Positions 1 through 63,110 of a DNA stretch of 63,110 bases are shown here, in pieces (the stretch's first letter is position 1; each line of letters begins with the position of its first letter). Source of the stretch: Sedimenticola sp. (GTDB taxonomy: Bacteria > Pseudomonadota > Gammaproteobacteria > Chromatiales > Chromatiaceae). A program made the translations under genes and the position numbers. The stretch covers positions 1 through 63,110 of the forward strand of contig JALWRH010000055.1 of NCBI GenBank assembly GCA_026994195.1, in the 5' to 3' direction. The notes under the pieces were generated by a model. The model saw only the letters and a program-made list of their open reading frames with translations. It had not been told where the DNA came from and ran no database searches.

Positions 1-7
1 GCAAAGT

Positions 8-97
8 CCCCTCTCCCCCTTGGGGGGAGAGGGTTAGGGTGAGGGGGGCAACATTTCAGCACCCTCTCCCCAACCCTCCCCCGCGCGCGGGGGAGGG
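8..97. repeat. CCCTCTCC-type palindromic repeats, two copies
   Basis: Two adjacent G/C-rich inverted repeats lie just downstream of arsJ. The first (about 9-33) pairs a CCCTCTCCCCC arm with a GGGGGAGAGGG arm. The second (61-97) pairs CCCTCCCCC with GGGGGAGGG around a CGCGCG centre. Related sequences recur at 1374-1416 and 36027-36139, always between genes, so this is a dispersed REP-like family. The copies here could also stop transcription coming from arsJ. Confidence 0.75.
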
Positions 98-142
98 GTT
101 TACTGGGTGTTTTTCCACATTAAACAGGATACACCAGATGAG

Positions 143-1363
143 TTACACGGCTCTGGAAATCGCTTTTTCCTCCTGAATTTCCGGCAAGGCCAGGGACAGC
201 AAAGCCGCCATCAGAACAAATCCCGTGGACCACCACAGGCAGCCTTCCAGTCCCCAGAGCTGATAGGCCCAGCCGGATAGCACCGTGCCTGCCAGGCGGC
301 CGCCAGCGTTGGCCATGTAGTAAAACCCTACATTCATGGCCACCTTGTCATGGGAGGAGTAGGCCAGGATCAGGTAGGAATGCACGGCGGAATTGATGGC
401 GAACACGACACCGAACAGGATCAGGCCGGTTATGATCACCCTGTCCGCCGGCCAGCCCCATGTCAGACCCAGAGCAATGCCAGCAGGAAAAACCGCCAGC
501 ACGAACGCCCAAAAGCGTGCCGTACCGCCACCGGGGCCTCTGCCGTGATGACTGCGGCCGATCAGTTTGGGGGCGCTGGCCTGGATGAAGCCGTAGCCGA
601 TGACCCACAGGGCGAGAAAAGCGCCTACTTCCATGAAATCCCACTTCAGCACGTCATAGAGAAACACCGGCAACCCCACCACAAACCATACATCCCGGGA
701 ACCAAACAGAAAGAAGCGTGCGGCTGACAGCCAGTTGATGGCAGGCACTTTGGAGAATACCTGGCTGAACTTGGGCTTGGATTTCATCTTTCCGACACCC
801 GAGGGCAGCAGAATGGCAGTGATGATGAGCACCACCAGCAGCATGCCCGCCAGTACCAGCAATGCGGCGCGGAAGCCTATCCATTGCAGCAGTGCGGCGC
901 CGATGAAGAAGCCACCGCCCTTGAGGGCATTCTTGGAACCGGTAAGTATCGCCACCCATTTGAACAGCTGGCTGTTTGAATCGCTGCTGACCAGGGTTTT
1001 CACCGAGGCCTTGGCGGACATCTTGTTCAGATCCTTGGCGATGCCCGAAAGTGCCTGTGCGAACATCACATAAGGCACAGAGAGCCAGGCATCGGGCACT
1101 GCCAGCATGGCCAGGGCGACAACCTGCATGCCCATGCCGATGTGCATGGTCAGGTTCAGTCCGATGCGTGCCCCCAGCCAGCCACCCACCAGGTTGGTGA
1201 CGATGCCGAAGAACTCGTAGAACAAGAACAGCATGGCCACCTCGAAAGGCGAGTAACCCAGCAGGTGGAAGTAGAGCACCACCAGCATGCGGATGGCACC
1301 ATCGGTGATGGTAAAGGCCCAGTAGCCGCCTGTGACGGTCAGATAGTTGCGCAGGTCAGACAT
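143..1363 (-). CDS. arsJ: ArsJ, organoarsenical efflux permease (MFS)
   Basis: A 406-residue major-facilitator membrane protein with about twelve hydrophobic segments. The N-terminus (MSDLRNYLTVTGGYWAFT, then a FFGIVTNLVGGWLGARIGLN stretch) is the pattern I associate with ArsJ. In the known pathway a partner GAPDH uses arsenate in place of phosphate to make 1-arseno-3-phosphoglycerate, and ArsJ exports that unstable product, so the pair confers arsenate resistance. The gene for such a GAPDH lies immediately upstream on the same strand (gap about 100 bases), with an ArsR repressor beyond it, which strongly supports the call. The start at 1363 has a purine-rich AGGAA just before it. A CCCTCTCC repeat sits in the gap to the GAPDH gene. 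Confidence 0.92.
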   Translation of the reverse strand: MSDLRNYLTVTGGYWAFTITDGAIRMLVVLYFHLLGYSPFEVAMLFLFYEFFGIVTNLVGGWLGARIGLNLTMHIGMGMQVVALAMLAVPDAWLSVPYVMFAQALSGIAKDLNKMSAKASVKTLVSSDSNSQLFKWVAILTGSKNALKGGGFFIGAALLQWIGFRAALLVLAGMLLVVLIITAILLPSGVGKMKSKPKFSQVFSKVPAINWLSAARFFLFGSRDVWFVVGLPVFLYDVLKWDFMEVGAFLALWVIGYGFIQASAPKLIGRSHHGRGPGGGTARFWAFVLAVFPAGIALGLTWGWPADRVIITGLILFGVVFAINSAVHSYLILAYSSHDKVAMNVGFYYMANAGGRLAGTVLSGWAYQLWGLEGCLWWSTGFVLMAALLSLALPEIQEEKAISRAV

Positions 1364-1373
1364 TTCCTGCTAT

Positions 1374-1416
1374 CTCCCTCTTCCCTCGAGGGGAGAGGGT
1401 TGGGGTGAGGGGTGAG
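1374..1416. repeat. CCCTCTCC-type palindromic repeat
   Basis: A third copy of the family seen at 8-97, between the GAPDH gene and arsJ. A CTCTTCCC arm and a GGGGAGAG arm flank a TCGA centre, followed by the same GGGTTGGGGTGAGGGG tail found in the other copies. It lies inside the ars operon and could modulate arsJ expression through RNA folding (inference). Confidence 0.7.
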
Positions 1417-1464
1417 AATACGCATGCCGCCATAAACAACGGTTTTCCGCAAAGGCACACAGGG

Positions 1465-2475
1465 TCATGACAGGGACTCAGCCATCATCTGCGCAATGTC
1501 CATCATGCGGTTCACGTAGCCCCATTCATTGTCATACCAGGCATAGATCTTTACCTGGGTTTCATCGATGACCATGGTGGACAGAGCATCCACGATGGAA
1601 GAACGTGGGTCATTCACATAGTCGATGGAAACCAGAGGGCGTTCCTCGTAACCCAGGATGCCTTTGAGCCCGCCTTCTGCGGCCTCTCTGAAGTAACCGT
1701 TGAGTTCTTCTGCTGTAACCGGCCGGGCGGCATCGAAGACAAAATCCGTCAGGGAAGCATTGAGCAGGGGCACGCGAATGGCATGACCATTGAGCTTGCC
1801 TTCCAGTTCGGGAAAAATTTTGGTGATGGCCTTGGCCGAGCCGGTACTGGTGGGTATCAGTGACTGACCGCAGGCGCGCGCCCGGCGCAGATCCTTGTGG
1901 CCCTTGTCCACGATGGTCTGGGTGTTGGTGATATCGTGGATGGTGGTCATGCAGCCGCGCAGTATGCCCACCTTCTCGTGCATGACTTTCACCACCGGCG
2001 CAAGGCAGTTGGTGGTGCAAGAGGCAGCGGTGACGATGTGATGAGTGGCCGGATCGTACAGCTGATGATTCACACCATAGACGATGTTCAGGGCAGGGTC
2101 GGGGACGGGGGCAGAAACCAGGACTTTCCTGATACCCTGCTCGAAGTAGGGCTGCAGGGCGTCTTCCGTCTTGAATTTGCCCGAGCACTCGATGACCAGA
2201 TCCACGCCTTTGCCGGCCCAGTCCACCTCTGCAGGTGTTGCCAGACTGCTGAAACCGACTTCGCGTCCATCCACCGTGATGGCATCATCGCTGGCGGAGA
2301 TTTCGTGACTCCAGTGCCCATGCACCGAATCGAATTCGAGCAGATGTGCGTGGCAATGTGCATCGCCGCTGATTTCATTGATATGTACGATTTTGTAAGC
2401 CGGATTGTCCCAACCGGCGCGAAAGCCCAGCTTCCCCATGCGGCCAAAGCCGTTGATGCCCACCCTGATGCTCAT
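1465..2475 (-). CDS. ArsJ-associated glyceraldehyde-3-phosphate dehydrogenase
   Basis: A full-length GAPDH of 336 residues. The NAD-binding [10 protein letters not shown] motif is at residues 7-16, the catalytic Cys153 lies in SCTTNC, and the conserved His180 in [10 protein letters not shown]. Central metabolic GAPDHs catalyse glyceraldehyde-3-phosphate plus phosphate to 1,3-bisphosphoglycerate. The copies linked to arsJ are thought to use arsenate and supply 1-arseno-3-phosphoglycerate for export. Position between arsR and arsJ argues for that detoxification role rather than general glycolysis, although the sequence alone cannot separate the two. The start at 2475 is followed directly by [11 protein letters not shown], the normal family N-terminus. 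Confidence 0.92.
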
Positions 2476-2580
2476 CTGTGGTATCCCCTTGCAGAAAAAT
2501 AAAATCTGTTATCCTTTATATTACCTTAAACAAATATATCAGGCCAACATGACAAACTGATGACAAGAGGGAACCAGGCC

Positions 2581-2640
2581 GTAGGTCGGACTTCAGTCCG
2601 ACATTATTCCGTTGTGGCCGCTGATATCGGGACCTACGGA
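2581..2640. repeat. GTAGGTCGGACTTCAGTCCGACA palindromic repeat
   Basis: The element begins with GTAGGTC and a near-palindrome GTCGGACTTCAGTCCGAC, and ends with GACCTAC, giving inverted ends about 60 bases apart. An outwardly related pair is present at 38012-38080. It fills most of the gap between arsR and the GAPDH gene. Such elements behave as REP/BIME-type sequences in many gammaproteobacteria. Confidence 0.75.
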
Positions 2641-2988
2641 TCAGCCGCAGGATACGGCGGTTCTTGTAGCCTTGCGGGAAAGGCGCTTGAGATCATCGGC
2701 GTAGGGGGGCTTGCCCTGGCAGCCTTTGTGCACCGCTTCCAGCAACTGATTCCCCCAGGCAGGTAGATCCGGGTGAATGCGGTAGTGAATCCACAGGCCT
2801 TCGCGGCGATCCAGCACCAGCCCTGCTTCGCGCAGTATGGCCAAGTGGCGGGATACCTTGGGCTGAACCATTTGCAGGGCTTCGGTCAGTTCACAGACAC
2901 AAAGCTCTTTTTCCACCAGCAGCAGGTTGATGACACGCAGGCGCGTACCATCGGCCAGGGCACGTAAAATTGTTTCTGTCTGAATCAT
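2641..2988 (-). CDS. arsR: ArsR/SmtB-family arsenic-responsive repressor
   Basis: A 115-residue winged-helix protein. The DNA-recognition region is around QMVQPKVSRHLAILREAGLV (residues 39-58). Cys30 and Cys32 in ELCVCEL form the classical arsenite/antimonite-binding motif of ArsR, so binding of As(III) is expected to release it from DNA. It is the first gene of the minus-strand cassette arsR-gapdh-arsJ, with 165 bases to the GAPDH gene, part of which is a palindromic repeat. Autoregulation is likely, since an AT-rich imperfect dyad lies directly upstream. A further Cys is present near the C-terminus (SCG). Confidence 0.93.
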   Translation of the reverse strand: MIQTETILRALADGTRLRVINLLLVEKELCVCELTEALQMVQPKVSRHLAILREAGLVLDRREGLWIHYRIHPDLPAWGNQLLEAVHKGCQGKPPYADDLKRLSRKATRTAVSCG

Positions 2989-2993
2989 GGTGG

Positions 2994-3022
2994 GAAGTAT
3001 ATGGTCTTTACTATATATTTAC
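2994..3022 (-). promoter_or_regulatory. candidate ArsR operator/promoter
   Basis: Just upstream of arsR is an AT-rich imperfect inverted repeat, TATATGGTC then TACTATATA, in a region otherwise suited to a promoter. ArsR proteins usually bind such a dyad over their own promoter. Only position and symmetry support this. Confidence 0.35.
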
Positions 3023-3136
3023 AAAAAAAACATCCCGGAAGAATGAGTGTGTGACAGAGGATTTGTGTGTTCCATGGCATACAGGCAACAATGAAGACGA
3101 ACGGATCAAGTCGGTTAACTATAAGAGAACCTGAAT

Positions 3137-3592
3137 ATGGCAAATTATTCCTTTTCTGAGGACCCCAAAGGTGGGGTAGGCATGGAGATTATCGCGAAAG
3201 ACCAGTTTGACATGTTTAATGCGGCAGTCGGTGCCCTGTGCTTGTTCATGTGGGATCAGGAGCACGTGAAGGAAAAAGTTGAGGTGCCCATAGCCTGGTA
3301 TGGCTTCGACGTACCAACCACCGTGGTGGGATTGCTGTCAGAAATCCTGTATCAGATGGAGACGGGTGGTTGGGTATTCAAACGATTTGTTACCCACAGC
3401 CTGGAAGAAGTGGATGATCTCGATGAACGTCACCGCCGCAAGCAGTTAAAAATCAGTGGGACGGCGTACGGGGAGAGGTATAACCCAGAAAACCATAAAA
3501 AGAGATTCGACGTAAGTGCTGTATTGCTGCCCCGTCTCAAGGTTCAGCAGGTGGATGAGGGTGTTCGCCTTTACTGTGTGTTGGATGCCTGA
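3137..3592 (+). CDS. archease-like protein, HTAD motif missing
   Basis: A 151-residue protein whose middle and end follow the archease pattern: a hydrophobic helix with LLSEILYQMETGGWVFKRF, then the GERYNPENH motif, then a strand-rich end finishing in VLD. Archease activates the RNA ligase RtcB through a metal site. In ordinary archeases the N-terminus carries HTAD, whose Asp helps bind metal. Here the equivalent stretch reads EDPKGGVGM, so that Asp is absent. No rtcB is visible in the window. The ATG at 3137 is preceded by AAGAGAAC, an acceptable ribosome site. It is divergent from arsR and stands alone before the sigma-54 control region. I am fairly confident of the fold and not of the function. 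Confidence 0.6.
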   Translation: MANYSFSEDPKGGVGMEIIAKDQFDMFNAAVGALCLFMWDQEHVKEKVEVPIAWYGFDVPTTVVGLLSEILYQMETGGWVFKRFVTHSLEEVDDLDERHRRKQLKISGTAYGERYNPENHKKRFDVSAVLLPRLKVQQVDEGVRLYCVLDA

Positions 3593-3608
3593 GTGGGTGT
3601 GTATGTCA

Positions 3609-3626
3609 GGTTACCGTTTGGTTACC
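3609..3626. promoter_or_regulatory. upstream activator site 1 (dyad)
   Basis: GGTTAC-CGTTTG-GTTACC: one mismatch from the perfect dyad at 3782. It lies about 280 bases upstream of the sigma-54 promoter, within usual enhancer range. A weaker relative (TGTTAC-CGTTAG) follows at 3642. Confidence 0.6.
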
Positions 3627-3690
3627 ATTCCGGGAACTTGTTGTTACCGTTAGCTATGGAAACAGTGTTGCAGGTCACCTGAGAATGGCA

Positions 3691-3708
3691 TGTAACCATT
3701 TGGTAACT
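3691..3708. promoter_or_regulatory. upstream activator site 2 (dyad, degenerate)
   Basis: TGTAAC-CATTTG-GTAACT: the same 6-6-6 layout as the sites at 3609 and 3782, with a weaker left arm. It is about 180 bases upstream of the sigma-54 promoter. Confidence 0.55.
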
Positions 3709-3781
3709 TGGCCAGACAAAATGTTTTTACAAGAAAAAATATATATCAAACAATTGCTTGAAGAAACAGTCGCTTTTTGCT

Positions 3782-3799
3782 GGTTACTGTTCGGTAACC
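3782..3799. promoter_or_regulatory. upstream activator site 3 (perfect dyad)
   Basis: GGTTAC-TGTTCG-GTAACC is a perfect inverted repeat with a 6-base centre, about 90 bases upstream of the -24 element. With the sites at 3609 and 3691 it makes a set typical of NtrC-family enhancers. The likely binder is the regulator encoded at 18615-19955 (inference). Confidence 0.65.
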
Positions 3800-3887
3800 T
3801 ATCAGTGTCATGTCTGTTGGGTAAACACAAAGCTATAAAATAAAAATATATAATAAACACGTAGTTATAATTCCTAGTAAAAAACTG

Positions 3888-3903
3888 TGGTATATCCTTT
3901 GCA
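3888..3903 (+). promoter_or_regulatory. sigma-54 (-24/-12) promoter
   Basis: TGGTAT-ATCCT-TTGCA closely matches the RpoN consensus TGGCAC-N5-TTGCA, with exactly ten bases between the invariant GG and GC. Transcription would begin near 3915 and read into the FeS-subunit gene at 3989. The whole 3593-3988 gap is AT-rich and, apart from this promoter and the dyads upstream of it, shows no credible gene. Confidence 0.75.
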
Positions 3904-3988
3904 GTATTAATCCCATGTGTATGCGTGGCTTTGGGGCAACCTGCTCTTGAGGTCGGACGATATCAACATGTGATTGGGAGGAGATGCC

Positions 3989-4711
3989 ATGGCACTTGGT
4001 TTACAGGCCCCGCCGTCCTTGGGTGTTCCGGGAAAAAAGCGCTGGGCGATGGTTATAGATTTGCGGCGTTGTATCGGCTGCATGGCCTGCGTTTGTGCGG
4101 ACAAGGCAGAATACGATGTTCCTCTGGGTGTGTGGCGAACGATCGTCAAAGTTAAGAATACGGGGAAATTTCCGAATACCAAGCGTCATTTCATGCCGCG
4201 TCTTTGCAACCATTGCGACAACCCTCCCTGTGTCCGGAACTGTCCAACCCAAGCGACTTACAAACATGAAGATGGTTTTGTTTTGCAGCGATATGAACGT
4301 TGCATCGCCTGTAGGACTTGTATCGCCGCCTGTCCTTACAACGCCCGCCATGTATTACCCAAGAATCGCGACCGTGTAAAGATTGGTGGTGTCGTCGATA
4401 AATGCACATTCTGTAACCATCGTGTTGAGAAGGGGTTGTTGCCGGCCTGCGTACAAACCTGTCTGGGGCGTTCGCGGATCTTCGGTGACCTGAATGATCC
4501 GAAGAGTGAGGTTTCGCGTTTGGTGGCAACTCACAGCACAGTGGTTTTGAAACCCGGAAAAGGTACGCAACCTCAGGTGTATTACATCAAGCCTGATCGT
4601 AGTCTTACGGAACAGGCCTACAGCGAGCCCGTGTCACATGCGGCAAAGGAAGATGCCAAGGCATTTTATCGTCACAATCGTGGCAGTAAATTCTTTTCCG
4701 GCGTTCTTTGA
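3989..4711 (+). CDS. four-cluster FeS electron-transfer subunit (PsrB/TtrB-like)
   Basis: A 240-residue ferredoxin-like subunit of the molybdoenzyme complex, expected to pass electrons between the catalytic subunit and the membrane anchor. Cys motifs: C28, C31, C34 and C36; C73, C76, C81, C85; C105, C108, C111, C115; C139, C142, C154, C158. The first set is odd: the family pattern C-x2-C-x2-C-x3-C would put the fourth Cys at residue 38, which is Asp, while a new Cys sits at 36 (CIGCMACVCADKAE). The ATG at 3989 follows GGGAGGAG and is preferred over an in-frame TTG at 3974. There is no signal peptide, so export would be by riding with the Tat-signal-bearing catalytic subunit. It is the first gene of the sigma-54 cluster, ten bases ahead of the NrfD-like gene. 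Confidence 0.88.
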   Translation: MALGLQAPPSLGVPGKKRWAMVIDLRRCIGCMACVCADKAEYDVPLGVWRTIVKVKNTGKFPNTKRHFMPRLCNHCDNPPCVRNCPTQATYKHEDGFVLQRYERCIACRTCIAACPYNARHVLPKNRDRVKIGGVVDKCTFCNHRVEKGLLPACVQTCLGRSRIFGDLNDPKSEVSRLVATHSTVVLKPGKGTQPQVYYIKPDRSLTEQAYSEPVSHAAKEDAKAFYRHNRGSKFFSGVL

Positions 4712-4721
4712 GGAGGTAGCC

Positions 4722-5612
4722 ATGTTTGAATTTATGGAATACAACGTTGCGCCCTGGGGCCACGAAATAACTGTTTACTTCTTCCTCATAGGAATGGCTG
4801 CAATGGTTTTTGTCTATGCCTCGGCACCGGCAGTGTTTGGTGATCTGTTCGGCGGAACAGCCAGGATCGCAATGGAACCGTTCCAGAAAATAGGGATGAT
4901 AATCAGCCTGATCCTGTTGTTGATATGCGGCCCATTGCTGATAGCCGATCTTGGCCAGCCAAGTCGCTTTCTCTATCCCATTATCCACTTTCACTGGACA
5001 TCACCACTCTCGTGGGGCTCTGTATTCCTGCCTTTGTTTGGTGCCTGTGTCGTGGGTTATCTGTTTGCGCTGATGACGAACCGCATCAGCTGGTTAAAGC
5101 CAATTGGTATTCTGGGTTGTTTGCTGGCCTTGGCCATGCCGCTATACACGGGTCTGGATCTCATGGTTCAACAGGCCCGGGAGCTTTGGAGCAACCCAAC
5201 CATACCTGTCCTGTTTGTGATTCTGTCTGTAAGTTCTGGCACTGCAGCGGTTGCCGTGACGGAGCTGGTTACCGGCAAGCTGAACAAGTCGGTAGTGGAG
5301 TTTCTGCATTGGTTCCTCTATCTGGCTGTTGCAGTTACCTTTGCCTTGTTTCTCGCCGAATGGGTCGTACTCAACTACGGCTCAGCAGAGAAGCAGCAGA
5401 TATGGCATATCATCAACAGCCAGTTTGCATTTGAATACTGGGTTCTGACATTCCTGGTTGGAATCCTCGCGCCTTTGATTTTGGTGGCCATCCCAAAAAT
5501 CGGACGCAATCCCATCCTGCTGACACTGGCAGCTGTCCTTAGCGCTGTTGGCGCATACAGTTTCCGTGCAGTGCTTATCTATGCAGGCCAGTTGGGCCAA
5601 CTCTACTACTGA
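4722..5612 (+). CDS. NrfD/PsrC-like membrane anchor subunit
   Basis: A 296-residue protein with about eight hydrophobic transmembrane segments, of the NrfD/PsrC/TtrC type. In relatives it binds quinone/quinol and connects the membrane pool to the FeS subunit without using heme. Start: the ATG at 4722 follows AGGAGG with good spacing; an in-frame start at 4638 would overlap the previous gene. The GPLLIADLGQPSRFLYP stretch between early helices is a recurring NrfD-family feature. It lies between the FeS and catalytic subunit genes, giving the order B-C-A that is known for tetrathionate (ttrBCA) and selenate (srdBCA) reductases. Confidence 0.88.
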   Translation: MFEFMEYNVAPWGHEITVYFFLIGMAAMVFVYASAPAVFGDLFGGTARIAMEPFQKIGMIISLILLLICGPLLIADLGQPSRFLYPIIHFHWTSPLSWGSVFLPLFGACVVGYLFALMTNRISWLKPIGILGCLLALAMPLYTGLDLMVQQARELWSNPTIPVLFVILSVSSGTAAVAVTELVTGKLNKSVVEFLHWFLYLAVAVTFALFLAEWVVLNYGSAEKQQIWHIINSQFAFEYWVLTFLVGILAPLILVAIPKIGRNPILLTLAAVLSAVGAYSFRAVLIYAGQLGQLYY

Positions 5613-5628
5613 TTCGGAGGAAAAGAGA

Positions 5629-8295
5629 ATGAGTAATTTTACAAGTATCAGTCGTCGAGATTTTATCAAGCTGGGTAGCGCTGCTGGAGCGGTAGGGGCA
5701 TTCGGTTTTGGTGGTCGGCGGTTGGTCGCAATGGAGCAGAAGCTGGGCGGCCAGGATTTTTCCGCTACCAGTGGTGGTGAGCGTCAGTCCGTTCCCTATA
5801 CCTGTCTGGCATGCAACATCGAAGATGGGGGTGTGGCTTATGTGGAAAATGGCCGCGTAGTTAAACTCGAGGGAAATATGGACCACCCCAATACCCGGGG
5901 CAAGCTGTGTGCCAAGGGGAACTCCGGATTTCTGCATATCTATGATCCCGACCGCATCATGACGCCGTTGCTGAGAACCGGTAAACGGGGTGAAGGCAAA
6001 TGGAAACGTATCTCCTACGATGAAGCTACCAGTCTGCTGGCCAAGAAGCTCAGGGAGGTGATTGACCGGGCCAATGCAGAGGACAAGCCCGAGATACTCA
6101 ATGAGATCGTTCTCAAATGGGGCAGGAATCGTACGGGGGGTGCCTGTGAGCGCTTCATGCATGCGCTTGGCTCCAACAGCACGATTCATCACACCGACAT
6201 TTGTGAGGCATCGAAAAAGGTTGGACTGGAGCCCTCCTGGGGGCCTGATATCGAATCCTGTGACTGGGCAAACACCAAATACATCCTGAATTTCGGTTCC
6301 AATGTTTTGGAAACGGCTTATTTCATGAATCCAAATTCCCAGCGGCTGGTCGACGGTGTGGTGGGCAACAAGGCCAAACTTGTGAGCTTTGATGTGCGCA
6401 TGTCCAACACGTCAAGTTTTGCGGATGAATGGTTTGCGCCGTTTCCAGGCACTGACGGCGCCATAGCATTGGCCATGGCTCATGTGATCATGCATGAAGA
6501 TCTCTATGACAAGGATTTTGTACGTGACTGGACCAATGTCACCGCCGAACAGCTCAAAGAACATCTGAAAACATATACACCGGAATTTGCAGAAGAGGAA
6601 TCCGGTGTGCCGGCCAAGGACATCCGGCGTATTGCGCGTGAATTCGCCACAACCAAACCGGCCACCACTTTCTCCTACCGGGGGCCCGTCAAGCATGTGT
6701 ATGGCACCTATCAGGAGGCCGCCATCCATATGCTCAATGTCATCACCGGCAACGTGGAGAAAAAAGGCGGATACTGCCTGCCTCGCGGCATGGGCTGGCC
6801 TCAGCCGGAGCCGGAACCCCCCAAAGGGAAGGCACCCAGCCTGCTGGCCAGCCCACCCGAATACCCTCTGGCTTCACATCATGTCTCCACACTGGCGCCC
6901 TACCGGCTGAAGAAAGGGGAGGCCAGGGTTTCTGTGTGGATGAGTTTTTATGACAACCCGGTCTATACCTATCCGTCTAGCCATGTATGGAAGGAGGTGT
7001 TGCAGGACGAGAACCTGATACCGTTCTTCGTGTCCTTCAGTCCTTTCATGTCTGAAACAACGGAGAATGCTGATCTGATTATTCCGGATGTCACTTATCT
7101 TGAAAGGCATGATCCGGAATCCATGCCCAGTGGACTCTATCCGTGCATGTCCATTCGGCAGCCGGTCGTCAAGCCTTTGGGCGGAACCCAGGAATTTCGT
7201 CAGACATTGATCGATGTGATTCATAAAGTGGATCCGGACGGTACGCTGGGGATAAAGAAATATTTTGCTTTCGATTCAGTCGAAGACTGGATGCGTGCAC
7301 ATTTCGATGAAATCCCCGGACTCAAGGAGCAGGGCGGCTACGATTTCCTGAAAAAGAAAGGTGTCTGGCCCATTTACGGCAAGGTTGATCCTGATACCGC
7401 CAAGATCGTTGATCGGAATGGCAATGAAGTGGAACCCGATTATGCCCTGCACGAAAAACAGCTTTCGCAATCCCAGATGGAAGGCGCGGAAATTGATGAG
7501 CAGGGAACGATACGCAAAGACGGCAAAGCCATAGGCGTACAGATCAATGGCAAGAACTATGTGGGTTTTGGCACACCATCCAAGAAGATAGAACTGTACA
7601 AGGAAAACTTCAAGAAGTATGGCTTCAATCCACTGCCGGTATACAAGCGCCTGCCCTCCCGCGATAAGAAGGACAATGAAATGGTGTTGTCCACTTACAA
7701 AGTGAACGTGCATACCCAAAGCAGGACCGCTTCCATCAAGTATCTTGCAGAGCTTTATCACAAGAATCCGGCCTGGATCAACAGCAAGAGTGCGGCGGCA
7801 AGAGGTATCAAGGATGGCGAACTGATACGTGTTACCTCGAAACTGGGCTACATAGTCACCCAGGCGCATGTTACTGAAGGTATCCGGCCCGATGTTATCG
7901 CTATCTCAACGGCATGTGGGCATTCTTCCTATGGTCGTCTTTCCCAGCTGAAGGTAAAGGAGCAGGCGCCTGTTTGGTCCCAGGGTGGAGGTGATGTGGA
8001 TATTGCCAACAATGTCTGGTGGGACGACAAGGGGGTTCATCCCAATCCCATCATTCAGCTTGCAGTTGATCCTATCGGTGGATCCCAGGGATGGTTTGAT
8101 ACTGTGGTTACGGTCAGCAAGGCAGAACCCGGGGACAGTTACGGTGATGTAAAGGCCAGTGTCGAGGCGTCTGTCAAAGACTATGAAGAAACCCTGCGCT
8201 ATGCCTATACAGGAGACCTGCACCGCAAGAACCACAAAGAAGTGGATATCGAATGGGATCATCTGCCGCCGGCTTCATTGCACGGGCATGGGTGA
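5629..8295 (+). CDS. Mo-bisPGD catalytic subunit, DMSO-reductase family, Tat-exported
   Basis: An 888-residue catalytic subunit of the Psr/Phs/Ttr/Arr/Arx part of the DMSO-reductase family. A twin-arginine motif SRRDFIK opens residues 8-14, followed by a hydrophobic Ala/Gly stretch, so the enzyme should be periplasmic. The FS0 cluster site reads C59-x2-C62-x3-D66-x27-C94: the third Cys is Asp. Cys192 in HHTDICEAS is the likely Mo ligand. GTDGAIALAMAH (around 274-285) and the C-terminal molybdopterin-dinucleotide-binding domain are typical. The start at 5629 follows GGAGG; an in-frame ATG at 5548 lies within the anchor gene. Longer than PsrA/PhsA (about 760) and shorter than TtrA (about 1020). 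Substrate is unknown: sulfur oxyanions, polysulfide or arsenic oxyanions are the obvious candidates. Confidence 0.88.
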   Translation: MSNFTSISRRDFIKLGSAAGAVGAFGFGGRRLVAMEQKLGGQDFSATSGGERQSVPYTCLACNIEDGGVAYVENGRVVKLEGNMDHPNTRGKLCAKGNSGFLHIYDPDRIMTPLLRTGKRGEGKWKRISYDEATSLLAKKLREVIDRANAEDKPEILNEIVLKWGRNRTGGACERFMHALGSNSTIHHTDICEASKKVGLEPSWGPDIESCDWANTKYILNFGSNVLETAYFMNPNSQRLVDGVVGNKAKLVSFDVRMSNTSSFADEWFAPFPGTDGAIALAMAHVIMHEDLYDKDFVRDWTNVTAEQLKEHLKTYTPEFAEEESGVPAKDIRRIAREFATTKPATTFSYRGPVKHVYGTYQEAAIHMLNVITGNVEKKGGYCLPRGMGWPQPEPEPPKGKAPSLLASPPEYPLASHHVSTLAPYRLKKGEARVSVWMSFYDNPVYTYPSSHVWKEVLQDENLIPFFVSFSPFMSETTENADLIIPDVTYLERHDPESMPSGLYPCMSIRQPVVKPLGGTQEFRQTLIDVIHKVDPDGTLGIKKYFAFDSVEDWMRAHFDEIPGLKEQGGYDFLKKKGVWPIYGKVDPDTAKIVDRNGNEVEPDYALHEKQLSQSQMEGAEIDEQGTIRKDGKAIGVQINGKNYVGFGTPSKKIELYKENFKKYGFNPLPVYKRLPSRDKKDNEMVLSTYKVNVHTQSRTASIKYLAELYHKNPAWINSKSAAARGIKDGELIRVTSKLGYIVTQAHVTEGIRPDVIAISTACGHSSYGRLSQLKVKEQAPVWSQGGGDVDIANNVWWDDKGVHPNPIIQLAVDPIGGSQGWFDTVVTVSKAEPGDSYGDVKASVEASVKDYEETLRYAYTGDLHRKNHKEVDIEWDHLPPASLHGHG

Positions 8296-8332
8296 GCAGG
8301 TTTTATAACAATAGTTGTACAGGAGGATAAGA

Positions 8333-9085
8333 ATGCAGAACCCCACTATGGTGATTTCATCAACGGCAGCGCAAAGCCAAGTCCAGGATGACAGACCTGG
8401 TGAATGCCACTCCCAGTCGGCCTTGTACAACCTCCTGGGTCGGATTCTGGAGGAAGAGCTGGATTATGAAATGCTCAGGCTGCTTAAAGGGGATTTGCGT
8501 TTGCCTTTGGAAGCCATGGGTGTCGAACTGGGTGCCGAGTTCGATTCGGTGTCCGAGTCGCTGCTTCTGGATCAGCTGGCAGAAGAGTTTACTGGATTGC
8601 TGGTGGCGCCAGGCTGTATCAGTCCGTATCTTTCCGTATTCGAAACAGGTGCGCTGTTTCGTGAACCCTGCGATCGGGTTCATTCGGCGTATCAGCAAGC
8701 AGGGTGGGACTATCAGCGCCATCACTCAGGGGAGTTTCCGGATCATGTCGGTACCATGCTGGGTTTTGTGGGTGTCCTGTACGGCATGGAAGGAAAAGCG
8801 CTGGAAACGGGTGACAACCTCACGGCTGATGATCTGTCGGTACAAAGATCAACATTTACAACAGAGTTGCTCGGCCCCTGGGCTCCTGGCTGGTGCAGGC
8901 GTGCATCAGAGGCAGCTTTCCACCCTTTTTATCAACAGATGCTGGCGCTTACTGAGCAGCTCTTGTGGTCGGAGCTGGCAACCCTGGTGGACAGGAGAAA
9001 ATTCCGTGAGCTTTCGGACCTGAACCGTCGGGAACCCAGCAAACTCGATTACAACGCCGATTTCCGCAAGGCGTCCGGGATCTGA
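8333..9085 (+). CDS. TorD/DmsD-family molybdoenzyme chaperone
   Basis: A 250-residue helical cytoplasmic protein. EFPDHVGTMLGF matches the E-x-PDH signature of TorD/DmsD/NarJ chaperones, and GLLVAPGCISPYLSVF matches the proline-rich loop seen earlier in that family. These proteins hold the catalytic subunit until the Mo cofactor is inserted and screen its Tat signal. The start at 8333 has AGGAGG seven bases upstream; the earlier in-frame start at 8315 is unsupported. It lies 37 bases after the catalytic gene, which is its expected client. Confidence 0.87.
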   Translation: MQNPTMVISSTAAQSQVQDDRPGECHSQSALYNLLGRILEEELDYEMLRLLKGDLRLPLEAMGVELGAEFDSVSESLLLDQLAEEFTGLLVAPGCISPYLSVFETGALFREPCDRVHSAYQQAGWDYQRHHSGEFPDHVGTMLGFVGVLYGMEGKALETGDNLTADDLSVQRSTFTTELLGPWAPGWCRRASEAAFHPFYQQMLALTEQLLWSELATLVDRRKFRELSDLNRREPSKLDYNADFRKASGI

Positions 9086-9094
9086 GTCAGGCGG

Positions 9095-10246
9095 ATGTCT
9101 ATGCGCATCTTAATGGTAGAAGCATCAGGGCGGGGGTTTCTTTGTCATTATGCGCATGCATTGTGCCTGGGTCTGCACGAAGCAGGCCATAAGGTCACAT
9201 TGATTACAGGTATGCGGGATGAACTGATCGACTGGAAAGTTCCTTTCGAAAAATTGGCCTGTCTGAAGACGGGGCGGCATGGATGGCGCTGCCTGAAAAG
9301 AGAAATCAAGCGATTGCAGCCGGATGCAGTACATCTCCAATGGATAGACAATCCGCTGTCCGCAATCGCGTTCGTCTATTGGGCAAAAAGGCAGGGCATT
9401 CGCGTCATTTATACACCCCACAATATTCTGCCTCATCGGGCGCGATGGCTGAATATGCCTGCCTATCGTATTCTTTATCATCTGGTCGATCGTATCGTGG
9501 CCAGAGACAGGCATATTGCCTGGGGTCTTGAAGAAATCTTTGATGCACCGCGCCGCAAGACAGTATTTTTAGCTGGAAGCCCTAATTTACTGGCACATCC
9601 TACCCTCCCTCCTGCCTCTTCCTGTGCTGGACTGGTGGAGCTCCCGGGCAAGCAAACCGGTGAGTTCCGCCTGCTTTTTTTTGGGCATGGCTGTCGGCGA
9701 AAGGGACTGGATCTGCTGCTGCAGGCTTTGGGCAATAAGAATTGGCCCTCTCACCTCCATCTGGTGGTCGCGGGTGAGGAAGTGTTACGGGGCATTGACG
9801 CCAACAGTATAAGTAAACTGCGCAATCGGCTGCACACCACGGTAATCAACAGATACGTTCCTCCTGTTGCTGTTTCTGCGTTGCTTCGTGAGGCGGATTT
9901 GATGCTGATGCCTTATGTAAAACAATGCAAGAGCCCCCTGATGGACATGGCGGCGGCTTTTTGCCTGCCTGTATTGCGCTCCGACCGGGTGAAAGGGGCA
10001 AGTTTCACGGAAGGTTTACATGGACTGACCATCCCTCATGATGACATCGCAGAACTTCAAAAGGGTATCGAGAAGCTGACAGTGGAACCCGAGCGGTTGC
10101 AGCGTATGCGTATGGCGATGGAGAGTGAAGAAACGGTATTGGATGCGATAAGGCGTCTAAGCGAAGAACATATTCGGCTCTATACCGAACTGTGTGGAGT
10201 TTCATTCAGAAAGTCGAGCGGCACATTCAGTTTGGTGAAGACCTGA
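9095..10246 (+). CDS. GT-B fold glycosyltransferase (GT4-like)
   Basis: A 383-residue protein with the two-domain layout of GT4 glycosyltransferases. The N-terminal half starts MRILMVEASGRG and contains VHLQWIDNP and YTPHNILPH. The C-terminal half has the glycine-rich FFGHGCRRKGLDLLLQAL motif and SPLMDMAAAFCLPVLRSD, where the nucleotide-sugar-binding region is expected. It would move a sugar from an activated donor to an unknown acceptor in the cytoplasm. It is nine bases from the TorD-like gene and so probably cotranscribed with a respiratory enzyme, which is unusual. Either ATG (9095 or 9101) could be used; neither has a strong ribosome site. Confidence 0.75.
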   Translation: MSMRILMVEASGRGFLCHYAHALCLGLHEAGHKVTLITGMRDELIDWKVPFEKLACLKTGRHGWRCLKREIKRLQPDAVHLQWIDNPLSAIAFVYWAKRQGIRVIYTPHNILPHRARWLNMPAYRILYHLVDRIVARDRHIAWGLEEIFDAPRRKTVFLAGSPNLLAHPTLPPASSCAGLVELPGKQTGEFRLLFFGHGCRRKGLDLLLQALGNKNWPSHLHLVVAGEEVLRGIDANSISKLRNRLHTTVINRYVPPVAVSALLREADLMLMPYVKQCKSPLMDMAAAFCLPVLRSDRVKGASFTEGLHGLTIPHDDIAELQKGIEKLTVEPERLQRMRMAMESEETVLDAIRRLSEEHIRLYTELCGVSFRKSSGTFSLVKT

Positions 10247-10350
10247 GCAAGTTTACAGTTTGGCTACGCTGTGTCAGGGAAAATGTAAAGGTTTGGTGAT
10301 CCTGCATGCTTGCACAATAAACCCGAGTGACAATGAGACGGTAATGAACA

Positions 10351-10803
10351 ATGGCAGTGGGAAAAACGATTATATTGATTGCACATGAACGCATGACCTC
10401 AGACCTGATCAAGCTGATGAGCAGGAAGCTTGCCGTTTTTCAGGAATACCGGCTGCTGGCCACAACTGAGACGGGCGAGGCAATAGAAAAGGAACTGGAC
10501 CTGGAGGTAACCCATCTTTTTTCGGGAAAAAAAGGTGGTGAGATACAGCTTTGTGGCCTGATTTGCACCAATACGATCAGAGCGGTTTATTTCCTCCGTG
10601 ACCCTGTTTCTCCAGCGTTCGACGAGCCAGATATTGTCCCCTTTTACCGTGCCTGTGATCTGAACAATGTTGCCATGGCAACCAACATGGTTGGCGCCGT
10701 GGCCCTGACGCACTGGTTGGGCAGAAAGGTTGATCAGGCTGACAGCAGGTCTGTGCCGGAGACACCAGTCGATCATCACAATCGGGATGAAGCATGCGCC
10801 TAG
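10351..10803 (+). CDS. methylglyoxal-synthase-like domain protein
   Basis: A 150-residue protein that aligns over most of its length with MgsA (glycerone phosphate to methylglyoxal): IILIAHERM, ATTETG, LFSGKKGGE, and a final VAMATNMVGA where MgsA has VATNVATA. Compared with E. coli MgsA, the phosphate- and metal-free active site is altered: His19 is kept (His12), but Asp71 is Glu64, His98 is Asp91 and Asp101 is kept (Asp94). It may therefore be a repurposed fold rather than an active synthase. The 104-base gap before it is the largest inside the cluster, with no clear promoter. Its end overlaps the polyferredoxin start by ten bases, implying translational coupling. Confidence 0.7.
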   Translation: MAVGKTIILIAHERMTSDLIKLMSRKLAVFQEYRLLATTETGEAIEKELDLEVTHLFSGKKGGEIQLCGLICTNTIRAVYFLRDPVSPAFDEPDIVPFYRACDLNNVAMATNMVGAVALTHWLGRKVDQADSRSVPETPVDHHNRDEACA

Positions 10804-11942
10804 AAAACCGCGAACAGGCAGGTACTTTGCTGCAGGCATCCAGTCTGCTTGTTGACGAAGCGCTATGTCTGAATCTGCGCGGGCGGGTAATGTCCTGCAG
10901 TGCCTGCCGGGACAGTTGTGAGTCTGAAGCCCTGATGCTGAGTACCGACATGGTGGAAGTGGATGCAGAATGTTGCACGGCCTGTGGTGCCTGCGTACCC
11001 GGTTGTCCCGCAGGTGTCCTGCATCTCAGTGGTTTTTCACCGCCACGGTTTATTGCCTCTCTTGAAGCATCTGATGAGATGCACATCCACTGTAGTGAAA
11101 GCAGCGATAAAGGTGGCGGGGTGGTAATCCCCTGCCATAAATTGCTGGATGCCCGGCTGATTGCTTCTGCGGCACCGGCAACTGCAGGAAAAATCCTGTT
11201 GCACGGACTCAATGAGTGTGAAACCTGTATCAAGGGGGATGCGTCTTCACATCTCGATGATGTCGAGGCAACTCTCAGGAAATGGTTTGCTGAAAGGGCT
11301 CCCCAAATCGAGCGCCTGGCTCCGAATGAAGACAACATTCCGGGAAAACGCAGATATGAAGATCAGCCGTCGATGAACCGACGCAATTTCCTGCGTTTGA
11401 TGGGCGCGCAGGCCTCCTCAGGTACCGCAGACTGGATCCTGCCCATTGCAGATGAAAAAGAGGTTTCACCCCTGCCGTTCTACCAGGGGGAAGGCTGTAT
11501 CCAGCGGCCGGTGGTGTACCAGCAAATGCTGGCAACACGGGCTACCCGGGTGCCATGGTCTGACAAGGCTGAACTGCCGTGGCAATCACGTCTATTGGGA
11601 GAAACCTGTACGGCGTGCATGACCTGCGGTGATCGTTGTCCCACGGGCGCATTGCAATCCGTCGTGGAAGGCGTTCATAAAAAGATTACTTTTGAGACGG
11701 CTCTCTGTACGAACTGTGGGTTGTGCGTCAATCTCTGTCCGGTAGACGCTGTACAGCCCTTCGAACTGAATTCTGCCGAGCAGGTGAATGCACCGAGAAC
11801 ATTGCTCATGCAGCAGACACTGCAGGTCTGTGCGCAATGTGGTGATCTGTTTGATGCAGAGGCTTCTGGTGGGAATTTGTGTTCGATTTGCAGCAATGAG
11901 CAGGATCTGGATGGAGAATGGCTTCAGATGTTACAGGGATAG
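10794..11942 (+). CDS. polyferredoxin with internal Tat-like motif and zinc-ribbon end
   Basis: A 382-residue protein with several cluster sites: an incomplete first set (C25, C35, C38, C42), C61-x2-C64-x2-C67-x3-C71, a middle region with C100, C114, C142 and C145, then C272/C275/C278/C282 and C305/C308/C311/C315. The last 40 residues hold C346, C349, C363 and C366, a zinc-ribbon-like arrangement. At residues 194-203 MNRRNFLRLM resembles a Tat signal in the middle of the chain, suggesting a fusion of a cytoplasmic and a formerly exported ferredoxin, or an internal start at 11373. It would serve as an electron carrier for the complex or for its assembly. I do not recognise a named family. Confidence 0.72.
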   Translation: MRLENREQAGTLLQASSLLVDEALCLNLRGRVMSCSACRDSCESEALMLSTDMVEVDAECCTACGACVPGCPAGVLHLSGFSPPRFIASLEASDEMHIHCSESSDKGGGVVIPCHKLLDARLIASAAPATAGKILLHGLNECETCIKGDASSHLDDVEATLRKWFAERAPQIERLAPNEDNIPGKRRYEDQPSMNRRNFLRLMGAQASSGTADWILPIADEKEVSPLPFYQGEGCIQRPVVYQQMLATRATRVPWSDKAELPWQSRLLGETCTACMTCGDRCPTGALQSVVEGVHKKITFETALCTNCGLCVNLCPVDAVQPFELNSAEQVNAPRTLLMQQTLQVCAQCGDLFDAEASGGNLCSICSNEQDLDGEWLQMLQG

Positions 11943-12210
11943 ACGATGTGTTCTGGTTTTGATCCTGCTGCCGGTAATGTTGTTCGGATGGTGGTGGGGC
12001 CATTTGCCACGAACGCCAAAGGAATATTTTCAGGTGCGTTGCGCCAACTGTCATGACCTGCCATCGAAGGACCTATGTAAACGCAGTCGTGAAGAACGGG
12101 CTGGAATCGTCCATGCCATGCGTACTCTGCATGGCGCGGCTGAGGTCATAGATGAAGAAGAAGCACTGATTATCACTACTTATTTAAAGGAAAGCTTTAC
12201 ATGTCCATAA
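11911..12210 (+). CDS. small membrane-anchored monoheme cytochrome c
   Basis: A 99-residue protein with an uncleaved-looking hydrophobic segment at residues 13-29 (CVLVLILLPVMLFGWWW) and one heme site, CANCH, at 44-48. Met70 is a possible distal ligand. The heme domain would face the periplasm, close to the exported enzyme. The ATG at 11911 overlaps the end of the polyferredoxin by 32 bases and has AGGA a few bases upstream; a longer open frame back to 11788 lies wholly inside that gene and is less likely. Its end overlaps the next gene by ten bases. Confidence 0.68.
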   Translation: MENGFRCYRDRRCVLVLILLPVMLFGWWWGHLPRTPKEYFQVRCANCHDLPSKDLCKRSREERAGIVHAMRTLHGAAEVIDEEEALIITTYLKESFTCP

Positions 12211-13277
12211 GTCAATCGGTTCAAATGGCAGCGTCACTGGAAGAATATGTGCTGAAGGCCCTGCACAGCGTGACAGAAGGCCCTGGTGGTCTGGATATAG
12301 TAAGTTCCGGGCAGGTATTTGATGTTGTGGCTACCGGTGGGGCAGTACGAGTGCTTCTCGATACTGATCATATTCCCGATGGGACGGAAGAAATGCTGGC
12401 AGAGGTTATTACTCCTTTTGTTGAAGCGCTGCCTGGTGTCGATCGGGTTGTCGTAAAACCCAGGCCTCGCTCCATTGCCATGCGGGAGAGCCTGCCGGGT
12501 ATCACTCATGTTATCGGCGTACATAGCGGTAAGGGTGGTGTCGGAAAATCCACGGTAGCTGTCAATCTTGCCGTAGCACTGGCGCAACAGGGCATCAGTG
12601 TGGGGTTGCTCGATGCAGATGTCTATGGACCCTCTTGCCCAACCTTGTTGGGTATCACGGGAAGAGTGGAGACAACGGATGATGGTGAAAAGATCGCACC
12701 CATGAATCGGCATGGTGTGTCGCTGATGTCTCTGGGGTTGTTGTTGCCGGAAGGTCAGGCGCTCATCTGGCGTGGTTCACTGGTCGATCAGGGTCTGCCA
12801 CAATTGTTGACAGATGTTGACTGGGGCAGATTGGATCTGTTGCTGGTGGATCTCCCGCCAGGCACCTCTGACGTACATCTGGCCGTTGCCCGGCATGCTT
12901 CCCTGTCAGGTGTGGTAACAGTAACGTCTCCCGGTCAGGTCTCCATAGATGATGTGCGCCGGGGGATGGAGATGTTTGCGGACCTGCAAATTCCCTGCCT
13001 GGGGTTGGTACAGAATATGGCCGGCGTGGCATGCCAAAAATGCGGCGAAGTGGGTGCCTTGTTCGGCGTTGATGGGGGCGGTGATCTCGCCGTTGAAATC
13101 GGAGTCCCCGTACTTGCCAGCCTCCCTTTCGTGCCTGAACTAGCCATACAAAGTGATCTGGGTGAACCCCTGGTGATCAGTCGTCTGGGTTCTGCAGCCT
13201 CACGGGTTTTTCACGAACTGGCGGGAAGGCTGGCCACGGGATTGTGTATTGGCGAGCGGAAGGAGGTGTTATCATGA
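12201..13277 (+). CDS. Mrp/NBP35-family FeS carrier ATPase, first copy
   Basis: A 358-residue P-loop ATPase of the Mrp/ApbC/NBP35 group, which carry and insert FeS clusters. Residues about 12-88 look like the small MIP18-type N-terminal domain. The deviant Walker A GKGGVGKST is at 110-118, and LLLVDLPPGTSD at about 213-224. The cluster-binding pair is Cys278/Cys281 (ACQKCGE), where the family has CPxC. A second Mrp gene follows with an ATGA overlap. Both sit inside the molybdoenzyme operon, so a dedicated maturation role is likely (inference). Confidence 0.85.
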   Translation: MSISQSVQMAASLEEYVLKALHSVTEGPGGLDIVSSGQVFDVVATGGAVRVLLDTDHIPDGTEEMLAEVITPFVEALPGVDRVVVKPRPRSIAMRESLPGITHVIGVHSGKGGVGKSTVAVNLAVALAQQGISVGLLDADVYGPSCPTLLGITGRVETTDDGEKIAPMNRHGVSLMSLGLLLPEGQALIWRGSLVDQGLPQLLTDVDWGRLDLLLVDLPPGTSDVHLAVARHASLSGVVTVTSPGQVSIDDVRRGMEMFADLQIPCLGLVQNMAGVACQKCGEVGALFGVDGGGDLAVEIGVPVLASLPFVPELAIQSDLGEPLVISRLGSAASRVFHELAGRLATGLCIGERKEVLS

Positions 13278-14188
13278 ATCAGCCATTTCCATATCAGGTC
13301 GAGGTTGGCAATGCCGAAACCGGCGTCATGTATGGTGAGCCAGGGTCCGATATTCCCAGCGTCAGCGATGTGGTTCTGATAGCCAGTGGCAAGGGTGGGG
13401 TGGGCAAGTCCATGGTAACCGTGAATCTCGCCTGTGCCTTGAAACAGCGGGGCAAGCGGGTTGGTGTGCTGGATGCAGATCTCTACGGGCCATCCATAGC
13501 CCGTATGCTCGGCACCGACAACGGCCTCGAATACAATGAAGCCGGCCAGGTTTTACCAGCCGTAAGCCACGGCATTCCAAGTATATCTGTGGCCAATATT
13601 CTGCCACCGGAAGCTGCCCTGGTATGGAAGGGGCCGCTGGTTGCTCAGGCACTAGTACAAATGTTCCGTGAAGTCGCCTGGCCGGAGCTCGATGTCCTGC
13701 TCGTGGATTTACCGCCGGGAACAGGAGATGTGCAATTGACTATTCTGGAACAGATACCCGTGACCGGTACTGTGTTGGTAAGCACCCCTCAAAAACTGGC
13801 TATGGCGGATGCGGAGCGCGGTGTGGCGCTGTTTCACGAACTGGATATCCCCGTGTTTGGCATCGTTGAAAACATGGACAGTTATATCTGCCCCTGCTGT
13901 GGTGAAAAGCAAACCCTGTTTCCACAGGGCGGGGTTAAAACCCTGGCCGAACAGAAACACGTCGCCTATTTGGGGGGCATTCCTCTGGATCCTGCTGCCC
14001 AGTCCAATGCAGATAACGGTACGCCTTTGTTTGAAACCCATGGAGCGGACAACCTGATAGAGGCTTTTGAAGCATTGGCAGACACGGTGGAAAAATCAGT
14101 GGAGCGTGAGCGCAGGTTACGTTTGGCGGATGCCGATGAATCGACCCGGGCGGCACATCAGGCATTTTGGGAAAGGCTGGTTGATTGA
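13274..14188 (+). CDS. Mrp/NBP35-family FeS carrier ATPase, second copy
   Basis: A 304-residue paralogue of the preceding protein that lacks the MIP18-like N-terminal domain. Walker A reads GKGGVGKSM (39-47), with Met in place of the usual Thr. LLVDLPPGTGD follows at about 142-152, and the cluster-binding cysteines are C206 and C209 in ICPCCGE, close to the standard CPxC. The start at 13274 overlaps the previous stop (ATGA). Mrp/NBP35 proteins can form heterodimers in other organisms, and the strict pairing here suggests the two products work together. Confidence 0.85.
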   Translation: MNQPFPYQVEVGNAETGVMYGEPGSDIPSVSDVVLIASGKGGVGKSMVTVNLACALKQRGKRVGVLDADLYGPSIARMLGTDNGLEYNEAGQVLPAVSHGIPSISVANILPPEAALVWKGPLVAQALVQMFREVAWPELDVLLVDLPPGTGDVQLTILEQIPVTGTVLVSTPQKLAMADAERGVALFHELDIPVFGIVENMDSYICPCCGEKQTLFPQGGVKTLAEQKHVAYLGGIPLDPAAQSNADNGTPLFETHGADNLIEAFEALADTVEKSVERERRLRLADADESTRAAHQAFWERLVD

Positions 14189-14201
14189 GAGAGTTGCTGA
14201 T

Positions 14202-14945
14202 ATGAAAAACGCAAAATTGTATATATCTTTACGTGATATTGGGGATACATCCCAGCAGATCGAAAATTATGGTGAGGCGGCAGGCCTGGTTGTTCCTCCA
14301 GAGAAAATCGAACCGCATCAGATTGAGGGTTCGCCGAGCGTTATTTTGGAAACCCTGGATCCTGGAGCTTACCCACAATGGCGTGAGGGTGTACAAGGTA
14401 TCTGGTCTAGTGATGCGCCATTGGATAGCATTGCCAAAACAAGGGATGAATGGCCTGAGCTGAATTTCCTGCCTCGATTGAATGTTTATCAGCCGGAAGT
14501 GGGTTACCACTTTAATCCAACATCCCTGGGAGAGGGGTTCAAGTTTTATACGCCGGATACGGCGACCATACAAACCTATCGGACTATACAGGATGACTAC
14601 ACCCTGGAAGATCAGATTCAACGAACAGTGAAACTGGGCTTTGATGCGCTATGGTTGCATGCCACCCATGCAGAAGTTTCCGGCAAGGGACTTGATCTGG
14701 ATCTGCTGGAGCGTGCTTCAAGATTGTTTGATGGGGATTTGTGGATATCAGGTGGCGCTACCGAGGAGCGGCATTTGAAGAACCTGAGTAAACAGGGTGG
14801 GTTTGCCGCAGTGGTCATTGGAGAGGCTCTGGTCTTCGATTGTGGATGTGAGCCACTGCTGACCGCACTGGAGCCTGAGGGACCAACCGGCGTTACCGTA
14901 TCCTTTGAGACCCGGCCGGATCAGGCGAGTGCAGAGATCATGTGA
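14202..14945 (+). CDS. unrecognised protein, barrel-like C-terminal half
   Basis: A 247-residue soluble protein. I do not recognise the family. The C-terminal half (GFDALWLHATHAEVSGKGLD, WISGGATEERHLKNL, AAVVIGEALV) has the alternating strand-helix rhythm and late glycine-rich turn of phosphate-binding TIM barrels such as HisA/HisF or ThiG. The N-terminal half shows no motif I can place. No signal peptide. The ATG at 14202 follows GAGAGAG; the open frame extends back to 14067 inside the Mrp gene and is not preferred. It ends in a four-base overlap with the rhodanese-like gene, so it belongs to the operon. A sulfur- or cofactor-handling enzyme is possible but unproven. Confidence 0.65.
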   Translation: MKNAKLYISLRDIGDTSQQIENYGEAAGLVVPPEKIEPHQIEGSPSVILETLDPGAYPQWREGVQGIWSSDAPLDSIAKTRDEWPELNFLPRLNVYQPEVGYHFNPTSLGEGFKFYTPDTATIQTYRTIQDDYTLEDQIQRTVKLGFDALWLHATHAEVSGKGLDLDLLERASRLFDGDLWISGGATEERHLKNLSKQGGFAAVVIGEALVFDCGCEPLLTALEPEGPTGVTVSFETRPDQASAEIM

Positions 14946-15421
14946 CTTCTTTCCGTATATATGTACTGTTGTGCCTGGTCGCAATCAGCCAGATGCCAGC
15001 CTTGGTGGTTGCCGCCACCTGGACAATGATAGATGCGCCTGAGTTACAACGGTGGCTCCGCCAGATCGATCCCCCGCTGCTGCTGGACATACGCGGAGGA
15101 GAAGTGTATTCGGCAGGTACCATGCCAGAGGCGCTGAATACAGGCAAAGACCCCAAGGGCTTTTTAGCAGACGGGCGAGGGGGGCGTGTCGTGTTGATAA
15201 CATCTCAGCCAATTGATGACGGGCTGCTCTCTGCCTGGGTCAAGCGTTTGAAGGATGCCCGACACGAAGTTTTTGTGCTCAAGGGCGGGATGCCAGCTTG
15301 GGAAGAATCCGGGGGGGCTGTCATCATCCCGCAACAAATCTACGTCAAACCAGGTACTGTTCCCTTCGTCATACCCAAGGGTTTGTGTGAGGGAGATGAG
15401 CCCGCTCAGGAGTATGAATAA
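14942..15421 (+). CDS. periplasmic rhodanese-like protein without catalytic Cys
   Basis: A 159-residue protein starting at a GTG that overlaps the previous stop. Residues 1 to about 25 form a signal peptide. The rest is a single rhodanese domain: LLLDIRGGEVYSAGTMPEAL, then RVVLITSQPIDDG, then a VFVLKGGMPAWEE end. In active rhodaneses the loop after the VVLI-type strand holds the sulfur-carrying Cys; here it is TSQPIDDG. The only Cys left in the mature protein is near the C-terminus (GLCEGD). It is therefore probably a binding or scaffold domain, or uses the late Cys differently. Confidence 0.78.
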   Translation: MTSFRIYVLLCLVAISQMPALVVAATWTMIDAPELQRWLRQIDPPLLLDIRGGEVYSAGTMPEALNTGKDPKGFLADGRGGRVVLITSQPIDDGLLSAWVKRLKDARHEVFVLKGGMPAWEESGGAVIIPQQIYVKPGTVPFVIPKGLCEGDEPAQEYE

Positions 15422-16280
15422 AGCGTTGCCGGTGCTGTTGCTTCTGTGTTCAATGATGCCTTGTGTGGCCGAGCAAAATTTGTCTATTGCCACCGTGCCT
15501 AAAAAAGAAGGCGCTTGCGAAGACTGCCATGCAAAGGAAGCAGAGGAGTTTCGGCGTGGCCCGATGGCCAGCGCTGCTCGCACCCAGGATTTTTTGGGGG
15601 AGCAGTCAAAGGCCAAACAACCTGACCATTGTCTGAAATGTCATGCGCCACAGGGAGGTGAAGGTGTTGCCTGTGTGGATTGTCATGGTGCCGGCAATCA
15701 TCCTTATGCCCGGGTAGGAGTTCCTCAAGCCTGCAGTCAATGTCATGACGCGCCGGGTGAAAATACGGTTCGCAGCTTCCGGCATTTGAGATCAACAGTG
15801 CCGGGTACGGACTGTATCGGCTGCCATACCAGCAGCAATAAGAGCTTTTCCCATGATTTTATTGGTGTCAGCAGACGCAGTTTTCTTGAGGGCGTCGCCC
15901 GGCTCCGTTCCTTTCTGCATCGTGAAAAAGACAATGCCTGGCATCTGACCGTGCTGATTCGGCATCGAGCCGGCCACGCGCTACCGGGTGGTACTACGGG
16001 CCGATCTGTGTGGCTGAGAGTAACCGGCAGAACCAGGGGGGGCGAAATAATGTGGGAAAAAAGTCGACGGTTTGGGTGGGAATACAGCCCGGATTCCGGA
16101 TGGGTGGACCGCAGTTTGCCGCCAGGCAGGACGACACGAATACAAATGAGCGTTCCGGATGCGGCGGGTATTTACCAAATCCGCGCCGAATTGGTTTATC
16201 GTTTCAAGGCAGGCCCTCTGGATACCCTAGATTCCAATGAGACAGAGTTGGATTCACTGAATATCCATTTGGCCAATTGA
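15396..16280 (+). CDS. secreted pentaheme cytochrome c
   Basis: A 294-residue protein with a signal peptide (MNKALPVLLLLCSMMPCVAEQ) and five CxxCH heme sites: CEDCH, CLKCH, CVDCH, CSQCH and CIGCH, all in the first 140 residues, resembling the cytochrome c554-type multiheme packing. The remaining 150 residues are strand-rich with no heme site, perhaps a docking domain. It would carry electrons in the periplasm to or from the molybdoenzyme. The ATG at 15396 gives a short leader before the second ATG at 15414, which may be the real start; both overlap the rhodanese-like gene. Confidence 0.85.
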   Translation: MSPLRSMNKALPVLLLLCSMMPCVAEQNLSIATVPKKEGACEDCHAKEAEEFRRGPMASAARTQDFLGEQSKAKQPDHCLKCHAPQGGEGVACVDCHGAGNHPYARVGVPQACSQCHDAPGENTVRSFRHLRSTVPGTDCIGCHTSSNKSFSHDFIGVSRRSFLEGVARLRSFLHREKDNAWHLTVLIRHRAGHALPGGTTGRSVWLRVTGRTRGGEIMWEKSRRFGWEYSPDSGWVDRSLPPGRTTRIQMSVPDAAGIYQIRAELVYRFKAGPLDTLDSNETELDSLNIHLAN

Positions 16281-16306
16281 ATTTGAAGAGGAAGGAATGT
16301 TCCGCT

Positions 16307-17176
16307 ATGACCATGCTTAAAAATAGTGGCGCCGTGCGGCGATGGGGACTTGTCATTCTAGGGTCATTGTTATTTTCAACGGCCGCAATCGCCGAAGAAA
16401 CAACCATCAGGATCGGTTTGACTGCAGTCTTTCTGGACAATAAAACTTCCTTCCTGAGGCAATGGGAAAGGTATTTGGAAGGAAAAGCCCATAGGCCGGT
16501 TGAATTCATCCAGCGTCAGTCCTATCGTGAAATAACCGATTTGCTGATGAAAGAACGCATCGATGCAGCATGGATATGCGGCTACCCTTTTGTGAAATAC
16601 AAAGACGAACTGCATTTGCTGGCTGTTCCGCTCTACAAAGGTAAGCCACTGTATCAGTCTTATATGATTGTGCCGGTCAGTGATACCACCACCAAAGGCA
16701 TCGAAGACCTGCAGGGCGCCGTATTTGCTTATTCTGATCCTGATTCTAATTCAGGGTTTCTTGTGCCACAGGTTGATCTGTTGAAGAAAGGTATTGATCC
16801 CAAGCATTTTTTCTCAAAGACATTTTTTACCTGGTCACATCGTGATGTGGTCGTGGCAGTTGCAGAGGGTCTTGCCAAAGGAGGAGCAGTTGACGGTTAC
16901 GTATGGGATACATTGGCTCAAACACATCCGGAACTGACCAAACGTACAAGAATAGTATCAAGATCAGAATGGTTTGGTTTTCCACCATTTGCTTCCAGAA
17001 CAGGCCTGTCGGAGGCGAGTTTTCGGCTTATTCAGGATATCCTGATAAACATGAAGAATGATCCGGTCGGGGCCGCTTTGCTGAAGAAGCTGAATATAGA
17101 TGGTTTCACCAGAGGGGATGTAGCACTCTTCGATGGCATTGCTGATGAAATCGGGATCCTCGATGCAAGACGATGA
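16307..17176 (+). CDS. PhnD-like periplasmic binding protein (sensing component)
   Basis: A 289-residue protein with a signal peptide (GLVILGSLLFSTAAIAEE) and the phosphate/phosphonate-binding PhnD fold: IRIGLTAVFLDNK, the RIDAAWICGYPFVKY segment, and FAYSDPDSNSGFLVP in the hinge. In TtrS a PhnD-like domain is fused to the kinase; in the Arx arsenite-oxidase clusters a separate one (ArxX) sits beside ArxS and ArxR. Here the gene overlaps the kinase gene by four bases (ATGA), matching the ArxX layout. It probably binds the substrate and signals to the kinase. Start at 16307 after AGGAAGGA. Confidence 0.8.
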   Translation: MTMLKNSGAVRRWGLVILGSLLFSTAAIAEETTIRIGLTAVFLDNKTSFLRQWERYLEGKAHRPVEFIQRQSYREITDLLMKERIDAAWICGYPFVKYKDELHLLAVPLYKGKPLYQSYMIVPVSDTTTKGIEDLQGAVFAYSDPDSNSGFLVPQVDLLKKGIDPKHFFSKTFFTWSHRDVVVAVAEGLAKGGAVDGYVWDTLAQTHPELTKRTRIVSRSEWFGFPPFASRTGLSEASFRLIQDILINMKNDPVGAALLKKLNIDGFTRGDVALFDGIADEIGILDARR

Positions 17177-18615
17177 ATTTTATAAAGAACCTGAGTTATC
17201 GCTACAAAGTCCCACTCATGTTGAGCGCGACTATACTTATCACAGTGATTATTGTGAGCCTGCTGCTGGCTTGGCATGCTCATGAGGATCTGAAGAAAGA
17301 TCTTTTCCGTAACGCTGTAGAAGTAGGCAGCGTTTTGTCAAATTCCTTGCCGGTAGCAATGAAACACGATGATTTGTGGCTTTCATATCAGATACTGAAT
17401 GCTGCAAAGGTAGATGATGAAGGAGCCGATTCTGCAAGAATACTGATTGTGTTGGATGACGAATACAAGGTTTATGTTTCCAGTGATCCCCGCAGGTATC
17501 CTGTGCTGAGCACACTGCAGCAACAAGGGGTGGAGCTTGCGCGTGTTGTAAAACAAATCAAGCACAGGCCTTCTCTGGTGCCCTATGAACTGGAGCAAGA
17601 TGAGTACATCTATGCTGTCGTTCCCATGATAGATGATGGCATTGCCCTGGGTACACTGATTATTGGTTATTCCCGTTCATTGCTGTTGTCCAGATACAAA
17701 GCCATTCTTGTTCGTGCCGCCTATTCTGCATCTATCGTATTGGTCGTTCTGTTACCCTTCGGCTGGTTTCTGGGTAAACGTGCTGTCAAGCCCTTGATAC
17801 AGCTGGCTGGGTGCCTTGGCAAGGTGGTACATGAACCACTGGATAAAGTACAGTGTTCCCTAGTTGAAGGGCGTGATGAAATTGGGCAGCTGGGCGTCAG
17901 TTTTCGCAAGATGCTCCTTGAATTGCAGCAGAAGCAGCGCCTCGAATCTCAGGTGATCCAGTCTGAAAAATTGGCTGCCGTTGGTCGTCTGGCGGCGGGG
18001 GTGGCGCATGAAATTAATAATCCACTGGGCGGTATGCTCAATGCTATCAATACTTCCCGTCACCATGGTCAGCAGGATGCAGTAACGGATAAGACCCTTT
18101 CATTGCTGGAAAGAGGCCTGACCCAAATTGGTGAGACAGTATCGGCTTTGCTCGTTGAGGCACGGCAGGAAAGTCATGAACTGACGCCCCAGGATATTGA
18201 TGACATATACGTGCTGCTTCAGCCGGATGCCGAACAGCAATCGGTCACTCTGCATTGGCAAAATGCTTTGACAACACCATTGAACCTGCCATCTTCACTG
18301 GTCAGGCAACTGTTGATCAATCTCTCCCTGAATGGAATACAGGCTTCCTCACAGGGAGGTTCTGTAGACTGCAAAATAAGAGAAACTGACAAGGTGCTGG
18401 ATATACAGGTGTGCAATGCAGGCAGGGATATTCCCGAGGATCAGATTGCAAAGTTGTTTGAGCCCTTCGTGCGTATGAAACCCAATGGCAGTGGGCTTGG
18501 TCTTTGGGTCAGCTATCAGATCGTGCAGCAACTGCATGGAGCGATAGATGTAGTAAGCACAAAGGGCCGAACCTGTTTTACAGTGAGACTGCCCCTGATG
18601 GCAGAGGCGACTTGA
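17173..18615 (+). CDS. sensor histidine kinase
   Basis: A 480-residue membrane kinase. Transmembrane segments at about 14-33 and 180-200 enclose a roughly 145-residue periplasmic domain that would contact the PhnD-like protein. A HAMP-like linker follows, then the H box with His279 (AAGVAHEINNPLGGM), and the ATPase domain with N box LINLSLNGIQAS and G box GSGLGLWVSY. The H-box form is the one found in NtrB-like kinases that partner sigma-54 activators. It should phosphorylate the regulator encoded next, whose ATG overlaps the stop codon. Confidence 0.9.
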   Translation: MNFIKNLSYRYKVPLMLSATILITVIIVSLLLAWHAHEDLKKDLFRNAVEVGSVLSNSLPVAMKHDDLWLSYQILNAAKVDDEGADSARILIVLDDEYKVYVSSDPRRYPVLSTLQQQGVELARVVKQIKHRPSLVPYELEQDEYIYAVVPMIDDGIALGTLIIGYSRSLLLSRYKAILVRAAYSASIVLVVLLPFGWFLGKRAVKPLIQLAGCLGKVVHEPLDKVQCSLVEGRDEIGQLGVSFRKMLLELQQKQRLESQVIQSEKLAAVGRLAAGVAHEINNPLGGMLNAINTSRHHGQQDAVTDKTLSLLERGLTQIGETVSALLVEARQESHELTPQDIDDIYVLLQPDAEQQSVTLHWQNALTTPLNLPSSLVRQLLINLSLNGIQASSQGGSVDCKIRETDKVLDIQVCNAGRDIPEDQIAKLFEPFVRMKPNGSGLGLWVSYQIVQQLHGAIDVVSTKGRTCFTVRLPLMAEAT

Positions 18616-19955
18616 TGGCTGTGATGAAGGAAAAACTTTGCCTGATTGAAGATGATCTTATCATGGGTGAGTCGCTTACCCACCGGTTTTCATTGGAGCA
18701 TATTGATTTTGACTGGTACCAGGATGCCCGAAGCGCACTCCAGGGCATAACAGAGAACGAGTATGGCATCATCGTTAGTGATATTCGCCTGCCCGATATG
18801 AACGGCGAGGAGTTGTACGAACGGATACTGAAAAAGCAGAAACATCTTCCCCATATGCTGTTTATCACGGGTTATGGTTCTATTGAGCAGGCGGTCAGAT
18901 TGCTGAAAAAGGGCGCCAAAGATTATATTAGCAAACCTTTTGATCTGGATGATTTGCTCGCGAAACTCCGCTCTCTCGGTGGAAATATTTTTTCTGAAGA
19001 AGACGGGGAGAATCAGGCTCCTGCGCTTGGTATATCACCGGTTATGCGCCGTATTGAAGAAACCCTGCGTGAGGTGGCCTGCCACAAAGCAAGTATTTTG
19101 ATCACTGGAGAGTCGGGAGTGGGAAAGGAGTATGCAGCCCGCTATCTTTATCTCGCCGATTCCCCTGATGAAGCAAAGCCATTTGTAGCCATCAATTGTG
19201 CAGCGTTTCCCGAAAATCTTCTGGAAGCGGAGTTGTTTGGCTACGAAAAGGGAGCCTTTACAGGCGCAACAAGAAAGCACAGGGGTGTTTTCGAAAGAGC
19301 CGACGGCGGTACCCTGTTTCTGGATGAAGTAGGGGAAATGCCCTTGTCGATGCAGGCCAAGCTACTGCGCGTCATACAGGAAGGGGTTGTCAGTCCGCTT
19401 GGCAGTGAAAGCAGTATAAGTGTTGACGTACGGCTGATATGCGCAACCAACAAGGATTTGAAAAACGCGGTTAAATCTGGCGCTTTTCGAGAAGACCTGT
19501 TTTACAGAATCAACGTCATCCATGTACACATACCACCGTTGCGGCAACGTACCGAAGATATCTTGTGGTTTGCGCACCGCTTTGTGAAGTTGTATGTCAA
19601 AGAGCATTCAGCTCAGCGCTTTTTGCCACCAATTTCAGAGCGTTATCTTGCCGCCCAAAGCTGGTTTGGCAATGTGAGAGAGCTTCATCATGTAATCGAG
19701 CGGGCCTGTATTCTCGCAAAACATGAATTGTTGGGTCCCAGGGAACTTGGAGACCTGTCAACAGAAGAAAAAAATTTGCACGAAGACCATATGGACTTGA
19801 AACAACGTCTCGTGTCCTACGAAAAAAAGCTGCTTCGGGAACGCTTGGAAGAACATGATTGGAAGATCACCCAAACTGCCATGAGTCTTGGTATCAGCCG
19901 AAAAAATCTGTGGGAGAAAATGAAAAAGTACAGAATTCAGGTTGAGCAACATTAG
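18615..19955 (+). CDS. NtrC-family sigma-54 response regulator
   Basis: A 446-residue three-domain activator. The receiver domain has the acidic pair at 12-14 and phospho-acceptor Asp56 (IVSDIRLPD). The AAA+ domain carries Walker A GESGVGKE, the sigma-54 contact loop GAFTGA and Walker B GGTLFLDE. The C-terminal Fis-type helix-turn-helix is ITQTAMSLGISRKNLWEKM. The ATG at 18615 overlaps the kinase stop (TGATG). It is the natural activator of the sigma-54 promoter at 3888, acting from the dyads at 3609-3799. Being last in the same operon, it should amplify its own expression. Confidence 0.92.
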   Translation: MAVMKEKLCLIEDDLIMGESLTHRFSLEHIDFDWYQDARSALQGITENEYGIIVSDIRLPDMNGEELYERILKKQKHLPHMLFITGYGSIEQAVRLLKKGAKDYISKPFDLDDLLAKLRSLGGNIFSEEDGENQAPALGISPVMRRIEETLREVACHKASILITGESGVGKEYAARYLYLADSPDEAKPFVAINCAAFPENLLEAELFGYEKGAFTGATRKHRGVFERADGGTLFLDEVGEMPLSMQAKLLRVIQEGVVSPLGSESSISVDVRLICATNKDLKNAVKSGAFREDLFYRINVIHVHIPPLRQRTEDILWFAHRFVKLYVKEHSAQRFLPPISERYLAAQSWFGNVRELHHVIERACILAKHELLGPRELGDLSTEEKNLHEDHMDLKQRLVSYEKKLLRERLEEHDWKITQTAMSLGISRKNLWEKMKKYRIQVEQH

Positions 19956-20062
19956 GCCTTGATTCGACACTATCCGCAGTACTTGTCGCAGTTCGATTCA
20001 GTACCCCGGCTGTATTGTCCATTGTTTTCATACAGCATCAACCTATTCCATCAGGTAGAGCT

Positions 20063-20770
20063 TCATGAACGTTCCTCATGTTGATTTACGCAGGAAAGAA
20101 GCCTGGGGACAGATTGTTTTGCAGTACGAGTGAGTTTTTGCATCAGGCGAAAGGGGATGTGGCTGATGCCGTACTGCGTACCTATATCGTCCAGTATTGC
20201 CTTCCAAAGGTGTGCGGTCATTTCAGCGTCGGCCAGTGCTCGATGGTAATTTCCATCAGTGGGTAGCTTTTTGTAATGAATCAGGGTCTCCAGCTTGTGA
20301 TTTGGCGCATCAGGGTAGATGCGACGGGAAGCCAGCATGGAACAGGCAAAAGGTTCATCTTGTACATGATGAATCCTCTCGAATTCAGACCTGAGGAATC
20401 GTGCATCAAAGGACGCATTGTGTGCAACTAATGAGAAATCCTGAATAAATTGAGCGAATGAGCACATGGTTTCTTCACAGGAAGGTGCATTTTGCAACAT
20501 GCCATTGGTAATGCCGGTGTAGCCTTCAATAAAGAAACTGATTTTGCGGCCGGGGTTCATCAGCTGCTGGAATCGGTCAACGACTACACCATCTACCAGC
20601 TTTACTGCACCGATCTCAATAGCACGGTCCCCGTGATCTGGAGACAAGCCTGTGGTCTCGAAATCGAGTACTACAACAGTGCTGGCGCCGGAATCCACGT
20701 CCACCAAACTACTTTGCGGGTGGATATTCCGCGTAGCTGGGGAGATCATCGGAACAGGACCATTCGGCAC
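20063..20770 (-). CDS. DnaQ-like DEDDh 3'-5' exonuclease
   Basis: A protein of up to 235 residues with the DEDDh exonuclease fold. ExoI VVLDFETTGLSPD supplies the first Asp and Glu, ExoII VAHNASFDARFL another Asp, and ExoIII YHRALADAEMTAHL the His and last Asp. That matches the epsilon subunit of DNA polymerase III and related exonucleases, without other domains. The start is unsure: a GTG at 20770, an ATG at 20749 and GTG/TTG codons near 20700 are all in frame, and the first two overlap the end of the upstream gene. It is not part of the sigma-54 cluster, which ends on the other strand 107 bases away. Confidence 0.82.
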   Translation of the reverse strand: MPNGPVPMISPATRNIHPQSSLVDVDSGASTVVVLDFETTGLSPDHGDRAIEIGAVKLVDGVVVDRFQQLMNPGRKISFFIEGYTGITNGMLQNAPSCEETMCSFAQFIQDFSLVAHNASFDARFLRSEFERIHHVQDEPFACSMLASRRIYPDAPNHKLETLIHYKKLPTDGNYHRALADAEMTAHLWKAILDDIGTQYGISHIPFRLMQKLTRTAKQSVPRLLSCVNQHEERS

Positions 20771-21125
20771 GGGAATCCCAGAAAATACGGGCCTGCGCAG
20801 GCAGGGGAGACGGCGAATCCAGTGATCCTGCCGGTATCAGCACCGCATGAAGCTGGGGTATCACACGTGGCATGGGGCTGCCACATTCGCTGCAAAAGCA
20901 GTTGAAAAACCGTTCCGCATCAGGGACCTTGTAGGATTTCAGCAGTGATTCACCCTGTGTCCAGGTAATGCCGGTATGCGGAGTCATCAGCAGATTGCTG
21001 GCATGGCCTGTGCCGCTGGATTTACGGCAACGTCCACAATGGCAGTGATAGAAGCGCAAGGGCTTCCCGGTGACTTCGTACTGTACGCCGCCACATAGGC
21101 AGCGGCCTTTAACGGTGCTGGGCAT
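20709..21125 (-). CDS. GFA/CENP-V-family zinc protein
   Basis: A 138-residue protein of the glutathione-dependent formaldehyde-activating (GFA/CENP-V) family. Its zinc-binding cysteines are in CLCGGVQYEV, YHCHCGRCRKSSG and FNCFCSECGSPM, the standard three blocks. The family name comes from proteins that help join formaldehyde and glutathione, but most members have no proven activity. The start at 21125 is preceded by AAGGAAA. It overlaps the exonuclease gene downstream and may be cotranscribed with it. Confidence 0.85.
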   Translation of the reverse strand: MPSTVKGRCLCGGVQYEVTGKPLRFYHCHCGRCRKSSGTGHASNLLMTPHTGITWTQGESLLKSYKVPDAERFFNCFCSECGSPMPRVIPQLHAVLIPAGSLDSPSPLPAQARIFWDSRAEWSCSDDLPSYAEYPPAK

Positions 21126-21461
21126 AGTGTTTTCCTTTCTGGCAGATGCTCAATACTACGCTATTTCCTGGTGCTGTTCTCGGTGCTGATTCGGGCGTCA
21201 AGCGAGCAGGTGTGGCAGATTCCTGGATCTTTCTGCTTTTGCCATGATATTTCAGTGGTGATACACAGCAAAATTACCGTCCAGGCTATTTGGCAATCCA
21301 TAGGTTCGCTCATGAAGGGTTGTGAGCAAAACTGACAAGAGCCAAACCAGCAATGCTTCTGTTGGTAGCTGACAAAAGGCGAAGGGAGGAAAGTTAGCAG
21401 TGGAATACTGAGCTGCTATGAAACGATAAGGTGGCATTGCTTAATAAGCAAGAATATTATT
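21126..21461. other. gap without a convincing gene
   Basis: About 340 bases between the GFA gene and the tail of the tRNA-Pro transcript. There is one open frame of 61 codons on the minus strand (21252-21437), with no ribosome site and no recognisable features. I see no repeat, RNA gene or promoter that I can support. Confidence 0.4.
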
Positions 21462-21493
21462 AAACAAAACAGGGACGCCCCCTTTGGGGGTGC
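21462..21493 (-). terminator. candidate terminator of the tRNA-Pro transcript
   Basis: On the minus strand CCCCC-AAA-GGGGG, with partly paired flanks, is followed by GTCCCTGTTTTGTTT. This is a short strong stem with a T-rich tail, in the right place to end transcription started upstream of tRNA-Pro. Confidence 0.55.
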
Positions 21494-21500
21494 TTCTGGC

Positions 21501-21546
21501 TGTATCGGATTGCTCGCGACAATCCGGTCGAACCTTGCAGAGGTTC
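21501..21546 (-). other. two hairpins downstream of tRNA-Pro, possible small RNA
   Basis: Two stems lie between the tRNA and the terminator-like hairpin: GAACCT/AGGTTC with a 5-base loop (21530-21546) and GGATTG/CAATCC with a 7-base loop (21507-21525). Together with the third stem they make a compact 3' tail of the tRNA precursor that could be a processing substrate or a small RNA. Confidence 0.35.
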
Positions 21547-21577
21547 TCCACCTAAATTAAGGGCGAGTTTTTTTGTT

Positions 21578-21654
21578 TGGTCGGAGTGAGAGGATTCGAA
21601 CCTCCGGCCCCCGCCTCCCGAAGGCGGTGCTCTACCAAACTGAGCTACACTCCG
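21578..21654 (-). tRNA. tRNA-Pro (anticodon CGG)
   Basis: Read on the minus strand it folds as a complete cloverleaf: acceptor CGGAGTG/CACTCCG, a D arm with AGCTCAGTTTGGTAGAGC, an anticodon arm CCGCC-TTCGGGA-GGCGG with anticodon CGG at the centre of the loop, and a T arm GAGGTTCGAATCCTC. The 3' ACCA is encoded. Confidence 0.96.
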
Positions 21655-21660
21655 ATTTGA

Positions 21661-22629
21661 TCAGATCGAACGCTGTACCGAGAAATCGGCCAGTGCTGCG
21701 AGGGCGCTGTTATAGGCGGAAGCAGGCAGAATTTCCAGCGCCTTCTTCGCCAGTTCAGCTTCTTCCCTGGCACGGCGGGCAGTGTAAGCGATTGCGTCCG
21801 TGGATTCAATGGCGGTCATGACTTCATCCACCTTGTCAGCACCGCCATTTTCGATGGCGCCTCGAAGAAGCTGCTGCTGTTCTTTGGTGCCGGTTTCGAT
21901 GGCGCGGATCAGGGGCAGGGTGGGTTTGCCTTCGGCCAGGTCGTCCCCCAGGTTCTTGCCGATGTCTTCGTCCGAAGAACCGTAGTCCAGGGCGTCGTCG
22001 ATCATCTGGAAGGCCATGCCCAGGTGCAGGCCGTAGTCGGCCAGGGCCTGTTCCTCGCAGTCAGGGCGTTCTGCCACGATGGCCGCCAGGCGGGCGCCGG
22101 CTTCGAACAGGGTGGCGGTCTTACGGGTGATGACTTCCCGGTATTGTTCCTCCGTGGTGTCCGGGTCGTTGCAGTTGAGTAACTGCAACACTTCGCCTTC
22201 GGCGATGCGGTTGGTAGCGTGGGAGAGCACGTCCATGACCCGCAGGTTCTGGATCTCCACCATCATTTCAAAAGAGCGGGAATAGAGGAAATCCCCCACC
22301 AGTACGCTGGCGGCGTTGCCCCAGACGGCATTGGCAGTTTCGTTGCTGCGGCGCATGTCCGAGCCATCTACCACGTCGTCGTGGAGCAGTGTGGCGGTAT
22401 GAATGAACTCGATGATGGCCGCCAGGTTCACATGGCTGCTGCCCTGATAACCCACGGCCAGGGCCGAGAGCAGCACGATCATGGGCCGCAGGCGCTTGCC
22501 GCCGCTGTTGACGATATAGTGGCCGATCTGGTTGATGAGCACAACGTCTGACTGAAGGCGGTCCAGGATCAGCAGATCCGTGGCGCGCATATCGTCGGCG
22601 ATAAGCTCGCGGATGGCGGAAAGGTCCAT
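21661..22629 (-). CDS. ispB: polyprenyl (octaprenyl) diphosphate synthase
   Basis: A 322-residue trans-prenyltransferase that extends farnesyl diphosphate with isopentenyl diphosphate to make the side chain of ubiquinone or menaquinone. The first aspartate-rich motif is DDVVDGSDMRR and the second DDALDYG; GGKRLRPM near the N-terminus binds diphosphate. The start at 22629 (MDLSAIRELI) matches the family; an in-frame extension to 22737 has no support and would run into the rplU promoter. It is divergent from rplU-rpmA, a common gammaproteobacterial arrangement. Confidence 0.93.
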   Translation of the reverse strand: MDLSAIRELIADDMRATDLLILDRLQSDVVLINQIGHYIVNSGGKRLRPMIVLLSALAVGYQGSSHVNLAAIIEFIHTATLLHDDVVDGSDMRRSNETANAVWGNAASVLVGDFLYSRSFEMMVEIQNLRVMDVLSHATNRIAEGEVLQLLNCNDPDTTEEQYREVITRKTATLFEAGARLAAIVAERPDCEEQALADYGLHLGMAFQMIDDALDYGSSDEDIGKNLGDDLAEGKPTLPLIRAIETGTKEQQQLLRGAIENGGADKVDEVMTAIESTDAIAYTARRAREEAELAKKALEILPASAYNSALAALADFSVQRSI

Positions 22630-22720
22630 GAAATGCGGAATTCGTGTATACAACAGGAGTGTTGATGCTATATTGAAATGCCGTGCCTGCCAAGGGGCGC
22701 TATAAATCTGGCAATAGGGT

Positions 22721-22749
22721 TTGACCTGGGCGGGCAATCTGGTTAAAAT
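22721..22749 (+). promoter_or_regulatory. sigma-70 promoter for rplU-rpmA
   Basis: TTGACC and TAAAAT are separated by 17 bases, 75 bases ahead of the rplU start. The untranslated leader would be about 65-70 bases. Confidence 0.75.
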
Positions 22750-22823
22750 CCCGCGTCTTTCTGCTGGCTCTTTGTGTTTGGGTCGGCTCTATTTACAGTT
22801 ATTTTTACCGGAGACATGCAGAC

Positions 22824-23135
22824 ATGTATGCCGTAATTCAGACCGGGGGCAAGCAGTATCGCGTGAGCGAGGGCATGACCCTGAAGGTTGAAAAAATCAA
22901 TGCCGAAGAAGGCGCCAGCGTAGAGCTGGACAAGGTGCTCATGGTTGCCGATGGTGACAATGTTCAGGTAGGTGCACCCTATCTGGATGGCAAGGTTACC
23001 GCTACCGTGAAATCCCACGGCAAGGGCAAAAAAGTACATATCGTCAAGTTCAAGCGCCGCAAGCACCATCTGAAGCGCCAGGGGCATCGCCAGCAGTTTA
23101 CTGAACTTGAGATCACCGGTATCAACGCAGGCTGA
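22824..23135 (+). CDS. rplU: 50S ribosomal protein L21
   Basis: A 103-residue protein with the L21 start [14 protein letters not shown] and the basic segment [20 protein letters not shown] that contacts 23S rRNA. The length matches the family (about 103). A GGAGA sits upstream of the ATG. The next gene, rpmA, follows after 12 bases, the near-universal pairing in bacteria. Confidence 0.97.
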
Positions 23136-23147
23136 GGAGAACAGACC

Positions 23148-23405
23148 ATGGCACACAAGAAGGCAGGCGGTAGTTCCAGGAACGGCCGCGATTCAGAATC
23201 CAAACGTCTTGGCGTCAAGATTTATGGTGGGCAGGCCATTACCGCCGGCAACATCATCATTCGTCAGCGTGGCACCAAAGTACATGCGGGTGTGGGTGTT
23301 GGTTGCGGACGCGACCATACCTTGTATGCGCTGACTGACGGCGTCGTCAAGTTCGAAAAGAAGGGCCCTAAAATGCGCCAGTTTGTGAGCGTGGTTCCCG
23401 CCTGA
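23148..23405 (+). CDS. rpmA: 50S ribosomal protein L27
   Basis: An 85-residue protein starting [18 protein letters not shown], with the flexible N-terminal tail that reaches the peptidyl-transferase centre. LGVKIYGGQ and IIIRQRGTK are standard L27 motifs. It lies just downstream of rplU and ends 24 bases before a strong hairpin terminator. Confidence 0.97.
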
Positions 23406-23429
23406 CAACGGACAGCATTCCCTTGCAGA

Positions 23430-23457
23430 AAGAACCCCGCCTCATGGCGGGGTTCTT
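23430..23457 (+). terminator. hairpin terminator after rpmA
   Basis: A perfect 12-base-pair stem, AAGAACCCCGCC and GGCGGGGTTCTT, closes on a TCAT loop. The downstream tract is only mildly T-rich. It separates the L21-L27 operon from obgE. Confidence 0.85.
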
Positions 23458-23491
23458 GCGTTTAGAGGTCTGGCCCTCGGGTATAATGTGA

Positions 23492-24567
<1,076 letters not shown>

Positions 24568-24568
<1 letters not shown>

Positions 24569-25692
24569 TGATTACCCGAGCGCATATTCCCCAAACCCGC
24601 CGTTGGGTCGTGAAAATCGGTAGCGCCCTGCTCACCGCCGAGGGCGCCGGCCTGGATCGCCAGGCCCTCGGAGACTGGGTGGATCAGATGGCCGACTGGC
24701 AACAGCCGGGGCATGAGCTGGTGCTGGTGTCGTCCGGGGCCGTGGCCGAAGGCCTGTGCCGCATGGGCTGGTCCCGCCGCCCTGATACGCTGCATGAACT
24801 TCAGGCTGCCGCGGCCATTGGCCAGATGGGGCTGGTGCAGGCCTGGGAGAGCTGCTTTCAGCGCCGTGGCCGGCACACGGCCCAGGTGCTGGTCACCCAT
24901 GATGACCTGTCCGACCGCAAACGCTATCTCAATGCCCGCAGCACCCTGCAGACCCTGCTTTCCCTGGGAGTGGTGCCCGTGGTGAACGAGAATGATGTCG
25001 TGGCCAATGACGAACTGCGCTTCGGCGACAATGACACCCTGGCGGCCCTGGTGGCCAACCTGGTGGAGGCGGATCTGCTCATTCTGCTTACGGATCAGGA
25101 TGGTCTGTTCGATGCCGATCCACGCAGCAATCCCGAAGCCCGGCTCATCGAACATGCCCGGGTGGACGACGTGTCCCTGGATCGCTATGCCGGCGCCAGC
25201 AAGGGGATTCTGGGCAGTGGTGGTATGTACACAAAACTTCGCGCGGCGCGTCTTGCCGCCCGTTCCGGCACTGCCACCATCATTGCTTCAGGAAAGCATC
25301 CTGGCACTTTGCGCAAGATCGCTGCCGGTGAAAAGCTGGGTACCCTGCTGGTGCCCGCCCAGGAACCGGATGCCGCACGCAAGCGCTGGCTGGCGGGGCA
25401 GCTTCAGGCCAGGGGCCGCCTGCATCTGGATGCCGGTGCGGTGCAGGTGTTGCGCAAGTCCGGTTCCAGTCTGCTGGCTGTGGGAGTGACGGATGTGGAA
25501 GGCCGCTTCTCCCGGGGTGAGATGGTGGTCTGCCTGGCGCCAAATGGTGAAGAAGTCGCCCGGGGTCTGGTGAATTACTCGGCAGACGAGACCCGGCGCA
25601 TAGCCGGTCAGCCCAGCAGCCGCTTCGAGGATATTCTCGGCTACATGGATGAGGAAGAACTCATTCACCGGGACAATCTGGTCGTCCTGTGA
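24568..25692 (+). CDS. proB: glutamate 5-kinase
   Basis: A 374-residue enzyme for the first step of proline synthesis, phosphorylating L-glutamate. The amino-acid-kinase domain starts [11 protein letters not shown] and includes [11 protein letters not shown] and VVNENDVV. The C-terminal PUA domain (about 280-374) is the usual addition. The start coincides with the obgE stop (TGATG); obgE-proB is a common gammaproteobacterial pair. The end overlaps the TSUP gene. Confidence 0.95.
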
Positions 25693-26471
25693 TCTGGCCC
25701 CTGGCTTATGCCGTCCTTGGTTCTCTGGCCGGGGTGCTGGCCGGCCTCATGGGCATTGGTGGTGGACTGGTCTTTGTTCCCGGCCTGCTGTTCCTGTTTT
25801 ATCTACAGGGTTTCGACCCTCGCTGGCTCTCACACCTTGCCATCGGCACCTCCCTGGCGATCATCGTCCCTACGGCTGTTTCTTCCCTGTGGGCTCACCA
25901 TCGGCGAGGGGCTGTGGACTGGCGCGCCGTGACCTTGCTGGCGCCGGGGCTGGCGCTGGGCGCCATGACGGGAGCCTGGCTGGCGTCCCAGGTCAGCACC
26001 GGCTGGCTGAAAAACCTGTTTGGCCTGTTTCTGTTCGTGGTGGCCTGGCAGATGCTGACGGGTATTGCGCCTGATGGCCGGGCCCAAAAAAGTGGCGTCG
26101 GCCTGTTCGCTCTGGTTGGCGCGGGTATTGGGGCTGTGTCCGGTTTGGTAGGTATTGGCGGTGGCACCATGAGCGTGCCTTTTCTTTTGTGGCAGGGGAA
26201 GTCCCTGCCCAAAGCTGTGGCTACCTCGGCTGCCTGCGGACTGCCCATTGCCTTGGCCGGCGCCCTGGGGTTCATGCTCATGGGGGCGGGAAAGACAGCA
26301 GCTGCGGCCACGGGCTTCGTTTACTGGCCCGCGGTGTGGATGACGGGTATTTTTGCTGTGGTGATGGCGCCTCTGGGCGCACGGATGGCTCACAGCCTGC
26401 CGGTGCGGGCGTTGAAGCGCCTGTTTGCACTGCTGCTGGTCGTAGTCGGTTTGCGCCTGCTGCTGAGCTGA
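25689..26471 (+). CDS. TSUP (TauE/SafE) family membrane transporter
   Basis: A 260-residue membrane protein with about eight hydrophobic segments arranged as two repeats, each opening with a GIGGG motif: [17 protein letters not shown] near residue 20 and [15 protein letters not shown] near 155. TSUP members export sulfite, sulfoacetate or related anions, or move thiosulfate; which applies here cannot be read from the sequence. The start is a GTG at 25689 overlapping the proB stop. It converges with the next gene, their stops being adjacent. Confidence 0.85.
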
Positions 26472-27017
26472 TCAGGGGGTATTGGGGTCCCAGAAGTTGT
26501 AACTTTCCGCTGATTCAGGTTCAGGCGTGGGTTGAGTGGGCAGACGGTCGTTTATGCGGATGAACTGCAGAACCCGTCCCCTGGGATCGCGCAGCGCCAG
26601 TTGCCTGTTCTGCAGCCGCAGTTCAAACTCCTGGCTCTTGCCCGTATTGGCATCCGTGAGTTTTAGGTATCCGGGGCGGACTTCCACATAGAAATCATGG
26701 TACTTTTCCCTGGACCAGTACATACGTGCGTAGTTTTGCTTGATGATCAGCAGCAGACGTTTGGGGCTGGCCCAGGTACCTTCCAGATCGGCTGGAGCTG
26801 GTGTGCTCAAAGGGGCGGGAGCAGGAGAAACCGCAGCTGGCGGGGGGTAAGGAGTATAGTTCGAATGGCCGGAAAGGTTTTGCATGGCCTGCATGGCGTC
26901 GAACATATTGAGCATGGCGCGCATCATGTCCACAAAGGGATTGCTGTTGAAGTTGTTGCCGGCAGATGCCGTGCTGATGCTCAGCGACAGGAGGATTGCG
27001 CAGATGACTGGTCTCAT
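26472..27017 (-). CDS. secreted protein of unknown function
   Basis: A 181-residue protein with a clear signal peptide (MRPVICAILLSLSISTASA). A low-complexity Pro/Ala linker is at about 68-97, then a C-terminal domain begins DLEGTWASPKRLLLIIKQN and continues with strands and a DPRGRVLQF turn. The Gly-Thr-Trp opening is common in small lipocalin- or META-like barrels, but I cannot place it in a family. It is a single gene, convergent with the TSUP gene. Confidence 0.7.
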   Translation of the reverse strand: MRPVICAILLSLSISTASAGNNFNSNPFVDMMRAMLNMFDAMQAMQNLSGHSNYTPYPPPAAVSPAPAPLSTPAPADLEGTWASPKRLLLIIKQNYARMYWSREKYHDFYVEVRPGYLKLTDANTGKSQEFELRLQNRQLALRDPRGRVLQFIRINDRLPTQPTPEPESAESYNFWDPNTP

Positions 27018-27187
27018 GGAGATGCTTCGCGGGTAGCTTGCGCTGAATTATAGCAGGCTGGCGACACGGGTCAGGCGTTATTTTGTGATGGTAGTCCAAT
27101 TGCGTCCACAGGAAGGCGGTTAGACTGTATTTCAATGAAGGAGTACATTCAGGGTTCCCAAGCCAAAGTGGAAAATGTACACAGACT

Positions 27188-27613
27188 ATGGATACCGAGG
27201 AACCCAGAGAAGAGATGGAATCGGTCATCAGGCAGTTGCTCATTGAAAGGCAGCAATTGCTAGTGACTTTCTGCCGTGCAGCAGGTGTTGCTCCGGGGGC
27301 TGTCACAGGGGATGAGAAAAGTGTCCTGCTGCATTTGTGCCAGGTTCTCATGGATTATGCTGCTTTGTGGCAATTTGAGATCCATGATTCCCTGGCGCAG
27401 GGAGATTGGGGATCTTCCCGGGCATCTGCCGCGCTGCAGACGGAACAACCCATACTGATGCAGGCCGCCAAAGCCATGCTCGATTTCAATGACCTGGTGG
27501 ATGTGGCAGTGGTGGAAGGGCGTTTGATGGACCTGGATCCCTACTTGTCCTCCCTGGGCGAGGTGCTGGCAGAGCGTTTTGAAGCGGAAGACCGGATTAT
27601 CACAGCCTTGTGA
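27188..27613 (+). CDS. rsd: Rsd/AlgQ-family anti-sigma-70 regulator
   Basis: A 141-residue helical protein. LCQVLMDYAALWQFEIHDSL follows the Rsd/AlgQ pattern, and the length fits (about 150-160). Rsd binds sigma-70 region 4 and shifts polymerase towards other sigma factors in stationary phase. That would be relevant in a genome with several sigma-54-controlled systems nearby. The call rests on the central motif and length. Confidence 0.65.
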   Translation: MDTEEPREEMESVIRQLLIERQQLLVTFCRAAGVAPGAVTGDEKSVLLHLCQVLMDYAALWQFEIHDSLAQGDWGSSRASAALQTEQPILMQAAKAMLDFNDLVDVAVVEGRLMDLDPYLSSLGEVLAERFEAEDRIITAL

Positions 27614-27620
27614 GAAAACT

Positions 27621-29921
27621 ATGGCATTGATTGGCAACAGCAGCATACGTTCCACTGCCGCCCTCCTGCAGGATGAATTGACGGTTCCTAAGCGCAAATC
27701 CCTGCGCCTGGATACCTTTCCCCGGGGCATGGACAATGCGCGTATCGATGTGGATCTGGATCCTGCCCTGAATGGCGCTATCGACAGCCTGGTGACTTCC
27801 TCCATGGTGCGCAGGCTGCGTGATTTACGGCTGCTGGATGGCGGCAACCCTCTCTCGGAAGATCTTGATGCTGTTGACCGGTTTCGGGAAGTCTTTGTGC
27901 CTCTGAGCCTGTCTGTGGCCCAGCAGGCCCGGCAATCCTCCCGCCGGGAGGTTTACCAGTTGTTCGTGCTGGCAGTGATCAAGCAGATCTATCTGTCCGT
28001 GGACCGGGCGCTCAGAGACTACCGGGATGGCTTTGATGAAGCGCCTTTGCTGGGGGCTCTGACAACCACCGAGAGCGTCTCCCGCCACGAGAAGCTGTGG
28101 CGTTTCGGCCGGCATCAGGCCGGGCTGCGATACGACGTCAGCCGGGAAGCCGTGAAACTGGTGCACAGCCTGGAACTGGTGGGGCGCAAGCAGCGTAAAA
28201 GCATCCTGGCGCTTTCCTGGCCGGTGGCCGAGGACATGCTTTTCAATCCGCTTCTGCAACTGGGCAAGCTGGATGAGGAAAGCACTTTTGTCGAGACCTA
28301 TCCTTTCATGCTTATCAAGCCGGAGATTTTCCGGCGTTTTGAGGCCGTGATTCTGGATGTGCTGTGCCGCTGGTTGCCGGATTGTCCCGTGCGGCGCCTC
28401 ACCACCACGCCTGAAAGTGATCTCAATGAACTGCAGTTGCGCCGGGATGAAGGGGAGTTTCCCGGCTATGCCCAGGTGGAGAGCTACCTGCGCAGCGTCA
28501 TGTCGGATACCGAGTACCAGCGGGGTGAAACCAACTGGCTGGACAACCCGGGCAATCTAACCTGGCTCATGGGAGCAGATGGTGAGCGGGGCTGTCCAGG
28601 ATTTTGGGACAAGAAACGCTGGCGGGAATTTCAGGACAATCTGCTGCATGAACTGGAAAAAGCTTTGAAAAAAGCAGGGTTGCTGGACATGGTGTTCGCC
28701 AGCGCCCTGTTGCCGGAACTGTACCGGGACCTGGGACGCAAGGGATCATTGCGGCTGCTGTTTGAATATCTCACGGGAGGACGCAGCCGCAAGGAACTGC
28801 TGCCCATCCTCCAGCAGTTCAAGGAAATCACCAACCTGGAGCTTTACATGGACCGCATGGAAGCAGCTTACAAGCGGCTGGGCCAGGCTGCCGGGCCTTC
28901 CCAGCGCCGGGAATGGCTGGTGGAAGTGGTGGAGGGATACGCCAATTTACGCCGGGATCTGAAGTTGTCCTGGGAAATGTACCGTGCCTTGGATCTGATC
29001 CGCCTACCCTCGCGCGCGGATGAGTTGGAACTGTCCCGGGCCAACCGCTTGTTGCAGGAATTCTATCTGGGCTCCCAGGGGCAGAAGAACGAGATTCTGG
29101 GACACGTCATCATCAAGGCCGATCTGCGGGGCTCCACAGAGCTTACCGCTTCCATGATTCATGAAGGACTGAATCCGGCATCTTATTTCAGTCAGAACCT
29201 GTTTGATCCCATCAACAAGCTGTTGGAAAAATACGGTGCTGAAAAGGTGTTCGTGGAGGGGGATGCTGTCATTCTCATGTTGTTGGAGTATGCCAGCCCA
29301 CCTTCACCGGTGGTGGCCAGAGCCTGCGCGTTGTCCTATGACATTATTGAAGAGGTGCTCGGGCGCAATGCGGAAAGCCGTCACATGGGACTGCCTGAGC
29401 TGGAGTTGGGTATAGGTATTTCCTATGTGGAAGAGGCTCCCTGTTACCTGTTCGATGCAGGCCGTAAAATCACCATATCGCCAGCCATCAACCGTGCGGA
29501 CCGCCTTTCTTCCTGCACACACCGTGATCTGGATCTTTTCGGCAGAGCAGATGTGCGTGGCGTGGAGGTCATTCAGCATTTGCAGACTGCCAACAAGGTC
29601 TCAGGAGACGGCGCGTATTGCCGTTACAATGTCAATGGTATCGAGTTGGATGCCGCTGCTTTTGAACACTTGAACAAGGAACTCGCCCTGAAAAAGGTAA
29701 AGGCAAAGAGCCTTGGAAAAAAGGACGGAGACCGTTATTATGTAGGGCGTTTCCCGGATGCTTCGGGTAAGACCCGTTGGCAGGTGTTGCGGAAGAGCAA
29801 GATAAAGGCATGGGATGGCAAGAAGCTTCAGCCAGTTAAGAAAAGCGGTCGCAGTTTCTATGAGCTTGTGACCGATCCAGAGATTTTGAACCGGACGCGG
29901 GAAAAACTGTCCGGTCGTTGA
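27621..29921 (+). CDS. class III adenylate/guanylate-cyclase-like protein
   Basis: A 766-residue protein. The C-terminal part, about 495-690, is a class III cyclase-like domain: IKADLRGSTEL supplies the first metal Asp (near 500) and EKVFVEGDAVIL the second (near 547), with GIGISYVEEAP later in the fold. The insert between and the lack of a clear DNLR/KxxGD set raise doubt about true cyclase activity. The first 490 residues are helical with no domain I recognise. The start at 27621 lies just after the rsd stop; upstream in-frame codons lie inside rsd. A PilZ-like gene overlaps its end, suggesting a shared signalling role. Confidence 0.7.
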   Translation: MALIGNSSIRSTAALLQDELTVPKRKSLRLDTFPRGMDNARIDVDLDPALNGAIDSLVTSSMVRRLRDLRLLDGGNPLSEDLDAVDRFREVFVPLSLSVAQQARQSSRREVYQLFVLAVIKQIYLSVDRALRDYRDGFDEAPLLGALTTTESVSRHEKLWRFGRHQAGLRYDVSREAVKLVHSLELVGRKQRKSILALSWPVAEDMLFNPLLQLGKLDEESTFVETYPFMLIKPEIFRRFEAVILDVLCRWLPDCPVRRLTTTPESDLNELQLRRDEGEFPGYAQVESYLRSVMSDTEYQRGETNWLDNPGNLTWLMGADGERGCPGFWDKKRWREFQDNLLHELEKALKKAGLLDMVFASALLPELYRDLGRKGSLRLLFEYLTGGRSRKELLPILQQFKEITNLELYMDRMEAAYKRLGQAAGPSQRREWLVEVVEGYANLRRDLKLSWEMYRALDLIRLPSRADELELSRANRLLQEFYLGSQGQKNEILGHVIIKADLRGSTELTASMIHEGLNPASYFSQNLFDPINKLLEKYGAEKVFVEGDAVILMLLEYASPPSPVVARACALSYDIIEEVLGRNAESRHMGLPELELGIGISYVEEAPCYLFDAGRKITISPAINRADRLSSCTHRDLDLFGRADVRGVEVIQHLQTANKVSGDGAYCRYNVNGIELDAAAFEHLNKELALKKVKAKSLGKKDGDRYYVGRFPDASGKTRWQVLRKSKIKAWDGKKLQPVKKSGRSFYELVTDPEILNRTREKLSGR

Positions 29922-30352
29922 CAACGAAACAACGCATATACCGGCTCAGGGTAGAATCGGCATATCAGGATTACTGCACTATGTTGTTAGCCCGTAAACG
30001 GAGAGTACAGCGCGTAAAGACAGCGTTGCGTGCTCATATGAGTGTTCGGGGGGCAAGCCCTCAACCTGTTCTTATCGAAGAAATCTCCTCAGCAGGACTG
30101 GATTTTCTCTGTGATCGCGGCGCTCAGTGCCGGATCATGCCCGAGGGGCGCAAGGTACCCGGACCGGTGTTCGGCGTGTATGTGGATATGGTGTTCACAT
30201 TGCCGAACAGCAACCGCGAATTGCACACCCGTTGCAGGGTGCTGTTCTGTCACCGCCTGTCCCAGGACAGTTACCGGTTTGGCTGTGATTTCCATCAACT
30301 CGATGAAACAGCGCAGGAAGCATTGGACGCTTTTGTCCGTGACGCTCTATAG
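29918..30352 (+). CDS. PilZ-domain-like protein
   Basis: A protein of up to 144 residues. A basic stretch (KRRVQRVKTALRAH) is followed by IEEISSAGLDF, close to the RxxxR and D/N-x-S-x-x-G motifs by which PilZ domains bind cyclic di-GMP, though the D/N is Glu here. RFGCDFHQLDE near the end is a typical last PilZ strand. A TTG at 29918 overlaps the previous stop (TTGA); an internal ATG at 29981 is an alternative start. It converges on slt with a six-base overlap. Confidence 0.6.
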   Translation: MTTKQRIYRLRVESAYQDYCTMLLARKRRVQRVKTALRAHMSVRGASPQPVLIEEISSAGLDFLCDRGAQCRIMPEGRKVPGPVFGVYVDMVFTLPNSNRELHTRCRVLFCHRLSQDSYRFGCDFHQLDETAQEALDAFVRDAL

Positions 30353-32332
30353 GGTAGTGTTCTTTTCTGTTTCCGACTGAGCAGTCCGCTCCGCTTCGGT
30401 TCCCTGTACCGGCAGCATTCTGTCGGAAAGGCGGGTGATGCTCCGCTTCAAACGATAGTCATAGATTGCGGCGTAGGTGAAAACCCGCTGCACGTATCCC
30501 CGGGTTTCCTTGAACGGAATAAGCTCCACCCAGATATCCGCAGGCAGGCGATTCTTTGGCAGCCAGCGTTTGACCCGGTGGGGTCCCGCATTGTAGGCGG
30601 CCGTGGCCAGCACGGGGTTTTCTCCCAGTGTAGCCAGGACATCTGCCAGATAAGCCGTTCCCAACTCGATATTGGTTTTAGGCGTGATGAGATCCTTACG
30701 CCGGGGAGTCCGCTTCCTTTTCAGCAGCTTTCTGGAAACATGCCGTGCCGTGGCAGGCATCAACTGCATCAGACCAAGCGCGCCTGCATAGGAACGCACG
30801 CTGGGGTTGAAGGCGCTTTCTTGACGTATCACTCCAAACACCCAGGACATGTCCAGTCCATTCTGGCCGGAAAAACGCCTCACCTGTTGTTTATGCTCCA
30901 GGGGAAAACGCAGCTCCAGATCATCCCAGTAGTCGGACTTGGCCAGGGTGAAGATGGCCTGGTCGTGCCATTTCCAGGATTTGGCCAGACGGGCGGCTGC
31001 TTTGTATTCCTCGCGGGTCAGGCCGGCGGTGAGCTGGTGCCATTCCCGGCGCGCGTCCACCCAGCGCTCCAGCGCCAGCAGTTCCCGGATACGGGGGACC
31101 GCAGGATGGCTGCTGATGCGCTGGGCAATGGATGGATCCACCGTAGTCTCCCGGGGATCGAACCGGTAGTCTTTGCCGATCCGGTCTGCAGACAAAAATC
31201 CATAGTAACTGCGTTCCTTGGCCAGTTCGGCATACATCCCGTTCGCCTGCTGGCGTTGGCCCGACTGTTCCATGGCTCTGGCCATCCAGTAACGCCAGCG
31301 TTCTGTGTGTTGTGCTTCTTCGGGCATCTCCTGAATGCGCCGGATCACCTGGAGCCAGTCCCGGTGCAAAAGCGCGGATCGTGTGAGGGCTTCCTGCAGT
31401 TGTGTGTCATGACCGCAGGGCTGCAGGTCAGCCAGGAAGCGTATGGCCCTGGGATCATCCTTGCGCATCAGCCAGAAGGCCAGTTTGCGCTCCACCAGGT
31501 GTTTTTCCATGGGGGGGAAGCTGAAACGGCGCTGCAGTTTTTCCCAGTAGTCGATGGCGGCCACCGGGTCTTTGCGAATCTGCCGGTAGCTGGCATCTCT
31601 CAATAGCCGATAGCGCTGAGGGTGGGGTTTTTCAAGCAGCTTGCTGCTCAATGCGAGAGTTGGCTTGTTATGAATGCGTATCCAGATGTCTACCCATCGG
31701 CGTTCAGTGGCAGGCAATGATTTTTTCAGATAGCGTGCCAACGTGATATTGCCCCGGTCCATGGCCAGTGCAATGCGTTGCCACACCAGATCCTGGGTGA
31801 GTTGTCCTGCCTGTTGCCAGGCCTGGAATACCGGGTCGCAAGCCTTGGGACGGGACTTGCCGTATAACCACAATGCGGGAACCTCGGGGAAGGCCTGTTC
31901 TTTTTGTCCGGTCTGAATCAGCGCATTCAGATAATGGCACTGGCGTTCCACATTATTCTGCGCTGTATAGAAACGCAGGTAGTTTCGCCAATCCTTGCGC
32001 TTGGCCAGCACGGAAAGCCAGCGGCTGCGCAGCAGGGAAGCCAGGGGGGTATCCGCATATTTGCCGAGAAAAGCTTCTACCGTTGGAACGGAGGCTTTGG
32101 AAAGGCGGCCTTTCAGGCGGGCGTACTCCAGATAGGGATACAGGGCATAGCCTTTCAGCAGTGATTCCAACTGTTGGGGCAAAGGTTTTCCCGCCAGGGC
32201 CAGTTTTTCTGCTCCCTGAAAAGCCTTGCGCCTGGCCTGGTTCGTGAGGCTGGCCTGGCTGATGGTTACTGCCAGTATCAGTGGCAAAAGAAGCGCCAGG
32301 CGAAGTGTTTGATGTAGGCTCGGGGAAGACAT
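30347..32332 (-). CDS. slt: soluble lytic murein transglycosylase (Slt70-like)
   Basis: A 661-residue periplasmic enzyme that cleaves peptidoglycan glycan strands to form 1,6-anhydromuramic ends. A signal peptide (LALLLPLILAVTISQAS) is followed by a long helical superhelix (about 30-470) and a goose-lysozyme-like catalytic domain. The catalytic Glu is in VIRQESAFNPSVRS, followed by GALGLMQLMPATA and NIELGTAYL, the standard signature. Length is close to E. coli Slt70. Confidence 0.92.
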   Translation of the reverse strand: MSSPSLHQTLRLALLLPLILAVTISQASLTNQARRKAFQGAEKLALAGKPLPQQLESLLKGYALYPYLEYARLKGRLSKASVPTVEAFLGKYADTPLASLLRSRWLSVLAKRKDWRNYLRFYTAQNNVERQCHYLNALIQTGQKEQAFPEVPALWLYGKSRPKACDPVFQAWQQAGQLTQDLVWQRIALAMDRGNITLARYLKKSLPATERRWVDIWIRIHNKPTLALSSKLLEKPHPQRYRLLRDASYRQIRKDPVAAIDYWEKLQRRFSFPPMEKHLVERKLAFWLMRKDDPRAIRFLADLQPCGHDTQLQEALTRSALLHRDWLQVIRRIQEMPEEAQHTERWRYWMARAMEQSGQRQQANGMYAELAKERSYYGFLSADRIGKDYRFDPRETTVDPSIAQRISSHPAVPRIRELLALERWVDARREWHQLTAGLTREEYKAAARLAKSWKWHDQAIFTLAKSDYWDDLELRFPLEHKQQVRRFSGQNGLDMSWVFGVIRQESAFNPSVRSYAGALGLMQLMPATARHVSRKLLKRKRTPRRKDLITPKTNIELGTAYLADVLATLGENPVLATAAYNAGPHRVKRWLPKNRLPADIWVELIPFKETRGYVQRVFTYAAIYDYRLKRSITRLSDRMLPVQGTEAERTAQSETEKNTTL

Positions 32333-32460
32333 GCACTCACATTAGGGGTTCAGCGCTTTGCTAGCAATTGGGGTTTACCCTGTCCCCGCCAGTGAATAGG
32401 GGATCAGGGAATGGGCTACAATCCCCTCATTATAGGCAAATGGTATTCCGGAGTTGTGAG

Positions 32461-32910
32461 ATGGCAGACAATAATGTGGATATGGAACAGGAAATGACCC
32501 TCAATAGCGGTATTGCGGCTTTTGAAGCCAAGCATTTTGTGCGGGCGGCCGAGTTGCTCGAACCCCTGGCGGAAGGGGGAAATGCCGAGGCCCAGTACCG
32601 TGTGGCCATCATGGCGCAGAATGGCCTGGGAATGGTAGAGAACCAACTGCAGGCTTACAAGTTCATGAAAGCAGCGGCGGAAGCGGGGTTGCCTCTCGCC
32701 CAGCATGGCCTGGGATTCATGTACCTGGAAGGGGAATGCGTGGACAAGGACGGCAGCAAAGCGCTGGAATGGTTCACCAAAGGGGCGGAACAGGGATTGC
32801 AGGGTTCCATGACCACCATCGCCATGATGTACCAGGAAGGCAACGGCGTGGAAGCGGATCCGGAAAAAGCCCGGGAGTGGTTCCACAAGGCGGGTTTTGA
32901 CGAAATGTAA
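32461..32910 (+). CDS. Sel1/TPR-like repeat protein
   Basis: A 149-residue protein starting MADNNVDMEQEM with about three Sel1-type helical repeats: AEAQYRVAIMAQNGLGM, AQHGLGFMYLEGE, and MTTIAMMYQEGNGVEADPEK. Such repeats mediate protein-protein contacts. There is no signal peptide, so it is probably cytoplasmic. The ATG at 32461 is chosen over in-frame codons back to 32368 because it begins the conserved part. The function is unknown. Confidence 0.8.
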   Translation: MADNNVDMEQEMTLNSGIAAFEAKHFVRAAELLEPLAEGGNAEAQYRVAIMAQNGLGMVENQLQAYKFMKAAAEAGLPLAQHGLGFMYLEGECVDKDGSKALEWFTKGAEQGLQGSMTTIAMMYQEGNGVEADPEKAREWFHKAGFDEM

Positions 32911-32930
32911 CCCCTGCAGTCTGAGCGGCT

Positions 32931-33989
32931 TCAGGCAGTACGGCGTTTGCGCACCGCCTTGGCTAGGTCGTCCAGCAAAGGCGCGCTGTCTTCCCAGGGC
33001 AGGCAAGCGTCGGTGATGCTCTGGCCGTAAATCAGAGGTTTGCCGGGCACCAAGGGTTGGTTGCCTCCTACCAGGTGGCTTTCGATCATGGCGCCGATGA
33101 TGCGGATATCGCCGCGGGTGATCTGTCCGGCCACGTCCCGGCCCACTTCCAGCTGCTTTTCATACTGCTTGTGGCTGTTGGCGTGGCTGAAATCGATCAT
33201 GAGACGCGGTGTCAGACCGGCCTTTTCCATTTCTTCTGCCGCCAGGTTCACGGATTCCGCATCATAATTGGGGCGCTTGCCCCCGCGCAGGATGATATGG
33301 GTGTCATTGTTTCCCGTGGTGCTGAAGATGGCGGAGTGGCCTTCCTTGGTCATGGACATGAACACATGGGGGCGTTCCGCGGCGCGCATGGCGTCCACGG
33401 CCACGCGCATGGTGCCGTCTGTACCGTTCTTGAAGCCCACGGGACAGGACAGGCCAGAGGCCAGTTCCCGGTGCCCCTGGCTTTCCGTGGTGCGTGCGCC
33501 AATGGCGCCCCAGCTTACCAGGTCGGCGACATACTGGGGTGAGATGAGATCCAGGAATTCTGTGCCTGCGGGCAGCCCCATGCTGTTGATGTCCAGCAGC
33601 AGGCTGCGCGCCATTTCCAGGCCTTTGTTGATCTGGTAGCTGTCATCCAGATCCGGATCGTTGATCAGGCCTTTCCAGCCAACAGTGGTGCGCGGCTTCT
33701 CGAAATATACCCGCATCACCACCAGCAGATCATCGGCCAGTTCCTGTTTCTTCTCCATAAGGCGTCCGGCGTACTCCAGGGCGGCTTTGGGGTCATGTAC
33801 CGAACAGGGGCCGATGACGACCAGCAGGCGATCATCCTCGCCATGCAGAATGCGGTGAATCTGTTGGCGGGTTTCGTAAACGGTTCTGGCCGCTTCTTCC
33901 GTGACGGGATAACGCTCATGCAGAATCGCAGCAGGCACCACTTCCTGAGTGGCGCGGATACGCAGATTGTCTGTTGGATACTGTTGCAT
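32931..33989 (-). CDS. aroG: DAHP synthase, class I (AroG-like)
   Basis: A 352-residue enzyme for the first step of the shikimate pathway, joining phosphoenolpyruvate and erythrose 4-phosphate. VVIGPCSVHDP, EKPRTTVGWKGLINDP, GARTTESQGHRELASG and MIDFSHANSHKQ match E. coli AroG almost residue for residue. The N-terminal region that carries feedback sites is present (DNLRIRATQEVVPAAIL). Which aromatic amino acid inhibits it cannot be told from this. Confidence 0.93.
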   Translation of the reverse strand: MQQYPTDNLRIRATQEVVPAAILHERYPVTEEAARTVYETRQQIHRILHGEDDRLLVVIGPCSVHDPKAALEYAGRLMEKKQELADDLLVVMRVYFEKPRTTVGWKGLINDPDLDDSYQINKGLEMARSLLLDINSMGLPAGTEFLDLISPQYVADLVSWGAIGARTTESQGHRELASGLSCPVGFKNGTDGTMRVAVDAMRAAERPHVFMSMTKEGHSAIFSTTGNNDTHIILRGGKRPNYDAESVNLAAEEMEKAGLTPRLMIDFSHANSHKQYEKQLEVGRDVAGQITRGDIRIIGAMIESHLVGGNQPLVPGKPLIYGQSITDACLPWEDSAPLLDDLAKAVRKRRTA

Positions 33990-34049
33990 GAGCCTGTTCT
34001 ACACTTCGACGGGAAAGCAGGCAATTATAGCCTTTTGGCGCAGGGACAC

Positions 34050-35027
34050 TCAATACAGATGACAGGCAACCTGGTGAGGCAGACCATTGTTTCCTGCATC
34101 GAGGATCTTCAGCTGCGGCATGCTCTGGGCGCAAACATCCATGGCTTCCGGGCAACGGGTGCGGAAAGGGCAACCTGAAGGTGGATTGAGCGGGGAAGGC
34201 ACATCGCCCTGGAGAATCATGCGTTGCGTTTTGCTGTCCGGATCCGGCACGGGAATGGCGGACAGCAGCGCCTTGGTGTAAGGATGACGGGGTTCCCGGT
34301 ACAGATCCGTGGAAGAGGCCACTTCCACCAGCTTGCCCAGGTACATGACGCCAATCTCGTGGCTGATGTGCTGCACCACGGCCAGGTCGTGGGAGATGAA
34401 CAGGAAAGAGATGCCCAGTTCCCGCTGCAGCCGGGCGATGAGGTTGAGCACCTGGGACTGCACGGAAACGTCCAGGGCGGACACGGCCTCGTCGGCGACG
34501 ATGAACTTGGGGTCCAGGGTCAGAGCCCGGGCGATGCCGATACGCTGGCGCTGACCGCCGGAGAATTCGTGGGGATAGCGGTGTAGGACATTGGGGCGCA
34601 TGCCCACGATGTCCAGCAGTTCCAGGACTTTCTGCTTGCGGGATGCGGCGTCCCCAATGTGGTGGATCTCCAGCGGTTCGAGAAGCGTCTGCATCACCGT
34701 GCGCCGGGGGGACAGGGAGGCATAGGGGTCCTGGAAGATGATCTGCATTTCCCGGCGGTGGGCCACCAATTCCCGGGTGCTCAGGCGGCTGATGTCCGTG
34801 CCATCCAGCTGAATCTCGCCCCCCGTGGGTTCGTGCAGGCGCAGAATCGCCCGTCCCAGGGTGGATTTGCCGCAGCCGGATTCTCCCACCAGGCCAAAGG
34901 TATGCCCTCTGGGTATGCTGAAGCTCACGTCGTCCACGGCCTTGAGCTGTCCCACGGTATGGCGGAAAAAACCGCCCTTAATGGGGAAGTATTTCTTGAG
35001 ATTCCGAACTTCGAGGAGATTATTCAT
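34050..35027 (-). CDS. peptide/nickel ABC transporter ATPase (OppF/DppF-like)
   Basis: A 325-residue ATPase. Walker [10 protein letters not shown], signature [14 protein letters not shown], Walker [10 protein letters not shown], then the OppF-type C-terminal extension with [14 protein letters not shown], a four-Cys motif usual in these ATPases. The start at 35027 overlaps the previous gene's stop. It is the last gene of a five-gene operon (binding protein, two permeases, two ATPases) reading right to left. Confidence 0.9.
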
Positions 35028-36004
35028 AGTGTCTCTCCCACAGGGTGGAAACAGGCCACGGCCTGGTCGTTTTGCCATTGCAGGGGCGGTTCCTGCTGGT
35101 GGCAGGTCTCGTCGGCTCTGTAACAGCGGTCCACGAAGCGGCAGCCGGAGGGCAGATGCAGCAGGTCCGGCACGGTGCCGGGAATGGTGGGCAGCTCATC
35201 CAGCTTTTGTTCCCGGATGCGGGGAATGGATTTGAGCAGGCCTTCGGTATAGGGATGCCGGGGATGGTTGAACAACGGATGTATGGGCGCTTCCTCGGCT
35301 ACCCGCCCGGCATACATGACCACAGCGCGGCTACAGGTCTGGGCCACCACGCCCAGATCATGGGTGACCAGCACCACGGAGGTGTCGAATTCGTCCTGAA
35401 GTTTCACCATCTGTTCCAGCACCTGGGCCTGGGTGGTCACGTCCAGGGCCGTGGTGGGCTCGTCGGCCAGCAACAGCTTGGGATTGCAGCTCAGGGCCAT
35501 GGCGATCATCACCCGCTGGCGCATGCCGCCGGACATCTGATGAGGATATTCGTCGATGCGCTTGCCCGGTGAGGGAATGCCCACCAGAGAGAGCATCTCG
35601 ATGGCCCGCGCCCGGGCCTGTTTGCGGCTCATGCCCTGGTGGCGCATGATCACGTCCGTCATCTGGGTGGCGATAGTGAATACCGGGTTCAGGGCGGTCA
35701 TGGGCTCCTGGAAGATCATGGAGATCTCCTTGCCACGGATATGCCGGTATTCCGATTCCGGCAGCCCGGTCAGCTCCCGCCCTTCCAGCTTGATGCTGCC
35801 GGAGACGATGCGTCCGGGAGGAGAAGGAATCAACCCCAGGATGGCCAGGGAAGTCACGGACTTGCCGCAGCCGGATTCACCCACCAGGCCCAGGGTCTCG
35901 CCGGGCATGATGTCGAAACTCACTCCGTCGATGGCGCGCACGATGCCGCGTTGGGTGGAGAACTCGATAACCAGGTCTCTTACGCTGAGCAGGGGCTGGG
36001 TCAT
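35024..36004 (-). CDS. peptide/nickel ABC transporter ATPase (OppD/DppD-like)
   Basis: A 326-residue ATPase with Walker [10 protein letters not shown], signature [14 protein letters not shown] and Walker [10 protein letters not shown], plus the C-terminal oligopeptide-transporter extension. The start at 36004 follows GGAGCC; the open frame extends to 36109 only because it runs through a CCCTCTCC repeat. It pairs with the ATPase encoded next. Confidence 0.9.
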
Positions 36005-36026
36005 GGCTGGCTCCTGGGGTTTGATG

Positions 36027-36139
36027 CCCTCTCCCTGTCCCTCTCCCGTAAGCGGGAGAGGGGACCCAAGCCCTGACATAGGCGGTAAACCAACTCCCTC
36101 TCCCCCCACCGGGGGGAGAGGGTTGGGGAGATGGGGGGA
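36027..36139. repeat. CCCTCTCC-type palindromic repeats, two copies
   Basis: Two copies of the family seen at 8-97 and 1374. One pairs CCCTCTCCC with GGGAGAGGG (36040-36064), the other CCCTCTCCCCCC with GGGGGGAGAGGG (36095-36122), and the GGTTGGGGAGATGGGGGG tail follows the second. They separate two genes of the ABC operon, and could reduce or stabilise the downstream ATPase messages. Confidence 0.75.
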
Positions 36140-36152
36140 TAATCAATAGTCC

Positions 36153-37040
36153 TCATGCGCTCACCTTCTTCGGGTCCAGGGCGTCCTGCAGGGAATCGGA
36201 GAACATATTGAAGGCCATCACCAGCACGAACAGGAATACCGAGGCGGTGATGAAATTGGAATAGTGCCCGGCCTGCACTTCCTGGGTGGACTCGGCAATC
36301 ATCAGGCCCCAGGAGACGCCATCCACCACTCCCAGCCCCAGGAAGCTCAGGATGACTTCGGATTTGATGGCGCCAACGAACACGATGGTGGCCTGCACCA
36401 GCAGGATGTGGAAGGTGTTGGGGGTGATATGGCGGAAAATGATCAGCCGCTGGGGCAGGCCGATGGCCCGGGCGGCTTCCACGAATTCGAAGTTCTTCAG
36501 CTTGATGACCTCACCGCGCACCAGGCGCGCCGTAGTGGTCCAGAAAGTGGCGATCATGGCCACGTGCATGGAATAGGCATAGCCCTGCAGGGAATAGGCG
36601 ATGGCGGCCACGAACAGGTAGAAGGGAATGGAATCCAGCACTCCCATGAGCCACAGGATGAGTTCGTCCACCCAGGTGTTGGTGAAGTAGCCCGACAGGG
36701 CGCCCAGAAAGCCCCCCAGAATCGTGGAGAGTATGGCTACCACCATGCCCACTTCAAATGCGGTCTTGGTGCTGTAGATGGCGCGCTCGAAAATGTCCTG
36801 GCCGATGATGTTGGTGCCTGCCCAGTGTTCGGCGGAAGGGGGCGCCCACATGGGACCCTCGATACCGCTCCAGTTCTGGCCCCACAGTCCGGCCCAGACG
36901 CCCAGAGCGATGAGCAGGAAGAAAATGACCACCCCCAGGGAAACCATGCCGATGCGGTCGCGGCGGAATTTGTACCAGGCCTTGCCCCAGAGGGATTCGC
37001 TTTCCCTGGCTCCAGGGATGTCGTCAGTCAGTGTATTCAT
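36153..37040 (-). CDS. peptide/nickel ABC transporter permease (OppC/DppC-like)
   Basis: A 295-residue permease with about six membrane segments and a long N-terminal cytoplasmic/first-loop part (WGKAWYKFRRDRIGM). The EAARAIGLPQRLIIFRHITPN stretch is the EAA loop that docks on the ATPase, and LGLGVVDGVSWGLMI is typical of OppC. The start overlaps the stop of the first permease gene (ATGA). Confidence 0.9.
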   Translation of the reverse strand: MNTLTDDIPGARESESLWGKAWYKFRRDRIGMVSLGVVIFFLLIALGVWAGLWGQNWSGIEGPMWAPPSAEHWAGTNIIGQDIFERAIYSTKTAFEVGMVVAILSTILGGFLGALSGYFTNTWVDELILWLMGVLDSIPFYLFVAAIAYSLQGYAYSMHVAMIATFWTTTARLVRGEVIKLKNFEFVEAARAIGLPQRLIIFRHITPNTFHILLVQATIVFVGAIKSEVILSFLGLGVVDGVSWGLMIAESTQEVQAGHYSNFITASVFLFVLVMAFNMFSDSLQDALDPKKVSA

Positions 37041-37990
37041 TTCAGGGACACTCGCGGATCCACCAGTTTGTAGAAGATGTCGTTGAGAATCAGCACCACC
37101 ACGAAGAGCACGGCGGTGATGCCCACTACAGCCTTCAGAATAGGCTGGTCGCCGGTAGTGATGGCGTCATAGGTCACCAGGCCCACGCCGGGGATGCCGA
37201 AATAGCTTTCCAGCAGCAAGGAGCCGGAGATCACTACCAGGGGAATGGAGAACATGATGCGGGTAATGATGGGAATCATGGCGTTCTTCAGGATGTGCTT
37301 GAACAGCAGCTCTCCCGGCGGCGTGCCGAAAGCCTTGGCCGTGCGCACATGGTCCCTGCCCATCTCCTCGACGATTACGGCCCGGTAGAAACGGGTGTTG
37401 TAGCCCAGGGCGACGAACACAGTAGCCAGAGTGGGTACAGTCACATAGCGCAAATAGTCCCAGAAGTTGTACACGTTCCAGCCCCGCACCGGAAACCAGC
37501 CCAGGCCGTCATTGGAGGAAAAAATGATCTGGAAGGCGATGATGACGATGAGAAAACTCACGCTCATGCCCACCACCGAGCCGCCCATGATGAATTTGTC
37601 CCACCAGCGGCCCCGGTGATAGGCGGCAACCAGGGCCAGGGCAATTCCCAATAAGTTTCCGAGGACAAAACCGGGAATGATCAGAGCCAGTGAGATAGGC
37701 ACCGTGCGCGCCAGGATGCTGTTCACCCGCTCGCCGGTGGAGTCGGAATAGCCGAAGTCGAAAGTCACCAGCTCCTTCAGGTATTCCAGATAGCGGGTCA
37801 CGAAAGGCTTGTCGTAACCGAGCTGGTGACGCACTTCCTGGATCTGTTCCGGGGTGGGGTTCTTGCCCACCAGTTCGTAGGTCTTGTCCGGGCCGAAATA
37901 GACCATGAGCAGGAAACTGATCAGGGTCACACCGATGATCAGGGGAATGCCGGTGATGAACTTGCGCAGGGCGTACTGGAGGATTTCCAT
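37037..37990 (-). CDS. peptide/nickel ABC transporter permease (OppB/DppB-like)
   Basis: A 317-residue permease with the family N-terminus (LQYALRKFITGIPLIIGVTL) and the long first periplasmic loop. The EAA region is DHVRTAKAFGTPPGELLFKH. The start at 37990 is preceded by GGAGCAAACC; an in-frame ATG at 38011 is less well placed. It follows the binding-protein gene with a 102-base gap containing an inverted repeat pair. Confidence 0.9.
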   Translation of the reverse strand: MEILQYALRKFITGIPLIIGVTLISFLLMVYFGPDKTYELVGKNPTPEQIQEVRHQLGYDKPFVTRYLEYLKELVTFDFGYSDSTGERVNSILARTVPISLALIIPGFVLGNLLGIALALVAAYHRGRWWDKFIMGGSVVGMSVSFLIVIIAFQIIFSSNDGLGWFPVRGWNVYNFWDYLRYVTVPTLATVFVALGYNTRFYRAVIVEEMGRDHVRTAKAFGTPPGELLFKHILKNAMIPIITRIMFSIPLVVISGSLLLESYFGIPGVGLVTYDAITTGDQPILKAVVGITAVLFVVVLILNDIFYKLVDPRVSLK

Positions 37991-38011
37991 GGTTTGCTCC
38001 CTAATCGCCAT

Positions 38012-38080
38012 GTAGGTCGGACTTCAGTCCGACAACAATGCCTGAATCAAGCTCTGATGTCGGACTGAAGTCCGACCTAC
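38012..38080. repeat. inverted pair of GTAGGTCGGACTTCAGTCCGACA repeats
   Basis: GTAGGTCGGACTTCAGTCC at 38012 is mirrored by GGACTGAAGTCCGACCTAC ending at 38080, about 23 bases apart from arm to arm. It belongs to the same family as the element at 2581. On RNA this forms a very long hairpin between the binding-protein gene and the first permease gene, a common place for differential mRNA decay. Confidence 0.8.
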
Positions 38081-38092
38081 GGGGTTGGGTCG

Positions 38093-39883
38093 TCATTTCT
38101 GCGCCTCCTTCACGTCCACGAACTTGAGATGGAAACCGCCCACAATGGACTGGTCAGGAAAGCTTATGACATCCTTGTGCCAGAGGAATATCTGCCGACG
38201 GGACAGACCGGAGATGGTCACGCAGGCATCCTGGACGATCTGGTTCATACGGCGGTACAAGCGGGTGCGTTCTGGAGACTGCTGCATGACCGAGGTCTTT
38301 TCATACAGCCGGTTATATTCCGGATCGTTAAAATTGGCGTTGTTGGATCCTGGTGAGCCATTGGGCCCGTAAAACAGCTGCAAGGTGTTTTCTGCGTCAG
38401 GATAGTCCAGCCCCCAGCCCATGCCTACGATCTTGATCTTGGCCTTTTTCACCGCGCGGTTGAAGTCACCGAAAGAGGCGTAGGCGTCAAGTTTCACTTT
38501 TTCCTTGGGATAGCCGATTTTCATCAGCCAGCCGCGGAACTGCTCGAACATCTGTCTTGTATCCACCTGGGCGACACCGCCGTAAGTGAGGGTGGGCAGA
38601 GATTCCGTTGTCCAACCGGCCTCTTCAAGCAACTTACGGCCTTTGGCCGGGTCGTGCCGCAGGGATTCGCGGGAGGCCTTGGGATCATATTCCGGCACCA
38701 CAGGCGGGATAATGCCAGGGAACACAAAGCCCATGTCGTTGTAGAATTTTTTGTTACGGTCATCCCAATCGTATGCGTAACGGATAGCACAGCGCAGGGC
38801 ATGGTTCATCTCCTCGCGCTTCTTGTCCTTGTTATAACCAATTTCCGGATCACGCATATTGAAATCCGTATGCACGAAGCCGTTTTCGTAACCGGAAGTC
38901 ATAAAGTATTTTTCCGCGTATTCCGGCTTGAGGACGATGTCGGGTTGTTTCTGGGCCAATACATCGTCCAGCAGTTCCTTGGGGATGCCGGCGTATTGAA
39001 TTTCATCGCCCTTGGTAAAGGAGTTCCAGCGGGACAGGGATTGCTTGATGAAGTGAATTTCCAGACGGTCCACCAGGGGTGGGATCTTGCCATCGATTTC
39101 CTTGATGCCGTATTTGCCGTGGATGGCTTCGTCATAGCCTTCGTAGGCCAGGTCTATGGGTTCCCTGCGGTACTTGGGATTGCGCAGCAGTACCACGCCA
39201 ACGGAATCGAAACGCTGCAGTTTGAAGGGGCCGGAGCCCACGGGATGCACCGAGAACTCCCTGCCATAGTATTCCACCGCCTCCCGGGGCACGATGGCGG
39301 CATAGCCCTGGGCCAGGGTATGCACCAGCTGGGGGAAAGGCTTGTTGAGGATGATCTGGATGGTGTAGCGGTCCAGGGCTTTGAGTCCTTCCACTTCCCT
39401 GTCGTAGTCGGAACCGGCTTTTTTCCAGGCCTCCATGCCCTTGATGCGCCCGGCCCAGAACCAGCTGCCCTGGGAGCGGGTCTTGGGATCGAAATGGCGT
39501 TTCATGGAATAGACGAAGTCAGCAGCCGTTACTTCCCGTCCCTTGCCGTTGGGAAAGGCCGGGTCATCGATGAATTCCACGCCCTTTTTGATGCGGATGG
39601 TATAGGTCAGACCGTCTTCGGAAACCTCTGGCAGGGCTTCCGCCAGATTGGGTGCGATCTGGTAGGGACGGGCCAGATACTTGTATCTGTATAGCGTGTC
39701 ATAGACATTCACCACCACATGGTTGGCATAAAGGGTGGCGCTTTGGGCCGGATCGATGCTGGTGGGGGAGCCGGTCAGGGAATGGCGATAGATCTTCATG
39801 CCTGCCGTATCAGGACCGTCGGTGCAGCCTCCCAGCAGCAGGATGAAAATCAGTGTCAGCAGTGCGCGGATTCGTTTTGACAT
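38093..39883 (-). CDS. ABC transporter substrate-binding lipoprotein (SBP_bac_5)
   Basis: A 596-residue binding protein of the peptide/nickel/oligosaccharide type. The signal ends in a lipobox, LLLGGC at about residues 16-21, so the mature protein is lipid-anchored. GSPTSIDPAQSATLYANHVV and GYAAIVPREAVEYYGREF are in the usual conserved places. The start at 39883 gives a normal lipoprotein signal; the open frame extends to 40024 without one. First gene of the operon, so its messages lie ahead of the inverted repeat at 38012. Confidence 0.88.
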   Translation of the reverse strand: MSKRIRALLTLIFILLLGGCTDGPDTAGMKIYRHSLTGSPTSIDPAQSATLYANHVVVNVYDTLYRYKYLARPYQIAPNLAEALPEVSEDGLTYTIRIKKGVEFIDDPAFPNGKGREVTAADFVYSMKRHFDPKTRSQGSWFWAGRIKGMEAWKKAGSDYDREVEGLKALDRYTIQIILNKPFPQLVHTLAQGYAAIVPREAVEYYGREFSVHPVGSGPFKLQRFDSVGVVLLRNPKYRREPIDLAYEGYDEAIHGKYGIKEIDGKIPPLVDRLEIHFIKQSLSRWNSFTKGDEIQYAGIPKELLDDVLAQKQPDIVLKPEYAEKYFMTSGYENGFVHTDFNMRDPEIGYNKDKKREEMNHALRCAIRYAYDWDDRNKKFYNDMGFVFPGIIPPVVPEYDPKASRESLRHDPAKGRKLLEEAGWTTESLPTLTYGGVAQVDTRQMFEQFRGWLMKIGYPKEKVKLDAYASFGDFNRAVKKAKIKIVGMGWGLDYPDAENTLQLFYGPNGSPGSNNANFNDPEYNRLYEKTSVMQQSPERTRLYRRMNQIVQDACVTISGLSRRQIFLWHKDVISFPDQSIVGGFHLKFVDVKEAQK

Positions 39884-40065
39884 GGATAGCCATGTTTTCA
39901 AAGTATCACAAGAGCGCGAGTATAACGGGTTCATTGCCAAGGGAAAATTGTTTTTGTCCGGGCTGGTGTTTTTTCTTTCCCAAAAAAAATGGGAAAGTCG
40001 GCCAGGGAATGCACAGGGTTGCAAGGTTCCTCAAAAGCTCGGCAAAGATGGTAAAATAAGCGGCT

Positions 40066-40896
40066 ATGTCTTTGAAATATGATCTTCACAGCCATTCCAC
40101 CGTTTCCGATGGAACCCTGACCCCTGGCGAACTGGTGGCGCTGGCGGCGGATTCCGGTGTGGATGTGCTGGCACTGACGGATCACGACAATGTATCCGGT
40201 ATGCCTGAAGCCCGGGTGGTGGCGCAGGAAAAGGGCATCAGGCTGATTCCCGGCGTGGAAGTGTCGGTGAGCTGGAATGGGTATACCGTCCATATTTTGG
40301 GGCTGAATATCGATCCAGAAGCAGAGGATCTGCTTGCCGGTCTGCAGCAGCTTTGTGATTACCGCCGCTGGCGGGCGGAGGAAATCGGGCGCAGACTGGC
40401 GAAGAAAGGGATTCCCGGTGCTTATGAAGGTGCTTGCGCTCTGGCCACCGGCGCCTTGGTGGGGCGGCTGCATTTTGCCCGTTTCCTGGTGCAGCAGGGG
40501 CATGCCCAGGACATCAAAAGAGTTTTCCAAAAATATCTGGTGAAGGGTAAGCCCGGTTACGTGAACGGTGAATGGGCCGGGCTGGAAGATGCCCTGGACT
40601 GGATATGCAAGGCCGGAGGCATGGCGGTCATCGCCCATCCGGCGCGCTACAACATGACCCGGGGAAAACTCAGACGGCTGATTGGAGAATTCAAGGAACT
40701 GGGCGGCCGGGGGCTGGAAGTGGTTTCCGGCAGTCACAGCAAGGACGAATATTTCACCATGGCGCGTCATGCGCAGGATTTTGCGCTTTTGGCATCGGCG
40801 GGCTCTGATTTTCATGGCCCGGAAAACCCCTGGATTAACCTGGGCCAGTTGCCGGATTTGCCTCCGGGCAGCGAGCCCGTATGGAATCATTTTTGA
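40066..40896 (+). CDS. rnm: PHP-domain phosphoesterase (RNase AM/YciV-like)
   Basis: A 276-residue PHP-domain protein starting YDLHSHSTVSDGTLTP, with the metal-binding motifs ALTDHDNVSG, PGVEVSV, VIAHPARY and GSDFHGPE. The closest known role is YciV/RNase AM, a 5'-3' exoribonuclease that trims rRNA 5' ends and hydrolyses pAp. It lies directly upstream of yciO, as in E. coli, which supports that assignment. Confidence 0.88.
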   Translation: MSLKYDLHSHSTVSDGTLTPGELVALAADSGVDVLALTDHDNVSGMPEARVVAQEKGIRLIPGVEVSVSWNGYTVHILGLNIDPEAEDLLAGLQQLCDYRRWRAEEIGRRLAKKGIPGAYEGACALATGALVGRLHFARFLVQQGHAQDIKRVFQKYLVKGKPGYVNGEWAGLEDALDWICKAGGMAVIAHPARYNMTRGKLRRLIGEFKELGGRGLEVVSGSHSKDEYFTMARHAQDFALLASAGSDFHGPENPWINLGQLPDLPPGSEPVWNHF

Positions 40897-40897
40897 T

Positions 40898-41518
40898 ATG
40901 GCACAGTTTTTTCAGATACATCCGGAAAACCCTCAAGCCCGCCTGGTGCGCCAGGCGGTGGATATCCTGCAGGACGGAGGCGTCATCGTCTATCCCACGG
41001 ATTCCAGCTACGCCATTGGTTGTCACATTGGCGACAAGCATGCCCTGGGCCGGATCCGCCAGATCCGCCGTCTGGATGACAAACACAATTTCACTCTGGT
41101 GTGCCGGGACCTGTCGGAGATCTCCAATTACACCAAGCTGGATAACCAGCAGTACCGCCTCATAAAGAGCCTCACTCCCGGGCCTTACACCTTTATACTC
41201 AAGGCCACCAAGCAGGTGCCCAAGCGCCTCATGCATCCCAAGCGCAAGACCATCGGTATCCGCATTCCCGACAACCGTATCGCCCTGGCCTTGCTGGAGG
41301 ATCTGAACGAACCCATTCTCAGCAGCACCCTGATCCTGCCTGGGGACGACATGCCTCTCATGGATCCTTATGATATGAAAGATCTCCTCGGAAACCAGGT
41401 GGATCTCATCATCGACGGGGGCTATTGCGGCTACGATCCCACCACGGTCATCGTCATGGAAGACGACGAGCCCTGGGTGGCCCGCCAGGGCAAGGGCGAT
41501 ACCCATCTGTTTGATTGA
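40898..41518 (+). CDS. yciO: YciO-family (YrdC/Sua5-like) protein
   Basis: A 206-residue protein of the YciO branch of the Sua5/YrdC family. GGVIVYPTDSSYAIGCHI, RIRQIRRLDDKHNFTLVCRD and the PGPYTFILKATKQVPKRLMH motif are typical. YrdC makes threonylcarbamoyl-AMP for tRNA t6A; YciO's precise role is less settled. The ATG at 40898 is one base after the PHP gene's stop; a longer frame to 40682 lies inside that gene. Confidence 0.9.
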   Translation: MAQFFQIHPENPQARLVRQAVDILQDGGVIVYPTDSSYAIGCHIGDKHALGRIRQIRRLDDKHNFTLVCRDLSEISNYTKLDNQQYRLIKSLTPGPYTFILKATKQVPKRLMHPKRKTIGIRIPDNRIALALLEDLNEPILSSTLILPGDDMPLMDPYDMKDLLGNQVDLIIDGGYCGYDPTTVIVMEDDEPWVARQGKGDTHLFD

Positions 41519-41532
41519 GCTATAATCGCCCG

Positions 41533-42210
41533 ATGCCACAAGAACTCAATCTCATACAACAGCTGGTGGTGTTCGTCCTGCCACTCATCTTCGCCATTAC
41601 CGTGCACGAGGCCGCTCACGGCTGGGTGGCGGACCGGCTCGGGGATCATACGGCCCGGTCCATGGGACGGGTGACCCTCAATCCCATCCCGCATATCGAC
41701 CCGGTAGGCACTATCATCGTGCCCCTGGCCCTGTACGCCATGACCATCCTGGCTGGTGGTGTCGGGCTGATCTTCGGCTGGGCCAAGCCTGTGCCCATCA
41801 ACCCGCGTAATTTCAAGAACTACCGGCGAGACATGGCGCTCACGGCGGCGGCTGGCCCTGTTTCCAATTTCGTCATGCTGCTCATCTGGGCCGTGTTGTT
41901 GCGCCTGTCAGTGGGCATGGGCGCCTCAGCTGGCTGGCTCGCCGAACCCCTGCGCTACATGGCGCATGGTGGCATAGTGATCAATGCCATCCTCATGGTG
42001 CTGAACCTTCTGCCCATACTGCCCCTGGATGGAGGCCGGGTGCTGGCCTCCCTGCTGCCTCCCAAGCTCTCCTTCTCATATGCCAAACTGGAACCCTGGG
42101 GCCTGTTCATCCTTATTGGCCTGATGGTCACCGGCATACTCTGGCCCATTATGGCGCCCATGCTGCAACTGGTGCAGGGCCTGGCCTATTCCGTTGCAGG
42201 GCTCCTCTGA
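41533..42210 (+). CDS. site-2 protease family (M50B) membrane metalloprotease
   Basis: A 225-residue membrane protein. The zinc motif HEAAH is in the first membrane helix (FAITVHEAAHGWVADRLGD) and LPLDGGRVLASLLP in a later helix supplies the third ligand. Members cut transmembrane proteins within the bilayer. This short form has no PDZ domain, unlike RseP. The start at 41533 begins MPQELNL; an upstream TTG at 41515 overlaps yciO. Confidence 0.87.
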   Translation: MPQELNLIQQLVVFVLPLIFAITVHEAAHGWVADRLGDHTARSMGRVTLNPIPHIDPVGTIIVPLALYAMTILAGGVGLIFGWAKPVPINPRNFKNYRRDMALTAAAGPVSNFVMLLIWAVLLRLSVGMGASAGWLAEPLRYMAHGGIVINAILMVLNLLPILPLDGGRVLASLLPPKLSFSYAKLEPWGLFILIGLMVTGILWPIMAPMLQLVQGLAYSVAGLL

Positions 42211-42250
42211 TCTTGGCAACATCTGAATTACTGAATCAATCGGGAAAACC

Positions 42251-43468
42251 ATGGAAAAAGTAGCAACACAACATGCCCGCGTGCTCTCCGGCATGCGTCC
42301 CACGGGCCGCCTGCACCTGGGCCATTACCACGGGGTAATCAAGAACTGGGTGGAGCTGCAGCATGAATACCAGTGCTTCTTCTTCGTCGCCGACTGGCAT
42401 GCTCTGACCACTCACTATGAAGACCCTTCCATCATTCCCGACAGCGTCTGGGACATGGTCATCGACTGGCTGGCGGCCGGCGTGAATCCCGGAGAGGCCA
42501 CTCTGTTCATCCAGTCCCGGGTGCCTGAGCACGCCGAGCTGCACCTGTTGCTGTCCATGACCACACCCCTGGGCTGGCTGGAGCGTGTGCCCAGTTACAA
42601 GGATCAGCAGGAAAAGCTCAAGGAGCGGGATCTGGCCACCTACGGTTTTCTCGGCTATCCCCTGCTGCAGGCCGCGGACATCCTCATCTACCGCGCCGGG
42701 CTGGTGCCTGTGGGTGAAGATCAGGTGGCGCATGTGGAGCTGACCCGGGAGATCGCCCGACGCTTCAATCACCTCTATGGCCGGGAGCCGGATTTTGAAA
42801 CCAGGGCCGAGGAAGCCATGAAGAAGATGGGCAAGAAGAATGCCCGTCTCTACGCCAATTACCGCAAGGCCTGGCAGGAGCAGGGCGATGATGAAGCCCT
42901 GGCGGCGGCCCGTGCGCTTCTTGAATCTCAGCAGAATATCAATCTCAGCGACCGGGATCGTTTGTTCGGTTATCTGGAGGGTGGCGGCAAGGTCATACTT
43001 CCCGAGCCCCAGGCGCTACTCACCAAGGCTTCCAAGATGCCCGGCCTGGACGGGCAGAAGATGTCCAAGTCGTATGGCAACACCATTCCCCTGGACGCCA
43101 AACCGGAGCAGGTAGAGCAGCAGCTGCGCACCATGCCCACGGATCCCGCCCGGGTGCGGCGCACGGATCCTGGTGATCCCGGCAAGTGCCCGGTGTGGGA
43201 GTTTCACAAGGTGTATTCCGATGACACGGTGCAGAACTGGGTGCAAGAAGGCTGCCGCAGCGCCGGTATCGGCTGCATCGAATGCAAGCAGCCGGTCATC
43301 GATGCCGTGCTGGCGGAACTCAAGCCCATGCAGGAACGCGCTGCGGAGTACGAAAGCGATCCGGACCTGGTGCGCAACATCATCAACGAAGGCTGTGAAA
43401 AGGCCCGGGACGAAGCCCGTGATACCATGGAAGAAGTCCGCCATGTCATGTCTTTGGAGTATCGATGA
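42251..43468 (+). CDS. trpS: tryptophanyl-tRNA synthetase
   Basis: A 405-residue class I synthetase charging tRNA-Trp. The HIGH-type motif is in GRLHLGHYHG and the KMSKS motif in GQKMSKSYGN. DLPxxxxGxxxP-type tryptophan-binding residues lie in between. It is longer than E. coli TrpS (334) because of an insertion of roughly 60 residues before KMSKS (around 190-255), a form known from other proteobacteria. The stop overlaps scpA (ATGA). Confidence 0.95.
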   Translation: MEKVATQHARVLSGMRPTGRLHLGHYHGVIKNWVELQHEYQCFFFVADWHALTTHYEDPSIIPDSVWDMVIDWLAAGVNPGEATLFIQSRVPEHAELHLLLSMTTPLGWLERVPSYKDQQEKLKERDLATYGFLGYPLLQAADILIYRAGLVPVGEDQVAHVELTREIARRFNHLYGREPDFETRAEEAMKKMGKKNARLYANYRKAWQEQGDDEALAAARALLESQQNINLSDRDRLFGYLEGGGKVILPEPQALLTKASKMPGLDGQKMSKSYGNTIPLDAKPEQVEQQLRTMPTDPARVRRTDPGDPGKCPVWEFHKVYSDDTVQNWVQEGCRSAGIGCIECKQPVIDAVLAELKPMQERAAEYESDPDLVRNIINEGCEKARDEARDTMEEVRHVMSLEYR

Positions 43469-44310
43469 ACCCTGCCGATCCCGCTGCATTGCAAGGGCCT
43501 GATACCGAGCCAGTTCCACAGCAGGAGGAAATGCCCTTTGCCGTGGTGGAGGGGCAGCCCCAGTACCAGCTGCCCAAGGATCTGTATATTCCCCCCGATG
43601 CCCTGGAAGTCTTCCTGGATGCCTTTGAAGGCCCCCTGGATCTGCTGCTCTACCTCATTAAGCGCCAGAATCTGGATATTCTCAATATTCCCCTGGCGAA
43701 GATCACCCAGCAGTACATGGAGTACATCGATCTCATGAAGGAACTGCGCCTGGAACTGGCGGCGGAATACCTGGTGATGGCGGCCATGCTGGCGGAGATC
43801 AAGTCACGCATGTTGCTGCCGCGTCCCGAGAGTGAAGAAGAGGATGGTGAAGATCCCCGTGCCGAGCTCATCCGCCGCCTGCAGGAGTACGAGCGTTTCA
43901 AGCAGGCCGCAGAAGATCTGCACAACATGGATCAGCTGGGGCGGGATGTGTTTCCGGTAGTGGTGGACGTGCCGGATAAGCATATACGGCAGGAACCGCC
44001 GGATGTGGAGCTCAAGGAGCTGCTGCTGGCCCTGCGTGATGTTCTCAAGCGGGCAGATATGTTCAGCAATCATCACATCACCCGCGAACCCCTGTCCCTG
44101 CGCGAGCGCATGAGCCGGGTGCTGGAAACCGTGCGGCCGGACAAGTTTACGGATTTTCACGAGCTGTTCGATATCACCGAGGGACGTGACGGCGTGGTCG
44201 TCACCTTCATGGCGATTCTCGAACTGCTTAAACAGACATTGATAGAAATGGTACAGAGCGAGACTTTTGGCCCCATTCATGTAAAGGCCAGTGGAGCGAC
44301 CCAGGCATGA
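43465..44310 (+). CDS. scpA: segregation and condensation protein A
   Basis: A 281-residue kleisin. LDAFEGPLDLLLYLIKRQNL is the standard N-terminal motif, AAEYLVMAAMLAEIKSRMLLP follows, and the C-terminal winged-helix part ends ILELLKQTLIEMVQSETFG. It bridges the two heads of an SMC dimer together with ScpB. A proline-rich lead of about 40 residues precedes the family start. Translationally coupled to trpS and scpB. Confidence 0.94.
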   Translation: MNPADPAALQGPDTEPVPQQEEMPFAVVEGQPQYQLPKDLYIPPDALEVFLDAFEGPLDLLLYLIKRQNLDILNIPLAKITQQYMEYIDLMKELRLELAAEYLVMAAMLAEIKSRMLLPRPESEEEDGEDPRAELIRRLQEYERFKQAAEDLHNMDQLGRDVFPVVVDVPDKHIRQEPPDVELKELLLALRDVLKRADMFSNHHITREPLSLRERMSRVLETVRPDKFTDFHELFDITEGRDGVVVTFMAILELLKQTLIEMVQSETFGPIHVKASGATQA

Positions 44311-45029
44311 ATCCCAGTGACAACCTGAAACAGATCGTGGAAGCGGCTCTGCTCGCCTCGGGCAAGGCCATGACCCTGGACAGGCTGCAGAATCTGTTCG
44401 ACGAAATGGAGCGGCCCGAGAAAAAAGCCCTGCGCGAAGTGCTGCAGGAACTGGCAGCAGACTACCAGGACCGGGGTATCGAAGTGCGCGAAGTGGCCAG
44501 CGGCTGGCGCATTCAGGTGAGCAAGGCCTGTGCCCCCTGGGTGTCGCGGCTGTGGGAGGAAAAGCCTCCCCGCTACTCCCGGGCCCTCATGGAAACCCTG
44601 GCGCTCATTGCTTACCGCCAGCCCATCACCCGGGGTGAGATCGAGGATATCCGCGGCGTCAGCGTCAGTTCGAACATTGTGCGCACCCTGCTGGAACGGG
44701 AATGGGTGCGGGTGGTGGGCCACCGGGATGTCCCCGGCAGACCTTCCCTGTATGGCACCACCCGGGAATTTCTGGATTACTTCGGCCTCAAATCCCTGGA
44801 TGAACTGCCAACACTGGCGGAGATTCGTGATCTGGATGTCATCAACGAAGAACTCAATCTCACGGAACCGGATGGTGCAACACCGGATGACCGGGAAACG
44901 GACGATCAACCTCAGGTGGAAGGCGATGAGGCGGCTCAGGATTCTGCGATAGAAACAGAAACCCCTGCCTCCCCCGATGAGGAAGAAACCGCTGATCAAG
45001 CGCAGGAAGCGAATGAAAAAGAAGCCTGA
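44307..45029 (+). CDS. scpB: segregation and condensation protein B
   Basis: A 240-residue protein with two winged-helix domains: IVEAALLASGKAMTLDRLQN, then SRALMETLALIAYRQPITRGEIEDIRG, and the loop GRPSLYGTTREFLDYFGL. The last 60 residues are acidic and low complexity, common at ScpB C-termini. Overlaps both scpA and the rluB gene, giving a coupled scpA-scpB-rluB run. Confidence 0.94.
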   Translation: MNPSDNLKQIVEAALLASGKAMTLDRLQNLFDEMERPEKKALREVLQELAADYQDRGIEVREVASGWRIQVSKACAPWVSRLWEEKPPRYSRALMETLALIAYRQPITRGEIEDIRGVSVSSNIVRTLLEREWVRVVGHRDVPGRPSLYGTTREFLDYFGLKSLDELPTLAEIRDLDVINEELNLTEPDGATPDDRETDDQPQVEGDEAAQDSAIETETPASPDEEETADQAQEANEKEA

Positions 45030-45855
45030 ACTTCAGGGAGACCGTCTGCAGAAGCTTCTGGCCAATGCCGGCATGGGTTCACGCCGCCAGATCGAAGGCT
45101 GGATTCGTGAAGGGCGGGTGCAGATCAATGGCGTCAATGCCCAGCTGGGCGACCGCGCCCTCCCCACGGATCAGATCACCGTGGATGGGCGGCCCGTGTC
45201 AGGGAAAAAGCTGGCGGCGAACGAGCGGTATGCCATTCTGTACAACAAGCCGGAAGGCGAGGTGGTCACGCGCAATGATCCCGAGGGCCGCAAGACAGTT
45301 TTCGACCGCCTGCCCAAGCTTCCCCAGGGACGCTGGATCGCCGTGGGCCGCCTGGACGTGAACAGTGCCGGTCTGTTGCTGTTCACCAATGACGGGGAAC
45401 TGGCCAATCGTCTCATGCATCCCCGTCAGCTCATCGAGCGGGAATACGCCGTGCGAGTACACGGGCGGGTCACGGAAGACATGCTCAAACAACTGGTGAA
45501 TGGCGTCACTCTGGAAGACGGTCCCGCCCGATTCGAGGAAGTGGTGTTTTCCGGCGGGGAGGGCAGCAACCAGTGGTACCACGTGGTGCTCATGGAAGGA
45601 CGCAAGCGCGAAGTGCGACGCATGTGGGAAGCCGTGGGGGCTCTGGTCAACCGCCTGAAGCGAGTGCGCTACGGCCCCATCATCCTGGACAGCCGGGTCA
45701 AGTCCGGTATGTGGCGGGAACTGGAAAAGGATGAGAAAAAGGACCTGTTGCGTATCGCCGGCCTCAAGGATAAGCGCCCCTGGGGCACACTCAAACGCCC
45801 CGGCTCCCGCGTGGAGAAAAAGAACCGGCCTTCCCCCTGGGCCAAAAGGCGCTGA
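45013..45855 (+). CDS. rluB: 23S rRNA pseudouridine synthase B
   Basis: A 280-residue enzyme that makes pseudouridine in 23S rRNA. An S4 domain (RLQKLLANAGMGSRRQIEGW) precedes the RsuA/RluB catalytic domain, where VGRLDVNSAGLLLFTNDGEL holds the catalytic Asp. A basic C-terminal tail follows. The ATG at 45013, with AGGAAG nearby, is chosen over 44977; both overlap scpB. In E. coli RluB modifies U2605, so the same site is likely. Confidence 0.92.
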   Translation: MKKKPELQGDRLQKLLANAGMGSRRQIEGWIREGRVQINGVNAQLGDRALPTDQITVDGRPVSGKKLAANERYAILYNKPEGEVVTRNDPEGRKTVFDRLPKLPQGRWIAVGRLDVNSAGLLLFTNDGELANRLMHPRQLIEREYAVRVHGRVTEDMLKQLVNGVTLEDGPARFEEVVFSGGEGSNQWYHVVLMEGRKREVRRMWEAVGALVNRLKRVRYGPIILDSRVKSGMWRELEKDEKKDLLRIAGLKDKRPWGTLKRPGSRVEKKNRPSPWAKRR

Positions 45856-45990
45856 CGGAGAAATCCAGCGCATGCGCAGCCTGTACAGACTTGCAGTGAG
45901 CTACTTGTCACGTAAACTGTGAGCAGGTGCTTGCAACCCATAAGGGAATACTCCCGGATCCCGAAGTCATCCGGGTTACGGAGATCGAAC

Positions 45991-47025
45991 ATGCGTACCC
46001 TGAACATTCTGCTGTTGCTGGTGTTTTCTGCGCCCATGCTCATGGCTGCTCAGGAAGGTGCGCTGCCTGCCGGCATGGTTAACCCCGGTTATCATGAGCA
46101 GCCCGACTGGTTCAAGGCGTCCTTTCTCGACCTGGGAGAAGACATTGCCGAGGCCCGCTCAGAGAACAAGCGGGTGCTGCTCTATTTCTACCAGGACGGT
46201 TGCCCCTATTGCGCCAAGCTTCTTGAGGACAATTTCAGCAACAAGCGCATTGCGGACAAGACCCGCAACAACTTTGATGTCATTGCCCTGAATATCTGGG
46301 GGGACAGAGAGGTCACCCTGCCGTCCGGAAAAGTAATGACGGAAAAACAGTTCGCTGAATCCCTCAAAGTGCAGTACACGCCCACCTTGCTGTTTCTGGA
46401 TGAACAGGGCAAAGCCGTGGCGCGCCTCAATGGTTACTATGCCCCACACAAGTTCGAGGTGGCGCTGGACTACGTGGCGGGCCGGCAGGAAAAAGCGATG
46501 AAGCTAGCGCAGTACTACGCCAGCAGGAACCCCAAGGCGGCGTCGGGCAAGCTGAATACGGAGCCATTCTTCCTGCCTCATCCCCTGCGGCTGGGGGAAA
46601 ACCGTCAGGCGTCCTGGCGCCCCCTGCTGGTGATCTTCGAGCAGAAATCCTGCCAGGCCTGTGATGAAATGCACCAGGAAGTGTTGGGCCGGGAACCCCT
46701 GCTTCTGGCGTTGTCCAATCTGGACACGGCCCAGGTGGACATGCGTTCCCCGGATCTGCTGCAGACCCCGGATGGCCGCGAGCTGTCCGCCCGGGAATGG
46801 GCGGAGGAACTGGGAATACAGTATGCGCCCAGCCTGGTGTTCTTCGATTCCAACGGAAAGGAGGTTTTTCGGTCGGAAGCCTATCTGAAGAGTTTTCACC
46901 TGCATGCGGTGCTGGACTATGTAGCCACAGGCGCTTGGCGGCATCAGCCGAATTTCCAGCGCTTCGTTCAGCATCGTGCGGATGTTCTGCGGGCCAAGGG
47001 TTTTACAGTGGATCTGATGAAGTAG
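45991..47025 (+). CDS. periplasmic protein with two thioredoxin-fold domains
   Basis: A 344-residue secreted protein with a signal peptide (MRTLNILLLLVFSAPMLMAA). Two thioredoxin-like domains each keep a CxxC site and a cis-Pro: C71-P-Y-C74 with YTPTLLFLD, then C221-Q-A-C224 with YAPSLVFFD. The first resembles SoxW-like and DUF255-type domains. It probably reduces or isomerises disulfides in the periplasm. It is 12 bases from tamA, suggesting cotranscription with an outer-membrane assembly pair. The ATG at 45991 is preferred because it opens the signal peptide. Confidence 0.8.
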   Translation: MRTLNILLLLVFSAPMLMAAQEGALPAGMVNPGYHEQPDWFKASFLDLGEDIAEARSENKRVLLYFYQDGCPYCAKLLEDNFSNKRIADKTRNNFDVIALNIWGDREVTLPSGKVMTEKQFAESLKVQYTPTLLFLDEQGKAVARLNGYYAPHKFEVALDYVAGRQEKAMKLAQYYASRNPKAASGKLNTEPFFLPHPLRLGENRQASWRPLLVIFEQKSCQACDEMHQEVLGREPLLLALSNLDTAQVDMRSPDLLQTPDGRELSAREWAEELGIQYAPSLVFFDSNGKEVFRSEAYLKSFHLHAVLDYVATGAWRHQPNFQRFVQHRADVLRAKGFTVDLMK

Positions 47026-47037
47026 GAACCAGACGAG

Positions 47038-48900
47038 TTGAAAATCACCGTTACCAAGAAGGCGTGTGCCGGCGTATTGCTGGGCATGCTGGCATGGACG
47101 CTGCCTCTGTGGGCGGCTCCGTCCTCTGCTGACCAGCCGGAACCGGAAAGCGCCGGATCTGCAAGCCCTGAAGCGAAAAAAGGAACATCGCCGGCTTCAG
47201 ACGTGAAACTGGACATTGTGATCTCCGGTATCGAGGGCAAGCTGCTGGACAATGCCAGAGCCTACCTGGGGCTTGAGCAGAAAAAGAATGATCCCTTGCT
47301 GTCCGCCTTGTGGATACGGCATCTGTACAAAAAGGCGGTCGAACAGATACAGAAATCCCTGCAACCCTTCGGTTACTACAATGCCAAAGTGCAGGCGTCC
47401 CTGGAACAACTGGGCGAGAATAGCTGGCTGGCGCGTTTCCAGGTGGACCCGGGGCCGCGCACCAGAGTGACGGAGCTGGATCTCCAGTGGCTGGGTGAAG
47501 GCGCGGCAGACAAGGGGCTGCAGCAGGCCCTGCAGAATTTTCCCCTGAAAAAGGGTGACTACCTGGATGATGCGGTTTACGAAAAGGGCAAGTCAGCCTT
47601 GATTGCCCTGGCCGAGGAGACCGGTTATCCAGATGCGCAGGCGGTCAAGGCGCAAGTGGTGGTGGATCCGCGTAACAACACCGCCCGGGTGGTGCTGCAT
47701 CTCGATACGGGAAAGAAATATTATATCGACAGCATCCGCCTGCACCAGGATGTGCTGAATGAGGATTTCGTGCGCCGTTACCTGGTGGATGTAAAGCCCG
47801 GTGATGTGTATTCCCAGGACAATCTTCTTGAGATTCAGCACGCGCTTATCGAAGCGGGATATTTTTCCCTGGTGGGCATCAAGCCGCGCTTCGACGAGAC
47901 CCATGAGAACCGTGTGCCCGTGGATGTGAGGCTGGAACCCGGCAAGCGTCAGCTCTACAGTGTCGGCCTGGGTTTCGACACGGATATCGGCGTCAACCTG
48001 TCTTTGCGCTGGAACCACCGGCGCCTGAACCGCATGGGGCACAAGGCGGATGCCCAGTTGAAGCTGTCCATGAACAACAGCTATGTGCTGGGAAACTACT
48101 GGATCCCCATTCGTGATCCGCGCACCACCAAGCTGGGTTTTTCCGCCAGGTTGGAACGGGAAGTCCTGGATGATTCAGAGAGCAACTTCATCGATGTGGA
48201 TGCAGGCTACTACTGGGAGAAAGGTGACTGGCTCACCCGGTACTATACGGAGTTCAAGTATGAAAAGTTCACCCTGGGGGATCAGCCGGCTCAAACCACC
48301 CACTTCCTGAGCCTGGGGGCAACGCTGCAGCGTACTTGGCGTGCGCCGGACAAGCTGCCTTATCTGCGCAAGGCCTGGGCCATGTTTGGCGATATCAAGG
48401 GCGCGCCATCCGGCATCTCGTCCACTTATTATCTGCGCGCACACCTGAAGGCAAGAGCCTATCTGCCGATTTTCAGCAAGGGGCGGCTGGTGCTGCGTGG
48501 CGAGTACGGAACAGCTACGGTGGGTGATTTTGATCTGTATCCCACTTCCCTGCGTTTCTATGCAGGCGGCGACAACAGTGTGCGCGGCTATGACTGGAAG
48601 ACCCTGGGACCGAAGGATGCGCAGGGCAATGTGGTGGGTGGCCGCCAGGTCCTCACCGCCAGCGTGGAATATGATCACCAGATCGCCGCTCAGTGGCTGG
48701 CGGCGGGCTTCGTGGATGCTGGCAATGCCTATGATGATGCTTTGGATCACGTGTTCTTTGGCGCCGGTTTTGGCGCGCGCTGGCTGTCACCGGTGGGAAC
48801 CGTGCGCCTGGATCTGGCCTGGCCATTCAACAAGGAAAACGATGAACAGACGCAATTCTCTGACCTGAGAGTGCATTTTGGCTTTGAGGTGTTGATGTGA
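47038..48900 (+). CDS. tamA: TamA, BamA-family outer-membrane protein
   Basis: A 620-residue protein with a signal peptide, about three POTRA domains (50-290), and a C-terminal 16-stranded barrel. GGDNSVRGYDWKTLGP is the barrel motif shared with BamA/TamA. TamA works with TamB in lipid transport and outer-membrane protein insertion. The start is a TTG at 47038 (LKITVTKK), which is unusual but the only fit. tamB follows with a four-base overlap. Confidence 0.92.
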   Translation: MKITVTKKACAGVLLGMLAWTLPLWAAPSSADQPEPESAGSASPEAKKGTSPASDVKLDIVISGIEGKLLDNARAYLGLEQKKNDPLLSALWIRHLYKKAVEQIQKSLQPFGYYNAKVQASLEQLGENSWLARFQVDPGPRTRVTELDLQWLGEGAADKGLQQALQNFPLKKGDYLDDAVYEKGKSALIALAEETGYPDAQAVKAQVVVDPRNNTARVVLHLDTGKKYYIDSIRLHQDVLNEDFVRRYLVDVKPGDVYSQDNLLEIQHALIEAGYFSLVGIKPRFDETHENRVPVDVRLEPGKRQLYSVGLGFDTDIGVNLSLRWNHRRLNRMGHKADAQLKLSMNNSYVLGNYWIPIRDPRTTKLGFSARLEREVLDDSESNFIDVDAGYYWEKGDWLTRYYTEFKYEKFTLGDQPAQTTHFLSLGATLQRTWRAPDKLPYLRKAWAMFGDIKGAPSGISSTYYLRAHLKARAYLPIFSKGRLVLRGEYGTATVGDFDLYPTSLRFYAGGDNSVRGYDWKTLGPKDAQGNVVGGRQVLTASVEYDHQIAAQWLAAGFVDAGNAYDDALDHVFFGAGFGARWLSPVGTVRLDLAWPFNKENDEQTQFSDLRVHFGFEVLM

Positions 48901-51900
48901 AGTGGCTCAAGGGATTGCTGCTGGGGTTTGTATCCCTGCTGTTGCTGGTGGTGCTGGCTGCTTGGTTGTTGCTGGGCACGGAAACCGGCCTGCGCTGGGG
49001 ACTGAAAGCGGGGAAGGGATTCATCCCTGGAGAACTGCAGCTGCAACAGATTCAGGGCAATCTGTTGGGGAATCTGCATTTGCAGGGGCTTTCCTACGTC
49101 TCGGAGCAGATGAAAGTGGAAATCGCCGAAATGGTGCTGCGCTGGCAACCCGGCCAGTTGTTGCACGGGCGGCTGCTTATCGATGAGCTTGGCGCTGACC
49201 ACGTGCGTTATGAGCAGAAGGCGCTGGCGCCCTCACCGCCAGAGAGCAAGCCGCCGGAGCTGACGGATATCGAGCTGCCTTTGGACTTGCAGCTGGACAA
49301 GCTGGCGCTGCAGGATGTTCAGGTTGTGACGGCGCCCGACGCCGAGCCTCTGGTCCTCGATACGTTGTTACTCCGCGCTGTCTGGGATGTCCAGGGCCTG
49401 AAGCTGGATGACCTGACCCTCAAGGCGCCCGTGGCCGGCCTGTACGCCAGGGGACGCCTGGATCCACACAAGGACTATCCCCTGGAACTGGACCTGAACT
49501 GGCAGTTGCACCAGAAAACACTGCCCCGTCTGTCTGGCAGCGGGCGTTTGTCCGGTGATTTGCGCGATCTCAAACTGGCCCAGCGTATTCAAGGGGATGT
49601 GGACGCCCAAATAAAAGCCCATGCCCGGGATGTTCTTACTGCCCTGAAATGGGATACAGGCATCCAACTGACGAAGATGCCCCGTGAATGGCTACCCTAT
49701 GATCCGGAAGCGGCAAACCTGCAATTGAGCCTGAATGCCAGGGGAGACCTGCAGCAGGCCAGCGCCCAGGCGGCCCTGGATTTGCAACCCGCTGGTGCAG
49801 GGGATGCAGGGAAACCCGTACAGCTGAACCTGGACGGCCGTTTCCGGTTCGAAAACCAGGAATTTCAGGCGGACGCCCGCTGGCAGGAACTGCAATGGCC
49901 TTTAACCGGCCCGACCCAGGTACAGAGCCGGCAGGGCCGCCTGTCCGTGTCCGGGGTGCCGGATGGCTATCATTTTCAGCTTCAGGCCGGCCTGCAGGGC
50001 AAGGATATTCCTGCGGGTGACTGGACCGGCGAAGGCGATGGCAACCTCAAAGACGCCCGCCTGAAGCTGTCCGGCGCAACCCTGCAAGGGCTGTTGCAGG
50101 CCCAGGGACAACTGGCCTGGTCTCCTGACATACGCTGGGACATGAATATTCTTGGCCAGGGCATCGATCCGGCGGAACTGCAGGCGGATTGGAACGGCAA
50201 GCTGGACATCAAACTGCATGCCAAGGGCGGGTTGCCGGACACTGGCCTGCAGTTGAATCTGGATATCGAGGAACTGGCTGGCAAGTTGCGGGAGCGGGTT
50301 GTTGCCGGATCCGGCCGGGTTCAGGTGAATGGCCAGCAGGTAAAGCTGGAACAGCTGCTCCTGAGCAGTGGGGCGGCCCGCCTGGAGGCAAACGGGGAAC
50401 TGGCCGAAAGCTGGGATCTGCATTGGGAACTGGATGTGCCGCGGATGGAGGATCTTCTTCCCGGTGCGGCGGGGATGGTGCAGGGCCAGGGACAACTGAG
50501 CGGCAGTATCGAGAAGCCGGTTATCCAGGCCCAGGTTCAGACCCGGCAGCTGCAGCTGGAGGGCAATGGCTGTCAGCAATGCGATATCAGGCTGGATCTT
50601 GGCCTGGACCCCGCCTATGTCTCCCATGCCCGGGTGACCGGTACCGGCATGATTCTGGCAGGGCAGGATATGCACAGCCTTTCCCTGCGCCTGGATGGCC
50701 CCATGAACCGTCAGAGCATCGAGCTGGATGCCGATCATCAGCAGGGCAAGCTGGTGTTTTCCGCCACAGGGGCCCTGGATCAGCAGCAGGGCGCCTGGTC
50801 TGGACAGATTCGCAAGCTGGCACTGGACACTCCGGACTATGGCCACTGGAAGATGACCAGGGCCGCGGATCTGCAACTGGCGGCGGACAGGATTGAACTC
50901 AGCCCTCTGTGCCTGAGGGACGCCCAGACCCGGTTGTGCGCTGAAGTGCATCGTGGCGCCGAAACCGGCAAGGCCATACTCGATCTCAAGGATTTTTCAC
51001 TGGAGCGTCTGCGCCCCTGGCTGCCGCCGGAAATCGCCCGCCTGGAAGGCAGGTTGAACCTCCAGGCCACGGCGGATCTGGACCCTCTTGTCAAAGGCCG
51101 TTTGCAGGCAAGCATCGGCAAGGGCGAACTGGCATACCTGGATGCCAAACACCAGGAACGCAGCCTGCCCCTGCATGATGGCAAGGTGGAGGCCGTATAT
51201 GACGACCAGGCTCTGTCTGCCAACTGGAACCTGGGGATTGGTCAGGATCTGGCCAAGGGCAACCTGCTAGTGCCGCGGGACGCGCTGGATGCCGATCCCA
51301 TGACGGCGCCGCTCAAGGGCAGGATCGCCCTGGAGGTAAAGGATCTGAGTATCATCAGCGCTTTCGTTCCCGATATCGGGAAGATCGAAGGCTTTGCAAG
51401 TGTGCACATGAACCTGGGCGGGCAGTTGGGCGACCCCAGGATCAGCGGGCATGCCCGGGTGCAGTCCGGGACAGTGGTCATTCCGCGGGCAGGCCTGGAA
51501 CTGAAGAACCTGCTGGTGGAAATCACGGGCGATGGTGGTCAGCTGTTGCATATCAAGGGCAGCGTGAAATCCGGTGAAGGTGAACTGCAACTGTCCGGCG
51601 AGGTCGAGCTGGATGCCGCCCGGGGCTGGCCCGCCAGGCTGAAACTGGGCGGGCGCCAGTTTCTGCTCGTAGACCTGCCGGAAGCGCGGGTCATCATGAC
51701 GCCGGACCTGACACTGGAAACCGGCAAAGATCTGATCAGGCTGCGGGGAAGGATAGGGCTGCCCCTGGCTCACCTGGAGCTGAAGGACCTGCCGGCGGGT
51801 TCCCGCAATCCTTCGTCGGATGTGGTGGTGCTGAATCAGGATGGCAGCCTGACGCCCAAGCCGGGTTCCAGGATCGATGCGGAAGTGACCGTCATACTGG

Positions 51901-52451
51901 GACAGGATGTGCATTTCAAGGGCTTTGGCCTGAATGCGGACCTGGGGGGACAGTTGTTCATCGACCAGAAACCGGGCAAGGTGGCCACTGCCAGTGGTGA
52001 AATCAAGATCGAAGGGGGCAGTTTTCTTGCCTATGGCCAGAAGCTGACCATCGAGAAAGGCCTCATAGCCTATGCCGGCGGTCGCATCGACAATCCGGGA
52101 ATGCGTTTGCGCGCCAGCCGCAAGATGGATGATATTACCGTCGGCGTGGAAGTCAGCGGCACGGCCAAAAAACCCAAGTTTACCACCTGGTCCACGGATC
52201 CGGATCTGGCCCAGAAGGACATCGTGTCCATACTGCTCACGGGACAGCGCACCGACAATCTGTCGGAAGCTAAGGTTTACGCTGGCAGGCAGATCACCAA
52301 AGACTTGAGTGTGGGCGTCAACCTGGGGGGTGGCAAGGATGGCAGCGAGTTTGTGGCGCGTTACAAATTGAGAGATAACGTGAACCTGGAAGGCACCAGC
52401 AGCGCCCGCAAGAGCGGGGTGAGCATCAACTACACCATAGAAGTTGAATAA
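48897..52451 (+). CDS. tamB: TamB, translocation/assembly module protein
   Basis: An 1184-residue inner-membrane-anchored protein: a single N-terminal membrane helix (GLLLGFVSLLLLVVLAAWLL), then a very long beta-taco repeat region, then the C-terminal TamB domain (DUF490) near 900-1184 with GGQLFIDQKPGKVATASGEI and LLTGQRTDNL. It bridges inner and outer membranes as partner of TamA. GTG start at 48897 overlapping the tamA stop. Confidence 0.93.
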   Translation: MKWLKGLLLGFVSLLLLVVLAAWLLLGTETGLRWGLKAGKGFIPGELQLQQIQGNLLGNLHLQGLSYVSEQMKVEIAEMVLRWQPGQLLHGRLLIDELGADHVRYEQKALAPSPPESKPPELTDIELPLDLQLDKLALQDVQVVTAPDAEPLVLDTLLLRAVWDVQGLKLDDLTLKAPVAGLYARGRLDPHKDYPLELDLNWQLHQKTLPRLSGSGRLSGDLRDLKLAQRIQGDVDAQIKAHARDVLTALKWDTGIQLTKMPREWLPYDPEAANLQLSLNARGDLQQASAQAALDLQPAGAGDAGKPVQLNLDGRFRFENQEFQADARWQELQWPLTGPTQVQSRQGRLSVSGVPDGYHFQLQAGLQGKDIPAGDWTGEGDGNLKDARLKLSGATLQGLLQAQGQLAWSPDIRWDMNILGQGIDPAELQADWNGKLDIKLHAKGGLPDTGLQLNLDIEELAGKLRERVVAGSGRVQVNGQQVKLEQLLLSSGAARLEANGELAESWDLHWELDVPRMEDLLPGAAGMVQGQGQLSGSIEKPVIQAQVQTRQLQLEGNGCQQCDIRLDLGLDPAYVSHARVTGTGMILAGQDMHSLSLRLDGPMNRQSIELDADHQQGKLVFSATGALDQQQGAWSGQIRKLALDTPDYGHWKMTRAADLQLAADRIELSPLCLRDAQTRLCAEVHRGAETGKAILDLKDFSLERLRPWLPPEIARLEGRLNLQATADLDPLVKGRLQASIGKGELAYLDAKHQERSLPLHDGKVEAVYDDQALSANWNLGIGQDLAKGNLLVPRDALDADPMTAPLKGRIALEVKDLSIISAFVPDIGKIEGFASVHMNLGGQLGDPRISGHARVQSGTVVIPRAGLELKNLLVEITGDGGQLLHIKGSVKSGEGELQLSGEVELDAARGWPARLKLGGRQFLLVDLPEARVIMTPDLTLETGKDLIRLRGRIGLPLAHLELKDLPAGSRNPSSDVVVLNQDGSLTPKPGSRIDAEVTVILGQDVHFKGFGLNADLGGQLFIDQKPGKVATASGEIKIEGGSFLAYGQKLTIEKGLIAYAGGRIDNPGMRLRASRKMDDITVGVEVSGTAKKPKFTTWSTDPDLAQKDIVSILLTGQRTDNLSEAKVYAGRQITKDLSVGVNLGGGKDGSEFVARYKLRDNVNLEGTSSARKSGVSINYTIEVE

Positions 52452-52456
52452 GCGGG

Positions 52457-53824
52457 TCAGGTGCCGCGCTGCAAACGCAGGCGGATGTCTTCCTTGGCCT
52501 GTTTGAGGATGGAATCCCGGTCCAGGTTGTCGAGAATCTCCCGCACCACCAGCTTGGGGCCGCCTTCGCCCCAGGACTTGCCCTGGGCCAGATAGCGCTC
52601 CGCCGCCTGGCCGACGATCCAGGTGCTGTAGTAGGCCACGGCGCCCTGGGCACCGCCGGTGACCAGGGAGGAGAATCCCCAGGAGCCCAGTTTCAGGGCT
52701 GAAGAGATGAAATGCACGGCCCAGATGGTGCCCATGAGCAGGGCCATCTGGCTGCCAATGGTCTTTACCAGGTCGCCCGCTTCGTTCCGGGTCAGAGGCA
52801 GGTTGTAGAGTTTGGACAGGTGCACGATCATGCTCACATCCACCACCGCCGCAGCCACCAGGTCGGCCACGGGTACGGGGTTCAGCGCCACGGCCACGCC
52901 TTTGGTGGCGCAGTACTTGCGGATCAGTTTCTGTCCCAGCTTGCGCCGGGCCTGCAGGATGCGTTCGCCGACCTTGTCACTGAGGTCGCTGGCGAACAGG
53001 GAGGCATTCAGGGCGGCCAGGGTCTGGCCCTCGGCCTGAAGAATATCCCACAAACGTTCCTTCACCTGGCTCACGTCCGCGGGTGGGCGGCGCCATTCCT
53101 CGTGTTCCTTGCCATCCTCGTCCACGCGGATGATCAGACGCTCGGCAGGATCAGCGCTGGCAATGACGATGTTGTTTTCATCCACGATGCCCTGGGCATG
53201 GCGCTTCAAAGAGGCGAGCAGGGTCTCCCGCTCCGCGGTGCTATAACGGTCAGCTTTGTTCAGCACCAGGATGATGGGGCGGTGCAGGGCGGCGATCTCC
53301 TTGAGGGCCTGGACTTCTGTTTCCGTGAGATCGGAATCCACCACGAACAGAACCAGATCCGAGCGCCCGGCCACTTCCCGGGCCAGTTGTTCCCGGGCTT
53401 CGCCGTCCACTTCGTTGATGCCTGGCGTATCAATGAGGAATACGCCGCCGCTCTCATACTCCTGCCACTGGCCGCGTTCCGCCCGGGTGGTTTCGCCGTG
53501 CAGGGGGCTGGTGCTGAAGCGCTGTTCTCCCAGCAGGGCGTTGAGCAGGGCGGATTTGCCCACGCTGACCCGGCCAAACACAGCGATATGCAGATGCCCG
53601 TGTTCCAGGCGATCCAACATGGCCTGAATCTCCTGGTAGTCCTGCTCCAGGGATTCACGCACGGAATCCGGCACCCGGGGATCCCTGATCAGAGCCTCCA
53701 GGCTTTCCTGAGCCAGGTCCAGGTGATCCGAATCGCCTTCTTCAGTCTTTGCCGTTGCGCCGGGTGACTTCGCGAAAAGCCAGTCGGGCATAATGCGCCG
53801 CAGACGCTTTGATATCTTCACCAA
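52457..53824 (-). CDS. GTPase with DUF697-type C-terminal membrane region, copy 2
   Basis: A 455-residue protein with a GTPase domain: G1 GRVSVGKSALLNAL, G3 DTPGINEVDG and G4 LNKADR. The C-terminal third is hydrophobic and of the DUF697 type (LNPVPVADLVAAAVVDVSMI), so it is probably membrane-associated, in the broad dynamin/Era-like TRAFAC group. Residues up to about 60 are charged and lack a domain. The start at 53824 overlaps the upstream gene by 83 bases; an ATG at 53791 (MPDWLF) reduces that to 50. Paralogue of the next gene upstream. Confidence 0.78.
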   Translation of the reverse strand: MVKISKRLRRIMPDWLFAKSPGATAKTEEGDSDHLDLAQESLEALIRDPRVPDSVRESLEQDYQEIQAMLDRLEHGHLHIAVFGRVSVGKSALLNALLGEQRFSTSPLHGETTRAERGQWQEYESGGVFLIDTPGINEVDGEAREQLAREVAGRSDLVLFVVDSDLTETEVQALKEIAALHRPIILVLNKADRYSTAERETLLASLKRHAQGIVDENNIVIASADPAERLIIRVDEDGKEHEEWRRPPADVSQVKERLWDILQAEGQTLAALNASLFASDLSDKVGERILQARRKLGQKLIRKYCATKGVAVALNPVPVADLVAAAVVDVSMIVHLSKLYNLPLTRNEAGDLVKTIGSQMALLMGTIWAVHFISSALKLGSWGFSSLVTGGAQGAVAYYSTWIVGQAAERYLAQGKSWGEGGPKLVVREILDNLDRDSILKQAKEDIRLRLQRGT

Positions 53825-55232
53825 GTTGATCCTCGAACTGGTTGGCTACCTGTAAAGGATGGAGTTCACCCCGGCTGTCCAGGGAGGCTGCCAGGCTCTT
53901 GCCCAGGGCGTCGAATAGAAAGCCATAGGCCACGGCATGCAGTACGCCCCCCGCCACGGTGCCCATGCCGGGAAAGGCCTTGAGCGCATTGCCCGCTACG
54001 GCAAGAACCAGGGTCAGGTGCTTGCGTACCTGCTTCTGCACCAGATTCAGCAGCAGCTCGATGTCCACCTTGCGTACCGGTATATCATACAGTTTTGACA
54101 GGTCTCTGATCATCTGCGCGCCGAGAAAACCCTGGATGAGAATATCCGTCCCCGGGGTCATGGCGGCAATGGCGCCGGCCACGGCTTTCTGGGCATAGCC
54201 GGTGACGATCTTCTGCGCCTCTTCCCGGCGATGGATACGTAACTGCTCATCCATGCGCCGTTGCACCAGCACGAATACGGAGCTGTCCCGCAGGCTTTCC
54301 AGGGTTTCCGCATGGCTGTCGATGATGCGCTGCAGGGCTTGCTGCAAGGCATCCACCTTGGGAGGCAGACGCCTCTGTACTTCCTCTTCCCGGCCATCGG
54401 GCAGCTGGCGCAGGGCGGTGACAGTGGCGCCGGTGCTGACGCTTACCACCTGGGCTTCACCCAGTTCATTCACCCGTTGCTGCAGACGCTCGCGCACCTG
54501 TTCCAGATCGGCCTCACTGTAGCGGTCACTCTTGTTGAGCACCACCAGGGTGGGTTTCTTCAGGGCCAGCAGGGCGGCCAGTTCCCGGGCCTGGCTACGC
54601 GTGAGATCGCCTTCCACCACGTAAAGGACGATATGGGCGCGCAGGGCTTCTTCCCGGGCGAGTTTGTCCAGCCTGCCACCCACCTCATCCAGGCCGGGCA
54701 TGTCCGTGAGCACCAGTTCGTCCCCGGCGGGGCTGGTCCAGGTGTAGGTCTGCAGGGTCCGGGTGGTGCCCCCGGTGACCTCGGTGCGTACTTCCGCTTC
54801 GGGCAGCAGCGCCTTGATGAGGCTGGACTTGCCACTGCTGATCTCGCCAAACAGGGCCACTTGGATACGGCCGGCGGCGCGGCGGTCCTCCAGCTCCCGC
54901 AGTTCCTGTTCGGCCGCTGTGGTATCCAGCCCCAGCTCCCTGGCGGTCTGTAACTGCTCCTGCAGAGTTTCACGGTCCGGGGGTTCCTGCCTGTCCATGC
55001 CGGGCAGGGTTTTGGGCGGGCGCAAAACCCGCAGCACCAGCCAGCCCGAGAGCAGGGAGAACAGTGCCAGCAGGCTGGCCACACCCAGCTGCATCCACAT
55101 GGGGGCTTCACGCAGGTTGTGCCAGATGTTAACCAGGGTGTCCGTGAGCAGGATGCCCAGCAGCAGAGCAAACAGCAGGGCGATACCCGTCAGCAGGGCC
55201 AGGATCAGGCGGATGGAGGATTTATTCTTCAC
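53742..55232 (-). CDS. GTPase with DUF697-type C-terminal membrane region, copy 1
   Basis: A 496-residue paralogue with two membrane segments at the N-terminus (LILALLTGIALLFALLLGIL, then VASLLALFSLLSGWLV). The GTPase core has G1 GEISSGKSSLIKAL, G3 DMPGLDEVGG and G4 LNKSDR, and a hydrophobic DUF697-like C-terminus. Together the two copies would form a membrane-attached pair, perhaps a hetero-oligomer. No substrate or partner is evident from the context. Confidence 0.8.
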   Translation of the reverse strand: MKNKSSIRLILALLTGIALLFALLLGILLTDTLVNIWHNLREAPMWMQLGVASLLALFSLLSGWLVLRVLRPPKTLPGMDRQEPPDRETLQEQLQTARELGLDTTAAEQELRELEDRRAAGRIQVALFGEISSGKSSLIKALLPEAEVRTEVTGGTTRTLQTYTWTSPAGDELVLTDMPGLDEVGGRLDKLAREEALRAHIVLYVVEGDLTRSQARELAALLALKKPTLVVLNKSDRYSEADLEQVRERLQQRVNELGEAQVVSVSTGATVTALRQLPDGREEEVQRRLPPKVDALQQALQRIIDSHAETLESLRDSSVFVLVQRRMDEQLRIHRREEAQKIVTGYAQKAVAGAIAAMTPGTDILIQGFLGAQMIRDLSKLYDIPVRKVDIELLLNLVQKQVRKHLTLVLAVAGNALKAFPGMGTVAGGVLHAVAYGFLFDALGKSLAASLDSRGELHPLQVANQFEDQLGEDIKASAAHYARLAFREVTRRNGKD

Positions 55233-55413
55233 GGTGAAATGTTCAACAGATGTTTTGGGGATCTCTGGAAAGGCTGATTTGTTTGGTACGAAACAGATTA
55301 TGCCTGAAATGTTCGGGAACGAGCGAAGTTCCCAGTGAATGCCTCAGCTTACATCCCTCAGGGGCGTCCGTGCAGGCCGGAGTTCAGGCGTTCATGGACA
55401 GATCAGTGCTTCC

Positions 55414-58400
55414 TCAAGTGACTACCGGCTTTCCTTCAGGCAGGGCGGATGCTGCCGCCATTCGGCGGATTTTTTTCTGTTCACGCCGGGCGCCCAGTAC
55501 CAGCATGCAGGGGGTTATGACCAGGGTCAGCACCGTGGCGAAAGCGAGACCTCCGGCAACAGCGGTGGCCAGTTGTGACCACCATTGGGTGGAGGGGCCG
55601 CCGATGTCGATGTTGCGGGCGAACAGGTCGATATTGATTTCCATCACCATGGGCAACAGGCCGAGGATGGTGGTCACAGTAGTGAGCAGCACAGGTCTCA
55701 GGCGCTGGGCTCCCGTGCGCAGCACGGCCTCCATGGCGTCCATGCCCTGGCGCCGCAGGACATTGTAGGTGTCGATGAGGACGATATTGTTGTTGACGAT
55801 GATCCCGGCCAGGGAAATGACGCCTATGCCGGACATGACCACGCCAAAGGGCTTCTGAAAGACCAGCAGTCCCAGAAAGACGCCCACGGTAGAGAAAAGG
55901 ACCGCGCTGAGGATGAGAAAAGCCTGGTAGAAGCTGTTGAACTGGGTGACCAGGATGATGGCCATCACCACCAGGGCGATGACGAAGGCTTTTTCCAGGA
56001 ATGCCTTGGATTCATCCTGCTCTTTGTTTTCTCCTTTGAGTTCAAGTTCCACCCTGGGGTCCAGGTTAAGTTCTGCAAGCTGTTTCTTGAGCTTAGGCAG
56101 CTCCAGGCTGAGAAGTTCGCCTTCTTTCATGTTGGCGCTCACGGTGATTACCCGCCGTGCGTCCACGCGCCGGATGCTGTCCACCTTGGGCACGGCCTTG
56201 CGCTGCACGAAATTGCTGATGGGCACCAGGCCGTGATCCGTGAGAATGCGGATGCTGTCCAGCTGGTTGATAGAGCGCTTGTCCGTGGGGAAGCGCACGC
56301 GGATATCCAGTTCACGGTCTACGTCATCCGGGCGGTATTCGCCGACCTTGAGTCCGTTGGTGATCATCTGGATCATGCTGCCCACGCTGGCAGCGTCGGT
56401 GCCAAAGCGGGCGGCCGCGGCGCGGTCGATAATGATCTGCCATTCGATGCCGGGCTTGGAGCGGCTGTCTTCCACATCCGTGATGCGTGGATTGCTGTCC
56501 AGCGCCTTGCGGATGAGGCCGGCTGCTTTGTCCAGCTTTTTCGGGAAACGGGAGCTCAGTTCCAGTTTCAGATCCTTGCCGCCACCGACGCCGGATTCAT
56601 CTTTGCCGATTTCGATTTCCATGCCGGAGATGTGCGCGGTGCGTTGTTTCATCTCCTTGATGATTTCCGTGGCCTTGCGCCGTTGCTTCCAGTCCACCAG
56701 GTTGTAGCGGATACTGCCGATGCGGTTGCGCCCGCCGACGCGGACATACAGGTTTTTGATCTCCGGCATGTCCAGGATGGCGTTTTCCACCTCGTGCATG
56801 AGTTTGTCTTTTTCCCAGATGGACAGATCACCGTAGCCGCGCACGGTGATGTTGCCCCCTTCAGGTTCCACTTCAGGGAAGAACTGCATGCCCAGGTTGG
56901 AAGCGCCATAGGCCATGAACACGCCTATGGAAAAGATGATGGTGGCAAGCAGCATCTTCCAGGCGTGCCGGGTGGCGAAATGCAGCACTTTCACATACAG
57001 GCCAGTGAACCCGTCCACGGCCAGTATGTCTCCCTGTTCCATTTGTTGCAGGCGTCTGCGGGTAGCTTCATCCACGGGTCGAGGGCGGCCAATGACAGTG
57101 CCCAGGGTGGGAATGAAGAGCAAGGCCATGGCCAGGGAGGCGGCCAGGGTGGCAATGAGGGTGATGGGCAGATACTTCATGAACTCGCCCATGATGCCCG
57201 GCCAGAAGATCAGAGGGGCGAAAGCGGCAAGGGTGGTGGCGGTGGAGGCGATGATGGGCCAGGACATGCGTTTGGCGGCTTCTCCGTAGGCCACTTGGGG
57301 CTCCACCTGCTCACTCATAAGGCGGTCAGCGTACTCCGTGACCACGATGGCGCCGTCCACGAGCATGCCCACGGCCATGATCAGGGCGAACAGCACCACG
57401 ATGTTCACGGTGTAGCCCAGGGTGGAGAGGATCAGGATGCCGCTGAGAAAAGATCCCGGGATGGCCAGGCCCACCAGCAGGGCAGTGTGTGCGCCAAGAA
57501 AGGCGATGATGACGATGACCACCAGGAGCACCGCGGACAGGACATTGTTCTCCAGGTCCTTGAGCATGGAGTGAATCTGCTTGGAATTGTCGTTGGTGTA
57601 GGTGACTTGGATATGCTCTGGCCACTTCTTGCGTTCATCCTCGACCACCTTGCGTGCAGCTTCGACGGTTTCAATGATGTTGCGTCCCGGACGTTTTTTC
57701 ACTTCCAGGCTGATGGTGCTCTGGCCATTGAGGCGGGTGAAACTGCTGGGGTCGGTATAGCTGCGCCGCACGGATGCGACGTCGCGGAAATGCACCACGC
57801 GGTCGCCGCTGGTTTTCACTGGCAGGTCCAGAATGTCATCCAGGCTTTCGAACACGCTGGGAATCTTGATCTGGAAACTGCCTTTGCCTGTATCCAGGGA
57901 GCCTGCTGCAATGAGCCGGTTGTTGCGTGACACCAGGGAATAGATGTCCTGCTGGTCCAGCCCATAACTTTCCATGGCCAGGGGGTCGAGAATGACTTCC
58001 AGCTGATCCCGGCGGTCGCCGCCCAGTTCCACTTCCAGCACATCCTTGATGGCTTCCAGCTTGTCCTGCAGATGCCGACCCAGCTCGATGAGGGCGCGCT
58101 GGGGAACCGGGCCGGACAAACTGATGGTCAGCACCGGGTTTTGTTCCGCCATGGTCACCGGATGGACGGTGGGCTCCCGGGTCTCGTCAGGCAGCCTGGC
58201 CTTGGCCAGATTGACCTTGTCGCGCACATCGGCCAGCGCTTTGTCCGGATCGAAACCGGCGACAAATTCGAGAGTGACAGAGGCGTGCCCCTGGCCGGCA
58301 TTGGCGGTCATCTCCTTTACTCCCTGGATGGCGCGCAGCTCGTTCTCCATGGGGCGAACCAGCATGCGCTCGGCGTCCTCCGGGGAAATGCCAGGATGGG

Positions 58401-58551
58401 AGATGGAGACATAGATATACGGAATGGCGATATCCGGCTCTGCTTCCTTGGGAATATTCAACCAGGAAGAGAGACCGGCGCTGAACAGCAGCAGGAGCAG
58501 CAGGATCATGGTGCGCCGGTGCACCAGCGCCCAGTCGATGATGGCGTTCAT
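55414..58551 (-). CDS. RND-family efflux pump, inner-membrane transporter
   Basis: A 1045-residue RND transporter. The N-terminus (ALVHRRTMILLLLLLFSAGL) is followed by a large periplasmic loop, a six-helix bundle, a second loop and the C-terminal bundle. VGMLVDGAIVVTEY in helix 4 has the proton-relay acidic residue region, and GIVVNNNIVLIDTYN-type segment is in the second half. It would form a tripartite pump with the fusion protein encoded next and an outer-membrane TolC-like protein not seen here. Substrates are not predictable. Confidence 0.92.
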   Translation of the reverse strand: MNAIIDWALVHRRTMILLLLLLFSAGLSSWLNIPKEAEPDIAIPYIYVSISHPGISPEDAERMLVRPMENELRAIQGVKEMTANAGQGHASVTLEFVAGFDPDKALADVRDKVNLAKARLPDETREPTVHPVTMAEQNPVLTISLSGPVPQRALIELGRHLQDKLEAIKDVLEVELGGDRRDQLEVILDPLAMESYGLDQQDIYSLVSRNNRLIAAGSLDTGKGSFQIKIPSVFESLDDILDLPVKTSGDRVVHFRDVASVRRSYTDPSSFTRLNGQSTISLEVKKRPGRNIIETVEAARKVVEDERKKWPEHIQVTYTNDNSKQIHSMLKDLENNVLSAVLLVVIVIIAFLGAHTALLVGLAIPGSFLSGILILSTLGYTVNIVVLFALIMAVGMLVDGAIVVTEYADRLMSEQVEPQVAYGEAAKRMSWPIIASTATTLAAFAPLIFWPGIMGEFMKYLPITLIATLAASLAMALLFIPTLGTVIGRPRPVDEATRRRLQQMEQGDILAVDGFTGLYVKVLHFATRHAWKMLLATIIFSIGVFMAYGASNLGMQFFPEVEPEGGNITVRGYGDLSIWEKDKLMHEVENAILDMPEIKNLYVRVGGRNRIGSIRYNLVDWKQRRKATEIIKEMKQRTAHISGMEIEIGKDESGVGGGKDLKLELSSRFPKKLDKAAGLIRKALDSNPRITDVEDSRSKPGIEWQIIIDRAAAARFGTDAASVGSMIQMITNGLKVGEYRPDDVDRELDIRVRFPTDKRSINQLDSIRILTDHGLVPISNFVQRKAVPKVDSIRRVDARRVITVSANMKEGELLSLELPKLKKQLAELNLDPRVELELKGENKEQDESKAFLEKAFVIALVVMAIILVTQFNSFYQAFLILSAVLFSTVGVFLGLLVFQKPFGVVMSGIGVISLAGIIVNNNIVLIDTYNVLRRQGMDAMEAVLRTGAQRLRPVLLTTVTTILGLLPMVMEINIDLFARNIDIGGPSTQWWSQLATAVAGGLAFATVLTLVITPCMLVLGARREQKKIRRMAAASALPEGKPVVT

Positions 58552-58553
58552 GC

Positions 58554-59636
58554 TCAGCTGTCCCCCTGCTGGATCTCCACCTTGTCCCCTTCCCGTACGA
58601 AAGCCTGTCCTACGGTGATGATGTCCACGTTCTCGTCCAGGCCGCGTATCCAGGTACCATCGGGATCACTGCGCACCACGTCGATGGGGGTGAACTGCAC
58701 CACGTTGTCCTTGACCCATTTCACACCGATGACGCCGGTCTTGTTCAACGCCAGCAGGGCGGGGCTGATGTGCACCGCCATGATGGTCTCCAGGGGAATC
58801 TGCAGTTCCACACCCAGGCCACCAAGTATCTGTCCGTCAGGATTGTCCAAGGCTACTTCCACGCGGAAGGTGTTGGTGTCTTCATCGGCAACCCTGGACA
58901 GGTAGCGGATGCGCCCCTGGTGCTGCTGGCCGTTGTTCAGGGTGACAATGGCTTTCTGGCCCCGGCGCAACAGGTCGATGTCAGCCTGGGTGACGTCGCC
59001 ACGCACCACCAGGGGATCGAGATCCACCACCCGGGCCAGTTCTGTACCGACATTCACGTAATCCCCAATCTCCACCATGCGCTCCAGGAGCACGCCATCG
59101 AAAGGCGCATGCACGACTGTGTTGTCTATTTCTCTTTGCAGGGCGGCCACTTTGGCTTCGGCCTCTTTCATCAGGGTTTTCTTGCGCGCCAGTTCGGTTC
59201 TGCCCTGAAATCCCTTGGCCTTGAGGGACAGGGCGCCCTGGTATTCCAGGCGGCGTTGCGCCAGTTCGGCTCTGGCATGTTCCAGGAGGTGCGGGCGGTC
59301 ATTGGCTGCGATGCGGATGATGGGATCTCCAGCCTCCACGGTTGCACCCCGTTGCTTCAGGATGGCTTCCACCCGGCCATCCACCTCGGCCTTGAGATTC
59401 AGGCTGCGGTTGGGTTCGGTGCGCCCATAGAGCACGATGCTGCGTTCCACGGGTTCGCTGTGTACGGTGGCGACGCGCACCTTGATGACAGCGGGAGACT
59501 CTTTGGCTGGCTGTTCATCAGGATCGGCCGCTTGCTCTGAATCGGCCGGATCACCATTGATGCTGCCCGAGGCCAGCCATGCGCTCAGGCCCAGTGCGAG
59601 AAGCAGGGAGATGATCCAGGGATGTTTGTTGAACAT
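58554..59636 (-). CDS. RND periplasmic membrane fusion protein (HlyD/AcrA-like)
   Basis: A 360-residue adaptor. The N-terminal membrane or signal segment (ISLLLALGLSAWLASGS) is followed by the barrel-sandwich hybrid (LKAEVDGRVEAILKQRGATV), a helical hairpin, and beta-barrel domain with QILGGLGVELQIPL. It connects the RND transporter to an outer-membrane channel. The stop is two bases before the RND start, so the pair is coupled. Confidence 0.92.
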   Translation of the reverse strand: MFNKHPWIISLLLALGLSAWLASGSINGDPADSEQAADPDEQPAKESPAVIKVRVATVHSEPVERSIVLYGRTEPNRSLNLKAEVDGRVEAILKQRGATVEAGDPIIRIAANDRPHLLEHARAELAQRRLEYQGALSLKAKGFQGRTELARKKTLMKEAEAKVAALQREIDNTVVHAPFDGVLLERMVEIGDYVNVGTELARVVDLDPLVVRGDVTQADIDLLRRGQKAIVTLNNGQQHQGRIRYLSRVADEDTNTFRVEVALDNPDGQILGGLGVELQIPLETIMAVHISPALLALNKTGVIGVKWVKDNVVQFTPIDVVRSDPDGTWIRGLDENVDIITVGQAFVREGDKVEIQQGDS

Positions 59637-59707
59637 GTGAATGTCCTATTCTGTATGAGCAGTGACAGTGGCCCTGGAGGGCTTCCGTCAGCATCGGGCA
59701 GGGATTT

Positions 59708-60103
59708 TCAGTTTTGCGAGTCCAGATCGTTAAGGTCCCGGTCCAGCTGGTAGCGGTCTGAAGTCACATAGGCCTCCAGGCGGCTGAGTTTGCGTTCCAG
59801 CTTGCGAAAACGGTAACGGGTATCGGCCAGGGTGTCCTTGGGGGACTTGCGGTATTTGCGCCAGTAGTTTTCTTCCTGATCATCATCATACAAGTCATCC
59901 GGCTTTACCGGCAGGTAGATGTCTGCCAGTATGTAGAAGGCTATGGTGACAGCGCTGAAAGCCAGGCCAGAAACGACGGCCAGTATCCTGATCAGGGTCA
60001 CGTCCAGGGAAAAGTAGTCCGCAATGCCTGCACACACGCCTGATATCTTCCCCTTCTTGGGATCACGGTACAGCCTGTTGTGGCAACCTTCTTCGCAGCT
60101 CAT
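59708..60103 (-). CDS. pspC: PspC-domain membrane protein
   Basis: A 131-residue protein with the PspC domain at residues 13-58 (LYRDPKKGKISGVCAGIADY and the following helix VVSGLAFSAVTIAFYILADI). PspC is an inner-membrane sensor that, with PspB, releases PspA under envelope stress. The charged tail (about 75-131) is longer than the minimal PspC domain. The start overlaps the stop of the second PspB-like gene, so all four are coupled. Confidence 0.9.
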   Translation of the reverse strand: MSCEEGCHNRLYRDPKKGKISGVCAGIADYFSLDVTLIRILAVVSGLAFSAVTIAFYILADIYLPVKPDDLYDDDQEENYWRKYRKSPKDTLADTRYRFRKLERKLSRLEAYVTSDRYQLDRDLNDLDSQN

Positions 60104-60330
60104 TGTCGGTTCCTCCAGTCAGGTGCTTCCCGGTCCAGTATGGTCTCTAGAGCCTCGACCCGGTGCTCGAGTTTTTCGGACAGTTTCCATAGCTCAGCGA
60201 GGGTTTCTTCGTCTGCGGAGGAAAGCGCTTTGCTGGCCCGTGACTTGTACCAGTAGTGCAATATCAACCAGAGAGGGACGACAACCACGGTGAAGAAAAA
60301 CGCCACGATGACTGATATGTCGTAGTCCAT
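60100..60330 (-). CDS. PspB-like protein, second copy
   Basis: A 76-residue protein with one N-terminal membrane helix (VIVAFFFTVVVVPLWLILHY) and a charged coiled-coil tail, WKLSEKLEHRVEALETILD, the PspB layout. E. coli has one PspB; here two differ in sequence. This copy precedes pspC. Confidence 0.8.
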   Translation of the reverse strand: MDYDISVIVAFFFTVVVVPLWLILHYWYKSRASKALSSADEETLAELWKLSEKLEHRVEALETILDREAPDWRNRQ

Positions 60331-60331
60331 G

Positions 60332-60562
60332 TCATTCGTCCCCGTCGAGATTGCGGAACTGGCGTTTCAGTTCATAGTTTTCGTCGGTAACGATGCGTTC
60401 CAGCACGCGTATGCGTTCTTCCAGGGCATCGATGTGGCTTTCCATGCGCTGGCGCGCCTTGCTGGATTCTTCCATGTTGCCGCGGCTGTCGAAATACTGT
60501 TTGACGACGCCGCCCAGAATACCAAGAGCAACAATGATGACGACCATCTCAAAAGGGTTCAT
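60332..60562 (-). CDS. pspB: PspB-like protein, first copy
   Basis: A 76-residue protein with an N-terminal membrane helix (FEMVVIIVALGILGGVV) and a coiled coil, RMESHIDALEERIRVLERIV, in the position of PspB's leucine-zipper-like tail. One base separates it from the second copy. It would help PspC sense stress and bind PspA. Confidence 0.82.
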   Translation of the reverse strand: MNPFEMVVIIVALGILGGVVKQYFDSRGNMEESSKARQRMESHIDALEERIRVLERIVTDENYELKRQFRNLDGDE

Positions 60563-60584
60563 GGGATTCTATCCTCAGTAAAGG

Positions 60585-61253
60585 TTATTGTTTGTTTTCC
60601 GACAGTCGGGACTTCAACTTGCTCAGTTCGTCTTCGATTATATCCTCTGCTTCCAGTTCGGCGAACTGATCATGCAGGCTGGGGTCACGGCCCACATCAT
60701 AGGACTCGACCTTGCCTTCCATATGTTCCATTTTCTGCTCCACCGTTTCAAAGCGGGACAGGGCATCATCGATACGTGAGTCATGCAGTTTTTCCCGGGT
60801 GCGCAGGCGGCCGGAGACGGTATTGTGCTTCATCATCATGGTCTTGTGCCGGGCCTTGGCGTCGTCCAGTTTCTTTTGCAGTTTGCTGGTATCCTGGTTC
60901 AACTGCAACAGTTGCTCTTCCAGTATTTCCAGTTCGCTTTCCATGCTGGCAGCGGCATTTTCAAGGCCATGCTTTTCCTTGAGGGCGGCTCTGGCCAGGT
61001 CTTCCCGTTCTTTGGAAAGAGCCAGTTCGGCTTTGCGTTGCCATTCCTGTATTTCACGCTGCATTTGATCCATGCGGCGTTGCAGCTTTTTCTTCTCGGC
61101 AATGGTGCGTGCCGCATCGGAGCGCACTTCCACCAGGGTGTCTTCCATTTCCTGGATAACCAGGCGGATGATTTTTTCCGGGTTTTCCGCCTTATCCAGC
61201 ATGGCGGTGATATTGGAATTGATGATGTCGTGTAATCTGCTGAAGATGCCCAT
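60585..61253 (-). CDS. pspA: phage shock protein A
   Basis: A 222-residue coiled-coil protein of the ESCRT-III-related PspA/IM30 family. MGIFSRLHDIINSNITAMLD begins it and the DPEKIIRLVIQEMEDTLVE-type segment (residues 24-43) is standard. PspA binds stressed membrane and, in its free form, restrains PspF. It is preceded by the small secreted gene and followed by two PspB-like genes. Confidence 0.95.
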   Translation of the reverse strand: MGIFSRLHDIINSNITAMLDKAENPEKIIRLVIQEMEDTLVEVRSDAARTIAEKKKLQRRMDQMQREIQEWQRKAELALSKEREDLARAALKEKHGLENAAASMESELEILEEQLLQLNQDTSKLQKKLDDAKARHKTMMMKHNTVSGRLRTREKLHDSRIDDALSRFETVEQKMEHMEGKVESYDVGRDPSLHDQFAELEAEDIIEDELSKLKSRLSENKQ

Positions 61254-61313
61254 GTTCAGTTTTCCTCTAAGTTGATGGATCTGTATCTGATGTCTGAGTG
61301 CTCTAAGGGAGCA

Positions 61314-61643
61314 TTAACCCTGCTGTGCGGAAATTGCCGGGTTCACCGGTAAGTTTTTTTTTTCATCCACAGGCACGATGCTCTGAGTGCAGTCGGTGTT
61401 GGTGGCAGTTTCCGGAGCAAAGGCCTGTTTCGCAAGCTGTTGCGCCATCTGTTGGCTAACCTGCTGGTTCCAGTTTCGGGTATGAACCAAGTTGGTGCTC
61501 ATGGCTGCCAAAGCGGCGTTTCCCTGAGCAAGAATCTCATTTTCCAGGCGCTCCTGATCGTCTGCTGCAAAGGCGCCAACAGGTGTCATGATGGCAATCA
61601 TTCCTGCAAAGGCCAGGGTTCTTACTGTGTTGCTGTTTTCCAT
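61314..61643 (-). CDS. small secreted protein, first gene of psp operon
   Basis: A 109-residue protein with a signal peptide (TLAFAGMIAIMTPVGAFAAD). The mature part is rich in Gln and Ala, with helix-like repeats (MAQQLAKQAF) and no recognised domain. It lies 60 bases upstream of pspA and is the first gene after the candidate sigma-54 promoter, so it probably joins the stress response. Its function is unknown. Confidence 0.7.
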   Translation of the reverse strand: MENSNTVRTLAFAGMIAIMTPVGAFAADDQERLENEILAQGNAALAAMSTNLVHTRNWNQQVSQQMAQQLAKQAFAPETATNTDCTQSIVPVDEKKNLPVNPAISAQQG

Positions 61644-61693
61644 TTTCTTGTCTCCTTTGGCGAAAGTGATAGTAGCTTTGTGTGATTAGTACC

Positions 61694-61710
61694 TATCACG
61701 AATCGTGCCA
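61694..61710 (-). promoter_or_regulatory. candidate sigma-54 promoter of the psp operon
   Basis: On the minus strand TGGCACG matches the -24 element exactly and a weaker GTGA lies where TTGC is expected, ten bases further. E. coli pspA likewise has a non-consensus -12. Transcription would start about 40 bases before the small secreted gene. Confidence 0.5.
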
Positions 61711-61854
61711 TGTTTTTTAATATGTTTATAAGTAGCTGTTAATCAAGTGAAAATACAGAATTCTCGCGTTTTTCTGTGGCAGACAAGAAAGATAAAATAA
61801 ATCAAATATTGATAAATATAATCAAATAACAATTAATTATGTTATTATCTGTTC

Positions 61855-62880
61855 ATGGACATCCATCAGAAGCTTATCGGCCAGTCATCTGCTTTTCTGG
61901 AAACCCTGGAAAGAGTTTCCACGGTGGCCCCTCTTTCCAAGCCGGTTTTGATCATTGGTGAACGGGGTACAGGCAAGGAAATGATGGTGGAGCGCCTGCA
62001 TTTCCTGTCACCCCGTTGGGAGAACGTGCTGGTAAAGGTCAATTGTGCTGCTTTGCCTGAAACCTTGCTGGAGTCTGAGTTGTTCGGCTATGAGGCGGGG
62101 GCCTTTACCGGAGCGGGAAAGCGTCATGCGGGCCGTTTTGAACGTGCGGATGGCGGTTCTTTGTTCCTGGATGAGATTGCCAGCATGTCACTGCGCTTGC
62201 AGGAGAAGTTGTTGCGGGTCATAGAGTATGGCGAATTCGAGCGGGTGGGCGGTGACAAGACCCTGAATGTGGATGTGCGGGTGGTGGGTGCCGCCAATGT
62301 GGATTTGCCCGCCATGGCAGCCCGGGGGGAGTTTCGTGCGGATCTTCTGGACAGGCTGAGTTTTGATGTCATTACACTGCCTCCTCTGCGTTATCGGAAG
62401 GAAGATATTCCCCTGCTGGCAGAGCATTTTGCCCTGGGCATGACCCGTGAACTGCAAAGGCCATATTTTGCGGGGTTCACGGATGAGGGGCTGGAGCAGA
62501 TGCAGGCTTACCCTTGGGAGGGCAATGTTCGTGAACTGAAGAATGTCGTTGAGCGGGCGGTCTATCGCACACCAGCCGATGAGCCTGTGAGTGAGTTTGA
62601 GTTTGATCCCTTTGCTTCACCCTGGAAGCCTGTGGCTGTAGCTGATGAAGGCGAGGCGGTCGATGTTCCTGCTCCTGTCGCTCAGGACAACAATGTAACC
62701 GGTGTGGATGTTCCCACGGATTTCAAGGCCCATATGAGAGCCTATGAGCAGAATCTGCTGGAAAAAGCTTTGGAGCAACATCGTTTCAATCAGCGCCGCA
62801 CGGCCCAGGCCCTGGGGCTGACCTATGCACAGCTTCGGGGGTATCTGAAGAAATACGGTATCTCCGCTAGAAATCCCTAG
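61855..62880 (+). CDS. pspF: PspF-like sigma-54 activator
   Basis: A 341-residue AAA+ activator without a receiver domain, as in PspF. Walker A GERGTGKE, the GAFTGA loop and Walker B GGSLFLDE are all intact. A short linker and Fis-type C-terminal helix-turn-helix follow (NQRRTAQALGLTYAQLRGYL). It is divergent from the psp operon, which it should activate unless bound by PspA. The ATG at 61855 lies after a 210-base, AT-rich intergenic region. Confidence 0.9.
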   Translation: MDIHQKLIGQSSAFLETLERVSTVAPLSKPVLIIGERGTGKEMMVERLHFLSPRWENVLVKVNCAALPETLLESELFGYEAGAFTGAGKRHAGRFERADGGSLFLDEIASMSLRLQEKLLRVIEYGEFERVGGDKTLNVDVRVVGAANVDLPAMAARGEFRADLLDRLSFDVITLPPLRYRKEDIPLLAEHFALGMTRELQRPYFAGFTDEGLEQMQAYPWEGNVRELKNVVERAVYRTPADEPVSEFEFDPFASPWKPVAVADEGEAVDVPAPVAQDNNVTGVDVPTDFKAHMRAYEQNLLEKALEQHRFNQRRTAQALGLTYAQLRGYLKKYGISARNP

Positions 62881-62949
62881 CCTGAATATTTCACCCGGGA
62901 ACGCGATGATCGTGCCGGGATCGGCGTTCAGGTGCGGATTTGCAATTGA

Positions 62950-62971
62950 ATCAATAGCCTAAGCTATTGAT
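62950..62971. other. perfect hairpin in the 3' gap after pspF
   Basis: ATCAATAGC and GCTATTGAT pair perfectly around CTAA, with no T tract after it. A second hairpin (GCTGGAA/TTCCAGC) is at 63086-63104. The rest of 62881-63110 shows no credible gene. Confidence 0.45.
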
Positions 62972-63110
62972 GATTGAGCAAATACCGCAGATGGACGGCG
63001 AGACCGGTGCGAGGGCGCGTTCAGCGATGCCCGGTAACATTTTGCACTTTGCTAATATTCCAAAATTATCCATTAAATACAGTAAGCTGGAATATTTTTC
63101 CAGCGACCGG

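What the first reader, a model, noticed from the sequence alone, without database searches (positions are those of the whole stretch)
5803..5910. FS0 site of the catalytic subunit also carries Asp for Cys
The N-terminal cluster motif is C59-x2-C62-x3-D66-x27-C94. Spacing is exactly that of FS0 in the family, but the third Cys is Asp. Two adjoining electron carriers in one complex therefore have Asp substitutions. The two Mrp ATPases in the operon might serve such clusters (inference).
Basis: partly seen in the sequence, partly recalled or inferred. Interest (0 to 1): 0.65.

Follow-up and report, generated by a model that had tools for sequence, protein, structure and literature searches.

The report
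Asp replaces Cys at molybdoenzyme cluster
A family of molybdenum enzymes from sulfur-oxidising and purple bacteria carries an aspartate where its relatives use a cysteine to hold the first iron-sulfur cluster, and the swap is kept across species and arose at least twice, so it is a real design feature rather than a local mutation.

Summary
The catalytic subunit (window 5629-8295, 888 aa, TAT signal) has C59-x2-C62-x3-D66-x27-C94 at exactly 5803-5910, and D66 aligns with a Cys in solved polysulfide and arsenate reductases. It is not local: 25 of 25 readable members of the operon's clade have Asp, as do a sister group (5 of 5) and most of a third (13 of 15). On a tree built without the site, position 66 changes at least three times, Cys to Asp twice and back once. 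Of 69 rows keeping C62 and C94, it is Asp in 44, Cys in 24, Thr in 1. This favours Asp66 as an FS0 ligand; ligation itself is inferred.

In the iron-sulfur subunit, Asp38 always comes with a new Cys36 (18 of 18; 0 of 35 without Asp38), is missing in 5 of 23 clade members, and by recalled homology belongs to FS2, not next to FS0. The Mrp genes do not track Asp. The substrate is unknown; gene content is partly arx-like. Filed as a new variant of the DMSO-reductase (MopB) family.

The parts
5629..8295 (+). Catalytic molybdopterin subunit (MopB), 888 aa, TAT signal
   Evidence: Pfam Molybdopterin, Molydop_binding, Molybdop_Fe4S4, TAT_signal; best solved relative 2vpw_A; model pLDDT 83.7, Foldseek best 2vpw_A and 6cz7_A
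5803..5910 (+). FS0 motif C59-x2-C62-x3-D66-x27-C94
5824..5826 (+). Asp66 codon GAT at the third FS0 ligand position
6202..6204 (+). Cys192, Mo-ligand position (present in groups I, II, IV; G, S or N in group III)
   Evidence: alignment; the role as Mo ligand is recalled from PsrA-type enzymes
3989..4711 (+). Four-cluster ferredoxin (NrfC/PsrB-like) subunit, 240 aa, with C28xxC31xxC34xC36xD38
4094..4102 (+). Cys36 to Asp38 of the Fe-S subunit (extra Cys plus Asp at the usual fourth-Cys position)
4722..5612 (+). NrfD/PsrC-type membrane anchor
   Evidence: Pfam NrfD 132 bits
8315..9085 (+). TorD-like chaperone (start codon uncertain)
   Evidence: Pfam Nitrate_red_del
9095..10246 (+). Glycosyltransferase (family 4 type), conserved in the cluster
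10351..10803 (+). Methylglyoxal-synthase-like protein
   Evidence: NCBIfam NF003559 99.8 bits, cut-off 84; TIGR00160 93.9 bits, below its cut-off 146.9
10794..11942 (+). Poly-ferredoxin, weakly ArxB2-like
   Evidence: 26% over 340 aa to the Sulfuricella protein at the arxB2 position, 24% to that of Cereibacter
11788..12210 (+). Small protein with one CxxCH motif (start codon uncertain)
   Evidence: sequence; relatives in most longer clade loci
12201..13277 (+). Mrp/ApbC-type ATPase 1 (with FeS_assembly_P domain)
13274..14188 (+). Mrp/ApbC-type ATPase 2
14175..14945 (+). His_biosynth-like protein (start codon uncertain)
14942..15421 (+). Rhodanese-like protein
15255..16280 (+). Multihaem c-type cytochrome (start codon uncertain)
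   Evidence: Pfam Cytochrome_C7
16277..17176 (+). PhnD-like periplasmic binding protein (ArxX-like position)
   Evidence: TIGR01098 106.7 bits, just under cut-off 112.05; 43-49% to proteins at the ArxX position in L117 and L118
17173..18615 (+). Sensor histidine kinase (ArxS-like position)
18504..19955 (+). Sigma-54-type response regulator (ArxR-like position; homology begins near residue 44, so the start is uncertain)
3137..3592 (+). Archease-family protein, upstream in several clade members
   Evidence: Pfam Archease; relatives in 7 fetched clade-I loci

Best explanation
This is the catalytic subunit of a periplasmic, quinone-linked complex iron-sulfur molybdoenzyme (B-C-A-D gene order: ferredoxin, NrfD anchor, Mo subunit, TorD chaperone). 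Its FS0 cluster is held by three cysteines and Asp66, which takes the place of the third cysteine and most likely binds one iron of a [4Fe-4S] cluster. The cluster still relays electrons between the Mo site (Cys192) and the ferredoxin subunit, with a potential and spin state tuned by the oxygen ligand. Shown: the residue, its alignment, its conservation in the clade, and its repeated exchange with Cys. Inferred: export, quinone link, that the carboxylate binds iron, that the cluster is [4Fe-4S], and the redox effect. The substrate is unknown, probably a sulfur or metalloid oxyanion.
For: D66 aligns with a Cys of the site in 2vpw_A, 6cz7_A and 7qv7_S. Asp in 25 of 25 readable clade-I members: 20 of the 21 loci (L043 lacks the N-terminus), plus window, L021, L061, L062 and L089/L130; GAT 13 and GAC 11 among the 24 besides the window. 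In the 70-row tree set, Asp in 21 of 21 group I, 5 of 5 group II, 13 of 15 group III and 5 of 5 group IV rows. Minimum of three C/D changes on trees with and without the motif columns (four if the Thr row is counted); with the motif columns removed, groups I+II+III have support 100/99 and group IV 100/100. Among 69 tree rows that keep C62 and C94, position 66 is D in 44, C in 24, T in 1; L087, which has lost those Cys, has no Asp either (a Glu aligns there). No Cys is shared by the Asp groups but missing from the Cys-type relatives (C211 and C506 are clade-I only), so no replacement thiol is apparent. Non-Cys FS0 ligands occur elsewhere: three Cys and one His in the NarG/EbDH subfamily (passages of PMC8840923).
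Against: No structure with the cluster, no Fe content, no EPR. The AlphaFold model has no cluster, its coordinates could not be measured here, and local confidence is modest: block means 72 for residues 61-70 and 57 for 91-100, which holds C94. 43% of columns are invariant in clade I, so invariance alone is weak evidence. One distant relative (L103) has Thr at the position, so another residue is tolerated somewhere, and two group III rows have Cys. Rows were gathered by similarity to the window protein. Asp could be conserved for a reason other than metal binding.
Confidence: 0.6

Rival explanations
1. FS0 is a three-iron [3Fe-4S] cluster held by C59, C62 and C94; Asp66 lies near the empty corner but is not a permanent ligand, as in some ferredoxins with Asp in place of Cys that switch between 3Fe and 4Fe forms (recalled).
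For: Three Cys and one Asp is the classic arrangement for an interconvertible cluster (recalled). AioA, in the same superfamily, has a [3Fe-4S] cluster with a Ser at one position (recalled).
Against: If the corner were simply vacant, more residue types than C and D would be expected; only D (44), C (24) and one T occur in 69 rows.
Confidence: 0.25
2. FS0 is lost or non-functional in this clade and the three Cys are remnants.
For: A relative joined to group III in the tree (L087) has lost all four Cys/Asp positions.
Against: C59, C62 and C94 are invariant in the rows of groups I-IV and the Lys two residues after C94 is kept there; decay should not preserve three Cys plus Asp across two classes.
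Confidence: 0.07
3. Another side chain or thiol (for example clade-I C211 or C506) supplies the fourth ligand and Asp66 is a bystander.
For: C211 is in 21 of 21 and C506 in 20 of 21 clade-I rows and in none of the rows of groups II, III, IV or the Cys-type set.
Against: Groups II, III and IV have Asp66 without either Cys.
Confidence: 0.06
4. The Asp residues and the Mrp ATPases are one system: the Mrps load unusual Asp-ligated clusters.
For: Hits to both Mrp proteins in 17 of the 21 loci (the other four stretches end before that point) and in L021, L061, L062 and L130. A further Mrp gene (44% identity) lies elsewhere in the genome on contig C53, so the operon pair may be specialised.
Against: No Mrp gene in the fetched loci of Asp66 groups II (0 of 5; the one weak hit in L060 lies inside its annotated arsA gene) and III (0 of 11); both present in the five clade-I operons with ordinary Cys38; an Mrp/NBP35 gene follows all-Cys FS0 enzymes in Natrinema and Rhodococcus. 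The fetched loci are 12-31 kb, so a distant Mrp gene is not excluded.
Confidence: 0.05

Closest known systems
Polysulfide/thiosulfate reductase PsrABC / PhsABC
   Same: Fold, TAT signal, four-cluster ferredoxin and NrfD-type anchor; best solved match 2vpw for both subunits; FS0 spacing
   Different: FS0 third ligand position is Cys there; NCBIfam PhsA 383 bits against cut-off 694; E. coli PhsA is a long, separate branch in the tree
Anaerobic arsenite oxidase Arx (arxB2ABCD, arxXSR)
   Same: PhnD-HK-sigma54 regulator triad, a weakly ArxB2-like ferredoxin, ferredoxin and NrfD-type subunits, Mo subunit and TorD genes (arx gene set from passages of PMC6549141); arsenic-resistance genes beside the window, L044 and L060
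   Different: Catalytic subunit 27-32% identical to the ArxA rows and separate from them in the trees; FS0 all-Cys in the ArxA rows; order B-C-A-D; extra GT, MGS, Mrp, rhodanese and multihaem genes. That L117 and L118 are arx loci is my inference from gene order; their records say only molybdopterin-dependent oxidoreductase
Type II DMSO reductase subfamily (NarG, EbdA, SerA, PcrA)
   Same: A non-Cys residue serves as one FS0 ligand (His) (passages of PMC8840923, and PMC8301774)
   Different: His at the first position (HxxxCxxxC pattern) rather than Asp at the third; Asp as Mo ligand there, Cys192 here
Natrinema / Thermomicrobium / Rhodococcus MopB enzymes (L112-L114)
   Same: Long relatives (31-32% identity), branching next to the Asp clade in the careful tree (97/93); two of three are followed by an Mrp/NBP35 gene
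   Different: All-Cys FS0; in L112 and L114 the Fe-S and NrfD parts lie in one annotated CDS upstream

Membership tests
MopB / DMSO reductase family (complex iron-sulfur molybdoenzyme) | Molybdopterin and dinucleotide-binding domains | tested here: met
   Pfam PF00384 98.6 bits, PF01568 60.8 bits, both over cut-off
MopB / DMSO reductase family (complex iron-sulfur molybdoenzyme) | Four-cluster ferredoxin and NrfD-type anchor subunits encoded alongside | tested here: met
MopB / DMSO reductase family (complex iron-sulfur molybdoenzyme) | Bound Mo-bis-pterin cofactor and Fe-S clusters | not testable with these tools
   needs purified enzyme
PhsA / PsrA | NCBIfam PhsA curated cut-off | tested here: not met
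   383.1 bits, cut-off 694
PhsA / PsrA | All-Cys FS0 ligands | tested here: not met
   D66
ArrA | NCBIfam ArrA curated cut-off | tested here: not met
   186.5 bits, cut-off 1600
ArxA | Groups with ArxA in a tree | tested here: not met
   The ArxA rows form a separate clade: SH-aLRT 100, 100/100; their naming as ArxA is my inference from gene order
ArxA | ArxXSR-like regulators and ArxB2-like ferredoxin in the cluster | tested here: inconclusive
   Present, but the same triad also flanks a Cys-type relative (L023) and group IV loci, so it is not specific; ArxB2 likeness only 24-26%
AioA | NCBIfam arsenite oxidase large subunit cut-off | tested here: not met
   TIGR02693 25.7 bits, cut-off 359
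Type II DMSO reductases | His as first FS0 ligand and Asp as Mo ligand | tested here: not met
   Cys at positions 59 and 192
TtrA / SrdA | TtrA cut-off; grouping with SrdA | tested here: inconclusive
   TtrA 115.7 bits, cut-off 1750: not met; no SrdA reference sequence was fetched

The most novel reading that the evidence does not exclude
A widespread, unnamed family of periplasmic molybdoenzymes uses an Asp-ligated FS0 cluster that evolved at least twice from, and once back to, the all-Cys form. In part of it, a ferredoxin-cluster Cys has also moved two residues with Asp taking its old place, so the redox chain has been re-tuned at two non-adjacent relays for an arsenic- or sulfur-oxyanion reaction.
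Probability: 0.35. Interest if true: 0.65.

Novelty: new variant of a known kind. Interest (0 to 1): 0.5.

Why it matters
FS0 links the Mo site to the ferredoxin chain (PMC8840923, passages). His-ligated FS0 is known, but my searches of the open library turned up no description of Asp-ligated FS0 (listings; 0 papers). Gains in two lineages and a reversal give natural Asp/Cys comparisons for how ligand chemistry tunes an electron relay. Motif-based annotation (CxxCxxxC) may misread these enzymes: Pfam's Fe4S4 model matched only residues 70-106, past the first three ligands. It also marks a conserved, uncharacterised respiratory operon in sulfur-oxidising and purple bacteria.

Tried and rejected
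Local mutation or sequencing error: rejected, since 24 of 24 other readable clade loci carry Asp codons. ArxA, ArrA, PhsA and AioA membership: tests not met; TtrA not met, SrdA untestable (trees). Mrp-Asp link: rejected. Arsenic specificity from the regulator triad: weakened, because the same triad flanks a Cys-type relative and group IV loci. Arsenic genes nearby: MFS-GAPDH-ArsR beside the window (the MFS and GAPDH had no hit in any of the 25 loci, ArsR one, in L042; flanks there are at most 10 kb and those columns were not printed for later loci); arsC/D/A/acr3 beside Azoarcus KH32C; acr3 and arsC beside L044, and acr3 beside L117. Too few to settle the substrate. An ArrA-family search of 185 genomes found none over the cut-off.

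AlphaFold models gave only confidence and secondary structure, so ligand distances could not be measured. In the Fe-S model residues 33-41 are a helix, in which Cys36 and Asp38 would not point the same way; whether Cys36 can replace the usual Cys is undecided.

Rows dropped: the 70-row tree left out 29 ids that were duplicates, truncated or distant, one of which (L060) came back as a named reference (script); among the rest L029, L038, L041 and L045 have Asp, L024 has Cys and L043 lacks its N-terminus. The 56-row tree left out 14 more rows as long branches or near-duplicates. Several rows carried untrimmed upstream translation. L088 has the same coordinates as L025 and was not counted twice. 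In the Fe-S count three clade-I loci (L038, L041, L043) were left out because they had no readable motif, and reference rows were left out. Sampling was by similarity to the window protein, so the Asp:Cys ratio is not a census of the superfamily.

Papers: passages only for PMC8840923, PMC8301774, PMC6549141, PMC6620896, PMC10100899 and PMC7331816; passages plus one section for PMC5052931; search listings for the rest. The library lacks most subscription journals, so 'not described' is limited; of the papers those listed, I opened only PMC8301774 and PMC8840923, by passages.
Full report
Observation. The ORF from 5629 to 8295 encodes an 888-residue molybdopterin oxidoreductase with a TAT signal. 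C59-x2-C62-x3-D66-x27-C94 spans 5803-5910 exactly as stated; the codons are TGT, TGC, GAT, TGT. In phmmer alignments with the solved PsrA (2vpw_A), ArrA (6cz7_A) and FdhF (7qv7_S), D66 falls on a Cys and the other three on Cys. That those Cys bind FS0 is established knowledge of the family.

Is it local? No. One genome-collection scan found 21 relatives. The 20 with a readable N-terminus have Asp; L043 is truncated. Adding the window, G017 (L021), G106 (L061), G083 (L062) and G829 (L089/L130) gives 25 of 25. They come from Sedimenticola, Thiodiazotropha, Allochromatium, Thiocystis, Magnetospirillum, Rhodobacteraceae and others (titles). The Asp codon is GAT in 13 and GAC in 11 of 24 loci. As a caution, 43% of clade-I columns are invariant.

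How far does it reach? Searches of 369 class genomes, 398 phylum genomes and 96 family genomes (overlapping sets) found 15, 16 and 14 genomes with a match at E up to 1e-100. Four Asp groups emerged: I, the window clade (74% identity or more); II (56-59%), including the Azoarcus KH32C plasmid; III (about 40-48%), mostly with CTxCPY[FY]D; and IV (about 38-44%), with CW[QG]CVTRD, beside CxQCVxRC relatives. In the 70-row tree set, position 66 is Asp in 44, Cys in 24, Thr in 1 (L103) and lost in 1 (L087). By group, Asp is in 21 of 21 (I), 5 of 5 (II), 13 of 15 (III, with L095 and L098 Cys) and 5 of 5 (IV). A careful 56-row tree built without the motif columns keeps I+II+III together (100/99) and IV separate (100/100), with a minimum of three C/D changes. 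The simplest history is two gains of Asp and one return to Cys.

Reading. A position that alternates between Cys and Asp while the neighbouring Cys are kept, and is lost together with them in L087, behaves like a metal ligand. No Cys is shared by the Asp groups and missing from the Cys-type relatives. I therefore take Asp66 as the fourth ligand of FS0 (inferred). A [3Fe-4S] cluster with Asp at the open corner is the main rival. His-ligated FS0 in the NarG/EbDH subfamily shows that a non-Cys FS0 ligand is workable (PMC8840923, passages).

The iron-sulfur subunit. Its first motif is C28xxC31xxC34xC36xD38. Over 53 rows, Asp38 occurs in 18, each with Cys36; Cys38 occurs in 35, none with Cys36. In clade I it is 18 Asp and 5 Cys; over the whole tree position 38 needs a minimum of 2 changes. 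So a thiol has appeared two residues earlier where the usual one is gone; whether Cys36 or Asp38 binds the cluster is open. From recalled NarH ligation this is FS2, with FS1 between it and FS0; PMC8840923 states that electrons pass from FS0 to FS4 in numerical order. 'Adjoining' is therefore not supported.

Mrp. Hits to both Mrp proteins occur in 17 of the 21 loci, and the other four stretches end before that point. The five operons with Cys38 are among the 17. No Mrp gene was found in the fetched loci of groups II (0 of 5; a weak hit in L060 lies inside its arsA gene) and III (0 of 11), and an Mrp/NBP35 gene follows all-Cys enzymes in Natrinema and Rhodococcus. The genome has another Mrp elsewhere. 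The Mrp link to Asp fails in both directions.

Function. Gene order is ferredoxin, NrfD, Mo subunit, TorD, then GT, methylglyoxal-synthase-like, ferredoxin, a CxxCH protein, Mrp1, Mrp2, a His_biosynth-like protein, rhodanese, multihaem cytochrome and a PhnD-HK-sigma54 triad. The triad is 28-49% identical to that of two plasmid loci that I read as arx from gene order (L117, L118), and the ferredoxin 24-26% identical to their ArxB2-position protein. But the triad also flanks a Cys-type relative and group IV loci, and the catalytic subunit is outside ArxA in both trees. Sedimenticola selenatireducens, which carries the operon (L027), does not respire arsenate according to PMC5052931 (section read). 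A sulfur or metalloid oxyanion is likely; the substrate and the direction of the reaction are not determined.

Structure. AlphaFold2 on 36 rows gave mean pLDDT 83.7, lower around the site (72 for residues 61-70, 57 for 91-100), with best Foldseek matches 2vpw_A and 6cz7_A. The Fe-S subunit gave 69.4 with best match 2vpw_B. Distances were not available.

Novelty. Motif strings for C-x2-C-x3-D gave 0 papers. Searches for Asp-ligated clusters in molybdoenzymes listed 10 and 1 papers; no listed title or abstract opening describes FS0 with Asp, and in the one that holds 'aspartate ligand' (PMC8301774) the phrase refers to Mo (passages). I rate it a known family with a new variant of its first cluster.

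Noticed in passing
L121, L071, L078-L086, L095-L098, L100: Group III relatives (mostly about 780-800 aa) have G, S or N at the Mo-ligand Cys position (15 of 15). In L121 the genes lie near NirJ (545.9 bits, cut-off 515), siroheme decarboxylase and a NapC-type cytochrome: a possible haem-d1-linked MopB lineage.
   Followed up: partly
L087 / L133 (G467): A relative in which the FS0 Cys/Asp residues and the Mo-ligand Cys are gone, yet ferredoxin and NrfD genes remain alongside.
   Followed up: no
L103 (G059): A more distant MopB protein with Thr at the third FS0 position (CNQCGGQTG).
   Followed up: no
window 143-2988 (-): MFS transporter, GAPDH and ArsR-type genes next to the operon, resembling the ArsJ/GAPDH arsenate-efflux set (names recalled, no family search made); MFS and GAPDH had no hit in the 25 loci, ArsR one (L042).
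   Followed up: partly
window 3989-4711: The Fe-S subunit just passes the NCBIfam cut-off for DsrO (202 against 200 bits), so automatic annotation may call it a DsrMKJOP subunit although it sits with a Mo enzyme.
   Followed up: no
L112, L114: Mrp/NBP35 gene directly after a MopB gene on haloarchaeal and Rhodococcus plasmids (the latter near DsrE and TusA genes): a recurrent MopB-Mrp pairing.
   Followed up: partly
window 9095-10803: A glycosyltransferase and a methylglyoxal-synthase-like gene are kept in this respiratory operon in most of the longer clade loci; their role is unexplained.
   Followed up: no
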